From assembly GCF_001650715.1 (NCBI RefSeq), contig NZ_LWQT01000041.1, positions 1 to 64,000 on the forward strand: DNA of 64,000 bases, given 5' to 3'. Below are positions 1-64,000 of the stretch, piece after piece. The notes under the pieces were generated by a model. That model was not told the DNA's origin and did no database searches. It worked only from the letters and a program-made list of their open reading frames with translations. Numbering within the stretch: the stretch's first letter is position 1; every line of letters begins with the position of its first letter. This DNA is from Paramagnetospirillum marisnigri. GTDB lineage: Bacteria > Pseudomonadota > Alphaproteobacteria > Rhodospirillales > Magnetospirillaceae. Position numbers and translations under genes: made by a program.

Positions 1-130
1 CTCCGTCGCCCCTGGCCAGGCAACATCAACCATGCTTCACTAACATTCGATCTGGAGCCGCCATTGGGGGCCGGTCACCGCCTCCAAATACACATACTTT
101 TTGAATGGTTTTGACTATTTAACACACACA

Positions 131-139
131 GGGGGGGGG
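131..139. repeat. G9 homopolymer tract
   Basis: Nine consecutive G lie in the AT-richer leader about 300 bases upstream of the response-regulator gene, after an ACACACA run. Such tracts can slip during replication and so change promoter spacing. Only the tract is seen; no promoter was identified around it. A second G9 tract lies at 27375-27383. Confidence 0.6.
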
Positions 140-226
140 TAATCAAAGAACAACTATTGCGAATGAACCGCAATATAATTTCGCATAGCTCTAAATCGTC
201 GGATTTGTCCGCATTTGCTATTCGCC

Positions 227-285
227 AACTACAGCACCTCAACCGCAGCTCTCATCATCTGGTCGTTAACCTTCAAGTGGCGATC
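227..285 (-). repeat. Degenerate copy of an integrase 3' end
   Basis: These bases resemble 1384-1466, the last codons of the integrase remnant, sharing among others the block CATCATCTGGTCGTT. This copy has lost roughly 23 internal bases. The response-regulator/hemerythrin pair therefore lies between two related integrase 3' ends in the same orientation, which suggests an old duplication or insertion. The rest of 1-444 holds no convincing gene. Confidence 0.5.
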
Positions 286-444
286 TCGCCGACGAGCATT
301 CCAGCTTATAAGCTGAACATCACGGCGATGCGCGTGCATCTCTGCCTTGGTCTGGAAATGACAGCAAAAATCTTTTAGAGTTTATGCAAATCGATGGCCA
401 CAGAGCGGGCATTTTTGTGCCCAGCAATTTTTCGAGGGCGGTAA

Positions 445-831
445 ATGAATACGGTAAAGACTGCGGTGATTGTTGACGACAATCCGCCCACACGCACTTT
501 GATTTTCGAGGTCCTTAATGGCATCGGCATCAAGGATATCGTCCAGGCGATTAATGGTGAAGATGCGATTGCCAAGATCCGTGAAACGTCTCCTCACTTA
601 GTCATTATGGACTGGAAGATGGACGTGATGGATGGGCTTGAATGCACTCAACGCATTCGCTCAGGGATTGATGGCATTGATCAAAAAATTCCAATCGTCC
701 TACTGACTGGGATGGTGGGCGCAGATGCGGAAAAAAAGGCATACGAGGCAGGTGTGGACTTGTTCTTGGAAAAGCCATTTTCGATCAAAAAGCTTCATTC
801 TGGGATAATCAAAATTCTTGGGCCAGCTTGA
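445..831 (+). CDS. Single-domain response regulator (CheY-like)
   Basis: The protein has 128 residues and consists of one receiver domain without an output domain, the usual CheY length. The acidic pair is D11/D12, the phospho-acceptor is D56 (VIMDW), the switch Thr is T88 and the conserved Lys is K110 (EKPF). A CheY-like phospho-relay role by protein contact is expected from the family; the partner is unknown. The hemerythrin gene follows 55 bases downstream on the same strand, so the two may be co-transcribed and work in the same chemotactic or redox pathway. No kinase gene is adjacent. Confidence 0.9.
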   Translation: MNTVKTAVIVDDNPPTRTLIFEVLNGIGIKDIVQAINGEDAIAKIRETSPHLVIMDWKMDVMDGLECTQRIRSGIDGIDQKIPIVLLTGMVGADAEKKAYEAGVDLFLEKPFSIKKLHSGIIKILGPA

Positions 832-886
832 CCGAAAGCAGGTCGCATACATTCGTATTTGTTTTCCGTTCATCACGGTGGCGCAT

Positions 887-1375
887 ATGTCTGAAAACAT
901 AGAACAGGATAAGGTACCCGATGGATGGTCGGCTGACTTGTCCGTTGGCGTGGACATCATTGACGAGGACCATCAAGCCTTCTTTAGGCTGGCAGGGCTG
1001 CTCCGCGATGTTATAGAAGGCCCAGAGGAAGGGAATGACTACCTAATCGAAACGGCGATTAATGTACTTGAAGAATACGTTGAAGGCCATTTCCTGCGCG
1101 AAGAGATGGCAATGGCCGCCGTGAACTATCCCTATTTGGCCGAACATCTTGCTGCACATGAAGCTTTTGCCGCGAAGGCGCATCAAATCGCTCAAGATTA
1201 TAGAAATGGAAATAAAGATATTGCGGCAACAATGAGCGGCCTCGTCGAGCGATGGCTCGTGGGACATATTCAAACTATTGACAAACAATACAGTGGCTAT
1301 CTGACAAACGACAACGTAGACAGCCGCCCTTTAATTTATCTATCTGATGAGGATGGCAATGAACTTGAGGTTTAA
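887..1375 (+). CDS. Bacteriohemerythrin
   Basis: The 162-residue protein carries the full set of seven di-iron ligands of the hemerythrin fold: H29 (DEDH), H68 and E72 (HFLRE), H87 and H91, H127 and D132. The family binds O2 reversibly at a non-heme di-iron centre and acts in O2 storage, delivery or sensing. An upstream in-frame start at 818 would add 23 residues unlike the family and overlap the previous gene, so the ATG at 887 is preferred. The acidic C-terminal tail after the fourth helix, about 25 residues, has no recognised function. Confidence 0.9.
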   Translation: MSENIEQDKVPDGWSADLSVGVDIIDEDHQAFFRLAGLLRDVIEGPEEGNDYLIETAINVLEEYVEGHFLREEMAMAAVNYPYLAEHLAAHEAFAAKAHQIAQDYRNGNKDIAATMSGLVERWLVGHIQTIDKQYSGYLTNDNVDSRPLIYLSDEDGNELEV

Positions 1376-1387
1376 CCTCTATGCCAG

Positions 1388-1618
1388 CTACAACACCTCC
1401 ACGGCAGCTTTCATCATCTGGTCGTTGACCTCGATATAACGCTGCGTGGTGGACAAGTGGCGATGGCCTGCCAGCGTCATGATGACCTTCGCGGAAACGC
1501 CGCTGTGGGCCAATTGCGTGATAAACCATCGCCGACCGCTGTGGCTGCTCGCGCCATCAATTCCGGCTAGTGCGCAGATCTGGCCGAATAACTGGCAGAG
1601 CGTGTTGGCCCAAATGAC
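1388..1618 (-). pseudogene. Tyrosine recombinase, C-terminal fragment
   Basis: About 75 codons encode only the catalytic end of a phage-type integrase: the HSGRRW box (HxxR), the LAGHRHLSTTQRYIEV segment with the second His/Arg and the nucleophile Tyr, then a normal stop. The N-terminal and core-binding parts are absent. Upstream the reading frame runs into the ATPase remnant in a different frame, so this is a truncated relic with no start of its own. Confidence 0.7.
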
Positions 1619-1940
1619 CGTCGCCTTTGACCACCAGCATCCCCGTCTTACCCCCATCGGCCACCCCACGATTCCCCTCAGCCAACATGGCGGCATAGAC
1701 ACACAGCCCTTGGGTCTTCCCGGTTCCCGTGGGTGGCTGAAGGACTCTCCAGGTCGTCTCGTCGTCAGTCCCATGGGCACCGATGGCTTGACCAAACGCC
1801 TCCGCCAGTTGCCGCCAGATGGCCCTGAGCTTCTCACTCGACGCATTCCCCAGGGTCTCGACCCAGTGCTTCTCCATCCTGTCCATGAAGGCGTTGGGCG
1901 ATACTGTCGGTGAAGCAGAAGCTGGTCCTGGGGCAGCCAT
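1619..1940 (-). pseudogene. Truncated P-loop ATPase, N-terminal fragment
   Basis: The frame starts at an ATG at 1940 preceded by GAGAGGAAACCCG and encodes about 105 residues ending just after a Walker A motif, PPTGTGKTQ. No Walker B or later helicase motif follows, because the frame enters the integrase fragment. The 5' end of an ATPase or helicase gene thus seems joined to the 3' end of an integrase gene near 1610-1640. The family cannot be settled from this piece. Confidence 0.5.
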
Positions 1941-2419
1941 CGGGTTTCCTCTCAGGGATTAAATAGGGGGGTGAACGCTCTATAGGAGAGAATGAGAAGT
2001 CCATCCCCCTATTAATCCTCCCACAAGATCCACGCCCCGTCACCTGGGACAGGAGCGGACAGGACCACCGAAAGGGAACCGATGGGGAGCCCCTCGGAGA
2101 CCTCAAGGTGCCCCTTGGGTCCCTGATTATTCTGGAACAAAAATCTCAGCCCCATATCGCACCTGGGGTCCCAGCTCATGTCCCCCGTGGCGAGGCATCT
2201 GGGACTCGCTTAGCCCGAAGATGACCCTGGGTAGCCTCAGGACCATTCCGCCTGTCAGTGAGTCTCCCAGGGCGCCCTAGGGGCATCCTGGAGGGTAGAC
2301 CAAACGGTAGACCAGAAGTGCCTCTGGACATCGAACCTGGAGATACCTAGACTCTTGAAATCGTTGGAATCAGGGGCCTGTAGGGTGCCTGTGGTGGGAA
2401 ATGACCCTGAACCTGAGAT
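1941..2419. other. Non-coding stretch between relics and inverted repeat
   Basis: No gene is supported here. The octamer GGTAGACC, which also ends both 89-bp inverted-repeat arms, occurs near 2294 and 2306. A sequence around 2358-2378 weakly resembles the right arm. These may be old recombinase-binding sites. Confidence 0.4.
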
Positions 2420-2508
2420 GGCCTGGGGCACCATTTTTCCTAGAGTCACCCATGGTAACCCCATGATTTCCAACGGTTTCGTCAAGATTCCGTCTGGAGC
2501 GGTAGACC
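2420..2508 (+). repeat. 89-bp inverted repeat, left arm (att-like)
   Basis: This arm is the exact reverse complement of 3671-3759, checked base by base. It begins with GGCCTGGGGCACCA, the last 14 bases of the tRNA-Leu, and ends seven bases beyond the integrase stop codon. Integrases of this class normally use the 3' end of a tRNA as attachment site, so the arm looks like an attachment site in inverted rather than direct orientation. Confidence 0.9.
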
Positions 2509-2515
2509 TCCAGGC

Positions 2516-3670
2516 TCAGACGATCATCTCCATCCACTTGTGCAGAACCTGGATCGGGTAGCCTTTGCCATAGGTTTCGCCGATACCATCCACGGTCCAG
2601 CCGCCAAGCCGATCAACGATATCCCTAGGGCATTCAACGGCTCGCAGGCGATCCCGAAGGCTGTGCCGGAATGAGTGGACGACGCCCCCCTTGGACACTC
2701 TCGGAGACATCCACTTGTTTAGGGCTGCACTGGCCGAGTTGGCCTTGCATTCCTGGTCATTGCAGTACTTCGGGAACAGAAATCCGTTGGTCGAGGCTGA
2801 AACAGCCCTTTGGGCGGCCCACAGTGACACGCCCACCAGTGGTATGATCCTGGCGCTGCCTTGGGTCTTCAGAGAACGCCAGGGGTGTGGCCTCAGCTTG
2901 ATGTGGGGATGTTTGTCATCAAGGACGACATCCTCCGTGACCAACCCAGCCGCCTCCGCAAGACGCATCCCGCTGTCGCTGATCAGGCCTATCAACCATC
3001 TTGGCTGATCGTCAAGTTCCCGGCAGAGGACTTGGATGGTCTTGAGTTCAGAATCCCCGAAGGACGACCGCTTGGCTTTCGCCTCGGCTTCATCCTCACC
3101 GAAGTAGATAGAGGAGAAGGTCCGTATCTCATCCAGGCCAACTTCCCTCGCTACGAAGTTCACCATGGCCCTGATGACATTGAAGGCTCGCTTGATCGAC
3201 GCCGTAGTAAGGCCCTTGGCCCGGAAAGCATTGCGCAGGGCGTTCGCTTCTTCACGGGTGAAGGTGTCGATGGGTTTGTCACCCGCCACCGCAATCATGC
3301 GTGATACGACCCGATCCACCGCCTGATGAAAGGTCTGGGGGCGGCCTTTGCCTTTTTCCTCGACATAAACCTTGGCCGCTTCCGACAGCGTAGGGGCGCT
3401 GGATACCAGCTTGGCGGCGACGACTCGATCCGACAGGAACCTGGAGAACTGATCTTCCTTGCTCTGCCAGCGGAGGGAAAGCCAATCCTGGTCAAGCTTA
3501 CCTCCCAGGGCCGCAGCTCGTGCCTGGGCTGCTCGCAGAGATTTGGTTCTCAGGGAAATGGTGATCCGGTCGCACCGATAGTGCCCTGCGAGGTCAGCAG
3601 GGATGCGCCGCGAGAAATAGAAGATGCCTCTCTTGGTGAAGAGGAATGGTGCCGCTTTGGTCTTCCACAT
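2516..3670 (-). CDS. Tyrosine recombinase / phage-type integrase
   Basis: The 384-residue protein has an N-terminal DUF6538-like segment (KRGIFYFSRRIPADL), a SAM-like core-binding part and a C-terminal catalytic domain. The catalytic residues look complete: the Arg in SGMRLAEAAGL, HSFRHSLRDRL, the GGW that replaces the second His, and the Tyr in ETYGKGY. It should catalyse site-specific recombination. The gene fills the space between two perfect 89-bp inverted repeats: the ATG directly abuts the right arm and the stop lies seven bases from the left arm. The right arm contains the end of tRNA-Leu, the probable target. Confidence 0.9.
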   Translation of the reverse strand: MWKTKAAPFLFTKRGIFYFSRRIPADLAGHYRCDRITISLRTKSLRAAQARAAALGGKLDQDWLSLRWQSKEDQFSRFLSDRVVAAKLVSSAPTLSEAAKVYVEEKGKGRPQTFHQAVDRVVSRMIAVAGDKPIDTFTREEANALRNAFRAKGLTTASIKRAFNVIRAMVNFVAREVGLDEIRTFSSIYFGEDEAEAKAKRSSFGDSELKTIQVLCRELDDQPRWLIGLISDSGMRLAEAAGLVTEDVVLDDKHPHIKLRPHPWRSLKTQGSARIIPLVGVSLWAAQRAVSASTNGFLFPKYCNDQECKANSASAALNKWMSPRVSKGGVVHSFRHSLRDRLRAVECPRDIVDRLGGWTVDGIGETYGKGYPIQVLHKWMEMIV

Positions 3671-3759
3671 GGTCTACCGCTCCAGACGGAATCTTGACGA
3701 AACCGTTGGAAATCATGGGGTTACCATGGGTGACTCTAGGAAAAATGGTGCCCCAGGCC
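3671..3759 (-). repeat. 89-bp inverted repeat, right arm, overlapping tRNA-Leu
   Basis: The arm covers the 3' part of the tRNA-Leu gene, including CCA, plus the DNA up to the integrase start codon. It is identical in reverse complement to 2420-2508. It must contain the integrase promoter and ribosome-binding region, so the same sequence also lies downstream of the gene. Confidence 0.9.
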
Positions 3760-3831
3760 GGACTCGAACCAGCACGCCGTTGCCGGCAACAGATTTTGAG
3801 TCTGCCGCGTCTACCATTCCGCCACTGGGGC
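3746..3831 (-). tRNA. tRNA-Leu (anticodon CAA)
   Basis: Read on the minus strand, 86 bases begin GCCCCAGTGGCGG, carry the anticodon loop ACTCAAAAT with anticodon CAA, a long variable arm (GTTGCCGGCAAC), the T-loop GGTTCGAGTCC, and an encoded CCA end. Acceptor arms GCCCCAG and CTGGGGC pair fully. The long class II variable arm fits tRNA-Leu. Its 3' end serves as part of the inverted-repeat attachment site. Confidence 0.95.
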
Positions 3832-3919
3832 ACCGCAAGAATGGTGGCGGGATCATAGCGAAGGCGGGAGGCGGGTCAATCGGAAATGGAGGGGCGGAGC
3901 CCCTCCATGCCCAATGAGA

Positions 3920-4900
3920 TCAGCGGTCGGCGCGCAACGGCGAATATTCCAGCGGCACCCAGGCGAAAGCCTTGCCCTCGGCGCGGATATGGCCGATGCC
4001 GGGGAAGGGCAGATGGGCGCCCGCCACCCACAGCTTTTGCCGGGCGGCGTCGGCGAACACCGCCTTGCGGGTCTTCACCGCCTGGGCCTTGTCGCTGTCA
4101 TATTCAAAAGCGGCCTCGGGGCGGGCGAACTGGACGGCGTGATTGTGGATCAGGTCGCCCAGCACCAGCAGGCTCTGCCCCTGCGAGGTCAGCAGATACG
4201 AGGTGTGGCCGGGGGTATGGCCGTGGGTGTCCACCGCCGCGATCCCGGCGGGCAGGCCGACCTGGCCGGTGAAGGCATGGAACCTGCCCGCCGACTTGTA
4301 GGGCGCCACCGCGTCGCGGGCCATCTTGAAGAACACCTGGGCCGATTGCGGCGCCTTGGCGGCGATGGCTTCGTCCAGCCAGAAATCGGCCTCGGCCTTG
4401 GCGGCCCAGACCTCGGCATTGGGAAAGGCGGCGGTGCCATCGGCGGTCAGCAGGCCCGCCGCATGGTCGGGGTGCAGATGGGTCAGCAGCACCGTATCCA
4501 CCTGGGCGGGGTCGTAGCCCGCCGCCTTGATGTTGGCCAGGATAAAGCCCAGCGTCGGGCCGAAGGCCTTGGCGGTGCCCGCATCCACCAGCACCAGCCG
4601 GGTGCCGGTATGGACCAGATAGGCGTTGACGGCGGTCTGCATCCCCTTGCCGTAATCCACGAACATGCGCCGGAGCAGGCTTTCTACCGTCTTGCCCTCG
4701 ATATTGAGCAGGGTCTTGCGGTCGAGGTCGATATAGCCGTCATAGAGCGCCGTGACCTCGAACCCGCCCAGCTTGAAGCGGTGCCAGCCGCCCACCTGAT
4801 CGGCGCGCTGGGCAGGCGGATCGGCCAGGACCGGCGGGGCGGCGGCCAGGGTGAGGGCCATACCCAGCAGGGCGGCCTTGACGAGAGAGGACAGGGACAT
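3920..4900 (-). CDS. Exported metallo-beta-lactamase-fold hydrolase
   Basis: About 326 residues. The ATG at 4900 is chosen over one 12 codons upstream because GAGGAG precedes it and it opens directly into a signal peptide (basic start, long Ala/Leu stretch, processing near VLADPP). The mature part has the zinc motif LLTHLHPDHAAGLL (HxHxDH), a later His in HTPGHTS and the Asp in LVLGDLIH. The overall sequence resembles the methyl-parathion-hydrolase-like branch of MBL proteins, so a periplasmic hydrolase is likely; the substrate is unknown. It lies 87 bases downstream of metH with a hairpin between them. Confidence 0.85.
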   Translation of the reverse strand: MSLSSLVKAALLGMALTLAAAPPVLADPPAQRADQVGGWHRFKLGGFEVTALYDGYIDLDRKTLLNIEGKTVESLLRRMFVDYGKGMQTAVNAYLVHTGTRLVLVDAGTAKAFGPTLGFILANIKAAGYDPAQVDTVLLTHLHPDHAAGLLTADGTAAFPNAEVWAAKAEADFWLDEAIAAKAPQSAQVFFKMARDAVAPYKSAGRFHAFTGQVGLPAGIAAVDTHGHTPGHTSYLLTSQGQSLLVLGDLIHNHAVQFARPEAAFEYDSDKAQAVKTRKAVFADAARQKLWVAGAHLPFPGIGHIRAEGKAFAWVPLEYSPLRADR

Positions 4901-4947
4901 GGGCGGCTCCTCGGTTGGGATAGGCCGCCATCTCAACGGTTGCGGCG

Positions 4948-4979
4948 GGGGAGGTCAAAGGAATTCCTTTCACCTCCCC
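4948..4979 (-). terminator. Hairpin downstream of metH
   Basis: A near-perfect palindrome has arms GGGGAGGT and ACCTCCCC, one mismatched pair, then AAAGG/CCTTT around AATT. It begins nine bases after the metH stop codon. No U-tract follows on the minus strand, so it may stabilise the mRNA end or terminate weakly rather than act as a classical terminator. Confidence 0.45.
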
Positions 4980-4987
4980 GTGACGGT

Positions 4988-8461
<3,474 letters not shown>

Positions 8462-8479
8462 GATCGCTTTCCGTATCCG

Positions 8480-8887
8480 TCATTCTCCCCCTCGCCCGCT
8501 TGCGGGAGAGGGGGTGGGGGGTGAGGGCCTGGATGCCAGAGTGGCCAAAATCGTTTCCAGGACCCCGCTCATGTTTTCCGTCACGTCGTTATTCCAGAAC
8601 CGCAGGACAACGTATCCCTGGTCCTTCAAATATCTCGTTCGCCTCTCGTCATGAGCGATCCGAGTCTGGTCGGCGTGCTGGCCGCCGTCCAGTTCAATCA
8701 CCAGCTTGGCCTCGAGGCAGACGAAGTCGAGGAAATAGGGACCCGCGGGATGTTGGCGTCGAAATTTAGCCCCGCCGATCTGTCCCGCCCTCAGTCTTTG
8801 CCACAATAGCCTTTCAACGTCGGTGGCGCGTTCCGTCCGAAGATTGCGAGCCCTGGCGATAACCGTTTTCGGCTTCCACGTCACCAT
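8480..8887 (-). CDS. DUF559 family endonuclease-like protein
   Basis: The 135-residue protein has the DUF559 signature, a small PD-(D/E)XK/Vsr-like fold: EATDVERLLW-type helix, KFRRQHPAGPYFLDFVC, and KLVIELDGGQH with acidic residues of the presumed catalytic site. The biochemical role of the family is unproven. It sits inside the met operon, with only 18 bases before metH. Imperfect inverted repeats flank it, and its last 15 or so residues (SPPTPSPASGRGGE) are encoded by one repeat, so the native stop seems lost. This suggests insertion as a gene-plus-repeat unit. Confidence 0.8.
   Translation of the reverse strand: MVTWKPKTVIARARNLRTERATDVERLLWQRLRAGQIGGAKFRRQHPAGPYFLDFVCLEAKLVIELDGGQHADQTRIAHDERRTRYLKDQGYVVLRFWNNDVTENMSGVLETILATLASRPSPPTPSPASGRGGE
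8484..8527 (+). repeat. REP-like palindromic repeat, left copy
   Basis: This C/G-rich palindrome has the core CTCGCCCGCTTGCGGGAGAG. The same core in inverse orientation lies at 8894-8942. Repeats of this kind are widespread between genes in alphaproteobacteria and are often mistranslated as SPASGRG-like peptides. Confidence 0.75.
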
Positions 8888-8893
8888 TGCGGC

Positions 8894-8942
8894 TCTCACC
8901 CTCCCCGGCCCTCCCTCTCCCGCAAGCGGGCGAGGGAGGGAG
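8894..8942 (-). repeat. REP-like palindromic repeat, right copy
   Basis: Reverse-complement partner of 8484-8527 with core CTCTCCCGCAAGCGGGCGAG. It occupies the gap between the metF stop and the DUF559 start, so it may shape the intercistronic mRNA. Confidence 0.75.
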
Positions 8943-8943
8943 T

Positions 8944-9825
8944 TCACGCCCTCGGCCGAACCCCCAGGATATGGGAGATGGCATAGGCGAGGTCGGCGCG
9001 ATTCAGGGTATAGAAATGGAAGTTGTCCACGCCCTCGGCGGCGAGGATGCGGCACTGCTCGGCGGCGACGGTGGCGGCCACCAGGCGGCGCGTCTCGGGG
9101 TCGTCGTCCAGCCCGGCGAACAGATCGGCCATCCATTCGGGAACGCTGGCGCCGCAGGCGGCCGAGAACTTCTGCACCTGGGCGAAATTGGTCACCGGCA
9201 GGATGCCGGGCAGGACCGGCACGGTGATGCCCGCCTTGGCGCAGCGCTCGCGGAAGGCCAGGAACACCGAGGGATCGAAGAAATACTGGCTGATGGCGCG
9301 CGAGGCACCGGCGTCGATCTTGCGCTTGAGATTGTCCAGGTCGAAACCGGCGTCGGGGGCGTCGGGGTGCTTCTCGGGATAGGCGGCCACCGAGATTTCA
9401 AAGTCGGCGATGCGCTTCAGGCCCGCCACCAGGTCGACGGCGTAGGCATAGCCATCGGGATGGGCGGCATAGGGGGCGCCGTCGGGCATGTCGCCGCGCA
9501 GGGCGACGATATGGCGGATGCCCTCATCCCAATAGCGCCGGGCGATGTCGTCCACCTCGCCCCTGGAATGGCCGACGCAGGTTAGGTGGGCGGCGGGCTT
9601 CAGCTTGGTCTCGCGGGCGATGCGCACCACGGTGTCGTGGGTGCGCTCGCGGGTAGTGCCGCCCGCGCCATAGGTCACCGAGACGAAGAGCGGCGCCAAA
9701 GGCTCCAGGCGCTGGACGCAGTCCCACAGCGCCTGCTGCATCTTCTCGGTCTTGGGCGGGAAGAATTCGAACGAGACGCTGACCGGCCGCTTGGAAGCGG
9801 CGGCGATGGGCAGTTCGGAAGTCAC
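8944..9825 (-). CDS. metF: Methylenetetrahydrofolate reductase
   Basis: The 293-residue protein reduces 5,10-methylene- to 5-methyl-tetrahydrofolate with FAD, supplying MetH. Seen are the N-terminal VSFEFFPPKTEKM segment (catalytic Glu), VSVTYGAGG, and the C-terminal HFYTLNRADL. An ATG exists further upstream, but the GTG at 9825 gives the normal length, has AAGGAG eight bases before it, and overlaps the upstream stop as GTGA, so translation is probably coupled to the regulator gene. Confidence 0.95.
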   Translation of the reverse strand: MTSELPIAAASKRPVSVSFEFFPPKTEKMQQALWDCVQRLEPLAPLFVSVTYGAGGTTRERTHDTVVRIARETKLKPAAHLTCVGHSRGEVDDIARRYWDEGIRHIVALRGDMPDGAPYAAHPDGYAYAVDLVAGLKRIADFEISVAAYPEKHPDAPDAGFDLDNLKRKIDAGASRAISQYFFDPSVFLAFRERCAKAGITVPVLPGILPVTNFAQVQKFSAACGASVPEWMADLFAGLDDDPETRRLVAATVAAEQCRILAAEGVDNFHFYTLNRADLAYAISHILGVRPRA

Positions 9826-10769
9826 GTCTGGGGGCTCCTTGAGGCGGGTTTGTCCGCCGCCCACACCACGACGGTGAGCGGCTTGCCCGGCAGATGGGCG
9901 GCCGGGAGGGGGGCAAGTCCAGCGGCCCGCAGCCACCCTTCCACCTCGGCATCGGCAAAGCCAAGGCGGCGATGGGCGTGCTGGTCGCGCAGGTTTTCCT
10001 GATCGTGGGGTGCGAAATCGACCATGGCGAGGCGGCCGCCGGGTTCCAGCACCCGGGCGGCCTCGGCCACCAGCTGGGCGGGCTCGGCGGCATAATGAAG
10101 CACCTGATGGATGGTCACGGCGTCGGCGCAGGCGGCGGGCAGCGGCAGATGGGTGATGTCGCCCTGGCGGACCATGCAGTGGCGCAGTCCGGCCCGTTCG
10201 AGATTGGCACGGGCAACGCTCAGCATCTCGCGCGACAGGTCGATGCCGACGGCGCGCTCCGCCTGGGGGGCCAGCAGTTCCAGCATGCGGCCGGTGCCGG
10301 TGCCCATGTCCACCAGATCATGCAGGCCGCGCCCGGCAAAGATGTCCAGCAGGGTCTTCTCCACCTCGGTCTGGTCCACATGCAGCGAGCGGATACTGTC
10401 CCAGCGCTGCGCGTTCTCGCTGAAATAGCTTTGCGCCCGCTCGGCGCGACCCGCCCGCACCGCTTCCAGACGCTGCTGGTCGGTGGCCAGGGTCTGGTCG
10501 TCGGCGGGCAGCAGGTCCAGCAGATGGCGGGCCAGGCTGGCGCCGCGACCCTTGGCGGCCAGGCGGTAGAACACCCAGGCGCCCTCGGGGAAGCGGTCCA
10601 GCAGCCCGGCATCGCACATCAGCTTGAGATGGCGCGAGACGCGGGGCTGGCTCTGGCCCAGGATGTGGGTCAGTTCGGTCACGGTCAGGTCGCCCTGGGC
10701 CAGCAGATGCAGCAGCCTGAGCCTGGTCGGCTCGGCGGCGGCCCGCAATCCCGTCAGCACCGATTCCAC
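9822..10769 (-). CDS. ArsR-family regulator fused to SAM methyltransferase (SahR-like)
   Basis: The 315-residue protein starts at GTG with GGAGG upstream. Residues 1-95 form an ArsR winged helix (VTELTHILGQSQPRVSRHLKLM), without the usual metal-binding Cys pair. The remainder is a class I methyltransferase fold with motif I VDMGTGTGRML. ArsR-type regulators named SahR control methionine-cycle genes in Proteobacteria in response to S-adenosylhomocysteine, and a methyltransferase-like domain is a plausible SAH/SAM sensor. The tight link to metF and metH and the upstream palindrome fit this. That it is SahR is inferred, not shown. Confidence 0.8.
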   Translation of the reverse strand: MESVLTGLRAAAEPTRLRLLHLLAQGDLTVTELTHILGQSQPRVSRHLKLMCDAGLLDRFPEGAWVFYRLAAKGRGASLARHLLDLLPADDQTLATDQQRLEAVRAGRAERAQSYFSENAQRWDSIRSLHVDQTEVEKTLLDIFAGRGLHDLVDMGTGTGRMLELLAPQAERAVGIDLSREMLSVARANLERAGLRHCMVRQGDITHLPLPAACADAVTIHQVLHYAAEPAQLVAEAARVLEPGGRLAMVDFAPHDQENLRDQHAHRRLGFADAEVEGWLRAAGLAPLPAAHLPGKPLTVVVWAADKPASRSPQT

Positions 10770-10788
10770 GCGTTACGCCTCCAACAAC

Positions 10789-10808
10789 ATATAAACATAT
10801 CTTTATAC
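10789..10808 (-). promoter_or_regulatory. Probable operator of the met operon
   Basis: An AT-rich palindrome, TATAAA-C-ATAT-C-TTTATA, occupies 10790-10807, with only the two C positions unpaired. It lies about 20 bases upstream of the GTG of the ArsR-type regulator in otherwise GC-rich DNA. It fits the symmetric AT-rich sites of winged-helix ArsR proteins and suggests autoregulation of the operon. Confidence 0.6.
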
Positions 10809-11004
10809 GAAGTTTCGGCCCGACGCCATAGGGTCTTATCCCCATGATGCCGATTTGCAACAGGCTGGGGATGGGTGTGTGGCAAATCGGACTCAGGCCT
10901 AGCCTTTCCGTGCGGACTGTGTTACCTCGAAAGTTAGGGATTTCGCGGCTCCGAAGGGCTTGGACCCGGCTAGCCGCCAGGTGGAACATTAGGGTGCCAG
11001 AGCT

Positions 11005-11835
11005 ATGACCGTGATTCATGCAAGCCGCTATGCCGTCACCCGCGTCATCGGGTCGCTGATGGCCCTCGCCCTGGTCGCTGGGTGCGCCACGCCGCCGCCC
11101 GCCGACGACAAGGAGGCCGTGGCCGAGTGGGAGCAGATCAACGATCCGCTGGAGCCCTTCAATCGCGGCGTGTTCGACTTCAATCTGGCCGCCGACAAAT
11201 ACGCCTTCAAGCCCGCGGCGCAGGCCTATCGCTACGTGATGCCGAAATTCGGCCGCGACCGTGTCCACAACGTGCTGACCAATCTGAACAGCCCGTTGAT
11301 CTTCGCCAACGACCTGCTGCAGGGAGAGGCCGACCGGGCGGTGCAGACCCTGTTCCGCGCCATGATCAACACCTCGTTCGGCCTGCTGGGCTATGCTGAC
11401 GTGGCCGCCGAGGCCGGCATTCCCCCGCATGAGGAGGATTTCGGTCAGACCCTGGCGGTGTGGGGTGTCGGCGAGGGGCCGTTCCTGATGCTGCCGGTGT
11501 TCGGGCCCAGCAATCCCCGCGACGGCATCGGCCTGGTTGCCGAATTCTTCGCCGATCCCTTCGACATCGCCATGGCCAATGCGGGCAAGGAGTGGATTTC
11601 CTATACCCGCTTCGGCTTCACCGGATTGGACAAGCGGGAAGGCCTGCTCGACACCCTGGATGAGATCGAGCGGACCTCGCTGGACTTCTACGCCTCGCTG
11701 CGCTCGCTCTATCGCCAGCACCGCGCCTCCGAGATCAAGAACGGCCGTGGCGGTCCCGCCAAGGTGCCCTCGCCCGGGATGACCGGCAGCGCGTCTCCGT
11801 CCCGCAATGCCGAACTGTCCCAGAAGGCCCAGTGA
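11005..11835 (+). CDS. mlaA: MlaA (VacJ) outer-membrane lipoprotein
   Basis: The 276-residue protein has a lipoprotein signal ending in LVAGC, then the VacJ/MlaA domain (INDPLEPFNRGVFDFN, and later GPFLMLPVFGPSNPRDGIG). MlaA sits in the outer membrane and removes phospholipids from the outer leaflet, passing them to MlaC. mlaC follows eight bases after its stop, and no other mla gene is in the window. The C-terminal 40 residues are Pro/Ser-rich and poorly conserved. Confidence 0.93.
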   Translation: MTVIHASRYAVTRVIGSLMALALVAGCATPPPADDKEAVAEWEQINDPLEPFNRGVFDFNLAADKYAFKPAAQAYRYVMPKFGRDRVHNVLTNLNSPLIFANDLLQGEADRAVQTLFRAMINTSFGLLGYADVAAEAGIPPHEEDFGQTLAVWGVGEGPFLMLPVFGPSNPRDGIGLVAEFFADPFDIAMANAGKEWISYTRFGFTGLDKREGLLDTLDEIERTSLDFYASLRSLYRQHRASEIKNGRGGPAKVPSPGMTGSASPSRNAELSQKAQ

Positions 11836-11839
11836 TCCC

Positions 11840-12481
11840 ATGATGCTTCGCAGGACTTTTCTGGCGGCACTGACCGGTCTGATGCTGTGCCTGGGCCATA
11901 GCCCGTCCTCGGCCTCGGCCGCCGAGCAGGACCCCAAGGTTTTCGTGACCGACCTCGCCGCCAAGGCCATGGAGACCATGACCGCCAAGGGGCTGTCCGA
12001 TCATGATCGGGCGATGCGGTTCCGCTCCCTGTTCACCACCGAGGTGGATGTCCACGAGATCGCCAAATTCGTTCTGGGGCGCTATTGGCGCGCCGCCAGT
12101 CCCGAACAGCAGCAGGAATTCCTGAAGCGGTTCGAGGATATCGTGGTCCTGACCTGGTCGACCCGGTTCAAGGATTACGGCGGGGATCTCCGCCATACTG
12201 TTGGTGCCGTCGCCCAGGAAGGCGAGCGCGATATCGTCGTCGCGTCCAAGGTCGAGCGGCAGAACCAGCCTCCCATCGCCCTGCAATGGCGCCTGCGCCA
12301 GGGCGAGACCGGCCTGCGCGTGGTCGACCTGTTCGTCGAGGGGTCGTCCATGTCCATCACCTATCGCTCGGAATACGCATCGGTGATCCAGTCCAATGGT
12401 GGCAAGGTGGATGGGTTGTTGGCCGCCATGCGGACCAAGATCGCCCAGTTGAAGGCGGAACCGGCCAACAAGGGCAACTGA
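11840..12481 (+). CDS. mlaC: MlaC (Ttg2D) periplasmic phospholipid carrier
   Basis: About 213 residues. The start could be the ATG at 11840 or 11843; both open a signal peptide (RRTFLAALTGLMLCLG, cleavage after SASA). The rest matches the ABC transporter auxiliary/Ttg2D family: FRSLFTTEVDVHEIAKFVLGRYW, VVDLFVEGSSM, and the typical end in which the protein binds its lipid. It shuttles phospholipid between MlaA and the MlaFEDB complex of the inner membrane. It ends two bases from the convergent nikO stop. Confidence 0.92.
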   Translation: MMLRRTFLAALTGLMLCLGHSPSSASAAEQDPKVFVTDLAAKAMETMTAKGLSDHDRAMRFRSLFTTEVDVHEIAKFVLGRYWRAASPEQQQEFLKRFEDIVVLTWSTRFKDYGGDLRHTVGAVAQEGERDIVVASKVERQNQPPIALQWRLRQGETGLRVVDLFVEGSSMSITYRSEYASVIQSNGGKVDGLLAAMRTKIAQLKAEPANKGN

Positions 12482-12482
12482 G

Positions 12483-13121
12483 CTACTCCAGCCGTCCGTT
12501 CACCAGCCGCACCTGACGCGTCGCCAGCCGCTCGCGCACCTCGCCGTCGTGGGACACCACCACCATGGCCAGCGGCAGCGAGTCCAGGATTGCCAGCAGC
12601 CGCTCCCGTGTCGCCTCGTCCAGGGCGTTGGTGGGCTCGTCCAGCAACAGCGCCCGGGGCCGCATGGCCAGCACGGCGGCCAGCGATACCAGCCGACGCT
12701 GCCCGCCCGAGAGCTTGTGGGTGACCCGCTGCTCCAACTCCTCCAGCCCCAGGGCGGCCAGGGTCTCGTGGACGATGGCGCGGGCCTCGGCCCGGCTCTT
12801 GCCCTGGTTCAGCGGCCCGAAGGCCACGTCCTCGGCCACGGTGGGGCAGAACAGCTGATCGTCGGCATCCTGGAACAGCAGTCCGGCCTGGGCCCGCACC
12901 TCGACGAAATCGGCTTCGCTGCGGCGTTCACGGCCAAAGGCGACAATGCGGCCGGACCCGGGCCGCACCAGCCCCACCATCAGATGCAGAACCGTGGTCT
13001 TGCCCGCGCCGTTGGCGCCGTTCAGCACCACCCGCTCGCCCTCGGCCAGATGGAAATCCAGCCGCTCCAGCACCGGGTGGGCGGGCTCGTAGGCGAAGGT
13101 GACGGCCTCCAGGCGGATCAC
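12483..13121 (-). CDS. nikO: Nickel ECF transporter ATPase NikO
   Basis: The 212-residue ABC ATPase has Walker A GANGAGKTT, Q-loop LLFQDADDQLF (the QDxDDQLF signature of CbiO/NikO), ABC signature LSGGQRR, Walker B ALLLDEPT and switch His VVSHD. It energises the transporter. The GTG at 13121 overlaps the nikQ stop as GTGA; longer frames upstream run out of frame through nikQ and are rejected. Confidence 0.93.
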   Translation of the reverse strand: MIRLEAVTFAYEPAHPVLERLDFHLAEGERVVLNGANGAGKTTVLHLMVGLVRPGSGRIVAFGRERRSEADFVEVRAQAGLLFQDADDQLFCPTVAEDVAFGPLNQGKSRAEARAIVHETLAALGLEELEQRVTHKLSGGQRRLVSLAAVLAMRPRALLLDEPTNALDEATRERLLAILDSLPLAMVVVSHDGEVRERLATRQVRLVNGRLE

Positions 13122-13912
13122 AGGCCCAGGCCCACCACCAGGAGCAGCGCGGCGGTGGAGGCGGCGCCGACGCCCAAGTCCAGGGCGCCCGGCCGCTCCG
13201 GCCCGTGGTCGTCCAGCAGATGGAAGCGGCCGGTAAAGCCACGGCAGCGCATGGCGGCGTCGATGCGTTCGGCCCGCTCCAGCGACCGCACCAGCAGCAT
13301 GCCGAACAGATGGCCCAGCGAGGTCCAGCAATGCAGGCCGGGGCCGGGGCGGAAGGCGCGCGCCCGCATGGCCAGGCGCAGACGGCCGTATTCCTGTTCC
13401 AGCACCCCGATATAGCGCACGGTGAACAGGAACAGATGCACCAGCCGCGACGGCGCGCCCAGCCGCGCCAGGGCACGGCCCAGGGCCACCACCTCCAGGC
13501 TGCCCAGCAGGGCGGCCAGGGCCACCGCCACCGCATTGGCGCGCAGGGCGATCTGTGCCGCCTGGCGCAGGCCCTCGGCGCTGAGGCCGAAGCCCAGCGG
13601 CTCGGCCAGGATACGGCCGGGAACGGTGAAGGGCAGCAGCGCCAGCACCACCAGCATGAAGCCTTCCAGGGCCAGCAGGCGGCGGAGGGTCAGGCGCCAG
13701 GGCAGCCGGGCCAGCAGGGCGAGACCGATGGCCACCCCCAGGGCGATGGACAGGGCCGACAGGCTCTCGGCCAGCACCACCGCCCCGGTGAAGGCGACGG
13801 CCAGCAGCACCCGGCTGCGGGGATCGAGGCGGGCCACCAACGCCCGCCCCTCGCCAGCTCGGGCGGCGTCGAGGGCGGAACCGCGGGCGCGGGCGGCGGG
13901 GATCACGCTCAT
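13118..13912 (-). CDS. nikQ: Nickel ECF transporter T-component NikQ
   Basis: 264 residues with about five hydrophobic segments and the coupling helices typical of CbiQ/NikQ T-components (RSLERAERIDAAMRCRGF, with the conserved ARG/CRG-type motif). It links the ATPase to the substrate-binding membrane protein NikM. Start overlaps the upstream stop as ATGA. The N-terminal 25 residues are Ala/Arg-rich. Confidence 0.92.
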   Translation of the reverse strand: MSVIPAARARGSALDAARAGEGRALVARLDPRSRVLLAVAFTGAVVLAESLSALSIALGVAIGLALLARLPWRLTLRRLLALEGFMLVVLALLPFTVPGRILAEPLGFGLSAEGLRQAAQIALRANAVAVALAALLGSLEVVALGRALARLGAPSRLVHLFLFTVRYIGVLEQEYGRLRLAMRARAFRPGPGLHCWTSLGHLFGMLLVRSLERAERIDAAMRCRGFTGRFHLLDDHGPERPGALDLGVGAASTAALLLVVGLGL

Positions 13913-14454
13913 GGGCTCCTCCTCCTGGCCGACAGCCAGGCCATGATGCCGAACAGGCCGAAAATGGTGCCGATGCCGCCCAGCAGGTCGTGCAGCCGCA
14001 CCCGTTCCTCATAGGCGTCGATCTGACGGCGCAGCGGCGCGATCTGGCGCGCCACCGCCGCCTCCACCGCTTCCAGCTCGGCGGGGGCGGCGATTCCCGG
14101 CGGCGGCACCGTCCGGCGGGCGGCGCCTTGGGGCAGGGATGCGGGCAGATCCTCGGCGGCGATGGTCAGGCTGGCGGCATGGCCGTCGCCTGACTCCACG
14201 GTGATGAGATGGTCCATACGGGAACGGGCCTCGACGCGGAAGCCGCCATCCTCGCCGGTGACGAAGCGCGCCAGCTCGGCGCCATCGGGACCCTGGACCA
14301 CGCCCGGAACGCCAACGGCCTTGGCGCCGCCGACGAAATAGACGCTGCCGCTGATCACGGCGCCGTCACTGGAGGCGAACAGCTTCAGCTTGTGCGCCTG
14401 GGCGGGGGCGGCGGCCAGCAACAGGCCGAGGATGAGGAGCGCCGGGCGGATCAT
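13909..14454 (-). CDS. nikL: NikL-type small membrane component
   Basis: 181 residues: signal-peptide-like start ending AAPAQAHKLKLF, an extracytoplasmic beta-type domain (residues 20-100), a Glu/Arg-rich linker, and one C-terminal membrane helix (LLGGIGTIFGLFGIMAWL). This arrangement matches NikL/CbiL-like proteins that accompany NikM in place of NikN. Overlaps both neighbours by ATGA, so translation of the operon is coupled. Confidence 0.8.
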   Translation of the reverse strand: MIRPALLILGLLLAAAPAQAHKLKLFASSDGAVISGSVYFVGGAKAVGVPGVVQGPDGAELARFVTGEDGGFRVEARSRMDHLITVESGDGHAASLTIAAEDLPASLPQGAARRTVPPPGIAAPAELEAVEAAVARQIAPLRRQIDAYEERVRLHDLLGGIGTIFGLFGIMAWLSARRRSP

Positions 14455-15059
14455 GTCGGCCTCGCCAGCATGTCCGGCTTGACCCGGGCCAGCAGCGAGA
14501 CCACGGCGGCGGTGAACACCGCCTCGATCCCCGCCACCGGCAGATGGGTCGCCACCACCAGCTTGGCCGCCGTCTCGAATTCGCGGCCCGACAGGGCCAT
14601 GACGGCGGCGACCATGACGGCGGTCAGCAGCACCGATCCGGCGGCGCAGGCGCCTCCCAGCAGGGCGGCGCGGCGCGGCGCGCCCTGGTTCCAGCCCAGT
14701 CGGAACAGGCTTGCCGCCAGCAGGGCGGGCACCGCCATGTCCATGGTGTTGACTCCCAGCACCGCCAGGCCGCCGAAGCCGAACAGCACCGCCTGCAGCA
14801 GCAGCGCCACCAGCAGGGCGGGAAAGGCGGCCCAGCCCAGGATGATCCCGGCCAGGCCGTTGAGCAGCAGATGCACCGAAGCCAGACCGGCGGGGAAATG
14901 CACCAGCGAGGCCACGAACAGCACCGCCGACAGCACAGCCACCCGGGGTGTCCGCGTCGGGTCGAGCCCCCGCAGCCCCAGGCCGACGCCCACGACACTG
15001 ACCGCGCCGCCGACGGCGAGCACGGGCAGGGACAGGACTCCGTCGGGGATATGGGCCAA
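14451..15059 (-). CDS. nikM: Nickel ECF transporter substrate component NikM
   Basis: About 202 residues. The start is a TTG at 15059 with AGGAG eight bases upstream, giving MAHIPDGVLS; after Met removal the key His becomes residue 2, as in the N-terminal metal site of CbiM/NikM. A second conserved His lies in VHFPAGLASVHLLLNG. Six to seven hydrophobic helices follow. A much longer frame starting at 15188 overlaps nikK and lacks family similarity. The companions NikK and NikL point to nickel rather than cobalt. Confidence 0.9.
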   Translation of the reverse strand: MAHIPDGVLSLPVLAVGGAVSVVGVGLGLRGLDPTRTPRVAVLSAVLFVASLVHFPAGLASVHLLLNGLAGIILGWAAFPALLVALLLQAVLFGFGGLAVLGVNTMDMAVPALLAASLFRLGWNQGAPRRAALLGGACAAGSVLLTAVMVAAVMALSGREFETAAKLVVATHLPVAGIEAVFTAAVVSLLARVKPDMLARPT

Positions 15060-15070
15060 GCGGGATGCTC

Positions 15071-15883
15071 CTATTTCATATCGACGGTGCGCAGCCAGAT
15101 CAGGCCGCCCAGTTCGGCCTTGGCGGGCTTGCCCTCGGGCGACTTGACCGGCTTGTCGCCGTCCACCAGGGCGGCGAAGCCCCACCATCCGGCGCGCGGC
15201 ATGGCATAGGCGAACTGGCCCTGGGCGTCGGCCTTGATCACCTGGGTCACGAAGGGATCGGCGGGGGCGGTGACCGAGCCGTCATTGCGCCATTCCACCT
15301 CGACGGTGGCGAAGGGCACCGGCTTGCCCGCCTTGCGCACGATGCCCCGGAATAGATTGCCGGTCCACAGCCCGTAGGGCCGCGCCAGCGGCTCGATCTC
15401 CACCGGTAGCCCCACCAGCCGGTCCCAACCCTCGCCCGAGGCGAAATCCACCACCACCTTGGTGTAATGGGTGATCCACTTGCCCTCGCCCGCCTCCCAA
15501 TAGGGGGCGGGTTCGACGAAGAAGACGTAGTCGCCGGGGGCATCGGGGGTGAAGGCGGCCTCGAAGGCGGTCTTGTCGCCCAGCTTGCGCGGCTTCAGCG
15601 TGGATTTGAGGTCGCGGGTCTTGCCGTCCGCCACCACGCCGAAGCGCACCGGCGGCGCCATCTCCATCACCGGGCCGCGCTCCATGGGATGGGTGAAGGC
15701 CAGGTCCAGCCGAACCGCGCGGTTGCCCTCGGCGCCGACGATGTCGGCGGACGGAATCAGTTCCAGGAAATGCGCCCGCGCCGGGGTGGGGGCCAGCAGT
15801 GCGAGTGCCACGGCCAGGCTCGCGGCGGCGGCCCTCGGCCCGGGGGAAAGTTTATGCGACAGCGTCATAGAGCGTCCCGGCAT
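15071..15883 (-). CDS. nikK: NikK-like periplasmic protein (DUF4198)
   Basis: 270 residues (265 if the second Met is used). Signal peptide ending in PARAHFLE, where the mature protein starts with His, a feature of DUF4198 metal-transport proteins. Later segments (GDYVFFVEPAPYWEAGEGKW, and a C-terminal carboxypeptidase-regulatory-like beta domain) match this family. It probably delivers Ni2+ to NikM in the periplasm. First gene of nikKMLQO. The decamer TTTATGCGAC occurs twice around the start (15851, 15889), possibly by chance. Confidence 0.82.
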   Translation of the reverse strand: MPGRSMTLSHKLSPGPRAAAASLAVALALLAPTPARAHFLELIPSADIVGAEGNRAVRLDLAFTHPMERGPVMEMAPPVRFGVVADGKTRDLKSTLKPRKLGDKTAFEAAFTPDAPGDYVFFVEPAPYWEAGEGKWITHYTKVVVDFASGEGWDRLVGLPVEIEPLARPYGLWTGNLFRGIVRKAGKPVPFATVEVEWRNDGSVTAPADPFVTQVIKADAQGQFAYAMPRAGWWGFAALVDGDKPVKSPEGKPAKAELGGLIWLRTVDMK

Positions 15884-15968
15884 GCAAATTTATGCGACTT
15901 TGTCTGACAGACACCCGGAGAATACCCCCAGCCGAGCGGCGAGACCAAGCGCAAAGCGCGACGCCGAG

Positions 15969-16622
15969 CTATTTTTCCAACCGCCGCCATACCGTGGCCA
16001 GCCAGGGCTGTTGGGCCGGTGGCAGGCCCGGCGGGCGGAAATAGTGTTCCAGTTCCTCGAATCCGGCGGCACCGACCAGGCGGCGCCAACCCTCCAGGTC
16101 GTGATAGCTGCCGAAGCGCTCGCCCTGCCATCCCTCGGTGTTGTCGCCGCGCGGATTGGAGCTGAACAGCACCCCGCCGGGCTTGAGCGCGGCCCGCAAC
16201 TGCCCCAGCACCCGGGGCGTCTCGGCCAGGGGGACATGGAACAGCGAGGCATTGGCGAAGATGCCGTCGAAGGTGGCCTCGGGCAGGTCGAGGGCGAGGA
16301 AATCCTGGTGCCAGACCTCGCAGCCGCTATGGGCGCGGGCCATGGCGACGAAGGCCTCGGTGCCGTCCAGGCCGATGGCGCGATGCCCCTGGCTGGTGAA
16401 GCTGACCAGATCACGCCCCGGCCCGCAGCCGAAATCCAGCACGAGGAACGGCGGCTCGGCATGGATATGGCGCAACAGGGCGCCGATGTTCTGGCTGACG
16501 TCGTGGTCGCGGGTTCCCGCCCAGAAATCCGCCGCCCGGCGGCCGTAATGGGCCAGGGTGCGGGCGGAGGTCTCCGGAATCTCTCCTGAACGGGTGAAAA
16601 GGTGGTGAGAACGGGGTTGCAC
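15969..16622 (-). CDS. Class I SAM-dependent methyltransferase
   Basis: 217 residues with motif I VLDFGCGPGRDLVSF, the acidic post-motif (GLDGTEAFVAMA), motif II DGIFANASLFHVP and GGVLFSSNPRGDN. The fold is a Methyltransf_11/25 type; substrate unknown. The start sits about 70 bases before the divergent tRNA-Ser. A longer reading in another frame (to 16783) overlaps the tRNA and is rejected. Confidence 0.85.
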   Translation of the reverse strand: MQPRSHHLFTRSGEIPETSARTLAHYGRRAADFWAGTRDHDVSQNIGALLRHIHAEPPFLVLDFGCGPGRDLVSFTSQGHRAIGLDGTEAFVAMARAHSGCEVWHQDFLALDLPEATFDGIFANASLFHVPLAETPRVLGQLRAALKPGGVLFSSNPRGDNTEGWQGERFGSYHDLEGWRRLVGAAGFEELEHYFRPPGLPPAQQPWLATVWRRLEK

Positions 16623-16689
16623 GGTCTTTTTCCCTCGTGTAGGTTCTCGCCCTTCGCAGGCCCCTTATACCACGGGCGGACTGTGTTGC

Positions 16690-16782
16690 GGAGGGGTGGC
16701 CGAGCGGTTGAAGGCGCACGCCTGGAAAGTGTGTATACGGTGTTGAGCCGTATCGAGGGTTCGAATCCCTCTCCCTCCGCCA
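16690..16782 (+). tRNA. tRNA-Ser (anticodon GGA)
   Basis: 93 bases: acceptor GGAGGGG, D-arm GGCCGAGCGG, anticodon loop CTGGAAA with GGA, long variable arm (TACGGTGTTGAGCCGTA), T-loop GGTTCGAATCC and encoded CCA. The class II variable arm and anticodon fix it as tRNA-Ser. Its 3' end is the integration site of the 13.7-kb island. Confidence 0.95.
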
Positions 16783-16784
16783 TT
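16769..16784 (+). repeat. attL of the tRNA-Ser island
   Basis: The 16 bases CTCTCCCTCCGCCATT (tRNA 3' end plus two bases) recur exactly and in the same orientation at 30492-30507. They bracket a segment with an integrase at its right end, the standard structure of a tRNA-inserted element. Confidence 0.88.
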
Positions 16785-16837
16785 TATTCAATCTAAGGCA
16801 TTGTTATTGCTTGTATTGTGGCGGGGTGGCGGCTCTC

Positions 16838-16860
16838 AACCCACAAATGAGCCCACAAAC
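16838..16860 (+). repeat. Probable integrase arm-type site, left
   Basis: Two copies of CCCACAAA spaced by five bases (AACCCACAAATGAGCCCAC...) match 30351-30373 in the same orientation, differing only in the spacer. One lies just inside attL and the other between the integrase start and attR, as expected for integrase arm-binding sites. Confidence 0.6.
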
Positions 16861-16901
16861 CCATCTCGGATTTAGGCGGATATCACGGGACATTGCAGGA
16901 C

Positions 16902-17165
16902 TCAATCGGTTCTTTCCCGCACCGTCTTGACGGATTCTCGGCATTCCTGGATCAGCGTCCTCAACTCCCGGCGCTCAGCTATTGCCTCGGCAGTGTAATA
17001 GCCGTGACGGTAGTTCCCATTGGCTTTGCCCTTGGGTGCCCCGGTAGATTTCCCCCCGTGCAGCTTACAGCGTCCGTTTGCCATGCCGGGTTGCTGGCAC
17101 GGCGCACCGCTCCTTGTCTTCGCCCCGCATCGGGGAGACTGGTGCATGGGTAATGGACTGGACAT
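16902..17165 (-). CDS. HGG-motif small protein
   Basis: 87 residues with the hallmark CGAKTRSGAPCQQPGM then GRCKLHGGKSTGAPKG and a Tyr/His-rich HGYYTAEA segment. The four Cys/His suggest a small zinc-binding unit. Such HGGxSTGAP proteins are common beside phage packaging and mobile-element genes, but the function is unknown. The start at 17165 has GGAG nine bases upstream and overlaps the previous gene by about 100 bases in another frame. The longer frame from 17204 lacks such a site. Confidence 0.7.
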   Translation of the reverse strand: MSSPLPMHQSPRCGAKTRSGAPCQQPGMANGRCKLHGGKSTGAPKGKANGNYRHGYYTAEAIAERRELRTLIQECRESVKTVRERTD

Positions 17166-17820
17166 GGGCTTGATCTCCGATTTCCAGGGTAACCCCTCCC
17201 CCATCCCCGTTGGGGGCGTTGATGCCGATCACCGCCTTGTCGGCACTGATTCCGACATGCTGGTGTTGGACGATCACCTGCTGTTTGCCCCCGTGGCGGT
17301 ACCGGCCCAGCGCTTCCACCTGAGCGGTATAGGTCCGCAACAGCTTGGCCGCCCGACTGACGATCCCATCGCAGACCTGGGCTGAGGGCTGATCCAGCAT
17401 CGCCCGCTTGAGCATTTCCATGGCCACGTTGTGGGTGGCGATCATCTGCACCGCCAGCATGGATTCCACCTCATCACGGGGAGCGATACCGGCAACCCCG
17501 GCCAGAATTCCATTCAGAACATCGACTTTTGGGGCAGGATCATCACCCTTGATGCTGGCTTGGACGGCATGGTTGATCTGGACGCTGGCGAAGGCATGAT
17601 GTGTGGCTCCGAAGGCCGCCGTGGTGGTTAATGCCCAGGTGCCGATATGGGGATGGATAGGATCGACGCTGACGTGTTTTCCTTCCCTCACGACCTTCAT
17701 CCGAGGGGCTGGGATGGCGGCTTCCTCCTTGGCCAAATACTCCGACAAGACGACCCGTTCTCGCTCGGTCGGCATGTAGGGAGGCTTCTGGGCGTCCTTT
17801 GCCTTGTCGGATTTCTTCAT
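17065..17820 (-). CDS. Island protein of unknown function
   Basis: 251 residues, rich in His/Gln, with no domain I recognise. Residues about 70-165 are helical (ATTTAAFGATHHAF-like, MLAVQMIATHNVAMEMLKRAM), followed by VIVQHQHVGI, a segment also found in proteins that precede HGG-motif proteins in other alphaproteobacterial elements. The ATG at 17820 overlaps the upstream stop as ATGA, which decides the start over the frame's first ATG at 17835. Confidence 0.7.
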   Translation of the reverse strand: MKKSDKAKDAQKPPYMPTERERVVLSEYLAKEEAAIPAPRMKVVREGKHVSVDPIHPHIGTWALTTTAAFGATHHAFASVQINHAVQASIKGDDPAPKVDVLNGILAGVAGIAPRDEVESMLAVQMIATHNVAMEMLKRAMLDQPSAQVCDGIVSRAAKLLRTYTAQVEALGRYRHGGKQQVIVQHQHVGISADKAVIGINAPNGDGGGVTLEIGDQAHVQSITHAPVSPMRGEDKERCAVPATRHGKRTL

Positions 17821-18326
17821 GGCAGCATTTCCCAAAGAGGGATCTGCCCCGGCTGATCCGGGGCCCGATAGATGGTCAGGCGATGTCCGTCACGGCCCTG
17901 AATGGAAACCGAAGTCGAGGTAATTGCGACAATCCGGCGGCCATTGATCTGTGGAACGATGCCCTTGTAGTCCTGGCGCCTTTCCGAAGCATGAGGGTGG
18001 ACCCCAAACACTCCCAAGGTCGTCCACTCCAGCGCGGCCAAGTTACCCGCCCAGTCAGCCATCAGCCGCTCAGCGTCGTCGATGATCCGGTTCCATCGGC
18101 TCTGGCTATACAGGCTGGGGGCCGCCAGAGAACAGAGGCGCTCAAAGCCGACAGCCCATTCCGCCGGGACTGACAGAACGACGGCAGCGGGAGACGTCAC
18201 TTCTGCCAAAATCACGTTTCCGGCGGGAGGGCTGCTAATCTCGCTAAAGCTGCTAAAGCTCGGGACGCTGTCGCCCCGCCCCAAGCAATAGGTCGGAACA
18301 AACGGGGTGAAGGCGATGGCAGCCAT
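17817..18326 (-). CDS. Hypothetical protein of the replication module
   Basis: 169 residues, unrecognised. Two Trp-containing stretches (SRWNRIIDDAERLMADWAG, EWTTLGVFGVHP) and a C-terminal beta-rich segment that repeats the ideas RIVAITSTSVSIQG and LTIYRAP. It lies three bases after the DUF3987 gene and overlaps the next by ATGA, so it belongs to the same operon and may assist replication or mobilisation. Confidence 0.65.
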   Translation of the reverse strand: MAAIAFTPFVPTYCLGRGDSVPSFSSFSEISSPPAGNVILAEVTSPAAVVLSVPAEWAVGFERLCSLAAPSLYSQSRWNRIIDDAERLMADWAGNLAALEWTTLGVFGVHPHASERRQDYKGIVPQINGRRIVAITSTSVSIQGRDGHRLTIYRAPDQPGQIPLWEMLP

Positions 18327-18329
18327 TTC

Positions 18330-19835
18330 TCAGCCCTCCCTCACGATCTTCCAGGCATCCTTGCGGCGCTGATTGCCGATCAGTGCACCACCGGGAATCG
18401 GGATCAGCCAGCCGTGACCCTCAAGAATGGTGACCAGTTTGCGGGCCGTGCCCTGATCACGAACATGGTTCGGCCCAAGCTGGTAAACGTCGGGCAGAGA
18501 AATCGCGTCCCCATGCCACTTGGTCTGGAGCCAGGTCAGCAGTCGAGCGGCGCTCATCAGATCGGAATTAATCCGACTGGCGCTGAACAGGCGCAACGCC
18601 TCGGAGAGATAGTGCTGGGCGATGACGATGCCCGCCCCCATATGATGGCCCGACACCTCGGTGGCCTCGATATTGTCCACCAGTTGCAGGACAGCGGCGA
18701 TGCGAGCGGCATGCTCGGGCAATTTGTTCGCCAAGCCCCTGACCGGTGCCAAATCGCCATCGGGGCCGATCTGGCGCTCGATGCAGTCGACGAACTTGGT
18801 CCAATCCCGGCGGGCGGTCTGAGACAGGGGAAGGATGCGGGGCTGCAATTCGTTGGTCTTGCCCTGCATCAAGGGAAGCGGAGCCTCGTAAATTGTCAGC
18901 AACCGGGCTCCATACCGGCGAATAGCGGCATCGGCCTGTTCCGGGGCCTCCTTCCACAGGCGCATTCCCGCCGTGGACATGGGATAGGTGACCAGCAGTC
19001 TGGACAGCATGCCCTGGTCTTCCAAAACCCGATCCGATAGCATCACGGTGGCAACATCGGGCTGCGCCATCAGGTGCATGGCAAGGCGACGACCGGGAAG
19101 AATGGTGGCGCCATCTCCAACCCTGACGCGCCGAATGGGTGAGCCGTCCCACATTTGCGAAAGCCCGGCAATGGTCCGCAACTTGTTGTCATCGGCCATG
19201 CCATGGCCTCCGATGAACTGGCCGCCTTCCGCGCTGAACACGCCAACGCTGGGCTGCCCTCCGGCCAGCATGCGGGCAAGGCCCTCGATGGTCGGCTCGT
19301 CGCAGGTCAGCATCGGAATCAGCGGCGCAGCAGGCGGCGGCCCCAACTCGTCCAACGCGGCCTTGATGGCGTTGCGGCATCCCTTGCCGCGCTTGATCGC
19401 CGCCTGACGGGCGCGATCCCAGGCTTCCTGGTCGTTGACGTAACCGGGATGACCCCGGTCGTACTGTTCGCGCAAAGTCCGTTCGCGGGTCCTGGTGGGC
19501 CAATTGGCCTCGGAATCCACCGCCGACTTGCGCTCACCAGTCGCGCCGACGGTGACAAAGAAATTGGACAGAGGACGGGCGTGCCCGGTGGGCAGTTCCA
19601 CATCGGCATGAGCCTGGGTGGCAAGAGTGGCCACCGCCAATACGGACTGGGCGCACATGGCGACAGGCGCCTGGATTTTGCCCTGAATGCCCATGGCGGC
19701 GTCGGACAGGATCGTTCCCAGGGTTTCAACCGGAAACGGCTGCGCATCCGGCATCGCGCGGATCAAGGGACGGGGCGGTTCCGGCGCATGCTCCTTGGCA
19801 TCCGTGAAGGCTGACCTGACGTTTTCGGCAGACAT
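18330..19835 (-). CDS. DUF3987 family protein (primase-helicase-like)
   Basis: 501 residues with DUF3987 features: VATLATQAHADVELP, the Walker-A-like VGATGERKSAVDS, MLTCDEPTIEGLARML, SAEGGQFIGG and the later LANKLPEHAARIAAVLQL. Proteins of this family accompany Toprim primases in mobile elements and are thought to work in DNA replication. Its ATG overlaps the primase stop by one base (TGATG). Note that the P-loop reads GERKS, close to GxxxxGK[ST] but with Arg before Lys. Confidence 0.85.
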   Translation of the reverse strand: MSAENVRSAFTDAKEHAPEPPRPLIRAMPDAQPFPVETLGTILSDAAMGIQGKIQAPVAMCAQSVLAVATLATQAHADVELPTGHARPLSNFFVTVGATGERKSAVDSEANWPTRTRERTLREQYDRGHPGYVNDQEAWDRARQAAIKRGKGCRNAIKAALDELGPPPAAPLIPMLTCDEPTIEGLARMLAGGQPSVGVFSAEGGQFIGGHGMADDNKLRTIAGLSQMWDGSPIRRVRVGDGATILPGRRLAMHLMAQPDVATVMLSDRVLEDQGMLSRLLVTYPMSTAGMRLWKEAPEQADAAIRRYGARLLTIYEAPLPLMQGKTNELQPRILPLSQTARRDWTKFVDCIERQIGPDGDLAPVRGLANKLPEHAARIAAVLQLVDNIEATEVSGHHMGAGIVIAQHYLSEALRLFSASRINSDLMSAARLLTWLQTKWHGDAISLPDVYQLGPNHVRDQGTARKLVTILEGHGWLIPIPGGALIGNQRRKDAWKIVREG

Positions 19836-20698
19836 CAGTGAGCCTCCATCAGCAGATCGTTGAAATCAGTATCCGGCTTGGGGGGCATGGCGATCTGAAC
19901 CGCACGGCCTTCATGAGCCAAGCGGTCGGCACAGTTGGACGCCGCCCGCTGGCCGACACCGTTGGCATCATTGTCGGCAGCGATGAAAACCTGCTGAGCG
20001 AAAGGAAGGGGAGGCAGAACGACGGATTCCAATCCTCCAGCGGAGATGCAAGCCCAGGCCGGGTCGCCGGTTGCCTGCATGACGCTCAGCGCCGTCTCGA
20101 TGCCCTCGGCAAGGATCAGTCGGTCGCCGACATCACCCAGCCTGATAGCGCCACGGGCAATGGGGCCTAGTGTCATCTTGGCTGGGGTGATGCTGGCTTT
20201 CCCGACCCCATTGGCTGCGATATAGGTGCGGTGGACGGCCACCACCTTATCCGACAGCCCCACCGTCACCGCCGCGATCATGGCTGGATGGGCGGTATTG
20301 GTCTGGTTGTGGGGGCAATGCCTGAGAAACCGCAAAGATGCGGGAATCGGAATGGTGATCGCCCGAGACCGCAAATAGGTCTCGACCAGGGTACCCGTGG
20401 CGGCGAAGGCGCGGTCCCACAGTAGCGCGGGAAACACCGTGTCTTTAGCAGTCTTAGCAGCTTTAGCGGGGGGCAAACCCGAGAATTGATTTTCGCGGTT
20501 ATCACCCCAGAGGCCCCGGTTCCGAAGCGCATCCAGAACTGCATTTTGATCACGACAGCAGGCGCACCAGACCAGGGTCTTTCCATCCGTCTCGCTGACC
20601 GAGAACGCACCCTTGTACCCACAAGAAGGGCAGGCACCAACGTAGCGCTGTCCGGTGCGGCGCAGCCCCAACGTCAGACCAATGGCGGCGGCGTCCAT
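19835..20698 (-). CDS. Toprim primase-like protein
   Basis: 287 residues. An N-terminal zinc ribbon (CPSCGYKGAF, then WCACC) precedes a DUF7146-type linker and a Toprim domain with LILAEGIETALS (catalytic Glu) and FIAADNDANGVG (DxD). It should make RNA primers or act as a primase-related factor for element replication. Coupled by one-base overlap to the DUF3987 gene and two bases after the AlpA-like gene. Confidence 0.88.
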   Translation of the reverse strand: MDAAAIGLTLGLRRTGQRYVGACPSCGYKGAFSVSETDGKTLVWCACCRDQNAVLDALRNRGLWGDNRENQFSGLPPAKAAKTAKDTVFPALLWDRAFAATGTLVETYLRSRAITIPIPASLRFLRHCPHNQTNTAHPAMIAAVTVGLSDKVVAVHRTYIAANGVGKASITPAKMTLGPIARGAIRLGDVGDRLILAEGIETALSVMQATGDPAWACISAGGLESVVLPPLPFAQQVFIAADNDANGVGQRAASNCADRLAHEGRAVQIAMPPKPDTDFNDLLMEAH

Positions 20699-20700
20699 GG

Positions 20701-20907
20701 CTACAAGGCCTTGGTGGCAAGGGTCGAGCGTGAGGAGAACTTCGCCAGCCCGGCGGCCCAGCGCTCGGCGGATTCGCGGGTGATATAGGTGCGGCTGCCG
20801 ACCTTGACAGCCTCGATCTCACCGCGCGCCAGCATAATGTAGGTCTGGCTGCGCGAGGGACCGAACTCGCTCCGGAATATGGACAGGGAAAGAAGACGGG
20901 GTGACAT
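20701..20907 (-). CDS. AlpA-like helix-turn-helix regulator
   Basis: 68 residues: LSIFRSEFGPSRSQTYIMLARGEIEAVKVGSRTYITRES is the MerR-like HTH of excisionase/AlpA proteins. The ATG at 20907 is chosen because GGAGGTTGCC lies directly before it. In P4-like elements such a protein controls excision and integrase expression. It heads the primase operon. Confidence 0.85.
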   Translation of the reverse strand: MSPRLLSLSIFRSEFGPSRSQTYIMLARGEIEAVKVGSRTYITRESAERWAAGLAKFSSRSTLATKAL

Positions 20908-20994
20908 GGCAACCTCCACCGATGGACATGGGTGGAAGGTCTGCCAAACCCACTGCCTAAAATAGGCGTCACGAATTATCGGTGGTTCGAATCA

Positions 20995-21747
20995 CTATTC
21001 GGACGACTTCTTCTTTGGGCCGGTCTTGATCCACGGCGCGGCCAGTTCTGGACCGACATCGGCCAGTGCATTGCCCCAGGCCCGGTCAAAGGCCCGTTTG
21101 CCGATTCCGAAATCCTTCTGGTAGTCGGCCTTAGGCTTCTCGGGCGGGCCATTCCGCATAAGTGTGGCGAGCTTTTTTCTGCACGCATTCTCGGCAGCGA
21201 TAGTCGTCTTGCCGCCAATGCTAAGCGGCGCTTCATCCGACTCAGCCAAAACCGATAACGGGTCCGGCCATTCCGCGAGCACTTCCGCCTTCAAGAATCT
21301 TAGGCCGGTCCATTTAAAGCTGAACCTGCGCTCGATGTCTTGCGGGGCGGCGTAAATGGCCTCGTGACGGTCTTCATAAAACCCTAGATCGCACCACTGG
21401 ACGGGGTCGATCAGCCGCAGTTCATCGCTACCGTCCCGGATACCCCAGGCCCGTATGCGTCCCGCCTGCAAGGCTTCCAGGATCGCAGCCTTAGCCTCGT
21501 CAAAAGACTGTGATGCCCCAAATAGCGCGGCAGCCACAGCCAGCCTGGACAATCCAGGCTTTCCCAATGTTCGCTCGACCCACGTGTACTCACCATTGGT
21601 GAATTTGTGCCGCTCAAAGAAGGTCCGAAGCTCGTGGCTGCCATCAGAGGCGATCAGCACGGAATGCCGGTCTCCCCGGTAGACCCAAGCGAAAAGCTGA
21701 GCAGCGTTCCAGTAGGTGATGACGAACGGATCAACCTGCCGTGCCAT
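20995..21747 (-). CDS. Hypothetical protein, last gene of the autotransporter operon
   Basis: 250 residues, no recognised domain. The start at 21747 has GGAGGAGGGGGC upstream and overlaps the preceding gene by 17 bases. N-terminal half is aromatic-rich (VITYWNAAQLFAWVYRG), with an RAWGIRDG segment; the C-terminal end is Lys-rich and looks nucleic-acid binding (KADYQKDFGIGKRAFDRAW). This type of protein is found near integrated elements; its job is unknown and it may belong to the mobile module rather than to the surface operon. Confidence 0.6.
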   Translation of the reverse strand: MARQVDPFVITYWNAAQLFAWVYRGDRHSVLIASDGSHELRTFFERHKFTNGEYTWVERTLGKPGLSRLAVAAALFGASQSFDEAKAAILEALQAGRIRAWGIRDGSDELRLIDPVQWCDLGFYEDRHEAIYAAPQDIERRFSFKWTGLRFLKAEVLAEWPDPLSVLAESDEAPLSIGGKTTIAAENACRKKLATLMRNGPPEKPKADYQKDFGIGKRAFDRAWGNALADVGPELAAPWIKTGPKKKSSE

Positions 21748-23221
21748 GCGCCCCCTCCTCCAGGAGTTTACTGACCATCTCATCCATCACCGAGGCCCAA
21801 TCCCCCAGCTTAGGTTGACGGAATAGCCGGGCGTTTGGATACCAGGGCGAGTCGGTGCGACCCTGGAGCCAGCGCCAGTCGGCGGTGGCTGACAGCATCA
21901 TCCACAGTGGCACGCCGAGGCCTCCGGCCAGATGAGCGGGAGCGGTGCAGGAACTGATGACCAGATCGAGGTTGGTCATGATGGCGGCGGTATCCTCGAA
22001 ATCCCTGATCTCAGGCCCCAGATCGACAAATGAAGCAGGCAGGGTTAGCCCATCCAGATCGGCACGGGCGTCACCCTTCTGGAGCCCGAACACCGTGACG
22101 TTGGGCACCTGCATCAAGGGCAGGGTCTGAACCAGTCCTGGCGAACGCCATGTATCGCCATGAAAATCTCGCCGTCCGCCCCAGATCAATCCAACCGCCT
22201 TGGTGGTGCCTGCCCTGCGGCGGATGATCTTGCCCCAACGCCCCACCAGATCACGCCTGGGGGTAAGGTAGGGGATCGTGGCGGGAATGGTGTCGAGACG
22301 GGTCTTGAACGCCCTGGGCAGCGACAACAGCGGACATTGCACATGGATGGGCTCGGCGGGCTGCTCCTCGCGGGTGATCAGCACGTCCCAGCCCGGCACT
22401 CGTGACGCGATGCCCTTCAAGTCCCGGATCACCTGGAAGATCACCCGTGCCCCCCTGGCCTTGACCAAGGGCAGATAACGGATGAATTCCAAGGTGTCGC
22501 CAAAGCCCTGCTCATCATGGATCAGGATGGTCTTGCCCCGAATGTCCTCTCCGTCCCACTGGGGCGCATCGACAAAAGTCCGTTTCAGCACCTTGGTGCG
22601 GGGCAGGTCATAGCGGCATTCATAGAGGCCCCAGCCCTTGTCGTACTCACCGTTCTCCAGCAGGCTCTCGGCGTGCAGCAGGACGGTATCCACGTTGGAC
22701 GGATTATCCTTCGCCGCCCTGGCGATCTCGCGCCGCCACTCGGCCCAGCGGCCAGAGGCGCGCAGCATCAGGGCATAGTTGGCGCGGCAATCGGCGTGGT
22801 CGGGCAGGAGGCGCAGGCCCTCGGCATAGGCGTCACAAGCCTCTTCGACTCGCACCTGATTGCGAAGCGCATTGCCCAGATTGATCCACACCGCCCCGAA
22901 GCCGGGCTCAATAGCGATGGCCTTGCGGCATTGGGCCTCGGCCTCCGGGTGCCGTTTGAGGCCGTTGAGCGCCGCCCCGTGATGGCTGAGATAGGATGGA
23001 TCGTCACCACGCAGCGACAAGGCCGTCTCGATCTTCTCGGCGGCGATCTCCCACTTCTCCACCTGGAGGGCGATGACCCCCAAAAGGTGATGGGCGTCAG
23101 CGTTGTCGGGTTCGCATTGGACGACGCGGGTATAAATCCATTCCGCACCGCCCAGATCGCCCTGGTGGTGCATCTTCTGGCCCAAGGCCAGGGCCTCGGC
23201 GGAGGAGAAGCTGACCGCCAT
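21731..23221 (-). CDS. TPR protein with glycosyltransferase-like C-terminus
   Basis: 496 residues. Residues 1-205 contain about five TPR units (DADAHHLLGVIALQ, YLSHHGAALNGLKRHPEAEA, AVWINLGNALRNQ). Residues 235-490 have the GT9/heptosyltransferase-like fold: ILIHDEQGFGDTLEFIRYLP, VGLIWGGRRDFHGD, and LDLVISSCTAPAHLAGGLGVP, the donor-site segment. The likely role is transfer of a sugar to a protein or polysaccharide in the cytoplasm. Starts with one-base overlap (TAATG) with the IalB-like gene, in the operon that begins with the autotransporter. Confidence 0.85.
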   Translation of the reverse strand: MAVSFSSAEALALGQKMHHQGDLGGAEWIYTRVVQCEPDNADAHHLLGVIALQVEKWEIAAEKIETALSLRGDDPSYLSHHGAALNGLKRHPEAEAQCRKAIAIEPGFGAVWINLGNALRNQVRVEEACDAYAEGLRLLPDHADCRANYALMLRASGRWAEWRREIARAAKDNPSNVDTVLLHAESLLENGEYDKGWGLYECRYDLPRTKVLKRTFVDAPQWDGEDIRGKTILIHDEQGFGDTLEFIRYLPLVKARGARVIFQVIRDLKGIASRVPGWDVLITREEQPAEPIHVQCPLLSLPRAFKTRLDTIPATIPYLTPRRDLVGRWGKIIRRRAGTTKAVGLIWGGRRDFHGDTWRSPGLVQTLPLMQVPNVTVFGLQKGDARADLDGLTLPASFVDLGPEIRDFEDTAAIMTNLDLVISSCTAPAHLAGGLGVPLWMMLSATADWRWLQGRTDSPWYPNARLFRQPKLGDWASVMDEMVSKLLEEGAHGTAG

Positions 23222-23703
23222 TACTTGATCGCTCCCAGACCCTCGGCCAAGCCGTTCACTGACACCGGCATCTGCAACACCTCTGTCCGCCCGAACGGCA
23301 CGATACCGATCACCATGCCCTTAGCCAACGTCATGGCCTTGAGCGCAGTATCGTCCAAGCCCGCCGCCATGCGGCAGCCATCGGGCGTACAGGTCAGCGG
23401 GCGCAGATTGACCTGGGGGCCGGGATCAATCTTGGCCGCTGCCCCCAGGGTAAGGTCGAGGCCCAGCGGCACCTCGGCGACGATCATGGGCTCGGCCTTT
23501 GGCCCCAGCTTGCCGATGCGGACCAGCAGCAGGCGCTGACCACCCTGCACCATCTGGTTCTGGAATAGGTGACACGCCTGTCCCTTGGCCTCGGGGCGGG
23601 GCTCGCAGGCCACCCGCCAGTCGCCATACGCCTTGCCTTCCTCGGCGGCGATGGCGGCCCAGGGAGCGGCGGCAAGCAGCAGGGCAAGGGCGAGACGGCG
23701 CAT
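23221..23703 (-). CDS. IalB-like periplasmic protein
   Basis: 160 residues. The signal peptide (MRRLALALLLAAAPWAAIAA) begins at the ATG at 23703; the longer frame from 23742 overlaps the upstream gene. The mature part matches invasion-associated locus B proteins: YGDWRVACE, CHLFQNQMVQ, RLLLVRIG, and a CTPDGCRM Cys pair with another Cys pair earlier. The family is widespread in alphaproteobacteria; its role is unclear. Two bases separate it from the lipoprotein gene. Confidence 0.85.
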   Translation of the reverse strand: MRRLALALLLAAAPWAAIAAEEGKAYGDWRVACEPRPEAKGQACHLFQNQMVQGGQRLLLVRIGKLGPKAEPMIVAEVPLGLDLTLGAAAKIDPGPQVNLRPLTCTPDGCRMAAGLDDTALKAMTLAKGMVIGIVPFGRTEVLQMPVSVNGLAEGLGAIK

Positions 23704-23705
23704 GG

Positions 23706-24518
23706 TCACGGGCTCCGGCAGATGGGAATGGGGGCAGGCCAAACGCTCTCCCAGCCGTCATCGTGGCTGGCTTTGGGCAGACGGGTGATGGTGACGCAGC
23801 GTTTGTCCCCCAGGCGAGAAACAAAGTCCTCGGCGATGAAGGGCGGCACCACCTTGTCATCACCTCCCACCAAATGGGTCTGGGGCAGATGGGCGAGGCG
23901 TGGCGCCACGTCGATGGGATTGAGGGAGGCGGGCATGGCCGAGACGCCGTGATGGCGGTTGATGCCCTCACTGTCCAGATTGCCCGCCACACTGCGTAGG
24001 GAAAGAACGTCGGAACGCCGCGCCGCCGCCAAGGCCGCCACCGCCGCGCCGCCGGAATAGCCCACCAGGTGGAAGCCGCCCGTGGCTTTGAGCTGATCCA
24101 GCGCCGTGCTGGTGGCGGCGATGACCTCCTCGGCAAAGCGGCGGTCGGTCCAGTAGGCCACCTTGCAGGCCGACCCCCAACTGTACTGGCAGGGCCGCGC
24201 CAGATAGGCCACGTTCGGGGATCGGTCGAGGCCTGCCAGCCTGAGGCCCATGGGGTGGCGCGGCGTCGGGTCCTGCGACGGCTCCGAGCGTGACCGCCAC
24301 GCGGCCCCATCGCCCTCCACGTAGACCACCACAGGCTGAGCCGGATCACGGACCCGGACATAGGCGGTGAGATCGAACGGCCCGGTCTTGATCACCACGC
24401 GGCGCAGGCCCGCCGTGGCGGCGATGGACTCGGCCGTGGCGGAGCGGTCCTGCGCGGCACAGGCCGTTAGAGAGGCCGCAAGGGTGGCGAGGACGAGGAT
24501 ATGCAGGCGCGTGGTCAC
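23706..24518 (-). CDS. Alpha/beta-hydrolase lipoprotein
   Basis: 270 residues, GTG start two bases after the autotransporter stop. Lipobox LTACAAQ near residue 20, then an alpha/beta-hydrolase: nucleophile elbow LVGYSGGAA (Ser), Asp in VGGDDKVVPP and His in PKASHDDGWE. An outer- or inner-membrane-anchored esterase or peptidase is plausible. Cys pairs near CQYSWGSAC could form a disulfide, fitting an extracytoplasmic location. Coupled with the autotransporter gene, so it may process or stabilise it. Confidence 0.85.
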   Translation of the reverse strand: MTTRLHILVLATLAASLTACAAQDRSATAESIAATAGLRRVVIKTGPFDLTAYVRVRDPAQPVVVYVEGDGAAWRSRSEPSQDPTPRHPMGLRLAGLDRSPNVAYLARPCQYSWGSACKVAYWTDRRFAEEVIAATSTALDQLKATGGFHLVGYSGGAAVAALAAARRSDVLSLRSVAGNLDSEGINRHHGVSAMPASLNPIDVAPRLAHLPQTHLVGGDDKVVPPFIAEDFVSRLGDKRCVTITRLPKASHDDGWESVWPAPIPICRSP

Positions 24519-24520
24519 GC

Positions 24521-27205
24521 TCAGTAGCTTAACCGCACTTCCAGCTTTCCGGTATGGCCCACATAGTCCGGCTTGACCTCGGCATCGTAATTGCCCGCCA
24601 GCGATACGTCATTCTTGCTCAGGAAGGTGAGTCCCACGCCGATATTGGCGCCATCCTTGGTGGGCTTGACGCCGGTGCTGGTGAAGCTGGACCCGCCCAC
24701 CGCATAGGACGAAGTGGTGCTGGAGGCCTTAGTGTCCATGTATTCGTGCAGCCACTGGGCGCGCAATTCCGGGGTCAGCTTGCCGAACTCAAAGGTGATC
24801 GGATGGGTGATCTTGGCACCCAGGCCGCTTCGCAGCGAATTGGTGCGACTGGACGGATTGGTCAGATTGGACCCGCCGCCCCCGGTCTCGGTATAACCGT
24901 TTTGATTCAGGCGGCTATAGGTCACGGAGGCGATGGGCGTCACCACCGTGTCGGTGGGCAGCACCAGGGGATAGCCGCCATCCAGCTTGGCCACGTATTG
25001 GTTGGCGGCCCAGTCACCCTTGGGATTGGCGTAGTAGTTGGTGAAGGAGACGATACGGCTGGCATTGTAGAGGTGGCGGGTATAGCCCAGCGCCGCGCCG
25101 AGATACCAGGGCGAGCCCTCATAGCTGCCATACAGGGTGCCGCCATAAGAATTGACGCGGGTGCCATTGCCCGCGCTGGCGTCGGATTCATCCACCCGCG
25201 TATTGGCATAGGACAGCGCCAAACCGACGCGGGCGGCGTCCAGCACCTGGACATCGGCGCCGAAAGCGGCGCCCGATGTATCCGAGCGATAGCCGTCGGT
25301 ATCCTTGCGCCGTCCCTGCATGGCGGTGCCCGCGAAGCCCTGGACCCAGACATCCAGGCCCTTCATGGCCTCGCCGGTGGCGACACCCGTACCGCCGCTT
25401 TGCGCCAGACGGATGGAATCGACCCGCAATCCCACCGCCCCCAGGACCCGGTTCAGGGCCGCCATGGCCGCCTTGGTGTTGGCCCCGGTGACACTGGGCG
25501 CCAGCTTCTTCGCCGCCGCGTTGATGAGTGTGGCATCGCTCAGGTTGTTCAGTGCCGTCTGCAAGCTCAACATGCCCGCATCCGTCCCAGAATAGTTGCT
25601 GGGGCCATCCACCACCGTGGATGCGGTGCCTGAAACGCCGGAGACGTTGTTGGCGCCGACACTGGCGGTGATATAGATGTCGCCCGCCCCGATGCTGGAC
25701 ACCCCATAGGCGTCGGTCACCGCACCCGTGGCAACCGAGGCCGTCCATCGCGTCGATCCAGATGTGGTGACGCTGATGGTGCCGCTGTTGGTGGTGGTGC
25801 TGGAGGCATGGGCATTCAGGACCAGGAACTTGTCATTGTTCTTCACCGTATAGCCCGACACCGTGGGCGTGACGGTCAGGGTGCCGGTGTTGATGGTGTT
25901 GTTGACGTTGGTCGAACTGAAATCGATCTTGCCGTTGGACGAAGCGCCGATGGTGAACTTCACCGTCGAACTGGCCGCCTGATAGAAGCCGCCACCGTTC
26001 ACGGTGGTGCCCTGGCCGGTCAGGGTATAGGCCCCCACATCCAGGGTGCCGCCATTGAGGTACAGGCCCTGGGCGGTGTTGGAGGCCATGGTGACATTGG
26101 TGGACAGCGCGGTGGTGCCACCGTTGAGGCGCATCTGGTTGGTATAGAGGTTGTGGCCGACATTGACGGTGCCTGCCGTTACCGTGGTGGTGGCAAGGTA
26201 GCCCGAGGCACTGTCGGCGCCAATGTCGCCGCCGGTGGTGAAACTATTGCCCGAACCGGGATTGAAGGTGAGGTTGGTCTTGTTGCCCGTCGCTGTAGTG
26301 ATCTTGCCCGTGATGGAGCCGCCGGTGATGTTGATGGTGCTGCCACCGGTGCCGCCCTTGAAGGCGATGGCGGTGCCTGTGGATGAGCCACCGGTAATGG
26401 TTCCGCCGGAGATACTGACGGATTCGATTTGGGATGCTATCCCGTTGCTGCCAAATTCTATTGCTGCAGATGTGCCCGTTTGCCCGATCACGCCATCAGA
26501 TACACTAACAGATATGGTTGGCGCTACCGCGCCTCCAAAGTATATTCCAGAAGAGTTCCCGCCACCGCCAATTATTGTTCCGCCTGAATTACTTACAGTA
26601 ATGACCGGCCTTGTTCCAGAGTTTATCCCAACACTAATTCCGTGACCAGAGGACGATCCGCCTATTATTGTTCCAGCATTATTATTAACAATTCCCATAT
26701 TGTTGTTTGTAGCGTCCTCATACGCCAATCCAGAGCCACTTCCAGATCCAATTATATTTCCAGTATTTACAAGACTAAATACAGCAGACTGAGATCCTGC
26801 AGGAGTAAATGAAATTGCTGATACGCCAGTACTGCTAATAACGCCGCTGTTATTTACAATAATATTTGTTGCGCCAGTATTATTTAATTGAATTGCCGTG
26901 ACAGCGTAACCTGATCCGGTGATTGTTCCCGAGTTCACAATTGATAATGTGCCGTTGTCAAACGTATCGCCAACTCTAATTCCGACCCCAGTGCCTGTAA
27001 TTGTACTTTGATTGTCAATTGTTGCTGTGAAGCCGCCCGTACTTATGCTGTATGCAGGGTTACCGGAATTAGCCGACGAGACCGTCGTCGTCCCCGCCGA
27101 ATTGATCGTAACCGTCGCCGCCTGCGCACTCGCCACGGCTGTGAGCAGCGCCAGGGCCGAGACCGAGCCCGCCAGCGCCAAACGCTTCGATACCGACATG
27201 CCCAT
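24521..27205 (-). CDS. Autotransporter (type V secretion) protein
   Basis: About 894 residues. The ATG at 27205 is taken; an in-frame TTG lies seven codons upstream. Signal peptide to ASAQAA. The passenger, about residues 35-610, is a Gly/Ser/Thr/Asn-rich beta-helix of repeated short turns (TITGTGVGIRV, SGTITGSGYAV-like). Residues about 620-894 are the autotransporter barrel (GMKGLDVWVQGFAG-like start, final LEVRLSY). It exports the passenger across the outer membrane. The first 200 passenger codons are visibly AT-richer than the rest. A G9 tract lies about 170 bases upstream. Confidence 0.92.
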   Translation of the reverse strand: MGMSVSKRLALAGSVSALALLTAVASAQAATVTINSAGTTTVSSANSGNPAYSISTGGFTATIDNQSTITGTGVGIRVGDTFDNGTLSIVNSGTITGSGYAVTAIQLNNTGATNIIVNNSGVISSTGVSAISFTPAGSQSAVFSLVNTGNIIGSGSGSGLAYEDATNNNMGIVNNNAGTIIGGSSSGHGISVGINSGTRPVITVSNSGGTIIGGGGNSSGIYFGGAVAPTISVSVSDGVIGQTGTSAAIEFGSNGIASQIESVSISGGTITGGSSTGTAIAFKGGTGGSTINITGGSITGKITTATGNKTNLTFNPGSGNSFTTGGDIGADSASGYLATTTVTAGTVNVGHNLYTNQMRLNGGTTALSTNVTMASNTAQGLYLNGGTLDVGAYTLTGQGTTVNGGGFYQAASSTVKFTIGASSNGKIDFSSTNVNNTINTGTLTVTPTVSGYTVKNNDKFLVLNAHASSTTTNSGTISVTTSGSTRWTASVATGAVTDAYGVSSIGAGDIYITASVGANNVSGVSGTASTVVDGPSNYSGTDAGMLSLQTALNNLSDATLINAAAKKLAPSVTGANTKAAMAALNRVLGAVGLRVDSIRLAQSGGTGVATGEAMKGLDVWVQGFAGTAMQGRRKDTDGYRSDTSGAAFGADVQVLDAARVGLALSYANTRVDESDASAGNGTRVNSYGGTLYGSYEGSPWYLGAALGYTRHLYNASRIVSFTNYYANPKGDWAANQYVAKLDGGYPLVLPTDTVVTPIASVTYSRLNQNGYTETGGGGSNLTNPSSRTNSLRSGLGAKITHPITFEFGKLTPELRAQWLHEYMDTKASSTTSSYAVGGSSFTSTGVKPTKDGANIGVGLTFLSKNDVSLAGNYDAEVKPDYVGHTGKLEVRLSY

Positions 27206-27478
27206 CCCCCGCTTTCGTTCCTTCAACCGACGCGCCGCCGCACCTTAACGAGAGCAGCAACGCCGAGCGTCACCCATTTGGATGATGTCGGGCGAAATAC
27301 CACCAAATGCGCAGCCCTCATCCTATGCCCTCATATGAGGTGTCGGACGCTGCCGATTTTGGGTAATACAACCAGGGGGGGGGTGTCAATTGATGATCTG
27401 GCTAATTCCATAAAAATACAGGGGCATTATCAATCATGGAGGTCATTGTTGACCGGCTTGACCGCCCGAGTTTGCCTC
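27206..27478. promoter_or_regulatory. Divergent promoter region with G9 tract at 27375-27383
   Basis: The gap between the autotransporter start and the antitoxin gene must hold promoters for both. Nine G at 27375-27383 lie about 170 bases from the autotransporter ATG. No clear -35/-10 pair was identified. If the autotransporter promoter overlaps the tract, its length could vary expression. Confidence 0.45.
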
Positions 27479-27500
27479 AATCATAATGATCAGTATGATT
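27479..27500 (+). promoter_or_regulatory. Operator palindrome of the toxin-antitoxin operon
   Basis: The 22-base sequence AATCATAATGATC...ATGATT is symmetric around GATC with a single mismatched pair. It ends four bases before the GGAGG of the antitoxin gene, where Phd/YefM-type antitoxins usually bind to repress their own operon. Confidence 0.65.
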
Positions 27501-27513
27501 TATGGAGGCGCCG

Positions 27514-27783
27514 ATGATCACCGAGACCAATGCCGTCACCTTCCGCCAGAACCTGGGCGAGATGATCAATCAGGTCCAATACCGCCACGACAGCATCGTC
27601 ATCAACAAGGACGGCAAACCCGTCGCCGCGCTGATCGATGCCCGCCTCTTCGGTCGTATTCGGCGGATGCAGGACCGGTTTGATACCCTGGCCACCCGCA
27701 TGGCCGATGCCTTCGCCACCATCCCCGTCGAAGAGGGCATGGCCGAGATCGACAGGATCGTCGCCGAAGGTCGGAAGCGCTGA
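27514..27783 (+). CDS. Antitoxin, Phd/YefM family
   Basis: 89 residues from the ATG at 27514, which has GGAGG five bases upstream; an earlier ATG at 27502 lacks such a site. The N-terminal half has the Phd/YefM fold (NAVTFRQNLGEMINQVQ, IVINKDGKPVAALIDARLF), which binds DNA as a dimer; the C-terminal half (RMADAFATIPVEEGMAEID) should wrap the toxin. Two bases before the PIN toxin start. Confidence 0.9.
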   Translation: MITETNAVTFRQNLGEMINQVQYRHDSIVINKDGKPVAALIDARLFGRIRRMQDRFDTLATRMADAFATIPVEEGMAEIDRIVAEGRKR

Positions 27784-27785
27784 TC

Positions 27786-28199
27786 GTGCCCACCTTGCGC
27801 GTGGTTCTGGACACCAATGTCCTGGTGTCTGGCCTAGCCTATCCCAACAGTGTGCCGGGTCGGATCGTGACAGCGTGGCGGCAGGGCGGTTTGGACGTGG
27901 TTCTGTCCCGATATATCCTCGACGAGTTGGCCCGAGTCCTGCCGCGCCTGAACCACCGTCTGAACTGGACGGACGCCGACTTCGCCGATCTCATGGACAT
28001 CCTGGCTTTGACCGCTGATCTGGTGGAACCGGATACTGGAACAGATGCCCGCCTTCGTGATCATGCCGATCAGCCTGTGCTGGGCACCCTGGTCGCCGCC
28101 AAGGCGGATTATCTCGTCACCGGGGACCGCGATCTGCTCGCCCTGGCTGAGCACTACCCGATCATCAGCCCTGTGGCTTTCTGGGAACGGCATGGCTAG
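27786..28199 (+). CDS. PIN-domain toxin (ribonuclease)
   Basis: 137 residues, GTG start. PIN nuclease acidic residues: VLDTNVLVSG (Asp), LDELARVL (Glu), TDARLRDHADQPVLGTLVAAKADYLVTGDRDLL (Asp pair). Belongs to the putative toxin PIN family COG1569. It should cleave RNA until bound by the upstream antitoxin. Its end overlaps the convergent gene by four bases. Confidence 0.9.
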   Translation: MPTLRVVLDTNVLVSGLAYPNSVPGRIVTAWRQGGLDVVLSRYILDELARVLPRLNHRLNWTDADFADLMDILALTADLVEPDTGTDARLRDHADQPVLGTLVAAKADYLVTGDRDLLALAEHYPIISPVAFWERHG

Positions 28200-28534
28200 G
28201 AGCCGCTGGAAGTCTCCTGCCTTTGTCGGGAGGTCTGCCCCCGCGCCATCACGCCCCAAACGCCAAGATAAAGATCATGCCGCCAACCCTGGTCCACTGA
28301 GTCCTTGAAGTTGGTGGCCTTGATGGCGCGCACCGCATCGGCCATCACCTGGGCGACATGTTCGCGGTCAACGAGGGCACGGAAGCGATAATCGGTCCCC
28401 GCTCCCTCGGTCACCTTGGCCTCGGGGAAAGCCTTCTCGATGTCGCCGGGGAATCGCCCCCGGACCTTGAGGACATCCGGCCTTCCTTTCTCGGCCACCA
28501 CGGACAGGAATGCGTTGTTCAAGAAAATCCACAT
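28196..28534 (-). CDS. Conserved hypothetical, partner of the Nudix gene
   Basis: 112 residues starting MWIFLNNAFLSVV, with a compact alpha/beta pattern (RGRFPGDIEKAFP, DYRFRALVDREHVAQVM, NFKDSV...WRHDLYLGVWGVM). I do not recognise the family. It overlaps the Nudix gene by 16 bases in the same direction, so the two are made together and may form a functional pair. Confidence 0.7.
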   Translation of the reverse strand: MWIFLNNAFLSVVAEKGRPDVLKVRGRFPGDIEKAFPEAKVTEGAGTDYRFRALVDREHVAQVMADAVRAIKATNFKDSVDQGWRHDLYLGVWGVMARGQTSRQRQETSSGS

Positions 28535-29106
28535 GCGGCTCCGTTCTCCTTGATGAAGGTCGCCAGATCGGCGGCGATGGTCCGATCAACCGGCTTGTTG
28601 AGAAATTCTCCCAGCCGATCCAGGGGGACCAGTTTGACCGCCATGCTCTCCCATCCGAAGGTGGCAGGGCTTCCCCCGATCCGGCGGGCGATGTAATAGC
28701 GCCCGACGCTGGTATCACGCTGATAATCCCCAAGCAGGGCCAGTAACCCGACCCGAAGGCCGGATTCCTCGAAACCCTCCTTGATCGCCGTGGCCTGGAG
28801 GGAAAGGCCAGGTTCCCTGGTGCCCTTGGGGAAGGTGTGTTGGTAGCCGCCAAAATGGCCGCTGGGTTCCACGATCCAGACTCGCCGATCCGGTTCGACG
28901 ATAACCACTCCAGCCGATTGGGTCTTGCCCGGAGGTACATTCATGACCGGCTCCACCAAGTCTGACCGCTGACCCTCGACAAGCGCCCAGGCGGCTGGAG
29001 CACTCGGGCGACCAACCCACGGGCCAAACGGAATCCCGTTGAGCGATCTGGGGACTGTTGCATCCCTGGTAAAGATCAGGATTTCGGAATTGGGGTTGTC
29101 ATCCAC
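28519..29106 (-). CDS. Nudix hydrolase
   Basis: 195 residues. The Nudix box is seen as GTREPGLSLQATAIKEGFEE followed by SGL, matching Gx5Ex7REUxEExGU apart from Lys for Arg. N- and C-terminal parts are typical for nucleotide-sugar or nucleotide diphosphate pyrophosphohydrolases. Substrate unknown. Placed between the integrase and the TA pair in the island; it may have a defence-like or nucleotide-housekeeping role. Confidence 0.85.
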   Translation of the reverse strand: MDDNPNSEILIFTRDATVPRSLNGIPFGPWVGRPSAPAAWALVEGQRSDLVEPVMNVPPGKTQSAGVVIVEPDRRVWIVEPSGHFGGYQHTFPKGTREPGLSLQATAIKEGFEESGLRVGLLALLGDYQRDTSVGRYYIARRIGGSPATFGWESMAVKLVPLDRLGEFLNKPVDRTIAADLATFIKENGAACGFS

Positions 29107-29109
29107 GGG

Positions 29110-30336
29110 TCACTTTGCCTTCTTGATGGGATGAACGTTGCCCTTCTTTACGGGCATGGCGCAGAAATTCCCCCAGTCCTGCATCAGGCGGGTTCTTTTC
29201 TCGAACAAGTCACCACGGCGATAGGCGGCTTCGACCTTGTTGCCAATGGTGTGGGCCAGGGCCATCTCCTCGACATCGCGGGGATAAGCGGTCTGTTCGG
29301 CGCACCAGTCCCGAAAGGTGGAGCGGAATCCGTGCGCCGTGAGGTCGCCTCTATTCATCCGCTTGAGCAATTGCAGGAAAGCCATCCCGGAGAGGGGACG
29401 ATTGTCTTTCATGCCGGGAAAGACATAGTCGGAAACCTTAATCGTCTTCATGGCCTCGATGATGGCCATGGCGGCGGAGGAAAGCGGCACCCGGTGTTCC
29501 CGGCCAGCCTTCATCCGCTCACCGGGGATGGTCCACACCTTCTTATCGGCATCGATTTCCGACCATTTGGCACCGTAGGCCTCACCCGGTCTGGCCGCCG
29601 TCAGAATCTGAAATTCCAGTCCCCGTGCGCCAACGCTGTCTTGTGCGCGCAAGGCCTTCATGAAGGCGCCCATCTCCTCATAGGGTAGGGCGGCATGGTG
29701 CTGCACCTTCTGAACCTTGCTGCGTGGGGGCAGAAGCTTGTCCAGATGCCCCCGCCAACGCGCTGGGTTCTCCCCACGCCGGAGCCCCCTGGCAGTAGCC
29801 CAGTCCAAGATCGACTCGACCCGTCCCCTGACCCGGCTGGCGGTCTCCGTCTTGGTCTGCCAGATCGGCTCCAGAACCTTGAGCACCAAACCGGTATCGA
29901 CGGACTTTACCGCCAACGAGCCGAAAACCGGATACACATAGGTTTCCAGTGTCGAGCCCCATTGGGCTTTGTGCTTGGCATTCTTCCAGCCAGTCTTGTG
30001 GGCATCGATATAGGCTTCGGCACACTGCCGGAATGTCATCGCCTTGGCGGCGTCCAGGGCTGCCTCAAGTTGCCGCGCTTTCCTCTCTTCAATGGGGTCT
30101 TTTCGGTCCCGTAGCTGGCGACGGCATTGCTCGGCCTCCTCCCTGGCATTGGCCAACGGAACCGTGTCAACCGACCCCAGCCCCATCTCTCGGGCTTTGC
30201 CATCCAGCATGAAGCGGAACAGCCACGACTTGGTCCCGACCTTGGACACCTGGAGGTAGAGGCCGCCACCGTCGGCGTAGCGTCCGGCCTCTTTCATCTT
30301 GGAAACTTGTAGCGCCGTGAGCTTTCCAGCAGCCAT
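29110..30336 (-). CDS. Island integrase (P4-type tyrosine recombinase)
   Basis: 408 residues. DUF4102-type arm-binding domain at the N-terminus (LTALQVSKMKEAGRYADGGG, MGLGSVDTVPLANARE), core-binding domain, then the catalytic domain with ILTAARPGEAYGAKWSEID (Arg), LTAHGFRSTFRDWC (HxxR), LAHTIGNKVEAAYRRGD (His, Tyr). It should integrate and excise the island at tRNA-Ser. It lies next to attR, and arm-like repeats flank its promoter. Confidence 0.95.
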   Translation of the reverse strand: MAAGKLTALQVSKMKEAGRYADGGGLYLQVSKVGTKSWLFRFMLDGKAREMGLGSVDTVPLANAREEAEQCRRQLRDRKDPIEERKARQLEAALDAAKAMTFRQCAEAYIDAHKTGWKNAKHKAQWGSTLETYVYPVFGSLAVKSVDTGLVLKVLEPIWQTKTETASRVRGRVESILDWATARGLRRGENPARWRGHLDKLLPPRSKVQKVQHHAALPYEEMGAFMKALRAQDSVGARGLEFQILTAARPGEAYGAKWSEIDADKKVWTIPGERMKAGREHRVPLSSAAMAIIEAMKTIKVSDYVFPGMKDNRPLSGMAFLQLLKRMNRGDLTAHGFRSTFRDWCAEQTAYPRDVEEMALAHTIGNKVEAAYRRGDLFEKRTRLMQDWGNFCAMPVKKGNVHPIKKAK

Positions 30337-30350
30337 CCGCCAACATCCTC

Positions 30351-30373
30351 AACCCACAAATATACCCACAAAC
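30351..30373 (+). repeat. Probable integrase arm-type site, right
   Basis: Partner of 16838-16860: two CCCACAAA units spaced by five bases, located just upstream of the integrase start codon. Confidence 0.6.
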
Positions 30374-30491
30374 ATGCCATGGATTTTCCGGTGCAGCAAT
30401 GGACGGCCTTGGATAAGCGATCGGAATAATCACTATATATCAGCTACATTTATGGGCGATTGGAGATGCTTATGGATATAATATTGGCGGA

Positions 30492-30507
30492 CTCTCCCTC
30501 CGCCATT
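30492..30507 (+). repeat. attR of the tRNA-Ser island
   Basis: Exact direct copy of CTCTCCCTCCGCCATT, the tRNA-Ser 3' end. It marks the right boundary of the island. Confidence 0.88.
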
Positions 30508-30536
30508 ACTTCTAAAGAATAGATTCTCTGACGCAC

Positions 30537-30564
30537 AGAGCCTTGGGCTAAAGCCCAAGGCTCT
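30537..30564. terminator. Perfect 12-bp hairpin beyond attR
   Basis: AGAGCCTTGGGC, loop TAAA, GCCCAAGGCTCT. The stem is perfect but no T-tract follows on either side, so it may be a terminator of intrinsic type with weak tail, or a transcript-end stem of the chromosomal gene order before island insertion. Confidence 0.5.
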
Positions 30565-30963
30565 GCGGCGTTTCAAGTATGTAGCTGTTGACCTTCTGGT
30601 CTTGTGACAGCGCATTTTTAAACAATTTTCTCTTCTCTCCCGCCCTGTTTCTCTGGAAGCTGTTGACTGCCGCCAAACGGTACGGATTTAAAAGTTGCAA
30701 GTTATTCAAAGAGTTGCGGGGCCAAAAGCTGTTGACCTTTTCGCAGTTTTTGCTGGCGCCGGAAAGAGTCTGGGAGTGGAATGGGCGGTCAACAGCTTCT
30801 CGTCCTGGCTGATGTGGAGGCCGCCATTCAAGTCTCGGCCATCGGGGGCCTCCTGTCTGTAGGGTGGTTGGGAAACCAATCCTGTCAGACCGGAGCCTTC
30901 GACGTCACTTCACACACCAATATCGCTGTAGCGGTTTTGTTCAATCCCGAATCTCAACAGATC
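30565..30963. other. Gene-free region with repeated GCTGTTGAC motifs
   Basis: No supported gene. GCTGTTGAC occurs near 30583, 30659 and 30729, the last beginning the 73-bp inverted-repeat element. The region is downstream of the hemerythrin fusion gene and may be the debris of small palindromic elements. Confidence 0.5.
30726..30798. repeat. Dispersed inverted-repeat element, copy 1
   Basis: Ends are AAGCTGTTGACC and GGTCAACAGCTT, a perfect 12-bp inverted pair. The interior includes TTTTCGCAGTTTTTGCTGG. A related copy lies at 36021-36090 with the same left interior. Size and terminal repeats fit a tiny non-autonomous element or a structured RNA gene. Confidence 0.65.
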
Positions 30964-33573
30964 CTAAAACACCCCTCGCTCGTTCAGGAATTCCCCATAT
31001 CGCCGGTCTTCGATCAGGATGTGCTTTACGATCCAGCCATGAAGGAAGGCCAAAATTTCATCAGCTGGAATTGATGCTCCTCCAGCAATCCGGCTCTGTA
31101 ATTCCTCAACCTGCGCCACCAGTCCAGCGTGGGCCCTTGAATGCCCAAGCTCAGCCGGGTACTGGTATCCATGAAGCAACTCCTCTTCAGCTTGGAAGTG
31201 ATAGCGCGTGTAATCCACCAGCTTGGAGAGCGCCTCGGCCACTTCGCCGACTTCGGTCTTTCGCTCCACTGCGTCCAGAACGCGATTGGCGGAGGCAAAG
31301 AGACGCCGATGCTGCATATCGATCCATTGGATATGGACCGAATACTCGTCATGCCATTTGAGAAGGTTCCGGCCATCCAATTGACACGCCGAAGGCTCTA
31401 CACTTGTCCGTCGGCCGAATGTTTCAAACAGCTTCCACCGCACATTGGGGATTTCCCCCAGCTGGCTGGTGGGTAGCTGATACAGCACAACCTCGGTATC
31501 GCACTTGAACGACGCGATCACCGGCACATCGAACACAGCCCTCTCCTCTCCAAAGAAATCTCCGGGTCCGAGACTTTCCAGAAGCTTTTCTCCCAGGATG
31601 CGAGATATGCGGCCAGTTTCGATCAGGTATACGGCAGGGGCGGCTTGGTCGATCTGCATGCCTGCAGCAACTCGGATGGTCTTAGCATTCTTGGCGATAG
31701 CATTTAGCGTCCCCGTTGATACCACGTCGCCCAACAGCCACGTCCTACTGAGGAATTCCCGCGTTTCAAAAAGGCGCGATATCCCGGCGAATAAGTCATG
31801 ACGCATAATGAAGGCGCGGTACAGATCCGCAGGAAGTGCCAATGCCTGAACGAAACTTAAGGCCCGGATAGTTTCTAAGGCTGGCATGTCCTGAAGGCCC
31901 GACATTTCCCCCAAGAACGCCCCTGCCGACAACTCAGCACGAAAATCCGACTCTTCGTCTAGGAGTTCGACCAATCCCGTCAGCAGCAGATAGATACGAT
32001 CATGCTGGTTGCCGCCACGTAGAAGGATGCTCTCAGGATTGAAGGTAACAACAGGTCCATTGAGAAGGCCTCCCAATTCAGGAGCAGGCACTCCGGATAG
32101 ATGATCCGCCAAGAAATGGAATGCGGCACGGCTCAGAAAATCACGATGGCTGGGGATCAGAACGTCAACGGAACCGAATGACGACCCGGAACCGATCCGC
32201 TTCTGCTCCCGGGTTAATGGTAATGATGTGTGAGCGAGAATGATCCGACTGGAGTGATCTGAAGTGAAGTCAGTCGCCTCTCCATGGATCATACCGCCGC
32301 CAATATCGATCTTCTTGATGTCCGAGGGTTCTGCGTAATCGGCAACGATCTGATCATACAAGGAGCGATCAAGGCCGGGCTTCGACGGATCGTCGGTGAT
32401 CATCCCGGCCAATGTCTTCAAACCCACCACATCAGCAAAATGGGCATAACTCCGATAGCCACCTTCGGCCAACGCCCGGAAATGGAAAATGGTGGTCTCC
32501 ACCGGATGCGGCGAGAAAACAGGTTTTACCTCCATGCCATCAAGGTTGTTCCATTCGCCGAGCCGAAGATCGACCACATTAAAGTAGCTGGAAAAGTCGC
32601 GTTCCTCGATATCCAGCAGTGCCGCGAGCTTCTTGGTCACGGCCGCCCGCACCATCGGCACGGCAAAGAATTTGACCCGCCGATCCGCCCGCATCAGCGT
32701 TGTCAGGCCGGCGATATGGTCGTCGTGGGAATGCGTGACGAAAACGCCTTCAATTTCATTGACGCCCACACCTAGGGCACGCAAAGACGCGGACAAATTC
32801 GGCCCCGCATCGACCAGATTGATCTTTCCTTGATAAACGACAATTGACCCCATGGTGGCTCGACGGATATCCCATCCATCCCCCTCGCCAAGATGAACGA
32901 CGGCGAAATACTCACGGGGAAACTGCGTTGCGCCCAAGGAGTAAGGACACTCATAAGTCTGGAACGCGCCAAGATTGAGATCGACCTCTAGAGCCTCTTG
33001 CCCAGCGCGAAATTCAAAGACATTTGGCCGCAGGCGACGAAGCTCGACCCCCGGTCGGATCTCGACGGATCCCTCGCCCAGCGCCACCCCATCCAGCAAA
33101 TCGCGGGGATGGGCAATCCGGCCAAAGGCGAAGCGGAGCTTGAGCCGCATCATTTGGTGCGCCTGGTTCGCAGGCACTCCAGCTGCCAGAATCTCCTCCT
33201 CCGATATCAGGCCGTAATTGCCTCGGAAGATGTACTGCATCTGGGCCTCGACCCGTTCCCGCCCACCGATCAGCATGGGCTTTATGCCGGTGTTGTTAGG
33301 GTGACCTGGCAGCAACATCCCTTGGCGATAGAACATCTGCAGCACCGGGAATTCCGCCAGATTGGCAAAATCTCCGCCCTGGACCATCACATCGGACAGT
33401 AGAATGGCATTGGGACCGGTTTCACAGGCGACGCCCTTGACCACGGTTGGCCGAACAAGGCCGCGCCGGATCAGATGCTTGATCGTATCCGCCGGACACC
33501 CGCATAGAATTCGCAGGTCAGCCTCGGGGATTTCAACCCAGGCGACTCCTGGTGTCACATCAATCTTGAACAT
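30964..33573 (-). CDS. MBL-fold / dual cNMP-binding / hemerythrin fusion protein
   Basis: 869 residues, cytoplasmic (no signal or membrane segment). Residues 1-190: unassigned. About 215-490: metallo-beta-lactamase fold with HSHDDH at 281-286 and later His/Asp (H356, D423, H430, H448 region). About 500-610 and 625-725: two cyclic-nucleotide-binding-like beta barrels (SILLRGGNQHDRIYLLLTG; TIRVAAGMQIDQAAPAVYL, LGPGDFFGEERAVFD). About 735-869: bacteriohemerythrin with all seven ligands H755, H792, E796, H811, H815, H851, D856. The protein probably couples O2/redox and nucleotide sensing to the MBL module. Long intergenic space at the 5' side is shared with a divergent hemerythrin gene. Confidence 0.85.
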   Translation of the reverse strand: MFKIDVTPGVAWVEIPEADLRILCGCPADTIKHLIRRGLVRPTVVKGVACETGPNAILLSDVMVQGGDFANLAEFPVLQMFYRQGMLLPGHPNNTGIKPMLIGGRERVEAQMQYIFRGNYGLISEEEILAAGVPANQAHQMMRLKLRFAFGRIAHPRDLLDGVALGEGSVEIRPGVELRRLRPNVFEFRAGQEALEVDLNLGAFQTYECPYSLGATQFPREYFAVVHLGEGDGWDIRRATMGSIVVYQGKINLVDAGPNLSASLRALGVGVNEIEGVFVTHSHDDHIAGLTTLMRADRRVKFFAVPMVRAAVTKKLAALLDIEERDFSSYFNVVDLRLGEWNNLDGMEVKPVFSPHPVETTIFHFRALAEGGYRSYAHFADVVGLKTLAGMITDDPSKPGLDRSLYDQIVADYAEPSDIKKIDIGGGMIHGEATDFTSDHSSRIILAHTSLPLTREQKRIGSGSSFGSVDVLIPSHRDFLSRAAFHFLADHLSGVPAPELGGLLNGPVVTFNPESILLRGGNQHDRIYLLLTGLVELLDEESDFRAELSAGAFLGEMSGLQDMPALETIRALSFVQALALPADLYRAFIMRHDLFAGISRLFETREFLSRTWLLGDVVSTGTLNAIAKNAKTIRVAAGMQIDQAAPAVYLIETGRISRILGEKLLESLGPGDFFGEERAVFDVPVIASFKCDTEVVLYQLPTSQLGEIPNVRWKLFETFGRRTSVEPSACQLDGRNLLKWHDEYSVHIQWIDMQHRRLFASANRVLDAVERKTEVGEVAEALSKLVDYTRYHFQAEEELLHGYQYPAELGHSRAHAGLVAQVEELQSRIAGGASIPADEILAFLHGWIVKHILIEDRRYGEFLNERGVF

Positions 33574-33825
33574 CGATCAACCTCCGGTGAAGCCCCTTGA
33601 GGAATACAGCCCAACTTTTCAGCTTTCTGCGTTCCAGGCCGAACCTGCCGAGGCATAATGGGAGCATACTTCCGCCTTAGCCTCTAGGCATATTTGGAAT
33701 TCCACCCGTGTGGCGCAATAGCGGTTTCGCCCACTCTGCTTGACACCCTAGACTGCGCTTCAATCCGTTGCGCCCTAACTACCTTAGATGTAGGGTTTGT
33801 TCCTGAATTCTCTCGGGAGCCCCCC
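33574..33825. promoter_or_regulatory. Divergent promoter region
   Basis: The 252 bases separate the start codons of the fusion gene and of the single-domain hemerythrin, which face away from each other. Both promoters must lie here; no specific operator was recognised. Shared control of the two hemerythrin genes is likely. Confidence 0.5.
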
Positions 33826-34236
33826 ATGCCTAACAAGATCGAGTGGTCGGAAGAACTCCTCGTAAACGTCACCGCCATCGACTGCGATCACCAGAAACTT
33901 TTTGTCCTAATGAATGATATTTTTTCAACAGCACATCACGGCGCGGCAGCCATCAATACTGCCATCGGGGCACTGTGCAGCTATACCAAGGAACATTTCG
34001 CTCGTGAGCAGGAAAGTATGCGCCGGGCAGATTACCCGGCTTTATCTGCCCATACATACGAGCACGAACACCTTGTTTTCCAACTCGAGTCCATGATTAA
34101 TCGCCTCATGGAAGTGGGGCCCGATGCAGTTGATGAGGCGCTTGCTTCCTTTCTCGAGGAATGGCTCACCAGCCATATTCTTAAGTTTGATATGGAATAC
34201 GCTGCATATTTGCGAAAATCCGGTCAGAAGGGCTGA
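33826..34236 (+). CDS. Bacteriohemerythrin
   Basis: 136 residues, one-domain. All seven di-iron ligands are present: H22 (DCDH), H57 and E61 (HFARE), H76, H80, H117 and D122. The ATG at 33826 has GGGAG upstream and gives the family length; a longer frame from 33694 is rejected. Probably binds O2 in the cytoplasm. Divergent from the fusion gene and convergent with the diguanylate cyclase gene 27 bases away. Confidence 0.93.
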   Translation: MPNKIEWSEELLVNVTAIDCDHQKLFVLMNDIFSTAHHGAAAINTAIGALCSYTKEHFAREQESMRRADYPALSAHTYEHEHLVFQLESMINRLMEVGPDAVDEALASFLEEWLTSHILKFDMEYAAYLRKSGQKG

Positions 34237-34263
34237 TGTCGGCCAGCGGAATAGAAAGTTTTA

Positions 34264-34968
34264 CTAGGACGCCATGGTCAAGCGATTGCGACCGGATTCC
34301 TTGGAAACATAGAGCTGCGCATCAGCTGCCTCGATCATCTGCTTAGGCGTCGTTCCCTCGTTGGGAATAAGGGATACGCCGCCGATGCTCAGCGTGATGA
34401 TGTCGATGGCTTTGGAAAAAGCGTGGGGAATGGCTAGGCCCCGAACTGCATCTAGGATGGCATTGCCAACCGCTTCGACACCACTGTCATCGGTATCGGG
34501 CAGGATGCAGACCAGTTCCTCGCCGCCGTAGCGGGCAGTCAGATCGGGGGGGCGCTTAACGATGGACTGCACCTCTTGGGCCACCGCCCGCAAGCAGTCA
34601 TCGCCTGCCGAATGGCCGTAATTGTCATTGAACAGCTTGAAGCAATCGATATCCATCAGAAGCAGGCCTACACGGGTTTTTGACCTGACGGCGCGGGCCA
34701 GTTCCTGAGCCAAGGACTCGTCGAACCAGCGACGGTTGGCGATGCCCGTTAGGCCGTCGGTGCGCGACATGGCGAGCACGGCGGCGTGGGCCACGGCAAG
34801 TTGGCGCTCAGAGCGTACAAACTGCTCCACCAGTTCGGTCAGCAGGTTCTGGTTGATCCGTTGATCGGCAAGTTGCGCCTGCTGCTCTAATACCTTTGAC
34901 ATCAGAGTGCCAACCGAATGACCGACGGTGGTTTCAAGTGTGAAGTCGATCCCGCTTAGTTTGGCCAT
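34264..34968 (-). CDS. Diguanylate cyclase (GGDEF)
   Basis: 234 residues. N-terminal 65 residues are helical with no known sensor. GGDEF domain from about 68: DGLTGIANRR, MDIDCFKLFNDNYGHSAGD, active-site GGEEL at 148-152 with the allosteric I-site RPPD at 139-142, spaced by five residues as in product-inhibited enzymes. It should make c-di-GMP from GTP. Cotranscribed with the MBL protein nine bases upstream, which is the likely input. Confidence 0.92.
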   Translation of the reverse strand: MAKLSGIDFTLETTVGHSVGTLMSKVLEQQAQLADQRINQNLLTELVEQFVRSERQLAVAHAAVLAMSRTDGLTGIANRRWFDESLAQELARAVRSKTRVGLLLMDIDCFKLFNDNYGHSAGDDCLRAVAQEVQSIVKRPPDLTARYGGEELVCILPDTDDSGVEAVGNAILDAVRGLAIPHAFSKAIDIITLSIGGVSLIPNEGTTPKQMIEAADAQLYVSKESGRNRLTMAS

Positions 34969-34977
34969 AGCCTGTCC

Positions 34978-35835
34978 TCACTCCGGAACCGAAGCTGCAT
35001 CGGCAATACCATCAATACCTATGTCATTCATGCTTTGAAGGCGAATGATGGCCGCCTTGATATCTTCGGCCCGATACAGGATAGAACCATGTTGGGGAGC
35101 TACCATGGTCGCGCCGATAGAGTTGATCACATTCATGGCATGCCTGAGTTGCCGGTTGCCTGGCATCACCTTGCGATGAAAATAGTGCATGCCGCTCCAA
35201 GGACAGGGGGTGCCGGTATCCTCGCAGGGTTCATCGGGACGATCTGGCCAAGCCACCTCGCAGGCTAGACACTTATGATCGAAGTCGGCGAATAGTCGCC
35301 AATTGCTGAAGGCCCCCGAACTACCAAATAGATCGCTAGTGAAGAGGATGCCGCTGGTCTCGTCATATGTGATGAAGCTACCAGCAGAATGTGCGTATGG
35401 CGTGTGGAAGAACCGAAGCGTCCGCCCGGATCGCGTTGTCAACTTCCGCTCCATCCGGTCGATGCACAGGAGTGGAGACTGAACAGAATAGTGCTGGATG
35501 AAAGGATTGTTCTCAGCATGAGAAATTATTTTCAGATCGGTTGAGTCAATGAGGCTTTCGAGATTGGGGATAGAGCCGCACAAGTCGGGGTCATAGTGTT
35601 GGTAGATCAGGTGGCTGATCTGCTTGGGAGATATCCCAGTCTGGAGGACCTTGCGCATCACTGTGCTGAAGTCGGGTCGGGACCCGCCGTCGATCAGAAT
35701 AGCCTCATCACCATCGACGACCAGATAGGGATTGCACTGCAAGCGCCCTTCTAGATCGGCGAAACCAACCCAGAAGATTCCCTCTGCCAGCTTTACCGGC
35801 CTGTCATAATCGATGTTCTGGTCAAGAATGCTCAT
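34978..35835 (-). CDS. Flavodiiron-like (ODP-type) MBL protein
   Basis: 285 residues from the second Met; an ATG six codons upstream is possible. No flavodoxin domain and no signal. The metal motif is YQHYDPDLCGS (HxDxD, without the usual following His), with FFHTPYAHSAGS, FTSDLFG and APQHGS supplying the other ligands in the order of flavodiiron cores. MBL proteins of this kind (ODP) have been described as di-iron O2 sensors in chemotaxis. A Cys-rich insertion (KCLACEVAW to TPCPW) may bind another metal. Operon with the GGDEF gene suggests an O2-controlled c-di-GMP switch. Confidence 0.8.
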   Translation of the reverse strand: MSILDQNIDYDRPVKLAEGIFWVGFADLEGRLQCNPYLVVDGDEAILIDGGSRPDFSTVMRKVLQTGISPKQISHLIYQHYDPDLCGSIPNLESLIDSTDLKIISHAENNPFIQHYSVQSPLLCIDRMERKLTTRSGRTLRFFHTPYAHSAGSFITYDETSGILFTSDLFGSSGAFSNWRLFADFDHKCLACEVAWPDRPDEPCEDTGTPCPWSGMHYFHRKVMPGNRQLRHAMNVINSIGATMVAPQHGSILYRAEDIKAAIIRLQSMNDIGIDGIADAASVPE

Positions 35836-36020
35836 TCCGTTTTCACCCCACATCTGGATAGAGCTTCACACTGGGAGTATAGCCCAAAGGTTATGAGCAT
35901 CCCATGCCGATAGTACATGCGCTTACAAGTATGACGCAAAGAGGTTATTGCCATTAATCTCGAGCATGGCCAGGGACAAGCCAATGCCGCACGGTCCGAT
36001 TTTGTCGGATGGCGCCAAAA

Positions 36021-36090
36021 TCTGTTGACCTTTTCGCAGTTTTTGCTGGTGCAGGAAAGAGTCCGGGCGTGAGACAGACGGTCAACAGCT
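36021..36090. repeat. Dispersed inverted-repeat element, copy 2
   Basis: Starts CTGTTGACCTTTTCGCAG and ends GGTCAACAGCT; the same design as 30726-30798, with differences mainly in the right half and one changed base in the left terminal repeat (T for G). The similarity extends a few bases left (GCCAAAA). It lies in the gene-poor gap 35854-36120. Confidence 0.65.
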
Positions 36091-36120
36091 GGTACGGGAG
36101 TGGTCGCCGACCTGCCCGTG

Positions 36121-36255
36121 TCACCATTTCCCCAGCAAAAATTCCACATCGTTTTCGCCGATGTCGAGGGTGCTTCCTGCCTCTGGATCGAATAGATCGT
36201 CGGCCAGCGCCTGCTTGCGGGTTTTCAGTTCGGCCATGTGCGGCATCGCCTTCAT
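36121..36255 (-). pseudogene. Possible remnant of a helicase C-terminus
   Basis: A 44-codon frame ends ELKTRKQALADDLF...DVEFLLGKW, similar in pattern to the C-terminal tail of SNF2-type helicases (TRKQALAD, then a short acidic segment and a hydrophobic end). No start site or upstream domain is present. If correct it is a relic; the assignment is weak. Confidence 0.25.
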
Positions 36256-36584
36256 CGTGGTGATGGCTGCGTATGCCATCTTGGAAAGCCAGCGGCGTAC
36301 AGATCGCCAGCTTCTGCGAGAGATGCATCAGTGGATCAAGGACAATTGCTGCTATTGCGACATTTGCCGAGCGGCAGAAACTGCATAATTGGACACCGCA
36401 TGCGGCCAAGATATGGTCCCAGTTTCTGGATTCGATGGTCAACATCGTCACCAATGAAATCCCCGCCTAGCTGCGCCACGTTGGGGGCGAGAAAGTTGAT
36501 CCCGTTGCTCCGCACCGTCATCGGCTGGATGCACGAAATCTTGGCCGTCGCCAACGAGATCACCGGCTGGCGTCGGAGAAGATA
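36256..36584. other. Gene-poor region
   Basis: Short frames occur on both strands but none has a family signature, good start or coherent length. Possibly decayed DNA linked to the helicase-like relic. Nothing else is seen. Confidence 0.4.
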
Positions 36585-39500
36585 TTAGCGCGATTCCATC
36601 GCCACGGCTTCGAACAGGGAACGACACGCGATCGGCGACGAGACGAGGAGTTCGAACAACGACGTCCCGGCATCGGGTTCGTCCGCGAAGGATGCGGCGC
36701 CACGGCTCCGGACCCCCATGGTCCATCCCGCGAACAGGCGCCGGATCAATTTCCCTTCGCACACCAGCGTCACGCCGGTGTGCCGCGGGTCCTGACGGAT
36801 CATGGCGTAAAGACGCCGGATGTCGACTTCCCCTCCCTCCAGATACTGCAGGAAGGTGCCGTCGAAATGGATGAGATGGCCGCTGATCCCGTTCAGTTGG
36901 TTGAAATCCCGCGCTTCGGCGACGATGGCTTCGAGAAGGAACGGCGTCACCTTGGCGGCTGGACGGCTGACGTAAATCAGGAACCGAAGGTTGCCGCTGG
37001 CACGTCCCTTGGCACGGCGGGAATTGGCCGCCGCGGTCAGCAATTCGTCAGCGGGCATGGGACGATAGAACAGATAGCCCTGGATGGAGTCGCATCCGAA
37101 CGCACGAAGGGCATTCCGCTGATCTTGGGTCTCCACGCCCTCGGCCACTACGCTGAGGTTGAGGGATTTCGACATCCGGCACAAGGCAGAGACGATGGTG
37201 CCGCTATCCGGATCGGTGTCGATGCCTTGGATGAATTCCTTGTCGATCTTGAGGACGTCGACGTTGAGGCGCAGCAATTGCGATAAGGACGAATAGCCGG
37301 TGCCGAAATCGTCTACGGCGATGCGCATCCCCAACCCAGCCATCTTGTCGATGATTTCGCGGTTCGTGTTGGTGTCGGCCATCAGGGAGGTTTCGGTGAT
37401 CTCCAGCAGCAGGCGGCGGGGGTCAGCCCCGGTTTCCTCGATGATTGAGGCGAAGCGCTCCACAAGCTTCGGGTCCGCCATCTGGCGCGTCGACATGTTG
37501 AATGAGACGTAAGGCGCGTCGTGGCCCGCCTGCGCGTGCCAGCGGCGCTCGGTGCGGCAAGCTTCCTTGAAAGTCCAATAGCCGATGTCGACGATGGAGC
37601 CGTTCATTTCGGCGACGGGGATGAAGGTTGCCGGAGAAACCTCTCCGGCGACCGAACGCCACCTCAGCAGCAATTCGGCGCCGACTACCACCGACGACCG
37701 CGTGTCGACGATGGGTTGGAATACGGTATAGAACTCGTCCTTTTCCAAAGCCGAGCGCAAGCCGATGGAGATCGACAAGCGAAGATGGGCTTCTTCCTGT
37801 AGTCCTTCGTTGAAGAAGCGCCATCCCGCACGTCCCGATTCCTTGACGGAATACATCGCAGTGTCGGCCGCCCGGATTAGGTCGTCGGCGGCGTGGGTCG
37901 AGCCGTGTCCGGCGGCAATGCCGATGCTGGCGGTAACGAACATCTTGTCGGTCCCGTAGAGGACCGGTTGCTTGGCGGCGGCGAGTATTCTTTCCGCCAA
38001 GGACGATAGCATGGCCGGAGAATCCACATGTTCGCACAGGATGACGAATTCGTCGCCGGCCAGCCGGCCGACAGTATCGCCAGGGCGCACCACATTGATG
38101 AACCGCTGAGAAATCTCCTTGAGCAATTGGTCTCCGGCTTCGTGGCCGAACTTGTCGTTGACCGCCTTGAAGCCGTCCAAATCGATGAACAGGATCGCGA
38201 TGTTGTCACCGCGGGTCTTCGAGCGATGCAGGGCCTTTTCGAGGCGCTCATGGATGAGGGCGCGGTTCGGGAGACCGGTAAGAGTGTCGTGTGTGGCGCG
38301 GCGGGTCAGCTCTGCCTCAACCTCTTTCACCGCCGTCAGGTCGCGCATGGTGGTGACCAACACCCAGGTCCCGTCTGCGCCGAACTTGGCGATGGACGCT
38401 TCCAGGGGGAAGAAGGTGCCGTCCTTGCGGTATCCGGTGATTTCTCCGCGCTGGCCCATCCGCCGTTCGGTTTCGTGGCTTGCCAGGAAACGGGCCAGAT
38501 GTTCCTGATGAAGGCTGCGGATGTGCGGCGGGACCAAAAGATTGACCGACAGACCGATCAATTCGCCTTCCATGTAGCCAAACATCTCGCTTACGGTGCG
38601 ATTGGCGTCGGTGATGAAGCCGTCCTGGTCGGTGGCCAGAATAGCCATGTCCGCGTGGGACAGGATTTGCTTCGCCGTTCCAATTTTCCGGTAGGCGTCC
38701 GCAGCCTCGGATGCCAAGCGAGCCGCCACCTGAGGATTGGATGGCGATTCGGTGAAGTGCGGATTGTCGGGAGGTGACCGATACCGTGCCGGGATCACTG
38801 GCGGGATCGGGCCGAATGCCCTGACGACCTCGAAGGTGCCGTCTTCCCGGCAACGGGTTAGATAGGAATTGACCGTTGCATGATGGGTCAGGGAATCCAT
38901 CGAAACCAAGCCTTGCGGACTGGAGACTTGCATCGTCTCAAGTGCTTGCGCAAGGGCTTCCGGCTCCAGGCTGCCGGCCATGCGCACGGCTTCGGCGAAA
39001 GCCTTGACGCAGACATAGGTGCCTTCGCCAAAATTGGTCAGCACGCCGTTTCCGTTGGGCCACAATCCCGAGACATCCGGCAATTCACGTAAATGCGAGA
39101 GGTATGCCCGCGATTCCGGCGTGTCGACGGACATGAAGTAGGTGTTGCTGGAATAGAGTCCCTCTCGGGCTTTAGGTGCCAGGCGACCGGCGATGATCTC
39201 GTCGAAATGTCCCATCGCCACCGCCATGCGATCCTTGATGCCCATTTCGGCGAACCGGGACAGCAGGGTGATCTGGTCCGCCCCGGCGAAGTAAGGAACA
39301 AAGACGTCGGCACCGGAGCGGGCCACCCGCTCCAGCAAGAGATCGATCTCTTCGGTGCGAACACCGAGGGGCAGATACTCCTCGCCGACGATCTCGCCGT
39401 TCAGAGCTGCGAGAGAACGTTTACAGGCGTCGATCGATCCTCTTGGCCATTCATAATTGTTGCCGGCGAAAAACATCTTTAGGCCGTAGCGCTCGGCCAT

Positions 39501-39899
39501 GAACGGGATCATCTTGTCAATCTGCTGGTTGGGCAGAGCGGCAAAGTGAAAGAACCAGCGCGACGAGATGCTGCCTTCGTAGAAGGAGAAGTTCAGGTAG
39601 GGAATGCCCAAGGGATCGGCGACCTTGGCCGCCACGTCGATTCGCGCGTTCGAGAGCAGGTTGCCGATGATGGCGCTGCACTTGTGCTGCTCGACAAGCC
39701 GCCGCGCTGCCGGGACCGCCGTCAACGGCAGGCTGCCGTCGTCTTCGACGATCAATTCCAAGGGCACCCCCAGGACGCCGCCGTTTTCATTGATCTCCGC
39801 ACAAGCAATCGTTGCCGCCCAGACAATCTCCTGGCCGTACATGTCGACCAAGCCGGACAGTGGGGGCATCAAGCCAAGGCGGATGGAAGGACTCGTCAT
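36585..39899 (-). CDS. Ligand-binding/PAS/GGDEF/EAL/BLUF c-di-GMP protein
   Basis: 1104 residues, no signal or membrane helix. 5-385: type I periplasmic-binding fold of the AmiC/urea-receptor class, apparently cytoplasmic. 405-525: PAS (SHADMAILATDQDGFITDAN). 540-695: GGDEF with AGDEF at 614-618. 715-955: EAL with AELLLR (741-746), ITET (834-837), DDFG (863-866), EGVET (920-924). 971-1063: BLUF photoreceptor with Y976, N1000, Q1018 and W1059, at the same spacing as Y21, N45, Q63 and W104 in AppA. It should make and/or degrade c-di-GMP in response to a small ligand and blue light. The Ala in AGDEF leaves the cyclase direction uncertain, while the EAL motifs look active. Confidence 0.93.
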   Translation of the reverse strand: MTSPSIRLGLMPPLSGLVDMYGQEIVWAATIACAEINENGGVLGVPLELIVEDDGSLPLTAVPAARRLVEQHKCSAIIGNLLSNARIDVAAKVADPLGIPYLNFSFYEGSISSRWFFHFAALPNQQIDKMIPFMAERYGLKMFFAGNNYEWPRGSIDACKRSLAALNGEIVGEEYLPLGVRTEEIDLLLERVARSGADVFVPYFAGADQITLLSRFAEMGIKDRMAVAMGHFDEIIAGRLAPKAREGLYSSNTYFMSVDTPESRAYLSHLRELPDVSGLWPNGNGVLTNFGEGTYVCVKAFAEAVRMAGSLEPEALAQALETMQVSSPQGLVSMDSLTHHATVNSYLTRCREDGTFEVVRAFGPIPPVIPARYRSPPDNPHFTESPSNPQVAARLASEAADAYRKIGTAKQILSHADMAILATDQDGFITDANRTVSEMFGYMEGELIGLSVNLLVPPHIRSLHQEHLARFLASHETERRMGQRGEITGYRKDGTFFPLEASIAKFGADGTWVLVTTMRDLTAVKEVEAELTRRATHDTLTGLPNRALIHERLEKALHRSKTRGDNIAILFIDLDGFKAVNDKFGHEAGDQLLKEISQRFINVVRPGDTVGRLAGDEFVILCEHVDSPAMLSSLAERILAAAKQPVLYGTDKMFVTASIGIAAGHGSTHAADDLIRAADTAMYSVKESGRAGWRFFNEGLQEEAHLRLSISIGLRSALEKDEFYTVFQPIVDTRSSVVVGAELLLRWRSVAGEVSPATFIPVAEMNGSIVDIGYWTFKEACRTERRWHAQAGHDAPYVSFNMSTRQMADPKLVERFASIIEETGADPRRLLLEITETSLMADTNTNREIIDKMAGLGMRIAVDDFGTGYSSLSQLLRLNVDVLKIDKEFIQGIDTDPDSGTIVSALCRMSKSLNLSVVAEGVETQDQRNALRAFGCDSIQGYLFYRPMPADELLTAAANSRRAKGRASGNLRFLIYVSRPAAKVTPFLLEAIVAEARDFNQLNGISGHLIHFDGTFLQYLEGGEVDIRRLYAMIRQDPRHTGVTLVCEGKLIRRLFAGWTMGVRSRGAASFADEPDAGTSLFELLVSSPIACRSLFEAVAMESR

Positions 39900-39964
39900 A
39901 TCTGATCATACAACTGGGGTTGGTTCAAGGCGGTACATCGGCTCCTGATTGAGGCCAGAATAGC

Positions 39965-40276
39965 CTAATCCTGGCCCGCCTGGAAGGTGGAGCGGCAGGG
40001 CAGCGCGTGGGCCGCAGCGTACCCGCCTCGTCGGTCGGGAGGGGCCACCGATTGCCGAAACCGCGCCGTCAGGGTTTGGCGGTTGTTCTTGCCGGTCCGG
40101 CTGTCGGCCAGTATCTGCCCTGCTATCTCGGTCACGCCAAGAATGTTATCAAGTTCCCGAAAAGCAAGTAGTCCAACGTCGGCGGTGACCTTCGTGCCAT
40201 GGAACTCCAGCATGAGGCGGCGGTAGGAAGCGACCCGCAAAAAGCCCGATTCCGCTTTACCCACCGCCATCTCCAA
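39965..40276 (-). pseudogene. IS1380-type transposase, N-terminal remnant
   Basis: About 100 codons resemble the start of IS1380-family transposases: FHGTKVTADVGLLAFRELDN, ILGVTEIAGQILADSR, RQTLTARFRQSV. The similarity stops there and the rest of the transposase (DDE domain) is absent. No terminal repeats were identified. A broken IS next to the recombinase debris at 40.3-41 kb. Confidence 0.55.
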
Positions 40277-40360
40277 CTAGGCGCCTATACCGCATTAATT
40301 CCTATAGCAGAGTTTCCATATCTCCTGACGAAATGGCTCGGGCATATGGAAAATCCGGGC

Positions 40361-40459
40361 TTAAAATCCGAGCTTCTCCCGCTGCTGGTTCCATTCCACC
40401 GGCATGTCGTCCATCAGGTCGGCCAGCTGCACGGCCCGCATCTGCCGGTCGCCGAGCAT
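40361..40459 (-). pseudogene. Remnant copy of the 131-aa recombinase partner gene
   Basis: Thirty-two codons, MLGDRQMRAVQLADLMDD then MPVEWNQQREKLGF and a stop, match the C-terminus of the protein at 41113-41508 (LQLADLMDDMPVEWHRQRE). The rest of the gene is missing. Shows that a second recombinase module once lay here. Confidence 0.75.
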
Positions 40460-40479
40460 GGCTTAGACCCCGGCCGCCT

Positions 40480-40647
40480 TTACGCCGCGCGGCCGAGACG
40501 CTGCCTGACTTCCTTGACGAGGGTCCGCACATGATCGACGGAAAGGCGATCCCGCACCAGAAAGGCATGCATGGTTGGATCGTCGAGGAGATCGTCCAGC
40601 GACGGCTCCCATATCCACCGATCAAGCCCGAAGTCTTGCGCCCGCAT
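40480..40647 (-). CDS. Small conserved protein
   Basis: 55 residues, MRAQDFGLDRWIWEPSLDD then LLDDPTMHAFLVRDRLSVDHVRTL. The start has GGGAGGGGC four bases before it. Pattern of two amphipathic helices around DDPTMHAFLVRD resembles small proteins found beside transposons and recombinases; function unknown. Not in longer ORF lists because of its size. Confidence 0.55.
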   Translation of the reverse strand: MRAQDFGLDRWIWEPSLDDLLDDPTMHAFLVRDRLSVDHVRTLVKEVRQRLGRAA

Positions 40648-40772
40648 TTGCCCCTCCCAAGGTCTGCTATTCTCGACGACGGCTGATGTCTACACCGCAT
40701 CCGCCCGCTCGTCCGTGAACATTTGCACACAATTACTACCCAGCCGCCGAAGGCAGAATGGTCAATCACAAT

Positions 40773-41018
40773 TCAGTTTTCGGCCTTCGGCACGGACCCC
40801 AGACGCTGCAGAAATTCAGGCTCGTCGTAATCGCCCATTTCAGGGTCGGCGGTCTGACGGACAACGTCCACGCCGGCAACGCTGCCACCCTCCATCATGC
40901 GGCTGGCACGTTGCAGGGCCTGTGGCTCGGTCTTGTAAGAAATGGGTGGTTGGGGCTTCAGCCCTCCCCTTTTGCCGAGGATGTACGGCTGGCAGATGAA
41001 CAAGGTTTCCAGGGCCAT
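40773..41018 (-). CDS. Small conserved protein
   Basis: 81 residues from the ATG at 41018: MALETLFICQPYILGKRGG, then EPQALQRASRMMEGGSVAG and ADPEMGDYDEPEFLQRLG. I recognise the pattern as a small conserved protein near mobile DNA in related bacteria, but no function is known. The longer frame from 41063 is not preferred because AGGAA lies shortly before 41018. Confidence 0.55.
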   Translation of the reverse strand: MALETLFICQPYILGKRGGLKPQPPISYKTEPQALQRASRMMEGGSVAGVDVVRQTADPEMGDYDEPEFLQRLGSVPKAEN

Positions 41019-41112
41019 GGCGGGATTCCTGCGGCAAGGTCGACTACCGCAGAATGTTCCCATTTCGTTCTTTTGTCAATATGCGTGGTCCCGCCGCCAT
41101 TCGCGCTCCCGG

Positions 41113-41508
41113 TCACCGCGCAGTAATCCCGAATCTTTCCCGCTGCCGGTGCCATTCCACCGGCATGTCGTCCATCAGGTCGGCAAGTTGGAGTGTCCGC
41201 GGCTGGCGTCCGTCGAGGATGGTTTCGACGATGTCGGGGGCCAGCAAGGTCAGGCGGTAGATTCGGGTCATGTAGGATGGGCTGATCTTCTCGGCGTCAG
41301 ACAACTCGTTCAGGGATGCCACCTGCCCGGATTCCAGCATGCGCTTCCAGCGATGGGCGCGGGCCAGCGCCTTCAGCAGGGTATCGTCGGGGGTGGGCTT
41401 GGCACGCACCGGGACGCCCTCGGGCACGATCACCAGCTTGCGGCCGCCATATCGCCGCAGGGTCAGTGGCACGCGGACGGTGAAGGTGTCGATGCTGACC
41501 CCGCTCAT
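41113..41508 (-). CDS. Recombinase-operon protein of unknown function
   Basis: 131 residues. N-terminal beta-rich part (VRVPLTLRRYGGRKLVIVPEG) and C-terminal HTH-like helices (LNELSDAEKISPSYMTRIYRLTLLAPDIVE), ending LADLMDDMPVEWHRQRE. It overlaps the serine recombinase stop by ATGA and so is co-translated. Likely a DNA-binding accessory or directionality factor of the recombinase; this is inferred from position only. Confidence 0.75.
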   Translation of the reverse strand: MSGVSIDTFTVRVPLTLRRYGGRKLVIVPEGVPVRAKPTPDDTLLKALARAHRWKRMLESGQVASLNELSDAEKISPSYMTRIYRLTLLAPDIVETILDGRQPRTLQLADLMDDMPVEWHRQRERFGITAR

Positions 41509-42845
41509 GCCGCGCTCCTGTCGCCGGTCTGGGCGGTGATGTCGGCGATGACGCTGGCCAGTCCCTCGGCGCGCAACCGGACCTCGGCGCAGTCTGGGGC
41601 GATGGCCACTTTCTCGACCAGAAGCTGGAGGATACGGGCCTGCTCGGCGGGGAACAGTTCGTCCCAGAGTGCCTCGAAGCGATCGAGGGCGGCATGCAGA
41701 TCGGCCGGCGACATGGTTGGCGCCCTCCGTTCGGCCCGCGCCCGGATCTCGGGGGCGCGCAGCAATGCCCGGACCTGTCCGATGACGGCCGCCTCGATCT
41801 CACCGGCGGCGATGCTGCGCACTGGGCAGGACTCGTGGCCGGAATGGATCGCCTTCATGCAGGTATAGTACCGGTACAGCCGACCCTTCTTTCGGGTCGA
41901 AGTTGGCGTCATAGCCCGGCCACAATTGGCGCAGACGATCAGCCCCTTCAGCGGCGCCGGGGTCGATGACCGCACCGCATTGGCCCGCTTCCTGGGCGCA
42001 TTGTCGGTCTTCACCGCCACCACCTTGTCCCAGGTGACGCGGTCGATGATGGCGGGATGCTCGCCGGCATGGGCTTCGCCCTTGTGGACGGCCTCACCGA
42101 GATAGACCCGGTTGTCGAGCAGCTTGTAGAGGAAGTTCTTGGTGATGGGCGCGCCGTCGCGGTGCTTGCCGTCTTGGGTGGTCCAGGACTTGGTATGGTG
42201 ACCGGCGGCGTTGAGTTCCTTCACCAGCAGGGTGGCGGAGCCGACCTTGAGGAAGCGGTCGAAGATGTGGCGGACCAGATCGGCCTCGGGCTGGTTGACC
42301 ACCAGCTTGCGGGCGACCACATCGTAGCCCAAGGGCGGGACGCCGCCCATCCACATGCCCTTGCGCCGGGAGGCGGCGAATTTGTCGCGGATGCGCTCGC
42401 CGATCACTTCCCGCTCGAACTGGGCGAAGGACAGCAGGATGTTGAGCGTGAGGCGCCCCATGCTGGTCGTCGTGTTGAACGATTGGGTCACCGACACGAA
42501 GGTGACGGCGTTGCGGTCGAACACCTCGACCAGCTTGGAGAAATCCATCAGCGAGCGCGACAGGCGGTCGATCTTGTAGACCACCACCACATCGATCAAC
42601 CCGGCCTCGATGTCGGCCAGCAGGCGCTTCAGGGCGGGACGCTCCAGGTTGCCGCCGGAGAAGCCGCCATCATCGTAATGGTCCGGCACCGGCACCCAGC
42701 CCTCGGCCCGCTGGCTGGTGATGTAGGCCTCGCAGGATTCTCGTTGGGCGTCGAGGCTGTTGAATTCCATCTCCAGGCCCTCTTCCGAGGACTTGCGGGT
42801 ATAGATGGCGCAGCGAACCTTGCGGATCGGCTTGGGCGAGTTCAT
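41505..42845 (-). CDS. Large serine recombinase
   Basis: 446 residues from the ATG at 42845 (ATGA overlap with the DUF2924 gene). Resolvase domain at the N-terminus: CAIYTRKSSEEGLEMEFNSLDAQ with the nucleophile Ser, VYKIDRLSRSLMDF, then recombinase domain (PLGYDVVARKLVVNQPEADLV) and a zinc ribbon (LIVCANCGRAMTP to YYTC). It should integrate and excise the neighbouring prophage without host factors. No att pair could be located within the window. Confidence 0.93.
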   Translation of the reverse strand: MNSPKPIRKVRCAIYTRKSSEEGLEMEFNSLDAQRESCEAYITSQRAEGWVPVPDHYDDGGFSGGNLERPALKRLLADIEAGLIDVVVVYKIDRLSRSLMDFSKLVEVFDRNAVTFVSVTQSFNTTTSMGRLTLNILLSFAQFEREVIGERIRDKFAASRRKGMWMGGVPPLGYDVVARKLVVNQPEADLVRHIFDRFLKVGSATLLVKELNAAGHHTKSWTTQDGKHRDGAPITKNFLYKLLDNRVYLGEAVHKGEAHAGEHPAIIDRVTWDKVVAVKTDNAPRKRANAVRSSTPAPLKGLIVCANCGRAMTPTSTRKKGRLYRYYTCMKAIHSGHESCPVRSIAAGEIEAAVIGQVRALLRAPEIRARAERRAPTMSPADLHAALDRFEALWDELFPAEQARILQLLVEKVAIAPDCAEVRLRAEGLASVIADITAQTGDRSAA

Positions 42846-43291
42846 CGGCTGGCCTCCAGCTTGCCATGCTTGCGCAGCCCGAAGAACAGCGGCCCATTCC
42901 AGCGGGTGCCGGTGATGGCGCGGGCCACCGCCGACAGGCTCTGGTAGCGGCGGCCCTGCCATTCGAAGCCGTCGGCCAGCGCCGTCACTTCCTGCATCAC
43001 CCCCTGCCATTCCCGGATCAGCTTGGTGCCGACGATCGGGGCGGTCATGTCCTTGGGTTTCGGCTTCTTCTTGCCGTCCAACTCGTCGACCAGATCGTCG
43101 AGGCGGCGTTCGGCCTGGACCGACAGGCCGCCGAAGGCCAGTTCCTGAATCCGGTAGGCCAGTCGCTTGACCAGGAAGGTGCGGTTGTAGGGCGGCGGCT
43201 CGGTGCCGGTCAGCTCCCGCCACATCGCCTTCAACTTGGGCGTCGGCAGGGTCGGCAATTCAGCCACCTGGGAAAGGATCGCGGTTGTCAT
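42842..43291 (-). CDS. DUF2924 protein
   Basis: 149 residues with the DUF2924 pattern: LPTPKLKAMWRELTGTEPPP, YNRTFLVKRLAYRIQELAFGG, then LIREWQGVMQEVTALADGFEWQG and YQSLSAVARAITGTRWNGPLF. The family nearly always sits directly upstream of a serine recombinase, as here, and the C-terminal repeat is thought to bind DNA. Role unproven. Confidence 0.9.
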   Translation of the reverse strand: MTTAILSQVAELPTLPTPKLKAMWRELTGTEPPPYNRTFLVKRLAYRIQELAFGGLSVQAERRLDDLVDELDGKKKPKPKDMTAPIVGTKLIREWQGVMQEVTALADGFEWQGRRYQSLSAVARAITGTRWNGPLFFGLRKHGKLEASR

Positions 43292-43491
43292 TTACGGGGT
43301 CTCCTGCAATTGCGGTCGGACCCATGGACGCTCTGGTGACCAGTGAAGTCGACGGAACAGTCTCCGGCGTCGGCAGATAAACGAGTGGACTTCCGCGCCA
43401 TCAGGCGCATGGCCCCGGTCACCAGGATCTCGGCGATTTCGTCGAGGCGCTCGGCGGCGGTCATATGGTCGGGATGGAGGGCGAGGGACAT
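43288..43491 (-). CDS. Small protein of the recombinase operon
   Basis: 67 residues from the ATG at 43491: MSLALHPDHMTAAERLDEIA then EILVTGAMRLMARKST. First gene of the four-gene unit; overlaps DUF2924 by ATGA. Short helical N-terminus, polar C-terminus. Similar small proteins precede DUF2924 in other alphaproteobacteria. Function unknown. Confidence 0.65.
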   Translation of the reverse strand: MSLALHPDHMTAAERLDEIAEILVTGAMRLMARKSTRLSADAGDCSVDFTGHQSVHGSDRNCRRPRK

Positions 43492-43562
43492 GGGAGAAAA
43501 CCTGATTGTGTTGCCTATGACTCCCTGTACCGGCGCATCCTCCATTCCGTCCCAAGAGGGGC

Positions 43563-44237
43563 CTATGCGACGCTCTGGCTGGCCAGCCCCAACGCCTTCC
43601 ACAACTTGGACACCTTCTTCTTGACCGTACTCTCGTCGGGCACGGCGGCGCCCTTGTCATCGAACCAGCCGAGCAGGTTCAGAACCATTTCTTTCTGTGT
43701 GGACGGAGGGCCATCGTCGTGAAGACGGCGGCAGGTTTCGATCCAGAAACTTTCCCAATCATATTTCGGGGGCGCACCTGGTCCGCCACGGCTGAGAGAT
43801 GGGGCGGAGACATCCCTGGGCGCCGGTGCATTGTTCGCCTCGAAACGCTCGACCTCTTCCCGACGGATAAGGAGATCATCCGGAGCGACGACAAATTCGG
43901 GAAGGTCTTCTTGGCGGCGGATTTCGATGTAGCCGTCAGGCTCAACAGGCATCACGGAGTCGATGACCCGAGGCCCGTGCTTTATAATGCTCCAAGCGTC
44001 GTTGCGTTTAAGGTCGAAGATCCCAGTGAGGTACTGCCATCCCTCCGGCAACCGCTGCCACTCATCGATATCGACTTTCTGCCATTCGCCAACTTCCGCC
44101 CGCACACCTGAAAGACCGATGGATAGGACGAGCTTTTGGTCAAGAGCCAGAGCGCCGATATGCGGCGGTTTTACGCCCCAGCGGTCGCACAGATCCGCCA
44201 GGGTCAAGAAAGAAATGTTGGGCATGGCCATGATCAT
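43563..44237 (-). CDS. Hypothetical protein of the prophage control region
   Basis: 224 residues, unrecognised. N-terminal part looks like a winged-helix or MerR-type start (LTLADLCDRWGVKPPHIGAL), the middle is acidic, and the C-terminus (KEMVLNLLGWFDDKGAAVPDES, VKKKVSKLWKALG) resembles the DNA-binding tail of phage regulatory proteins. One-base overlap (TGATG) with the XRE gene. Confidence 0.7.
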   Translation of the reverse strand: MIMAMPNISFLTLADLCDRWGVKPPHIGALALDQKLVLSIGLSGVRAEVGEWQKVDIDEWQRLPEGWQYLTGIFDLKRNDAWSIIKHGPRVIDSVMPVEPDGYIEIRRQEDLPEFVVAPDDLLIRREEVERFEANNAPAPRDVSAPSLSRGGPGAPPKYDWESFWIETCRRLHDDGPPSTQKEMVLNLLGWFDDKGAAVPDESTVKKKVSKLWKALGLASQSVA

Positions 44238-44521
44238 CAGCCTCCCTCGACGGCGCGCAGGCGGCGGTAGGCGCGCACCACCTTGGCGACATCGCGCTGC
44301 ATGTCAGGCGGGAATCGCTCGGCGGCGACAAACAGGTCGTCGAGACGAACCCCCAGCACGGCGGCGGCCTTCTCGATCAAATCGTCGCGGGGCGGCTTCT
44401 CGCATTCCCGTTCAATGCGCGACCAATAGGCGGGGGAAACCCCGAGGCGGCTGGCGAAATCATTGAGGCCAATGCCCAATTCGTTGCGGCGGACGCGGAT
44501 ATAGGATCCGAACGGCATCAT
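44237..44521 (-). CDS. XRE-family repressor-like regulator
   Basis: 94 residues from the ATG at 44521 (ATGA overlap with the ImmA gene); the longer frame from 44641 lies within that gene. HTH_3 domain: IRVRRNELGIGLNDFASRLGVSPAYWSRIERE, followed by CEKPPRDDLIEKAAAVLG. A lysogeny repressor is expected. Paired with an ImmA/IrrE protease that could inactivate it. Confidence 0.9.
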   Translation of the reverse strand: MMPFGSYIRVRRNELGIGLNDFASRLGVSPAYWSRIERECEKPPRDDLIEKAAAVLGVRLDDLFVAAERFPPDMQRDVAKVVRAYRRLRAVEGG

Positions 44522-45276
44522 GCCCTCCCTTGGCCGGTGACGAGACGGTACTTGCGCAAGCGGACCCAGATGAAGGATGGGGACACCCCGAAAATTCCAG
44601 CGAGATCGTCGAGCAGCGCATCCTGCTCGGCCATGCCCCACCGCCGGCCATCAATCACCGGGTAGCCAGGTTTGCCGGCATGGTCGGAGCCGTTGACCAG
44701 GGTGACGCCGAATTCACCAGCGCGCATCACCATGGTGCGATGAAGCAAGTCTGGCGGCGCCAGCAATCCACCCATGAACTCGTTGGCCCGATACTCCGAC
44801 CAATATTCCTCGTTCTTCGGGCCAGCGGCGTCGAAATGCGCCTCGTCGGGGGTGACGTGGCGGGATTTGCTCCGGCAGGCGATGACCGAGGCCGGGCCAT
44901 CGAATATGGCGTGTCCTAATTCATGGGCGGCGGTGCTGGCGGCGAGATCGGACCGATCCCCGATCACGGCGGGATTGAGGCTGAGATAGATGTTTTGGGG
45001 GCTGTCGGAATCGTATTCGCAGGCCCCGGCCACAGGCCGCCCCAGTTCATCGTGAACCTCGTTCCCGCAGTCCCAGACCGGCTCGAAGCGAATACCGTTG
45101 ATCACCAGCAATTCCACCCGGCGGATCAGGGTGTCGGCCGGAAGCGGCTTTGGCCACAGGCCGCCGCAAATCTGACGGCGGACATCGCGGGCGATCGACC
45201 AGATGGCGCTGGCGGCCAGGGGGCGCGCCTCGCCGGTGGGCGAGACGCTGGGGAAGGTTGCGGTCACGACGGCCAT
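44518..45276 (-). CDS. ImmA/IrrE metallopeptidase
   Basis: 252 residues with the zinc motif AAHELGHAIFD (HExxH) and a third ligand likely in EYWSEYRANEFMGGLL (Glu). The family cleaves XRE repressors to induce mobile elements after stress. First gene of the ImmA-XRE-224aa operon; divergent from the sigma-like gene, across a region with repeated TATTGTTC. Confidence 0.9.
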   Translation of the reverse strand: MAVVTATFPSVSPTGEARPLAASAIWSIARDVRRQICGGLWPKPLPADTLIRRVELLVINGIRFEPVWDCGNEVHDELGRPVAGACEYDSDSPQNIYLSLNPAVIGDRSDLAASTAAHELGHAIFDGPASVIACRSKSRHVTPDEAHFDAAGPKNEEYWSEYRANEFMGGLLAPPDLLHRTMVMRAGEFGVTLVNGSDHAGKPGYPVIDGRRWGMAEQDALLDDLAGIFGVSPSFIWVRLRKYRLVTGQGRA

Positions 45277-45319
45277 CGCTGGCTCCTTGGCTGCAAACCG
45301 TGACCTAATCAGTCAACGG

Positions 45320-45338
45320 TATTGTTCGCATATTGTTC
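45320..45338. promoter_or_regulatory. Candidate repressor site (direct repeat TATTGTTC)
   Basis: TATTGTTC occurs at 45320-45327 and again at 45331-45338, a spacing of one helical turn, 44 bases upstream of the ImmA start codon. Likely part of the divergent operator of the prophage genetic switch. A further pair TTTATTCCCC lies near 45465-45485. Confidence 0.45.
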
Positions 45339-45561
45339 CTTAAGGCTGGCTTTGTCGAGTCATTCCGGTGGGGCGGAACTGTTGACGAGCGATCGCCGCC
45401 GTGGCCGTCAAAATAGGCCTGAAACGCCTTGTTTTCTGAGGCATTTGTGAGGGGCGGAAAGGGGGTTTATTCCCCTTTATTCCCCTTTCCGCCTCTCCAC
45501 CCCTTCGATTGTCGTGCTTCTGTGGCATCCGAAATGAACGCCACCCAGAACGAGATCAATC

Positions 45562-46131
45562 ATGGGAATGCAACAGCAAATCAGCGACAAGGACATCACC
45601 GGCATTGGCTTGGCCACCGCGGATCGGTGTGCCCGCCGGATCGGCCGCACTCTGCGTCTGCCGGCGGCTGATATCGGCGATGTCCGCCAGGATCTGCTGC
45701 TGGAACTGGTGCGCCGAGCCCCCCGATTCGACGGTCAGGCCGGCTGGCCGACCTTCGCCAGGCTGGTCATCCGCCACGCCGGGCAGGACGTGGCCGACCG
45801 CCTCATCCGTGATCGCCGCCGACATGGTGGATCAATCGACGATACCGAGCAGACCAGCGAAGACGACGGCCTTGCCGCCTGGTGGGCAGGCGGCGTCACC
45901 GGAGCGGGCGCCATCCACCTGCGTCTCGACCTGCAACGGTTCTTGGACGGCCTGCCCCATCGGTTGCAGCACCTCTGTCGCCTTCTGACCGAAGAGGACC
46001 GCGCCACGGCCCTGGTCGAGTCCGGTTTCTCGCGCAGCGAGTTCTTTCGCCAGATCCATGAGCTTCGCATGCGCCTTCGCGCCCATGGCCTCACCCCCTT
46101 GGGACGATCCGGCCAGTGCGTCGGTACATAG
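45562..46131 (+). CDS. Sigma-70-like phage regulator
   Basis: 189 residues. Residues 20-90 look like sigma region 2 (DVRQDLLLELVRRAPRFDG, WPTFARLVIRHAGQDVADRL) and 125-180 like region 4 (LPHRLQHLCRLLTEED, SRSEFFRQIHELRMRL). Probably an RNA polymerase recruiter for late or replication genes. First gene of the rightward transcript; its 5' DNA faces the ImmA operon. Confidence 0.75.
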   Translation: MGMQQQISDKDITGIGLATADRCARRIGRTLRLPAADIGDVRQDLLLELVRRAPRFDGQAGWPTFARLVIRHAGQDVADRLIRDRRRHGGSIDDTEQTSEDDGLAAWWAGGVTGAGAIHLRLDLQRFLDGLPHRLQHLCRLLTEEDRATALVESGFSRSEFFRQIHELRMRLRAHGLTPLGRSGQCVGT

Positions 46132-46160
46132 CCAATAACCCGAAAAACAGGACGACGACG

Positions 46161-46493
46161 ATGACCGCAATTTCCCCCCACCCTGATTTCCCTGCCCGTT
46201 CCCTGCCGGTGGACGAGAACGGTATCTGCGACTGGCTGGCCGACGCCACTCCGGGGGCCACCCTGATCTATTACCGCGGCCATCTCGGCCATGACCGGAT
46301 GCCCAGCACCAAGGTGCTGCCGGAAGTGCTGCGCCGCCAGGTTGTCGATGTTGCCACCCGCATTCAGCAGGCGGCCGAGGCCGAGCGCGTCTTCCTGCTC
46401 CAGCGCCGCAATGGCGATGACGATTTCAGCTATCTGGCCATCAAGGCGGCCGGGCACCCGCGTTCCTCGATCACCAGAGGTGGTCGGCGGTGA
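46161..46493 (+). CDS. Small hypothetical protein
   Basis: 110 residues from the ATG at 46161. Compact alpha/beta sequence with LIYYRGHLGHDRMPS and a helix with VFLLQRRNGDDDFSYLAIKA. The pattern is common in alphaproteobacterial prophages upstream of the RecA-like ATPase gene. Function unknown. Confidence 0.7.
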   Translation: MTAISPHPDFPARSLPVDENGICDWLADATPGATLIYYRGHLGHDRMPSTKVLPEVLRRQVVDVATRIQQAAEAERVFLLQRRNGDDDFSYLAIKAAGHPRSSITRGGRR

Positions 46494-46527
46494 GTTTGTT
46501 CTTTCAACCATCCAAGGAGATCCAATA

Positions 46528-47283
46528 ATGGCGATATCCCTCGCATCGCTGAAGCGCAGTTCCGCGCTGTCATCGCCCCGTATCCTGGTTCATGGCGTGG
46601 CCGGGGTGGGCAAGAGCACCTTCGCTTCGGCGGCCCCCAATCCGGTGTTCATCCTCACCGAGGATGGCCTGGGCACTCTCGACATCCCCCATTTCCCGCT
46701 GGCCCGCAGCTTCGACGAGGTGATGGAGGCGCTGGCCGCCCTCTATTCCGAGGACAACGACTTCCGCACCGTGGTGATCGACAGCGTCGACTGGCTGGAG
46801 CCGCTGATCTGGGCGCGGGCATGCAAGGACAATGGCTGGAAATCCATCGAGGACCCCGGCTACGGCAAGGGCTACGTCGCCGCGCTGGACCTGTGGCGTC
46901 AGTATATCGACGGTCTCAACGCGCTCCGCGATGAGAAGGGCCTGACGATCATCCAGATCGCCCATACCGAGATCAAGCGCTTCGACAGCCCCGAGCACGA
47001 TCCCTACGACCGCTACATCATCAAGCTGCATGCCCGAGCCGCGGCCCTGCTGCAGGAGCATTCCGACGCGGTGCTGTTCGCCAATTACCGGATCAGCACG
47101 GTCAAGAGCGATGTCGGCTTCAACAAGAAGGTGACCCGCGCTCTCGGCTCCGGCGAGCGGGTGCTCTACTCCGCCGAACGTCCCGCCTTCCTCGCCAAAA
47201 ACCGCTACGGCCTGCCCGATGTGCTGCCGCTGTCGTGGGACGCCTTCGCGTCCGCGATGCCCCAATTCCAAGCTCAATCCTAA
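46528..47283 (+). CDS. RecA/Sak4-like ATP-binding protein
   Basis: 251 residues, AAGGAG ten bases before the ATG. Walker A HGVAGVGKSTFAS; Walker B TVVIDSVDWLE; QIAHTEIKRF later. This is the AAA_24/Sak4-type single-strand annealing or recombination ATPase of phages. With the DUF669 protein and the PD-(D/E)XK nuclease downstream it forms a typical phage recombination cassette. Confidence 0.88.
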   Translation: MAISLASLKRSSALSSPRILVHGVAGVGKSTFASAAPNPVFILTEDGLGTLDIPHFPLARSFDEVMEALAALYSEDNDFRTVVIDSVDWLEPLIWARACKDNGWKSIEDPGYGKGYVAALDLWRQYIDGLNALRDEKGLTIIQIAHTEIKRFDSPEHDPYDRYIIKLHARAAALLQEHSDAVLFANYRISTVKSDVGFNKKVTRALGSGERVLYSAERPAFLAKNRYGLPDVLPLSWDAFASAMPQFQAQS

Positions 47284-47299
47284 CCGACAAGGAACCATC

Positions 47300-47809
47300 A
47301 TGGCCAATCTCGGAAATTTCGACGCCACCACCGTCGATCCCGCCAAATCCGCCGACGTGCTGCCTCCCGGCAAATACGTGGTGCAGATCGTCGCCAGCGA
47401 AATGCGGGTCACCAAGGACGGCATGGGCCAGTACCTGTGGCTGGAACTCGACGTGCTGGAAGGCGATTCCCTGGGGCGCAAGCTGTTCGACCGCCTCAAT
47501 CTGGTCAACAACAACCCCAGCACGGTGGAAATGGCCCAGCGCACCCTGTCGGCCATCTGCCATGCCACGGGTCGGATGCAGGTCCAGGACAGCGAAGAAC
47601 TCCACCTGATCCCCATGCTGGCCGATGTGCGGGTGCAGCCGCCGAAGAACGGCTACGGCGAATCCAACACCATTCGCTATCAGCCGCTCGACCAAGCCGC
47701 CGCTCCGGCGCCGGCCACCCGTCCCGCTACGGTCACCCCGTCGGCCAAACCTGCGACGCAATCCGCCCAACCCCGCCCGGCCACCGCGCCGTGGCGCCGG
47801 AGCGCGTGA
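47300..47809 (+). CDS. DUF669 single-strand DNA-binding-like protein
   Basis: 169 residues. DUF669 pattern: LPPGKYVVQIVASEMRVTKD, GMGQYLWLELDVLEGDSLG, RKLFDRLNLVNNNP. The second half is a Pro/Ala-rich tail ending in APWRRSA, as in SSB-like proteins that recruit partners by their C-terminus. Part of the recombination cassette. Confidence 0.88.
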   Translation: MANLGNFDATTVDPAKSADVLPPGKYVVQIVASEMRVTKDGMGQYLWLELDVLEGDSLGRKLFDRLNLVNNNPSTVEMAQRTLSAICHATGRMQVQDSEELHLIPMLADVRVQPPKNGYGESNTIRYQPLDQAAAPAPATRPATVTPSAKPATQSAQPRPATAPWRRSA

Positions 47810-47894
47810 GCATCAACAGGAACGATGCCGCCGTCGTCAGGTCGCCAAACATGAGCGGCGGCGGCATCTCCACCCAGGACATTGGAGAACATCC

Positions 47895-48272
47895 ATGGAT
47901 GACAGGATCATAGAGGCGGAGGCACCCCCGAGCAATCCGCCCACCACCAGGGAAGAGTGCCGGCAGCGTCTGGCCCAACTTCAGAACGACATCACCGCGA
48001 TTCGCACTGAGATCGCTGCCGCCGACATGGACCGCCAAGCCGGTCGTCGGCGAATGGACGCCCGCTGGTACCACCGCGCCCGCACCGCGTTGCGCCACCG
48101 CCAGCGCGAGGTGGCCGAGGTCGCCGCCCTGATGGCTCGCCTGCCGGGCCGCAAGGATGCCTTGAAGGACCTGCTGATCGAGGTGGTGCGGGCCGATTAC
48201 GACGAGACCGGCTGGCACAGGGTGATGGACGAGGCCCACCGGCGTCTCGATGCGCGGGGAGCCGCAATATGA
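47895..48272 (+). CDS. Hypothetical coiled-coil protein
   Basis: 125 residues, mostly helical and rich in Arg/Glu/Ala (TAIRTEIAAADMDRQAGRRR, ARTALRHRQREVAEVAALMA). GGAGAA precedes the ATG. It ends in ATGA overlap with the nuclease gene. A coiled-coil adaptor of the recombination machinery is possible, but no family was recognised. Confidence 0.7.
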   Translation: MDDRIIEAEAPPSNPPTTREECRQRLAQLQNDITAIRTEIAAADMDRQAGRRRMDARWYHRARTALRHRQREVAEVAALMARLPGRKDALKDLLIEVVRADYDETGWHRVMDEAHRRLDARGAAI

Positions 48273-49198
48273 CCGCGCTGCCGCCCCCTCCCAGCCCCAC
48301 CATCGAAGCGATCTACGCCGCCTATGAGGCCAGTGCCGAGGACGGCTTTCGCCTTCATCTCGGCGCATCGCTGATCGGCAAGGAGTGCCTGCGCGCCCTG
48401 TGGTGCGACTTTCGCTGGACCACGCGGGCTGGCTTTCCCGGCCGGGTGCTGCGGCTGTTCGAGACCGGGCAGTTGGAGGAGGCCCGCATCGTGCGCGACC
48501 TGCGCCGCACCGGCGCCACCGTGCTGGAGGTCGATCCCGAATCCGGGCGTCAATGGCGGGTCGAAGCCCATGGCGGGCATTTCGGCGGCTCGCTCGACGG
48601 CGTGGCCCTGGGCCTGCTGGAGGCGCCCAAGACCTGGCATGTGCTGGAATTCAAGACCCACTCGGCCAAGTCCTTCGCCGATCTGAAGCGCCAAGGCGTG
48701 CGGGGGTCCAAGCCGCGCCACTTCGCCCAGATGCAGGTCTATCTCCACCTCACCGGCATGACGCGGGCCATGTATGTGGCGGTGTGCAAGGATACCGACG
48801 AGATTTACGTCGAGCGCATCCCGGCCGACAGGGCCGTGGGCGGAACCCTGGTGGCCATTGCCGGTCGCGTCATCAATGCCGCCCGTCCGCCGGAACGGCT
48901 GTCCGCCGATCCGGCATGGTGGCAATGTCGGTGGTGCGAACACCATCCCCTCTGCCATGAGGCGGGCGCCGCCGAGCGCAATTGCCGCACCTGCCTGCAT
49001 TCGACTCCGGTGGAGGGTGGTTGGCACTGCGCCCGCCACGACCGTGGCCTCTCCTCCGCCGACCAGCGGCGAGGCTGCGAGCTTCATCTCTACATTCCCG
49101 ATCTGGTGCCGGGCGAGCCCATGGATGCCGGAGACGATCATGTGGTCTACCGCATGAAGACCGGCGCCACCTGGATCGACGGGAGGGCGCCATGCTGA
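48269..49198 (+). CDS. PD-(D/E)XK nuclease (phage exonuclease, Cas4-like)
   Basis: 309 residues. Active site in GGSLDGVALG and HVLEFKTHS (D...E-x-K). N-terminal LIGKECLRALW and C-terminal Cys cluster (WQCRWCEHHPLCHEAG, then RNCRTC) suggest an Fe-S centre as in AddB/Cas4-type nucleases. Probably resects DNA ends for phage recombination. The C-terminal half also has a second Cys pair around RGCELHL. Confidence 0.85.
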   Translation: MTALPPPPSPTIEAIYAAYEASAEDGFRLHLGASLIGKECLRALWCDFRWTTRAGFPGRVLRLFETGQLEEARIVRDLRRTGATVLEVDPESGRQWRVEAHGGHFGGSLDGVALGLLEAPKTWHVLEFKTHSAKSFADLKRQGVRGSKPRHFAQMQVYLHLTGMTRAMYVAVCKDTDEIYVERIPADRAVGGTLVAIAGRVINAARPPERLSADPAWWQCRWCEHHPLCHEAGAAERNCRTCLHSTPVEGGWHCARHDRGLSSADQRRGCELHLYIPDLVPGEPMDAGDDHVVYRMKTGATWIDGRAPC

Positions 49199-50763
49199 CG
49201 CTCCGCCCTTACCAACAGGCGGCCATCACCGCCATCTACGACTATTTCGGCCGGAAATCCGGGCACCCGCTGATCGTCATTCCGACAGCCGGCGGCAAGG
49301 CTCTGGTGTTGTCGGCCTTCATCAAGGAGGTGCTGGAGAACTGGCCAGATCAGCGCATCCTGGTGGTCACCCATGTCCGCGAACTGATCGCCCAGAACTA
49401 TGCCGAGCTGATCGGCCTGTGGCCCGACGCCCCCGCCGGCATCTATTCCGCCGGACTGGGCAAGCGTGACCTCGGCGCCCGCATCCTGTTCGCCGGCATC
49501 CAGTCGATCCACAAGCGGGCCTACGACATCCAGCAATGCGATCTGGTCCTGATCGACGAGGCCCATCTGATCCCCTGCGCCTCGGACACCATGTACCGGC
49601 GCTTCCTCGACACCCTGGCCAGGATCAATCCCCATCTCAAGGTGATCGGCTTTACCGCCACGCCCTATCGCCTCGACAGCGGCATGCTGCACGAGGGCGG
49701 TGGCGCCCTGTTCACCGACATCGCCTACGAGGTGTCGGTGCGCGATCTGATTGATGCGGGATTTCTCTGCCCGCTGGTCAGCAAATCCGCCGCGACGAAG
49801 TTGGACGTCACCGGTGTCGGCAGCCGAGGCGGCGAATTCATCCCCAGCCAGCTTCAGGCGGCGGTCGACAAGGACTCTATCACCCGTGCCGCCATTGACG
49901 AGGTGGTGGCCTATGGCCAGGACCGTCGCTCCTGGCTGGCGTTCTGCTCCGGGGTCGAGCATGCCGAGCATGTGGCCCAAGCCATTCGGGATCGCGGGTT
50001 TTCCTGCGCCACTATCTTCGGCGACACCCCCAAGGGGGAGCGCGACCGGATCATCGTCGCCTTCAAACGCGGTGAAATCCGCGCCCTGGCCTCAATGGGG
50101 GTGCTGACCACCGGCTTCAACGCCCCCGCCGTCGACCTGATCGCCATGCTGCGTCCGACCAAATCGGCGGGCCTCTATGTCCAGATGGCCGGACGCGGCA
50201 CTCGGCTGTCACCCGGTAAATCAAACTGCCTGGTGCTGGACTTCGCCGGCAATGTCGCCCTGCACGGCCCCATCGATGCGGTAATGCCCTCGGCCCCCGG
50301 CAAGGGAGACGGCGAGCCGCCGACCAAGGTGTGTCCCGGCTGCGACAGTATTCTCGCGGCGGCCATGCGCAAATGCCCCGATTGCGGCCATGACTTCCCC
50401 CCGCCGGAACTCAAGATCGAGGCTACCGCCAGCACGCTGGAGGTGCTGTCCACCGGCCAGCCGCAATGGGTGTCGGTGTCCGACATCTCCTACGATTTGC
50501 ACGAGAAGCCCGGCAAGCCCCCCAGCATGCTGGTCAGCTATCTCTGCGGCATGGTCCGCCACCGCGAATGGGTGTGCATCGAGCATGACGGCTATGCCCG
50601 CCAGAAGGCGGTGCAGTGGTGGCAGAAGCGGGCGCCCGGCTTGCAGGTGCCCACCACCGTCGAGCAGGCGCTGATGCAAGCCGACAGCCTGAGGGTGCCG
50701 ATCGAGATCGCGGTGCGCCCCAGCGGCCGGTTCACCGAGGTGGCCGGCGCGAGATTCACATGA
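49192..50763 (+). CDS. DEAD/DEAH superfamily 2 helicase with degenerate Walker A
   Basis: 523 residues. Motif order: Q-type start LRPYQQAAITAIY, motif I PTAGGKALVL, motif II VLIDEAHLIPC, motif III GFTATPYR, motif VI YVQMAGRGTRLSPGK. Motif I ends GGKA where nearly all helicases have GKT/GKS. A zinc ribbon (CPGCDSILAAAMRKCPDCGHDF) follows at about 380-405, then an unrecognised C-terminal part. It should unwind DNA or RNA for phage replication if the P-loop still binds ATP. Overlaps the nuclease stop. Confidence 0.9.
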   Translation: MLTLRPYQQAAITAIYDYFGRKSGHPLIVIPTAGGKALVLSAFIKEVLENWPDQRILVVTHVRELIAQNYAELIGLWPDAPAGIYSAGLGKRDLGARILFAGIQSIHKRAYDIQQCDLVLIDEAHLIPCASDTMYRRFLDTLARINPHLKVIGFTATPYRLDSGMLHEGGGALFTDIAYEVSVRDLIDAGFLCPLVSKSAATKLDVTGVGSRGGEFIPSQLQAAVDKDSITRAAIDEVVAYGQDRRSWLAFCSGVEHAEHVAQAIRDRGFSCATIFGDTPKGERDRIIVAFKRGEIRALASMGVLTTGFNAPAVDLIAMLRPTKSAGLYVQMAGRGTRLSPGKSNCLVLDFAGNVALHGPIDAVMPSAPGKGDGEPPTKVCPGCDSILAAAMRKCPDCGHDFPPPELKIEATASTLEVLSTGQPQWVSVSDISYDLHEKPGKPPSMLVSYLCGMVRHREWVCIEHDGYARQKAVQWWQKRAPGLQVPTTVEQALMQADSLRVPIEIAVRPSGRFTEVAGARFT

Positions 50764-51116
50764 TCTGCGCCGTCTGCAACCGCGAGGGACGCGGCTTCGG
50801 CTTTATCCCGCGTCTCGCTCGGCTGCGTGGCCCGCCCGAAGCCGCTTGCTCCATGACCTGTCTCGACACCATCGCCCGCTGGAGAAGAACCATGATCGAT
50901 CCTACCCCCAACGAGATCACCGCCATGGAGCATGGCGGACAGATGGGCGGCGAGTATCTGGACAGCATCGCCAAGACCAATCTGGCGGCATTGTCGCCGG
51001 AGCAATGGCAGACCTTCGTCGAGGCGGTGATCACCGGCTATTGCGACCATCTGCGTGATCTCGCAGGCCGCGACCGGGGACGTCTCGACGGCATGGCTGG
51101 GGAGGTGCCGTTCTGA
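50760..51116 (+). CDS. DUF6511-type small protein
   Basis: 118 residues; ATGA overlap with the helicase. N-terminal zinc-knuckle-like MICAVCNREGRGFG...CSMTC, as in DUF6511 proteins, then helices (SPEQWQTFVEAVITGYCDHL). Common between helicase and primase genes in related prophages; function unknown. It ends in one-base overlap with the primase gene. Confidence 0.8.
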   Translation: MICAVCNREGRGFGFIPRLARLRGPPEAACSMTCLDTIARWRRTMIDPTPNEITAMEHGGQMGGEYLDSIAKTNLAALSPEQWQTFVEAVITGYCDHLRDLAGRDRGRLDGMAGEVPF

Positions 51117-53389
51117 TGGAGGCCGCCCAAGACTTCATGGCCCGTTTCGGGGCACGGCTGGTGGATAACGGCTATCCGGCGATACCCATCTGGCCGGGCT
51201 CCAAGAAGCCGGGACGCTTCCAGGCTGGCGCCTGGTGCGATTACCCGGCCTGGACCCGCCATTGCGACCGTCCGACCACCCTGATCGAGGTCGAGACCTG
51301 GGCCACTTGGCCCGATGCCGCCATCGGGCTGGCCTGCGGCACCCTGGTCGGCATTGATATCGACGTGCTCGATCCCGACATCGCCCACCGGTTGGAGCGG
51401 CTGGCCCGCGACATGCTGGGCGACACGCCCTTGCTCAGGATCGGCAAGGCCCCCAAGCGGCTGCTGGTGTATCGGGCTGATGTGCCATTCTCCGGCCCCA
51501 AGCGGGCGCCGCTGGAGATCCTGGCCCATGGGCGGCAATTCGTCGCCTTCGCCATCCACCCGGATACCGGCCAGCCCTATGTGTGGCCGGAGGATTCGCC
51601 GCTCACCGTGGCGCTCGACGATCTGCCGGTGGTCACCGAGGACTCGGTGCGCGCCTGGCTGGATGCCGCCATCGCCCTGCTGCCACCCGAACTGCGCCCA
51701 GCCACCTTGGAATCGCCGCCCGCCTTGATGCTGTCCACCAGCCCCCAGCGCGGCACCCTGGCAGCGGTGCGATCCGCGCTCGCCCATATCCCCAACGCCG
51801 ATCTCGACTACGATTCCTGGGTGCGGATCGGCATGGCGGTAAAGGGAGCCATCGGCGAAGACGGGGCATCGCTGTTTGCATCCTGGTCGGCAATGTCGGC
51901 CAAGGACGTCCCCGCCGCCACCGCCAAGGCCTGGGCCAGTTTCCGCCCCACCACCATCGGCGCCGGCACCATCTACCATTTTGCCATGGAGCGCGGCTGG
52001 CAGCCCGACCCTGTCCTGGTGCTGGACGGCAGCACGCCCCAGGACGAGGTCCATCCCGCCGCCGGTCTGCTGGCCAAGCTCGCGGCCACTCCCGCCGAAC
52101 CGACACCGACGGTGCAGACCGTTCCATTCCCGCCACAGGATTTCTTCGCCGTGGACGGAGCACTGAAGCTGATGGTCGATTACATCGTCACCACCGCCAT
52201 TCGCCCCCAGCCGGTTTTGGCCATAGGAGCCGCCCTGTGTGCGTTGGGAGTCCTGATGGGCAGGCGATACCGCACCCCCTCCAACCTGCGCAGCAATCTC
52301 TACGTGGTCGGCATGGCCGCCAGCGGTGGTGGCAAGGACCATGCCCGCAACGCTATCAAGGAGGCGTTCCTGGCGGCAGGGGTCGATGCCTATCTCGGTG
52401 GTAACCGACTGGCCTCCGGTGCCGGTCTGCTCACCGCCTTGCATCGTCAGCCCGCATCCCTGTTCCAGATCGACGAGTTCGGCCACTTCCTCTCCTCGGT
52501 CGTCGACAAGCGCCGCGCTCCCAAGCATTTGGCCGAGATCTGGGAGCTTCTCACCGAACTGTCCACCAGCGCGGGCGGTACGTTCTTCGGCGCCGAATAC
52601 GCCGACCAGAAACTGCGCCCGCGCCAGGATATCATCCAGCCCTGCTGCGCGCTCCATGCCACCACTGTTCCCGAGACCTTCTGGGCGGCCTTGGGCAACG
52701 GCTCGCTGGGAGACGGCAGCCTTGCTCGCTTCCTGATCTTCCAGAGCGACAACGACATTCCCGATCGGGTCAAGCACCCTGCAGCCCTCGACAAGGTGCC
52801 GCCCCAATTGATCAAAGCCCTCAAGGCGATCGCCGCTGGGGTCCCCGGCCACGCCAGCGGCAACATTGCCGCCGCCGCCACCGGATCGATGATCAAGCCG
52901 ACCCTCTATACCGTGCCCATGACCCTCGACGCAGAGGCGTTGTTCGATGACTTGGACGCCGACATCACCCGGCGTCAACGGCAGGCGGCACATTCCGGCC
53001 ACGGCGCCGTGCTGGCCCGCGTTTGGGAGAACACCGCCAAGATCGCTCTGATCCGTGCCGTGTCCGCCGATCCACAGCGACCCGTCATCTCCCTGGCCCA
53101 CGCAGATTGGGCCTGCATCGTGGTGGAGCACTGCACCAGGACCCTGCTGATCGAAGCCGAGCGGCACATCGCCGATAATGAGGCCGATGCGTTGCACAAG
53201 AAGGTGGTTCGGATTATCGAGGCGGCCGGCGACAACGGCCTGACCCGGAGTGAGCTGTACCACAAGACCCACTTCCTGGGCGACCGCCGCAACGCCGTGT
53301 TTGGGGCGCTGATCGAGGCCGAAGAGATCGAGATGTCCATAACGACAACCCGAACCAAGCCCAGGACGGTGTATCGGCGAAAAAGGTAA
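51116..53389 (+). CDS. Prim-pol/DUF3987 replication protein
   Basis: 757 residues. Residues 1-210: bifunctional primase/polymerase fold with the acidic pair in VGIDIDVLD and a His in LEILAHGRQFVAF. About 230-305: PriCT-2 (YDSWVRIGMAVKGAIG). About 350-720: DUF3987-like ATPase (MAASGGGKDHARN P-loop; FQIDEFGHFLSS; SLARFLIFQSD). Winged-helix end (NGLTRSELYHKTHFLGDRR). The chief replication initiator/primase of the prophage; an AT-rich tract directly follows it. Confidence 0.92.
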   Translation: MEAAQDFMARFGARLVDNGYPAIPIWPGSKKPGRFQAGAWCDYPAWTRHCDRPTTLIEVETWATWPDAAIGLACGTLVGIDIDVLDPDIAHRLERLARDMLGDTPLLRIGKAPKRLLVYRADVPFSGPKRAPLEILAHGRQFVAFAIHPDTGQPYVWPEDSPLTVALDDLPVVTEDSVRAWLDAAIALLPPELRPATLESPPALMLSTSPQRGTLAAVRSALAHIPNADLDYDSWVRIGMAVKGAIGEDGASLFASWSAMSAKDVPAATAKAWASFRPTTIGAGTIYHFAMERGWQPDPVLVLDGSTPQDEVHPAAGLLAKLAATPAEPTPTVQTVPFPPQDFFAVDGALKLMVDYIVTTAIRPQPVLAIGAALCALGVLMGRRYRTPSNLRSNLYVVGMAASGGGKDHARNAIKEAFLAAGVDAYLGGNRLASGAGLLTALHRQPASLFQIDEFGHFLSSVVDKRRAPKHLAEIWELLTELSTSAGGTFFGAEYADQKLRPRQDIIQPCCALHATTVPETFWAALGNGSLGDGSLARFLIFQSDNDIPDRVKHPAALDKVPPQLIKALKAIAAGVPGHASGNIAAAATGSMIKPTLYTVPMTLDAEALFDDLDADITRRQRQAAHSGHGAVLARVWENTAKIALIRAVSADPQRPVISLAHADWACIVVEHCTRTLLIEAERHIADNEADALHKKVVRIIEAAGDNGLTRSELYHKTHFLGDRRNAVFGALIEAEEIEMSITTTRTKPRTVYRRKR

Positions 53390-53673
53390 GAAAAATGTCC
53401 AAATATTGAAGGTGAAGAACGCCCCGTAACCCTCTGATACATCCATATAATATATAATAATATAAATAATGTAATAATATATAAGGAGATCAGGAAGAGG
53501 GTGGTGTCGGGTAGGTTATGGGTAGGGTCCAGGGAGGATGGTATGTCTCTAATGCAAAATTACATTTTTACACTGTTCCCGGAACCTCGCGATTTCCTTG
53601 GCTTTGAGGGCTGAGAATTGTGTTGGCGCCGGATCTGACATTTTCAATTTTCCCACGGCAACAGGAGGTGGCC
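53390..53673. other. Gene-free region with AT-only tract (possible origin)
   Basis: About 40 bases at 53445-53484 are nearly all A/T (ATATAATATATAATAATATA and so on) in otherwise GC-rich DNA, immediately after the primase gene. Such a tract is easy to melt and is a candidate replication origin, or an UP-element-type promoter. No iterons were identified. Confidence 0.5.
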
Positions 53674-53916
53674 ATGTCGGTAGAGTGCGGTGATTGCAGG
53701 TTCTGGGAGGTTGAGGACATCGCAGCAAACGCTGTGGGGGATCGAGGCTTATGTCGTCGCCACGCGCCTTCGGCAGTAGCCGTGATCAAAGGGGCTGAAT
53801 TCGAAGCCCGTTGGCCGTCTACCGATGATTTTGAATGGTGTGGTGAGCACCAGCCGCAACCGAACAAGACCGATTCTCTCCCAGCGGCAAAACCCTCCGC
53901 TTCCATGCCTCTCTGA
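53674..53916 (+). CDS. Small zinc-knuckle protein
   Basis: 80 residues, GGAGGTGGCC before the ATG. Cys/His pattern CGDCRFWE, CRRHAP, and WCGEHQP matches small phage proteins with a CxxC...CxxH arrangement, probably binding zinc. Function unknown. A longer frame from 53620 is rejected because of the strong site at 53674. Confidence 0.75.
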   Translation: MSVECGDCRFWEVEDIAANAVGDRGLCRRHAPSAVAVIKGAEFEARWPSTDDFEWCGEHQPQPNKTDSLPAAKPSASMPL

Positions 53917-54027
53917 CCCAAAAGTCGTTCCTGACGTAGCCGTACCCGCTCATTGGATCTCGAGCGACACCACCGCCATCGGCCCGGCCGTGCTGTCGCA
54001 CCTCCAAGCTCAAACCTGGAGGAAAAC

Positions 54028-54540
54028 ATGACAGCTTTGACCAAACCCCAGCCAAACCATGACGCCGATGCTTCCGGCGCCGTACTGGCCCTCGACCTGG
54101 GCACCACCACCGGCTGGGCCATGCGCCTGGCCGACGAAACCATCGTCTCCGGCACCATGGAGTTCCGCCCTGGTCGCTTCGAAGGCGGCGGAATGCGCTA
54201 CCTGCGTTTCCGCTCCTGGCTCGATCACCTGCTGGGCGGCGCCAAGGGCATCAGCGCGGTATATTTCGAGGAAGTCCGCCGCCATGCCGGAACCGATGCA
54301 GCCCACATTTTCGGCGGCTTCCTGGCCCATCTCACCGCTTGGTGCGAACTCAACCACATCCCCTATCAGGGCGTGCCGGTCGGCACCATCAAGCGCCACG
54401 CCACCGGTAAGGGCAATGCCGGCAAGGACGCGGTAATCGCCGCGATGAAGGCGCGCGGGTTCAATCCCGAGGACGATAACGAGGCTGACGCCCTGGCCAT
54501 CCTGTCCTGGGCCATCGACACCCAGGGAGGTGTGCGATGA
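54028..54540 (+). CDS. RuvC-like Holliday junction resolvase
   Basis: 170 residues, GGAGG before the ATG. RNase H fold with LALDLGTTTGWAM (Asp), VYFEEVRRHAG (Glu), and NEADALAILSWA (Asp). Phage RuvC-like enzymes cut four-way junctions before packaging. It overlaps the next gene by ATGA. Confidence 0.85.
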   Translation: MTALTKPQPNHDADASGAVLALDLGTTTGWAMRLADETIVSGTMEFRPGRFEGGGMRYLRFRSWLDHLLGGAKGISAVYFEEVRRHAGTDAAHIFGGFLAHLTAWCELNHIPYQGVPVGTIKRHATGKGNAGKDAVIAAMKARGFNPEDDNEADALAILSWAIDTQGGVR

Positions 54541-54734
54541 AGTGGCATCCCCCTGGATTCGGTGGCAACCGCCGCGACCCCGAGCTGGTCAAGCAGGATG
54601 GCTGGAAGGAGCGCGGCGTCCTGGTCATCGCCGAGGACGACCATCGTCTCACCTGGCCCGAGCGTGAATTGATCCGTCAGCTTGGGCAAAAGCTCTATGG
54701 CAAGCGCCCTGGACAGGAGGCGTCCCATGGCTGA
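54537..54734 (+). CDS. Small hypothetical protein
   Basis: 65 residues, MKWHPPGFGGNRRDPELV, WKERGVLVIAEDDHRLTWPE. No recognised domain; a conserved pattern between RuvC-like and DUF6362 genes in prophages. Its start overlaps the RuvC stop as ATGA. Confidence 0.6.
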   Translation: MKWHPPGFGGNRRDPELVKQDGWKERGVLVIAEDDHRLTWPERELIRQLGQKLYGKRPGQEASHG

Positions 54735-55218
54735 ATTCAAACTCACCCCCAGCGAGGTGGAGGACCGCATCACCGAGGCAGCTGATGTTCTTGGGCGTTT
54801 GCCCAACACCACCATCCAGGGTTACGTCAACACCTGGCCGCCGATGGTGCGCGAGTACTGGGAATCCTATGGCGTGGCCGAGGTGAAGTTGCGGCGGCCA
54901 CCGCCATCGGCCGCCGCCATCACTCGCATGGACCAGTCACTCGAATGGCTGCGGTGGCTCGACCCAATCGACGCCCAGATCGTCTGGCATCGAGCCAACA
55001 ATGATCGCTGGAAGGCCATCTGCGGAAAAGTCGGCCTGTCCCGAGCCACCGTTCATAGGCACTGGATGTACGCGCTGTGCGTCATCGCCTGGAGGCTGAA
55101 CGGGAACAAGGTGCCTGGGAAACGAGCGCGCGGTCACCTTGTCGAGCGTGTCAACGCTCTGCGGCAGAAAAATGAAAATGAGACATTTCTGGCCAGGACG
55201 GATTCACCGGCCGAGTGA
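54727..55218 (+). CDS. DUF6362 protein
   Basis: 163 residues from the ATG at 54727, preceded by CAGGAGGCGT. Helical; contains LPNTTIQGYVNTWPPMV, WLRWLDPIDAQIVWHRANND, and a C-terminal HTH of the region-4 type (GLSRATVHRHWMYALCVI). DUF6362 proteins are common before the packaging genes. A role in late transcription is possible from the HTH. Confidence 0.82.
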   Translation: MAEFKLTPSEVEDRITEAADVLGRLPNTTIQGYVNTWPPMVREYWESYGVAEVKLRRPPPSAAAITRMDQSLEWLRWLDPIDAQIVWHRANNDRWKAICGKVGLSRATVHRHWMYALCVIAWRLNGNKVPGKRARGHLVERVNALRQKNENETFLARTDSPAE

Positions 55219-55646
55219 TAAATTCTGGGCACGATGACGGAAGTCGCGAGCGGGCGGCGGGGTGGCAGGAATGCCCCCCACCAGCCTCTCGGACGAAGAA
55301 ACGAGAAAGTGAAAAGTGAGACATTTTTGGTCGGGACCTTGGCCATGGCGATGAGCTAGACTCCTTCCTGAGATTGAACGGGTCCTCCCTGGAGCACACG
55401 CTATGCGGGGGGCATCAGCGCCCGATTTCGCTAGCGACAGCCGAAAATTCTGGGTTTCCACTTAGGTTTCCAGTTTCCACCCCACGAGGCGCGCAAGGCC
55501 ATGGCCAGCGCGCCTTTCGCATTTCCGGGGGGCTGGAAACCAGGGTGGAACCCTAGCCGCTGTTAACTACCCAAGTCCAACCCTAACGGGTCGTTTCCAT
55601 GGAAACTGCCCGAACGGGTAGGTTTCCACTCCCAAGAGATCGCCCC
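55219..55646. promoter_or_regulatory. Repeat-rich intergenic region before the methyltransferase
   Basis: Two repeat sets are seen. One: GTGAAAAGTGAGACATTTTTG-like sequence near 55309-55337 duplicates the 3' end of the DUF6362 gene (55172-55199). Two: GTTTCCA or its complement TGGAAAC occurs at about 55453, 55465, 55473, 55534, 55593 and 55621; the 55593-55606 copy is the perfect palindrome GTTTCCATGGAAAC. No gene is supported; the copies look like a protein-binding array controlling the methyltransferase genes. Confidence 0.5.
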
Positions 55647-57200
55647 ATGCAGCTTGCTCATTCCGAGCCGGTCCCGCCGGCCATCGGCGTGATATCGCGC
55701 GCCTTGGCCGCCGAAGGGCTGGTCTATGGCAGCGTGTGCAGTGGGATCGAGGCGGCGACGGTGGCGTGGGAGCCGCTGGGCTGGCGGCCCGCTTTCTTCG
55801 CCGAGATCGAGCCCTTTCCGTCCGCCGTGCTGGCCCACCATTACCCCTATGTTCCCAACCTGGGTGACATGACCGCCATCGACGGTCGGGCATGGCGGGG
55901 CAAGATCGACGTGCTGGTGGGCGGCACGCCCTGCCAGGCGTTCTCGGTGGCGGGCCTGCGCAAGTCGCTCAACGACGCGCGCGGCAACCTTGCCCTTAAA
56001 TTCGTGGACCTCGCCAATGCCATCGACCCAGCCTACACAATTTGGGAAAACGTGCCGGGTGCCTTGTCCACCCGCGATAACGCCTTCGGATGCTTTCTGG
56101 GCGGATTGGCCGGCGAAGATGGTCCGTTGCTCCCGCCAGGGGGCAAATGGACGGACGCTGGTGTTGTCGTTGGACCCACGCGCACAGTCGCGTGGCGGGT
56201 GCTCGACGCCCAATATTTCGGCTTGGCCCAACGCCGCCGCCGTGTGTTCGTTGTGGCAGGTCCTCGAGACCGGGCCGATCCCGTCGCGGTACTTTCTGAG
56301 CGCCAAGGCGTGCGCCGGGATCATCCGCCGAGCCGAGAAGCGGGGCAAGGCATTGCCCCGACAATTAGCGCACGCACTCGCGGCGGTGGCGGGCTCGGCA
56401 CCGATTTTGACATCGACGGGGGACTGATCGCCGAGGCCTTCGGCGGCAACAACACCTCCGGTCCCATCGAGGTGGCCACCGCGCTGAATGCCTGCGCGTC
56501 GGCCAGCGGACGGATGGATTTCGAGAGCGAGACCTTCGTTGCCACCACCTTGCGGGCTCGCGACCTGTCCCGTGGTGTCGATAGCGACTGCACCGACACG
56601 CTGATTGCCCATTCCCTTCGCGGCGAAGGCTTCGACGCCTCGGAAGACGGCACCGGACGCGGCACGCCGCTGGTGCCGGTGACCTTCAATTTGCGCGGCC
56701 GGGACGGCGGGGCGCAGGCCGAGATCGATGCCGACAACCTTGCCAGCCTCCGGGCGGCCAGCGGCGGATCAAGCCGCAGCTACGTGGCCTTCGCCCAGAA
56801 TCAGCGGGACGAGGTTCGCCCTCTGGACGTTGCCGGTGCCCTGGCCGCCGAGCCTGGGACCAAACAGCAGACCTATGTCGCCTTCGATTGTAAGGCTGGC
56901 ACCGGGTTCCAGACGGTCGAGGCCGATGGCGTCACCCCGACCTTGCGGGCGATGAATGCCCTGGGGCGTGACAATGCCGGTGGCCAGTTGGCGGTCCAGC
57001 ACGGCATGGCGGTGCGCCGATTGACGCCCCGCGAATGCGAGCGGCTACAGGGATTTCCCGACGATTACACCCTCATCCCTTGGCGCGGCAAGCCGGCGGA
57101 CAGGTGCCCCGACGGCCCCCGCTATCGGGGCCTGGGGAATTCCATGGCTGTTCCGGTGATGTCCTGGATCGGCAGCCGCATCCAGGCCGCAGGAAAATGA
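55647..57200 (+). CDS. DNA (cytosine-5) methyltransferase
   Basis: 517 residues from the ATG at 55647; an earlier ATG at 55599 falls inside a GTTTCCATGGAAAC palindrome and lacks a good ribosome site. Motifs: GSVCSGIEAAT (I), GGTPCQAFSVAG (IV, catalytic Cys), ENVPGAL (VI), QRRRRVF (VIII), and GLGNSMAVPVM (X). A long poorly conserved stretch of about 240 residues separates VIII and IX, as in many phage enzymes, and may hold the target-recognition region. Likely protects phage DNA from restriction. Confidence 0.93.
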   Translation: MQLAHSEPVPPAIGVISRALAAEGLVYGSVCSGIEAATVAWEPLGWRPAFFAEIEPFPSAVLAHHYPYVPNLGDMTAIDGRAWRGKIDVLVGGTPCQAFSVAGLRKSLNDARGNLALKFVDLANAIDPAYTIWENVPGALSTRDNAFGCFLGGLAGEDGPLLPPGGKWTDAGVVVGPTRTVAWRVLDAQYFGLAQRRRRVFVVAGPRDRADPVAVLSERQGVRRDHPPSREAGQGIAPTISARTRGGGGLGTDFDIDGGLIAEAFGGNNTSGPIEVATALNACASASGRMDFESETFVATTLRARDLSRGVDSDCTDTLIAHSLRGEGFDASEDGTGRGTPLVPVTFNLRGRDGGAQAEIDADNLASLRAASGGSSRSYVAFAQNQRDEVRPLDVAGALAAEPGTKQQTYVAFDCKAGTGFQTVEADGVTPTLRAMNALGRDNAGGQLAVQHGMAVRRLTPRECERLQGFPDDYTLIPWRGKPADRCPDGPRYRGLGNSMAVPVMSWIGSRIQAAGK

Positions 57201-58468
57201 CAATGGCCCATCCGTTTCCCGATACCGTCGAGCATTGGAGCATCGACCGGCTGATCCCCTATGGCCGCAATGCGCGGACCCATTCGGACGGCCAGGTCGC
57301 CCAGATCGCTGCCAGCATGGTGGAGTTCGGCTGGACCAACCCGGTGCTGGCCGACAGCAAGGGCAACGTCATCGCCGGGCATGGCCGACTGGCCGCCGCC
57401 AAATCCCTCGGCCTGGATACGGTGCCGGTGGTGATCCTCGACCATCTGACCGAGGCCCAGCGCCGCGCCTATATTTTGGCTGACAACAAGCTTGCTCTCA
57501 ATGCGGGATGGGATGAAGAAACCCTGGCGGCGGAGCTGCACGCGCTGAACGGCGATGGCTACGATCTCGGCGTCATCGGCTTCTCCGACGAGGAGTTGGA
57601 CGCCCTGATGGCTCCCCTTGATGACGAGGGCGACGGCCAGGGTGATGAAACCGGTGAGGACGAGGTGCCGGAACCGCCCGCCGATCCGGTGACGCGGCCG
57701 GGTGATCTGTGGATCTTGGGCCAACATCGCCTGCTTTGCGGCGACAGCACCATCCTGGCCGATGTGGAGAAGGTGCTGGGTGGCCCCCCCGCTAACATGT
57801 GTTTCACCGACAGCCCGTACAACGTTGATTACGGCGCACCGGGCAAGGGAGGCAAAGGCCGTCGCATCCTCAACGATGCCCTGGGCGGCGGGTTCAAGCA
57901 GTTCCTGTACGACGTCTGCGTTAACATCCTGGCCGTGACCAAGGGTGCGGTCTACATGTGCATGTCGTCGTCGGAGTTGCACACCTTACAAAGCGCCTTC
58001 CTGGAGGCTGGCGGGCACTGGTCGACGTTCATCATCTGGGCCAAGAACACCTTCACCCTGGGGCGCTCGGATTATCAGCGCCAATATGAACCGATCCTGT
58101 ACGGCTGGAAGGAAGGTGGCGGCCATTACTGGTGCGGCGCCCGCGACCAGGGGGACGTCTGGTCGATCAACAAACCGGCCCGGAACGACCTCCATCCGAC
58201 CATGAAGCCGGTGGAACTGGTGGAACGGGCTATCGGTAATTCATCGCGGGAGAACGAGATCATCCTCGATCCGTTCGGCGGTTCCGGCACCACCCTGATC
58301 GCCTGCGAACGCATGGGGCGGCAGGCTCGGCTGCTGGAACTCGACCCCAAATACGTCGATGTCATCGTCCTGCGTTGGCAGGAGCAGACTGGCGAAGCAG
58401 CCATTCTGGATGGTGATGGCCGCTGCTTCGACGACATCGCCGCCGGGAAGGCGGTCAGCGCCGGGTGA
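57197..58468 (+). CDS. ParB-domain fused to adenine/cytosine-N4 methyltransferase
   Basis: 423 residues from the ATG at 57197 (ATGA overlap). N-terminal ParB/Srx-type nuclease domain (WSIDRLIPYGRNARTHS, GNVIAGHGRLAAAKSLG). C-terminal DNA methyltransferase of the beta/DNA_N6_N4 class with SAM motif LDPFGGSGTTLIACERMGR and catalytic motif CFTDSPYNV in place of (D/N)PPY. Such fusions are common in prophages and act as anti-restriction modification enzymes. Confidence 0.9.
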   Translation: MTMAHPFPDTVEHWSIDRLIPYGRNARTHSDGQVAQIAASMVEFGWTNPVLADSKGNVIAGHGRLAAAKSLGLDTVPVVILDHLTEAQRRAYILADNKLALNAGWDEETLAAELHALNGDGYDLGVIGFSDEELDALMAPLDDEGDGQGDETGEDEVPEPPADPVTRPGDLWILGQHRLLCGDSTILADVEKVLGGPPANMCFTDSPYNVDYGAPGKGGKGRRILNDALGGGFKQFLYDVCVNILAVTKGAVYMCMSSSELHTLQSAFLEAGGHWSTFIIWAKNTFTLGRSDYQRQYEPILYGWKEGGGHYWCGARDQGDVWSINKPARNDLHPTMKPVELVERAIGNSSRENEIILDPFGGSGTTLIACERMGRQARLLELDPKYVDVIVLRWQEQTGEAAILDGDGRCFDDIAAGKAVSAG

Positions 58469-58670
58469 TCCGGCGCAGGGAATGCTGGTATTTGGCGTCG
58501 GAAGGTTTCCAGTTAAGCGGCTTGCAGCCGAGTCGTAGATCACGGTTCCAGAATTCCAGGATCTGCTGGTTGGAATAGCCCCGGCCCCGGAAGTACTCGA
58601 AATCGGTCTGCGACCATTGAGGATGGGCCTTCAGGGCCGCGGTGGGGCGGACGGTCAACCGGGCCGCCAT
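58455..58670 (-). CDS. Small phage protein, antisense to its neighbours
   Basis: 71 residues from the ATG at 58670: TVRPTAALKAHPQWSQTDFE then RGRGYSNQQILEFWNRD. Unrecognised; looks DNA-binding by its helix and Arg content. It overlaps the 3' end of the methyltransferase gene by 14 bases (convergent), two bases after the DUF6900 gene. Confidence 0.65.
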   Translation of the reverse strand: MAARLTVRPTAALKAHPQWSQTDFEYFRGRGYSNQQILEFWNRDLRLGCKPLNWKPSDAKYQHSLRRITRR

Positions 58671-58672
58671 GG

Positions 58673-58837
58673 TCACTTCGCCTCCTGGCCAGCGGTAAAT
58701 GCGGCTTCCAGGGCCTTCTTGATCTGCCAAACCGACAACTCGTGGAAGTCGAGGCGGTCGCTGTTGCGGGTGTCCAGGGTTTCCAGGTTCAGGATCTGGG
58801 TGGCGATCTCGGTCAGGGCTTGGTCTCGGGTTTTCAT
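58673..58837 (-). CDS. DUF6900 small protein
   Basis: 54 residues from the ATG at 58837: LTEIATQILNLETLDTRNSD and LDFHELSVWQIKKALEAAF match DUF6900. Commonly found near anti-restriction and methyltransferase genes in phages and plasmids. Forms a two-gene minus-strand unit with the 71-residue gene. Confidence 0.75.
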   Translation of the reverse strand: MKTRDQALTEIATQILNLETLDTRNSDRLDFHELSVWQIKKALEAAFTAGQEAK

Positions 58838-58947
58838 GCTCTTGGCCTTCCGTTGTGGTGGGGCCAGTACCGCTCTATGTCGCCGACAGATCAAGTCGAT
58901 TAAGCGTGCAATTTCAATAAGGTGATCGATTGCATCAATCTCGCCGC

Positions 58948-59139
58948 ATGTCCATGGTTGAGGCCGCCGCCAACGTGGTGATCGGTTACGGCATCGCGGT
59001 CGCCACCCAGGTGCTGGTGTTCCCGATCTTCGGCATTCACATCACCATGGCCGATGATCTGGCGATCGGCTTGGTGTTCGCCGTGGTGTCTTTGGCTCGG
59101 GGCTTCATGCTGAGGCGGGTCTTTGAACGGCTCCGGTGA
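58948..59139 (+). CDS. DUF7220 small membrane protein
   Basis: 63 residues with two hydrophobic helices: ANVVIGYGIAVATQVLVF and DLAIGLVFAVVSLARGF, the pattern of DUF7220. The start at 58948 is preferred to the non-ATG upstream. Inner-membrane location is likely; function unknown. Confidence 0.8.
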   Translation: MSMVEAAANVVIGYGIAVATQVLVFPIFGIHITMADDLAIGLVFAVVSLARGFMLRRVFERLR

Positions 59140-59199
59140 CAAATTGGCGACATGCCCTTAATCTTCTTCCGGGATTCTTGTCCGGGAAGGAAAAACAGC

Positions 59200-59463
59200 A
59201 TGAGCAAGACCGCGATTTCCAAAGCCATTCGCACCGCCACCGGCTGCACCGCCGCCCAGGCCGACGAAGCTGTCGATGCCTTGGTGGCCACCATTCTGGA
59301 TGGCGTGAAGTCCGAAGGCCGCTTCCGGATGATTGGATTTGGGACCTTCTCGAAGTCCGAGCGCCCGGCCCGGCAGGGCCGCAATCCCCAGACCGGCAAG
59401 ACCATTGAGATCGCGGCGTCCTCGACCATCAAGTTCAAAGCGTCGTCGTCGCTGAAGAAGTAG
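59200..59463 (+). CDS. HU-family DNA-binding protein
   Basis: 87 residues from the ATG at 59200 (GGGAAGG upstream). HU fold: SKAIRTATGCTAAQADEAVD, IGFGTFSKSERPARQGRNPQ, TGKTIEIAASSTIKFKAS. The tip region RNPQTGK is intact. Bends or compacts phage DNA. Followed eight bases later by a small gene. Confidence 0.92.
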   Translation: MSKTAISKAIRTATGCTAAQADEAVDALVATILDGVKSEGRFRMIGFGTFSKSERPARQGRNPQTGKTIEIAASSTIKFKASSSLKK

Positions 59464-59471
59464 GCTGAAGA

Positions 59472-59663
59472 ATGGCGGTTGATCCCGAGCAGGTGGCGCG
59501 CAGCGCGGACGATCTGATCGATCACTACGGTCAAACCGCTCTCGAAGTAGCCCGCCAGCAGGCTGAACGTGCGTCGAGGACAGGTGATCATCCTGCCCTC
59601 GATCTCGCCCTGATGGTTTTGACGGAAATCGAGCGCCGTCAGACTGCAGAATCCAATTTGTAA
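59472..59663 (+). CDS. Small hypothetical protein
   Basis: 63 residues, VDPEQVARSADDLIDHYG, ALEVARQQAERASRTGDHPA. A helical protein of a pattern I have seen near phage HU genes; function unknown. Its end overlaps the convergent DUF3489 gene by 25 bases. Confidence 0.7.
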   Translation: MAVDPEQVARSADDLIDHYGQTALEVARQQAERASRTGDHPALDLALMVLTEIERRQTAESNL

Positions 59664-60217
59664 ACCCGGCCCCGGCCTTCGATCTTCTCGCTGGTGACGT
59701 CCAGGCCGAGCTTCTTCTTTAAGGCCCCGGCGATGGCTCCCCTCGCAGTGTGGGCCAACCACCCGAACTCGGCGGTGATTTCGGCGATGCTGCTGCCCTC
59801 GGGCCGCTTCAGCATGGCGATCAGCGCCTCTTGCTTGGTGCCTTCGCGGGGCTTGCGGGCCGGTTTCGCGACGTGGGCGTCCGTGGGCGGGGATTCTGCC
59901 TCGTCGGCCATGTCAGTCGCCGGTTCTTCTTCCGGCGCCGTGTCCGCGCCCGTGTCGGCGACAATGCCCAACGCCGTGTAGGCGGCGGCCGTGGCAACTA
60001 GCGTTAGCGGGGTTCTGTCGTCGTCTTCGCGCCAGACCGGGGCACCGGCTTCAACCGGTATCGCCTCGATCAAGCCCTTCTTGATCATGCTGGTCAGCAC
60101 CATGTCGACTGCGCCGCCCTTCAAGGATGTGGTGATCGGCAGGACCAGCCCGCCCTCGCGGGCGCAGGCAGCGGACAGGATGACGGACTGGGTATCGGAA
60201 AGTTGAATCGTGGTCAT
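59639..60217 (-). CDS. DUF3489 protein
   Basis: 192 residues from the ATG at 60217 (GAGGAACC upstream). C-terminal DUF3489 domain: REGTKQEALIAMLKRPEGSS then WLAHTARGAIAGALKKKLGL, and GRGRVYKL, a winged-helix that should bind DNA. N-terminal MarR-like helix half and an acidic linker (TAPEEEPATDM). A probable regulator of the prophage. Confidence 0.88.
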   Translation of the reverse strand: MTTIQLSDTQSVILSAACAREGGLVLPITTSLKGGAVDMVLTSMIKKGLIEAIPVEAGAPVWREDDDRTPLTLVATAAAYTALGIVADTGADTAPEEEPATDMADEAESPPTDAHVAKPARKPREGTKQEALIAMLKRPEGSSIAEITAEFGWLAHTARGAIAGALKKKLGLDVTSEKIEGRGRVYKLDSAV

Positions 60218-60314
60218 GGTGGTTCCTCTCGGGTGCGGCGCGGTCAATCCGCGCCCTGTACCACCCCGAGCCCAACCGGGCGGACCCGGTCGAGCGATGC
60301 GGGAACCAAGGACG

Positions 60315-60494
60315 TCAGGCGGCCATGTTGGCCAGAAGGCGTCGGGCTTCGTAAATGGCCGTCCACATGGCGCGGTCATCGGCTGGCCCGTCGGTTGTTT
60401 CGATCTCGGTGGCTGCGCGGTCGATGGCCCGCAGCGTTTTCACCATGGCGGCATTATCAGTGCGCAGGCGGTCGAGTTCGGCGGAGTCGGTCAT
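60315..60494 (-). CDS. Small protein, too short for most ORF lists
   Basis: 59 residues: MTDSAELDRLRTDNAAMVKT then LRAIDRAATEIE and MWTAIYEARRLLANMAA. AAGGAGACATAG directly before the ATG is a strong ribosome site. Helical; likely a small prophage protein. It lies between the DUF3489 and 121-residue genes on the same strand. Confidence 0.6.
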   Translation of the reverse strand: MTDSAELDRLRTDNAAMVKTLRAIDRAATEIETTDGPADDRAMWTAIYEARRLLANMAA

Positions 60495-60537
60495 CTATGT
60501 CTCCTTATCTTGACGGTGCTGCCGACGAGGCCCGACG

Positions 60538-60903
60538 TCAGGCTGCCGCGTCGGCCATGACCTCGAAATGGGTGACGAAGCCGGTGAGGTAGGGCAGCCC
60601 GTGCGGGATTCCGGTTTCCCGCGCCGTTCGGCGGCTGATGGTCCAGGCCATCCAGCGGGCCTCCGCCGCATCGATCGCCGCCGCCAGCCCGAGACCGCGA
60701 AACAATCCGTTCGCGACGTCGTCGGCGAAGTGGCGGCCTTGGGTGCTGTCGAGGAAATCGCGTACCGCCGTGTCGGGGCAGCCGGTGACGAGTTGGATCG
60801 CTGGCATCGCCAGTTCCCAGGCTTCGGTCGGGTCGGCGTGGTCGTGGATCGTTCCGAAGAATCCAAAATCAATATTGGCGGTGGGGAGGATGGTGTTGGG
60901 CAT
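60538..60903 (-). CDS. Hypothetical protein of the prophage
   Basis: 121 residues from the ATG at 60903 (GAGGAGACC upstream). Sequence: NTILPTANIDFGFFGTIHDH, VTGCPDTAVRDFLDSTQGR, then helices ending EVMADAAA. Unrecognised; the family seems to be a widespread phage/plasmid protein. No active-site motif seen. Confidence 0.65.
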   Translation of the reverse strand: MPNTILPTANIDFGFFGTIHDHADPTEAWELAMPAIQLVTGCPDTAVRDFLDSTQGRHFADDVANGLFRGLGLAAAIDAAEARWMAWTISRRTARETGIPHGLPYLTGFVTHFEVMADAAA

Positions 60904-61000
60904 GCTGGTCTCCTCTGTTCGTGGAACCATCCATCGCTCTGTCGGCCCGGCACATCAACTGGAATAGCGGATCATTTCCTTTCGTTTTAAGGCTTCGATC

Positions 61001-61552
61001 ATGGGGGTGTCCGTTCGCGAATATGCCCGCAGGCGTGGTGTCAGCCATACCGCCGTGCGCAAGGCGGTTCAGACGGGCCGGATTCCACAGGAGCCCCATG
61101 GCACCATCGACCCGGTAAAGGCCGACGCCGCCTGGGATTCCCAGACCGACCCGGCCCGTAAGGCGGCAGCACCGCCGCCCTCAATGCCATCCCCCACCCC
61201 GAAGCCATCCTCGTCGCCATCACTCCAGCGCGAGACCGTTCCGCCATTGCCCAGCACCTCCGGCGCCACCTTCAACCAAGCCCGCACGGCCCATGAAGTC
61301 GCCAAGGCCCAGAAAGCCCGTATCCAGGTGGACCGCCTCAAGGAAGAGGTGGTCGATCGGGCGCGGGCCACCGCCCTGGTGTTCAAGTTGGCCCGGCAGG
61401 AACGCGATTCCTGGATCACCTGGCCGGCGCGGGTCGCCGGGCAGATGGCCGCGGAGATCGGCATCGACCCGCATGTGATGCAGACCCTGCTGGAAGCCCA
61501 TGTCCACGCCCATCTCGACGAACTCGCCGCCATCGAGCCGAACTTCCGATGA
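61001..61552 (+). CDS. Terminase small subunit
   Basis: 183 residues. HTH at the N-terminus (SVREYARRRGVSHTAVRKAV), Pro-rich linker, then a helical part (NQARTAHEVAKAQKARIQVD; LARQERDSWITWPARVAGQ). Matches Nu1-like small terminases that bind the packaging site. The large subunit follows with overlap. Confidence 0.82.
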   Translation: MGVSVREYARRRGVSHTAVRKAVQTGRIPQEPHGTIDPVKADAAWDSQTDPARKAAAPPPSMPSPTPKPSSSPSLQRETVPPLPSTSGATFNQARTAHEVAKAQKARIQVDRLKEEVVDRARATALVFKLARQERDSWITWPARVAGQMAAEIGIDPHVMQTLLEAHVHAHLDELAAIEPNFR

Positions 61553-63485
61553 CGCGCTTGGGTTCCGTGGGGCCGATGCTGTGCTGCTGGCATGGCAGGA
61601 CGGGATGCGTCCTGATCCCCGCCTGACCGTTTCCCAATGGGCCGATCAGCACCGCATGCTGTCCAGCCGGGCCTCGGCGGAACCGGGCCGGTACCGCACG
61701 GCCCGTACCCCTTACATGCGCGACATCATGGACGCGCTGTCGCCTACCAATCCGGTACAGCGGGTGGTGTTCATGAAGGCGGCCCAGGTGGGGGCGACCG
61801 AAGCCGGGTGCTGCTTCATCGGCTTCGTCATCCACCATGCGCCGGGGCCGATGCTCTGCGTCCAGCCGACGGTGGAGATGGCGAAACGGGCGTCCCGCCA
61901 GCGCATCGACCCGCTGATCGAGGAAAGCCCGGCCATCCGGGAACGGGTCAAACCGGCCCGCTCGCGCGACGCCGGCAATACCATGCTATCGAAGGACTTT
62001 CCCGGCGGCACCCTGGTGCTGACCGGCGCCAATAGCGCGGTGGGCCTTCGCTCCATGCCGGCCCGGTACCTGTTTCTCGACGAGGTCGACGCCTATCCGG
62101 CTTCCGCCGACGACGAAGGCGATCCGGTGGGGTTGGCCGAGGCGCGGTCTCTGACCTTCGCCCATCGCCGAAAGGTGTTCCTGGCCTCGACGCCGACCAT
62201 CCGGGGCATGTCGCGGATCGAGCGGGAATACGAGGCCAGCGACCAGCGCCGGTTCTTCGTGCCGTGCCCCCATTGCGGGACCATGCAGTGGCTGAAATTC
62301 GAGCGGCTGCGCTGGGACAAGGGCCGCCCCGAGACGGTGCGCTATCACTGCGAAGCCTGCGAGCAGGAGATCGCCGAGCACCACAAAGGCGCCATGCTGG
62401 CGGCAGGCGTTTGGCGGGCGACGGCCACGGGCACTGATCCCGGTACCATCGGCTTTCACATCTCGGCGCTGTATTCGCCGCCGGGCTGGCAGTCGTGGCG
62501 GGACATCGTCCGCCTGTGGGAAGCGGCGCAAGGAAATGACGATGCCCTGCGGGTGTTCAAGAACACCGTGCTGGGCGAAACCTGGACCGAATCCGGCGAG
62601 GCCCCAGACTGGCAGCGGCTCTATGACCGCCGCGAAACCTGGGCCAATGGCAGTGTGCCGGAAGGCGGGTTGTTCCTCACCGCCGGGGCCGATGTCCAGA
62701 AGGACCGCGTCGAGATCGATGTCTGGGCCTGGGGCCGCAACCTGGAAAGCTGGCTGGTAGACCACATCGTCATCGACGGCGGTCCCGAGAAGGCCGAGAC
62801 ATGGACGAGCCTGGAACAGGTGTTGGCGAAGACTTGGACCCATGCGAGCAGCGCGGCCCTGAAGATCGCCCGTCTCGCCATCGACTCTGGCTACGAGTCC
62901 TCGGCGGTCTACACCTGGGGCCGCAGGATGGGCGTTGGCCAAGTCTCGCCGATCAAGGGCGTCGAGGGCTTCAACCGCTCCAGCCCGGTGTCGGGGCCGA
63001 CCTTTGTGGACGCTACCGAGGGCGGCAAGAAGGTGCGCCGTGGTGCCCGCCTCTGGACGGTGGCGGTGTCCACCTTCAAGTCGGAGACCTACCGGTACTT
63101 GCGCCTGGAGCGGCCCACCGACGAGGAACTGGCCGAGGGAATCCGTTTCCCGGCCGGAACGGTGCATCTGCCATCGTGGGCAGACTCGGAGTGGTGCAAG
63201 CAGTTCGTCGCCGAGCAGTTGGTGACGGTCAAGAACCGGCGCGGCTTCACCAAACTGGAATGGCAGAAGCTGCGCGAGCGCAACGAGGCGCTGGATTGCC
63301 GGGTTTATGCCCGCGCCGCCGTCTGGATCGTCGGCGCCGACCGCTGGTCAGAGGCCAAATGGCGGGATCTCGAGAAGCAGGTGGCGATGAACGACCGGCT
63401 TCCCGCCAGTGACCCGGAGGCGGGCCAGATCCGCCGCACCGTTCGTCGCCCCCGGCGGATCATCAAGTTCAGCGGAATGCACTGA
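61500..63485 (+). CDS. Terminase large subunit (GpA-like), 5' end uncertain
   Basis: 661 residues from the first ATG in frame (overlap of 53 bases with the small subunit). Motifs: FMKAAQVGATEAGCC (P-loop-like), ALSPTNPVQRV, YLFLDEVDAYPAS (Walker B), a Cys ligand cluster CPHCG...CEACEQEI, and nuclease residues in FLTAGADVQKDRVEID, RLAIDSGYES. It cuts DNA and pumps it into capsids. The true start may be the ATGA at 61549, which opens M-T-R-L-G; it would be in frame only if one G is added near 61560, so a one-base deletion or sequencing slip is suspected. Confidence 0.9.
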   Translation: MSTPISTNSPPSSRTSDDALGFRGADAVLLAWQDGMRPDPRLTVSQWADQHRMLSSRASAEPGRYRTARTPYMRDIMDALSPTNPVQRVVFMKAAQVGATEAGCCFIGFVIHHAPGPMLCVQPTVEMAKRASRQRIDPLIEESPAIRERVKPARSRDAGNTMLSKDFPGGTLVLTGANSAVGLRSMPARYLFLDEVDAYPASADDEGDPVGLAEARSLTFAHRRKVFLASTPTIRGMSRIEREYEASDQRRFFVPCPHCGTMQWLKFERLRWDKGRPETVRYHCEACEQEIAEHHKGAMLAAGVWRATATGTDPGTIGFHISALYSPPGWQSWRDIVRLWEAAQGNDDALRVFKNTVLGETWTESGEAPDWQRLYDRRETWANGSVPEGGLFLTAGADVQKDRVEIDVWAWGRNLESWLVDHIVIDGGPEKAETWTSLEQVLAKTWTHASSAALKIARLAIDSGYESSAVYTWGRRMGVGQVSPIKGVEGFNRSSPVSGPTFVDATEGGKKVRRGARLWTVAVSTFKSETYRYLRLERPTDEELAEGIRFPAGTVHLPSWADSEWCKQFVAEQLVTVKNRRGFTKLEWQKLRERNEALDCRVYARAAVWIVGADRWSEAKWRDLEKQVAMNDRLPASDPEAGQIRRTVRRPRRIIKFSGMH

Positions 63486-63487
63486 TC

Positions 63488-63697
63488 ATGACTCTCGACG
63501 AGATGAAGGCTGAGCGCGAGCGGGTGCTGGCGCGACGCAACTCACTGGTGGCTCGCGTCACGGTTGGCGACCGCACCGTCCAATACGACCTGACCCAGGC
63601 CAACCATGTTCTGTCCGATCTCGACCGCCGCATCGCCGTGCTGGAGGGCAGGAAGCCCCGCCGCCGGATTCTCGCCGTCGCCACCAAGGGGCTGTGA
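63488..63697 (+). CDS. Phage head-tail joining protein (GpW-like)
   Basis: 69 residues: MTLDEMKAERERVLARRNSL, YDLTQANHVLSDLDRRIAVL. This is the lambda W-type pattern of small head-tail connectors, located between terminase and portal as in lambda-like gene orders. Starts three bases after the terminase stop. Confidence 0.85.
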   Translation: MTLDEMKAERERVLARRNSLVARVTVGDRTVQYDLTQANHVLSDLDRRIAVLEGRKPRRRILAVATKGL

Positions 63698-63699
63698 CC

Positions 63700-64000
63700 A
63701 TGCTGGGGAGTTTCCGCCGTCGCCTCGGGGCCCTGATCGGCGGCTTCGAGGCCGCCCAGGGCAGCCGCCGACTCAAGGGATTCCAGCCCAGCCGCGCCCA
63801 CGTCAACACCCTGGTGGCGGCCAGCGGCCCCGAGATCATTGCCCGCGCCCGCTATCTGGTCCGCAACAATGGTTACGCCCTCAACGCCACGGAAAGCTGG
63901 ACCGGCAATTCGGTGGGTACCGGCATCAAGCCGTCATCGCTGATTGCCGACGCGGCGCTGAAAACCACGGTGCAGAAGCTGTGGCTGGCCTGGACCGACG
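63700..64000 (+). CDS. Phage portal protein (partial, runs off the window)
   Basis: 100 codons are visible from the ATG at 63700: RRLGALIGGFEAAQGSRRLK, ARARYLVRNNGYALNATESW, TGNSVGTGIKPSS, the N-terminus of lambda-family portal proteins. The rest lies beyond 64000. The portal forms the DNA entry ring of the capsid. Confidence 0.88.
   Translation, partial: MLGSFRRRLGALIGGFEAAQGSRRLKGFQPSRAHVNTLVAASGPEIIARARYLVRNNGYALNATESWTGNSVGTGIKPSSLIADAALKTTVQKLWLAWTD

Follow-up and report, generated by a model that had tools for sequence, protein, structure and literature searches.

In Treponema denticola, the oxygen-binding di-iron MBL protein (ODP) TDE2498 works with the chemoreceptor TDE2496, according to the portion of the source covered here (PMC7666581). 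It belongs to the same di-iron MBL family as the ODP of this study, has the same ligand positions and, as far as that portion goes, is likewise a stand-alone sensor that is genetically coupled to a signalling protein without a sensing module of its own. The partner differs, being a chemoreceptor in T. denticola and a diguanylate cyclase (DGC) in our sequence, with four other outputs among the relatives. In the portions of the ODP literature covered by our search we found a role as chemotaxis sensor only and no coupling to a cyclase; the 2019 ODP paper lies outside this search and may hold an earlier notice. The words "lactamase" and "diiron" are absent from the main text of a 2022 review ("di-iron" is used, for hemerythrin), and the portion of its O2 table covered here has PAS-heme, protoglobin and hemerythrin sensors.

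Non-heme di-iron control of a GGDEF enzyme by O2 or redox state, as we propose for the ODP-DGC pair, is described for the Vibrio cholerae hemerythrin diguanylate cyclase VcBhr-DGC in the portions covered of PMC8846402 and PMC9388753, the first of which lists it as O2 (-). Its sensor has another fold and lies in the same chain as the GGDEF domain, whereas our ODP is a separate protein. Bd1971 is a cAMP-sensing cNMP-EAL phosphodiesterase according to the part of its report covered here (PMC6717892). Like the fusion protein of our region it places a cNMP-type domain close to c-di-GMP metabolism, but the fusion has neither an EAL domain nor the cassette Arg. In BlrP1 and other BLUF-EAL phosphodiesterases BLUF is coupled to EAL, as in the BLUF protein of our region, which adds a predicted cytosolic PBP fold, a PAS and a GGDEF domain and carries its BLUF domain at the C-terminus. 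SiaC is a separate activator protein that acts on the stalk of the cyclase SiaD. The SiaC-SiaD complex (7e6g) is among the fold matches of our DGC model, and SiaD shares its stalk-plus-GGDEF fold (TM 0.80); SiaC, unlike the regulator that we propose, is not an ODP, and the likeness observed is that of the cyclase fold. We know of no complex between a c-di-GMP cyclase and an ODP. Our favoured reading, held with moderate confidence, is that ODP and DGC form a two-protein sensor-enzyme pair in which the ODP switches the DGC through its helical stalk.

Gene content and surroundings of the region

The window, a stretch of 64,000 nucleotides from Paramagnetospirillum marisnigri (contig NZ_LWQT01000041.1), contains five genes within 9 kb (Table 1). 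An earlier note had described these genes and their domains from the sequence, and all five are confirmed by Pfam and NCBIfam with matches far above chance. Recombinase genes flank them on either side and their GC content is low, which suggests that the region was assembled recently. Its make-up resembles a mosaic in which two units have been joined, the ODP-DGC pair and a c-di-GMP enzyme with the fusion. The host genome is rich in hemerythrin (46 matches) and GGDEF (58 matches), so the mere co-location of these families is weak evidence. The gene of the small bacteriohemerythrin is convergent with that of the DGC. In none of the five proteins does a 19-residue window reach 1.6 on the Kyte-Doolittle scale. 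A scan of positions 33300-37000 found two short direct repeat families and two inverted pairs and no mark of an insertion, and a plasmid collection searched with positions 33500-36600 (near mode) gave no match.

Table 1. Features of the region and the recombinase genes at its flanks, in window positions
Feature	Position	Strand	Evidence
Tyrosine integrase, flanks region	29110..30336	-	PF00589, PF13356, PF22022
Fusion (N-terminal region, MBL, two cNMP-like, hemerythrin)	30964..33573	-	Pfam; conserved ligands
Small bacteriohemerythrin	33694..34236	+	PF01814 E 2.9e-12; TIGR02481, NF033749 above cut-off
DGC, GGDEF enzyme, 234 aa	34264..34968	-	PF00990 E 2.8e-47
Adaptor helix, DGC N-terminus	34783..34926	-	Non-GGDEF-partner profile, E 3.9e-10 (Z 10000)
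ODP (di-iron MBL protein), leading gene of ODP-DGC pair	34978..35853	-	PF19583 E 1.2e-57
Four-Cys insert of ODP (CxxC-x11-C-x6-C)	35203..35271	-	Cys conservation in aligned ODPs
PBP-PAS-GGDEF-EAL-BLUF protein	36585..39899	-	Pfam; BLUF pocket alignment
Serine recombinase, flanks region	41505..43223	-	PF00239, PF07508, PF13408

The fusion and the BLUF protein

Pfam finds an MBL domain (PF12706, E 2e-9), two cNMP_binding stretches (6e-21) and a hemerythrin domain (2e-12) in the fusion. Its first ~215 residues are highly conserved and match no Pfam family; 138 PDB matches were obtained, and the 60 listed include no stretch that covers these residues. The MBL ligands are invariant in all 25 rows having the domain, and the hemerythrin ligands (five His, one Glu, one Asp) are kept in 24 of 24, with NF033749 above its cut-off. 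The phosphate-binding Arg of the cNMP cassette is found in the first cNMP-like domain of none of 25 rows and in the second of five, and the window protein has it in neither. We therefore reject cNMP sensing by this protein, as the earlier note had assumed it. In 12 of 26 fusion loci a c-di-GMP enzyme is encoded upstream of the fusion; the GGDEF, EAL and hemerythrin profiles used in the locus surveys were built from the surveyed loci themselves. We regard the fusion as a probable MBL hydrolase or effector that responds to O2, from a family whose genes frequently follow those of c-di-GMP enzymes.

More specifically, it might be gated by O2 and a nucleotide and act as an MBL hydrolase, for instance a phosphodiesterase of cyclic nucleotides, a possibility that we regard as doubtful. 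The invariant MBL ligands would suit such an enzyme, as would the weak Apyc1 similarity of 25/25 members (E up to 1), a match to Apyc1 structure 7u2s (E 5.6e-6), the resemblance of the cNMP domains to the tandem domains of cGMP kinase and the second cassette Arg of the five rows. Against this, the Apyc1 score is 21 where the Pfam cut-off is 50 bits, RNase Z models outscore Apyc1, and both cassettes of the window protein lack the Arg.

The BLUF protein has the architecture given in the earlier note, with Peripla_BP_6 (5e-67), PAS, GGDEF (2e-46), EAL (8e-72) and BLUF (7e-23) domains in Pfam; what we add is that the ligand-binding part is a PBP fold and, as judged from the sequence, should be cytosolic, since a stop codon in the same frame stands three codons before the start and no 19-residue segment reaches the Kyte-Doolittle value given above. 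In an alignment with AppA and other solved BLUF domains the protein has the Asn, Gln and Trp of the flavin pocket. Of the 79 genomes, 5 besides that of the window have an ortholog; the one in G059 matches over residues 5-961 only and is without the BLUF part. The best reading is that light and ligand input belong to this separate enzyme and not to the ODP-DGC pair.

The ODP, its partner enzymes and their common helix

The ODP has 291 aa and only ODP/Lactamase_B domains in Pfam. Its solved relatives are 6qrq (E 4e-21) and 6qnm (E 5e-14), with both of which its HxDPD, H, D and H line up, and the metal-ligand positions H, D, D, H, D, H are invariant in 81 of 81 aligned family members. We infer that it binds O2 at this di-iron site. 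The absence of a flavodoxin domain rules out a classical flavodiiron reductase, so that of the "flavodiiron-like" MBL protein next to a GGDEF enzyme, as first described, the MBL identity and the pairing hold and the flavodiiron type does not. The four Cys of the insert are kept in 81, 78, 79 and 81 of the 81 sequences in turn, whereas the solved ODPs are shorter at this position and lack the insert. It is a possible second metal or FeS site, and the O2 chemistry may differ from that of the characterised ODPs, which are without it.

The DGC gene starts 9 bp past the ODP stop, and a DGC is adjacent in 11/11 close ODP genes (window counted). Active site GGEE and I-site RxxD are invariant in the 15 ODP-paired cyclases aligned. 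Natural single-chain ODP-GGDEF proteins exist; they have neither the adaptor nor the Cys insert and thus represent a different subtype. From the strict pairing, a link of O2/redox to c-di-GMP via ODP-DGC is strongly indicated. This part of the earlier proposal stands, and the fusion family recurs after c-di-GMP enzymes; the single circuit and the cNMP input of that proposal are not supported. In the DGC model a long N-terminal helix (residues 9-69) includes the adaptor, and the helix stalk resembles the coiled-coil stalks of WspR and DgcB; a separate model from the single DGC sequence is poor (pLDDT 45).

An N-terminal helix of ~46 residues is found in the partners at 76 or 77 of 80 ODP loci from many phyla, these being the top 80 of 160 when ranked on how similar their ODP is, and not a random sample. 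The adaptor gene is directly downstream of the ODP in 72 loci, 42 of which are rows of the adaptor model itself, and directly upstream in 4. The profile was built from 42 non-GGDEF partners among 52 downstream proteins; six wrong or mis-started ORFs (L119, L130, L131, L137, L182, L188) were left out and four GGDEF partners held out. It recovers the window DGC and 13/13 other GGDEF partners tested (weakest E 0.0073). The adaptor is short; it has no match in Pfam and a single one in the PDB (E 1.9), which we treat as noise, and it is absent from the solved ODPs. Searches of whole genomes at E 0.001, which are not fully sensitive and missed a copy in the L148 genome found by the locus search, gave matches adjoining an ODP in 11/11, 32/32 and 15/16 cases for three search sets.

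The helix could be a generic dimerising signalling helix and not an ODP docking site, which we consider unlikely. In the model it does run without a break into the stalk, the two forming a single long helix like the coiled-coil stalks of WspR and DgcB. A generic helix would, however, hardly explain that the only whole-genome match away from an ODP is a weak one, or that GGDEF proteins without the helix are plentiful, the window genome having 58 GGDEF matches and one adaptor match.

ORFs were re-picked for an output census at 77 of the 80 loci (none at L172, L173 and L178) and in the window; the L154 adaptor is borderline (iE 0.014). These 78 partners carry five outputs, namely GGDEF, HD-GYP, histidine kinase, SpoIIE and nucleotide cyclase, and no MCP family that would mark a chemoreceptor. 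The HD-GYP type is predicted by family only, as Pfam HD_5 is found in 20 partners and 14 of them fail the strict HHExWxGxGYP pattern. NCBIfam matches of 52 partners, in the 25 listed of 195 families, are to generic kinase, cyclase and phosphodiesterase models. We think it fairly probable that the four-Cys ODP and the helix together form a general O2/redox/iron sensor of many phyla with at least five outputs, whose c-di-GMP-making version, that of the window, is present in Magnetospirillum and Magnetococcales and in a small number of further lineages.

The earlier note had further proposed that the locus integrates O2, light, ligand and cNMP into c-di-GMP, with conserved synteny of the five families as a check. 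We find it quite unlikely that the whole 9-kb locus is one circuit. Four of the five genes share a strand, the BLUF protein adjoins the fusion in G006, G020 and G050, and the frequent position of fusions after c-di-GMP enzymes would also fit. But the whole set is together in 0/78 other relatives, which leads us to reject a conserved five-gene circuit: among the 79 genomes it is complete only in that of the window. In G006 and G050, where both units exist, ODP-DGC and BLUF protein-fusion lie on different contigs. The BLUF proteins share 83-90% identity, but the window fusion shares no more than 59-61% with the BLUF-linked fusions, and the low GC and flanking recombinases speak for recent assembly here too. 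Quite improbable, finally, is an ODP that detoxifies O2 or NO or handles iron and is co-expressed with a partner it does not control, for although it has intact di-iron ligands and falls within the same MBL branch as the flavodiiron reductases, it lacks their flavodoxin domain, and its varied partners are all signalling enzymes with the same helix, which co-expression would not require.

Proposed mechanism and significance

In the sensor-enzyme pair that we favour, the ODP would bind O2, or report iron or redox state, at the di-iron site, with the four-Cys insert as a possible second metal site. Its docking site would be the long helix at the partner's N-terminus. A change in the state of the ODP would alter the dimer geometry of this stalk, and the GGDEF domain, and with it the synthesis of c-di-GMP, would be switched. 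The same combination of ODP and helix would, in related systems, drive HD-GYP, histidine-kinase, SpoIIE or nucleotide-cyclase outputs. The sign of the control is a guess by analogy with VcBhr-DGC, under which the cyclase would be more active at low O2. The BLUF enzyme would add ligand- and blue-light-controlled c-di-GMP turnover; it, the fusion and the small bacteriohemerythrin count as neighbours, not as proven members of the same circuit.

If true, control of a cyclase by an ODP would add a new class to the sensors of c-di-GMP signalling, and one sensor design would explain how anaerobes and microaerophiles pass O2/redox input to several signalling currencies. A sensor would also be predicted for many proteins of the GGDEF, HD-GYP, kinase and SpoIIE types whose input is unknown, and the design would open to experiment the question of how one docking helix feeds unrelated catalytic domains.

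The five genes and their assembly

Pfam and NCBIfam matches bear out the reading of an earlier note, which had made out five genes and their domain order from the sequence (see table). Its flavodiiron-like MBL protein does have the MBL fold, but is an oxygen-binding di-iron protein (ODP, PF19583) rather than a flavoprotein. Known residues are for the most part kept. Alignment shows the ODP di-iron ligand positions to be intact, and places the BLUF pocket residues in the BLUF protein. GGEE and RxxD are intact in the GGDEF cyclase (DGC), as are, in the fusion, the ligands of its MBL and hemerythrin domains. The first ~215 fusion codons are very conserved, with CGCPxDxxKH and GRGNYGL-like motifs, and have no Pfam match. 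No membrane-helix-like segment was found in the proteins, the top 19-residue Kyte-Doolittle mean being 1.55. An in-frame stop three codons 5' of the BLUF protein start leaves no space for a signal peptide, so its periplasmic-binding-protein fold should be cytosolic. Its PDB matches include AmiC, a cytosolic ligand sensor with a binding-protein fold.

Features of the locus and its surroundings in the window
Feature	Position	Strand	Remark
Autotransporter, repetitive passenger	24521-27226		PF03797
Two small overlapping-range genes, Phd-type antitoxin-like and PIN-domain toxin-like	27502-28199		by eye
Tyrosine integrase	29110-30336		flank of region
Fusion (conserved N-terminal region/MBL/two cNMP-like/hemerythrin)	30964-33573	-	
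Small hemerythrin	33694-34236	+	
DGC	34264-34968	-	
ODP	34978-35853	-	
BLUF protein (PBP-PAS-GGDEF-EAL-BLUF)	36585-39899	-	
Serine recombinase	41505-43223		flank of region

The suggestion that these genes form one conserved locus did not hold. The nearest ODP loci are labelled as Magnetospirillum and relatives. A search of 79 genomes, the window's own included, using fusion, ODP and BLUF protein as queries, found the whole set together in the window only. There are 11 close ODP genes in 9 genomes, and 7 relatives of the BLUF protein at E 1e-200 in 6 genomes, one of these genes missing its BLUF part. Relatives of the fusion at full length occur widely in the family, with several per genome; in the other eight close-ODP genomes, those among the matches listed are either on another contig or at a distance of over 180 kb. 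In three genomes (G006, G020 and G050) the BLUF protein is directly followed by a fusion gene; in the window ~3 kb carrying the ODP, DGC and small hemerythrin lies between the two. These BLUF-linked fusions share 59-61% identity with the window fusion, against 83-90% for the BLUF proteins, which argues that the fusion is no simple co-inherited partner. In the tree it forms a long branch inside a wider clade containing the BLUF-linked fusions. GC is 0.53-0.56 at 30-36 kb and 0.59-0.66 across most of the flanks, with a second dip at 26-27 kb. The window locus looks like a mosaic.

In genome G000, a hemerythrin and two GGDEF matches of contig C98 are repeated with identical scores at ~168-174 kb and 197-203 kb (offset 28,729 bases), either by recent duplication or as an assembly effect.

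Fusion genes near c-di-GMP enzymes

In 12 of the 26 fetched fusion loci a GGDEF and/or EAL gene precedes the fusion on its own strand by no more than 2.5 kb, namely in the 3 BLUF-linked loci and 9 from same-genus genomes. The order in these nine is mostly EAL, GGDEF, fusion (locus L081 has EAL only), and five of them form one fully supported clade in the fusion tree, the other four being outside the tree. Of 25 rows, 5 retain the Arg of the second cNMP-like domain; they are the five members of the tree whose fusion is preceded by EAL and GGDEF. The remaining 14 loci show no upstream GGDEF or EAL gene, one (L073) having only 840 upstream bases. Given 58 GGDEF matches in the 4.62 Mb window genome, chance c-di-GMP neighbours of the fusion should be few, but the fusion loci are kin and not independent.

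A helix common to ODP partners

The DGC adjoins the ODP in all 11 close ODP genes, window included. The gap is 9 bp in the window and -41 to +13 bp across 16 named GGDEF-partner loci, with start codons chosen by us. Among the best 80 of 160 ODP loci from a contig scan, the adjoining gene is often no cyclase. An N-terminal segment of ~46 residues, the adaptor, is nevertheless common to all 78 adaptor-bearing partners (77 loci plus the window; the L164 partner is truncated), whose Pfam domains include SpoIIE (20), HD_5 (20), GGDEF (17), HisKA (16) and Guanylate_cyc (4). No Pfam family covers the adaptor, and a comparison with the PDB gave no credible match.

A profile built from 42 non-GGDEF partners, with zero GGDEF partners included, found the window DGC (E 3.9e-10, Z 10000) and all 13 other GGDEF partners tested (E <=0.0073, Z 10000). 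At E <0.01, its matches among the 8,150 open frames of the 80 loci are the gene immediately after the ODP in 72 loci (42 of which supplied rows of the model) and the gene immediately before it in 4; no other frame matches. Of the rest, L154 is borderline, L173 has none, and L172 and L178 stop at a contig edge.

Whole-genome searches used a 44-row adaptor alignment (A4). The 79 relatives gave 11 matches, adjoining the same 11 ODP genes (four are model rows). For 30 of the 80 loci the whole genome was searched, which yielded 32 matches in 28 genomes, all with an ODP alongside and four of them further copies outside the 80 loci; at E 0.001 the genomes of L154 and L148 gave none. Since the locus scan had found the L148 adaptor, the search is incompletely sensitive and could miss diverged orphan adaptors. 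In 398 genomes drawn from the phylum, some shared with the other sets, 15 of 16 matches (14 genomes) have an ODP alongside; the one that does not lies in a 1394-aa frame and has the weakest score (E 2.1e-4).

The five output classes need 11 changes on a tree of 77 ODPs, compared with a minimum of 4 and a mean of 44.6 after shuffling. Its well-supported branches require 3 or more changes for GGDEF and 4 or more for histidine kinases. These counts indicate, from sequence, that outputs have been exchanged during evolution while the ODP and adaptor helix remained paired.

The six ligand positions are invariant in 81 aligned ODPs, and the four Cys of an extra segment are retained in 81, 78, 79 and 81 of them; this region is shorter in the solved structures 6qrq and 6qnm. 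Single-chain ODP-GGDEF proteins of 593-623 aa (L099, L100 and L102; two in genome G050, the other in G051) lack both this insert and the adaptor, and so represent a separate subtype. They nonetheless demonstrate, independently, a functional link between ODP and GGDEF.

Most of L109-L126, the ODP-DGC loci closest to the window, are labelled as belonging to magnetotactic groups (Magnetospirillum, Magnetococcales, Magnetaquicoccus). A tie of the pair to magneto-aerotaxis is possible. Five of these loci (L109, L110, L120, L121 and L124) have, like the window, other hemerythrin-domain genes within ~2 kb of the ODP.

Possible action and novelty

The window DGC, modelled from an alignment (mean pLDDT 86.6), has a single long helix that spans residues 9-69 and continues into GGDEF. 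Among the fold matches of the model are WspR, coiled-coil DgcB and, at rank 8 with a query-length TM of 0.80, SiaD in a structure that also contains its activator SiaC. The simplest reading of the model is that the ODP would be a separate switching protein acting on the DGC stalk. The hemerythrin cyclase VcBhr-DGC appears as O2 (-) in a listing in PMC8846402, and by analogy we would guess the same sign for ODP control of the DGC.

The word 'lactamase' is absent from the main text of a 2022 c-di-GMP review, and 'ODP' from a 2026 aerotaxis review. The literature searched, which did not extend to the 2019 primary ODP paper, yielded no paper linking ODP with cyclases, HD-GYP, kinases or SpoIIE. 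What would be novel is the ODP as a general plug-in sensor.
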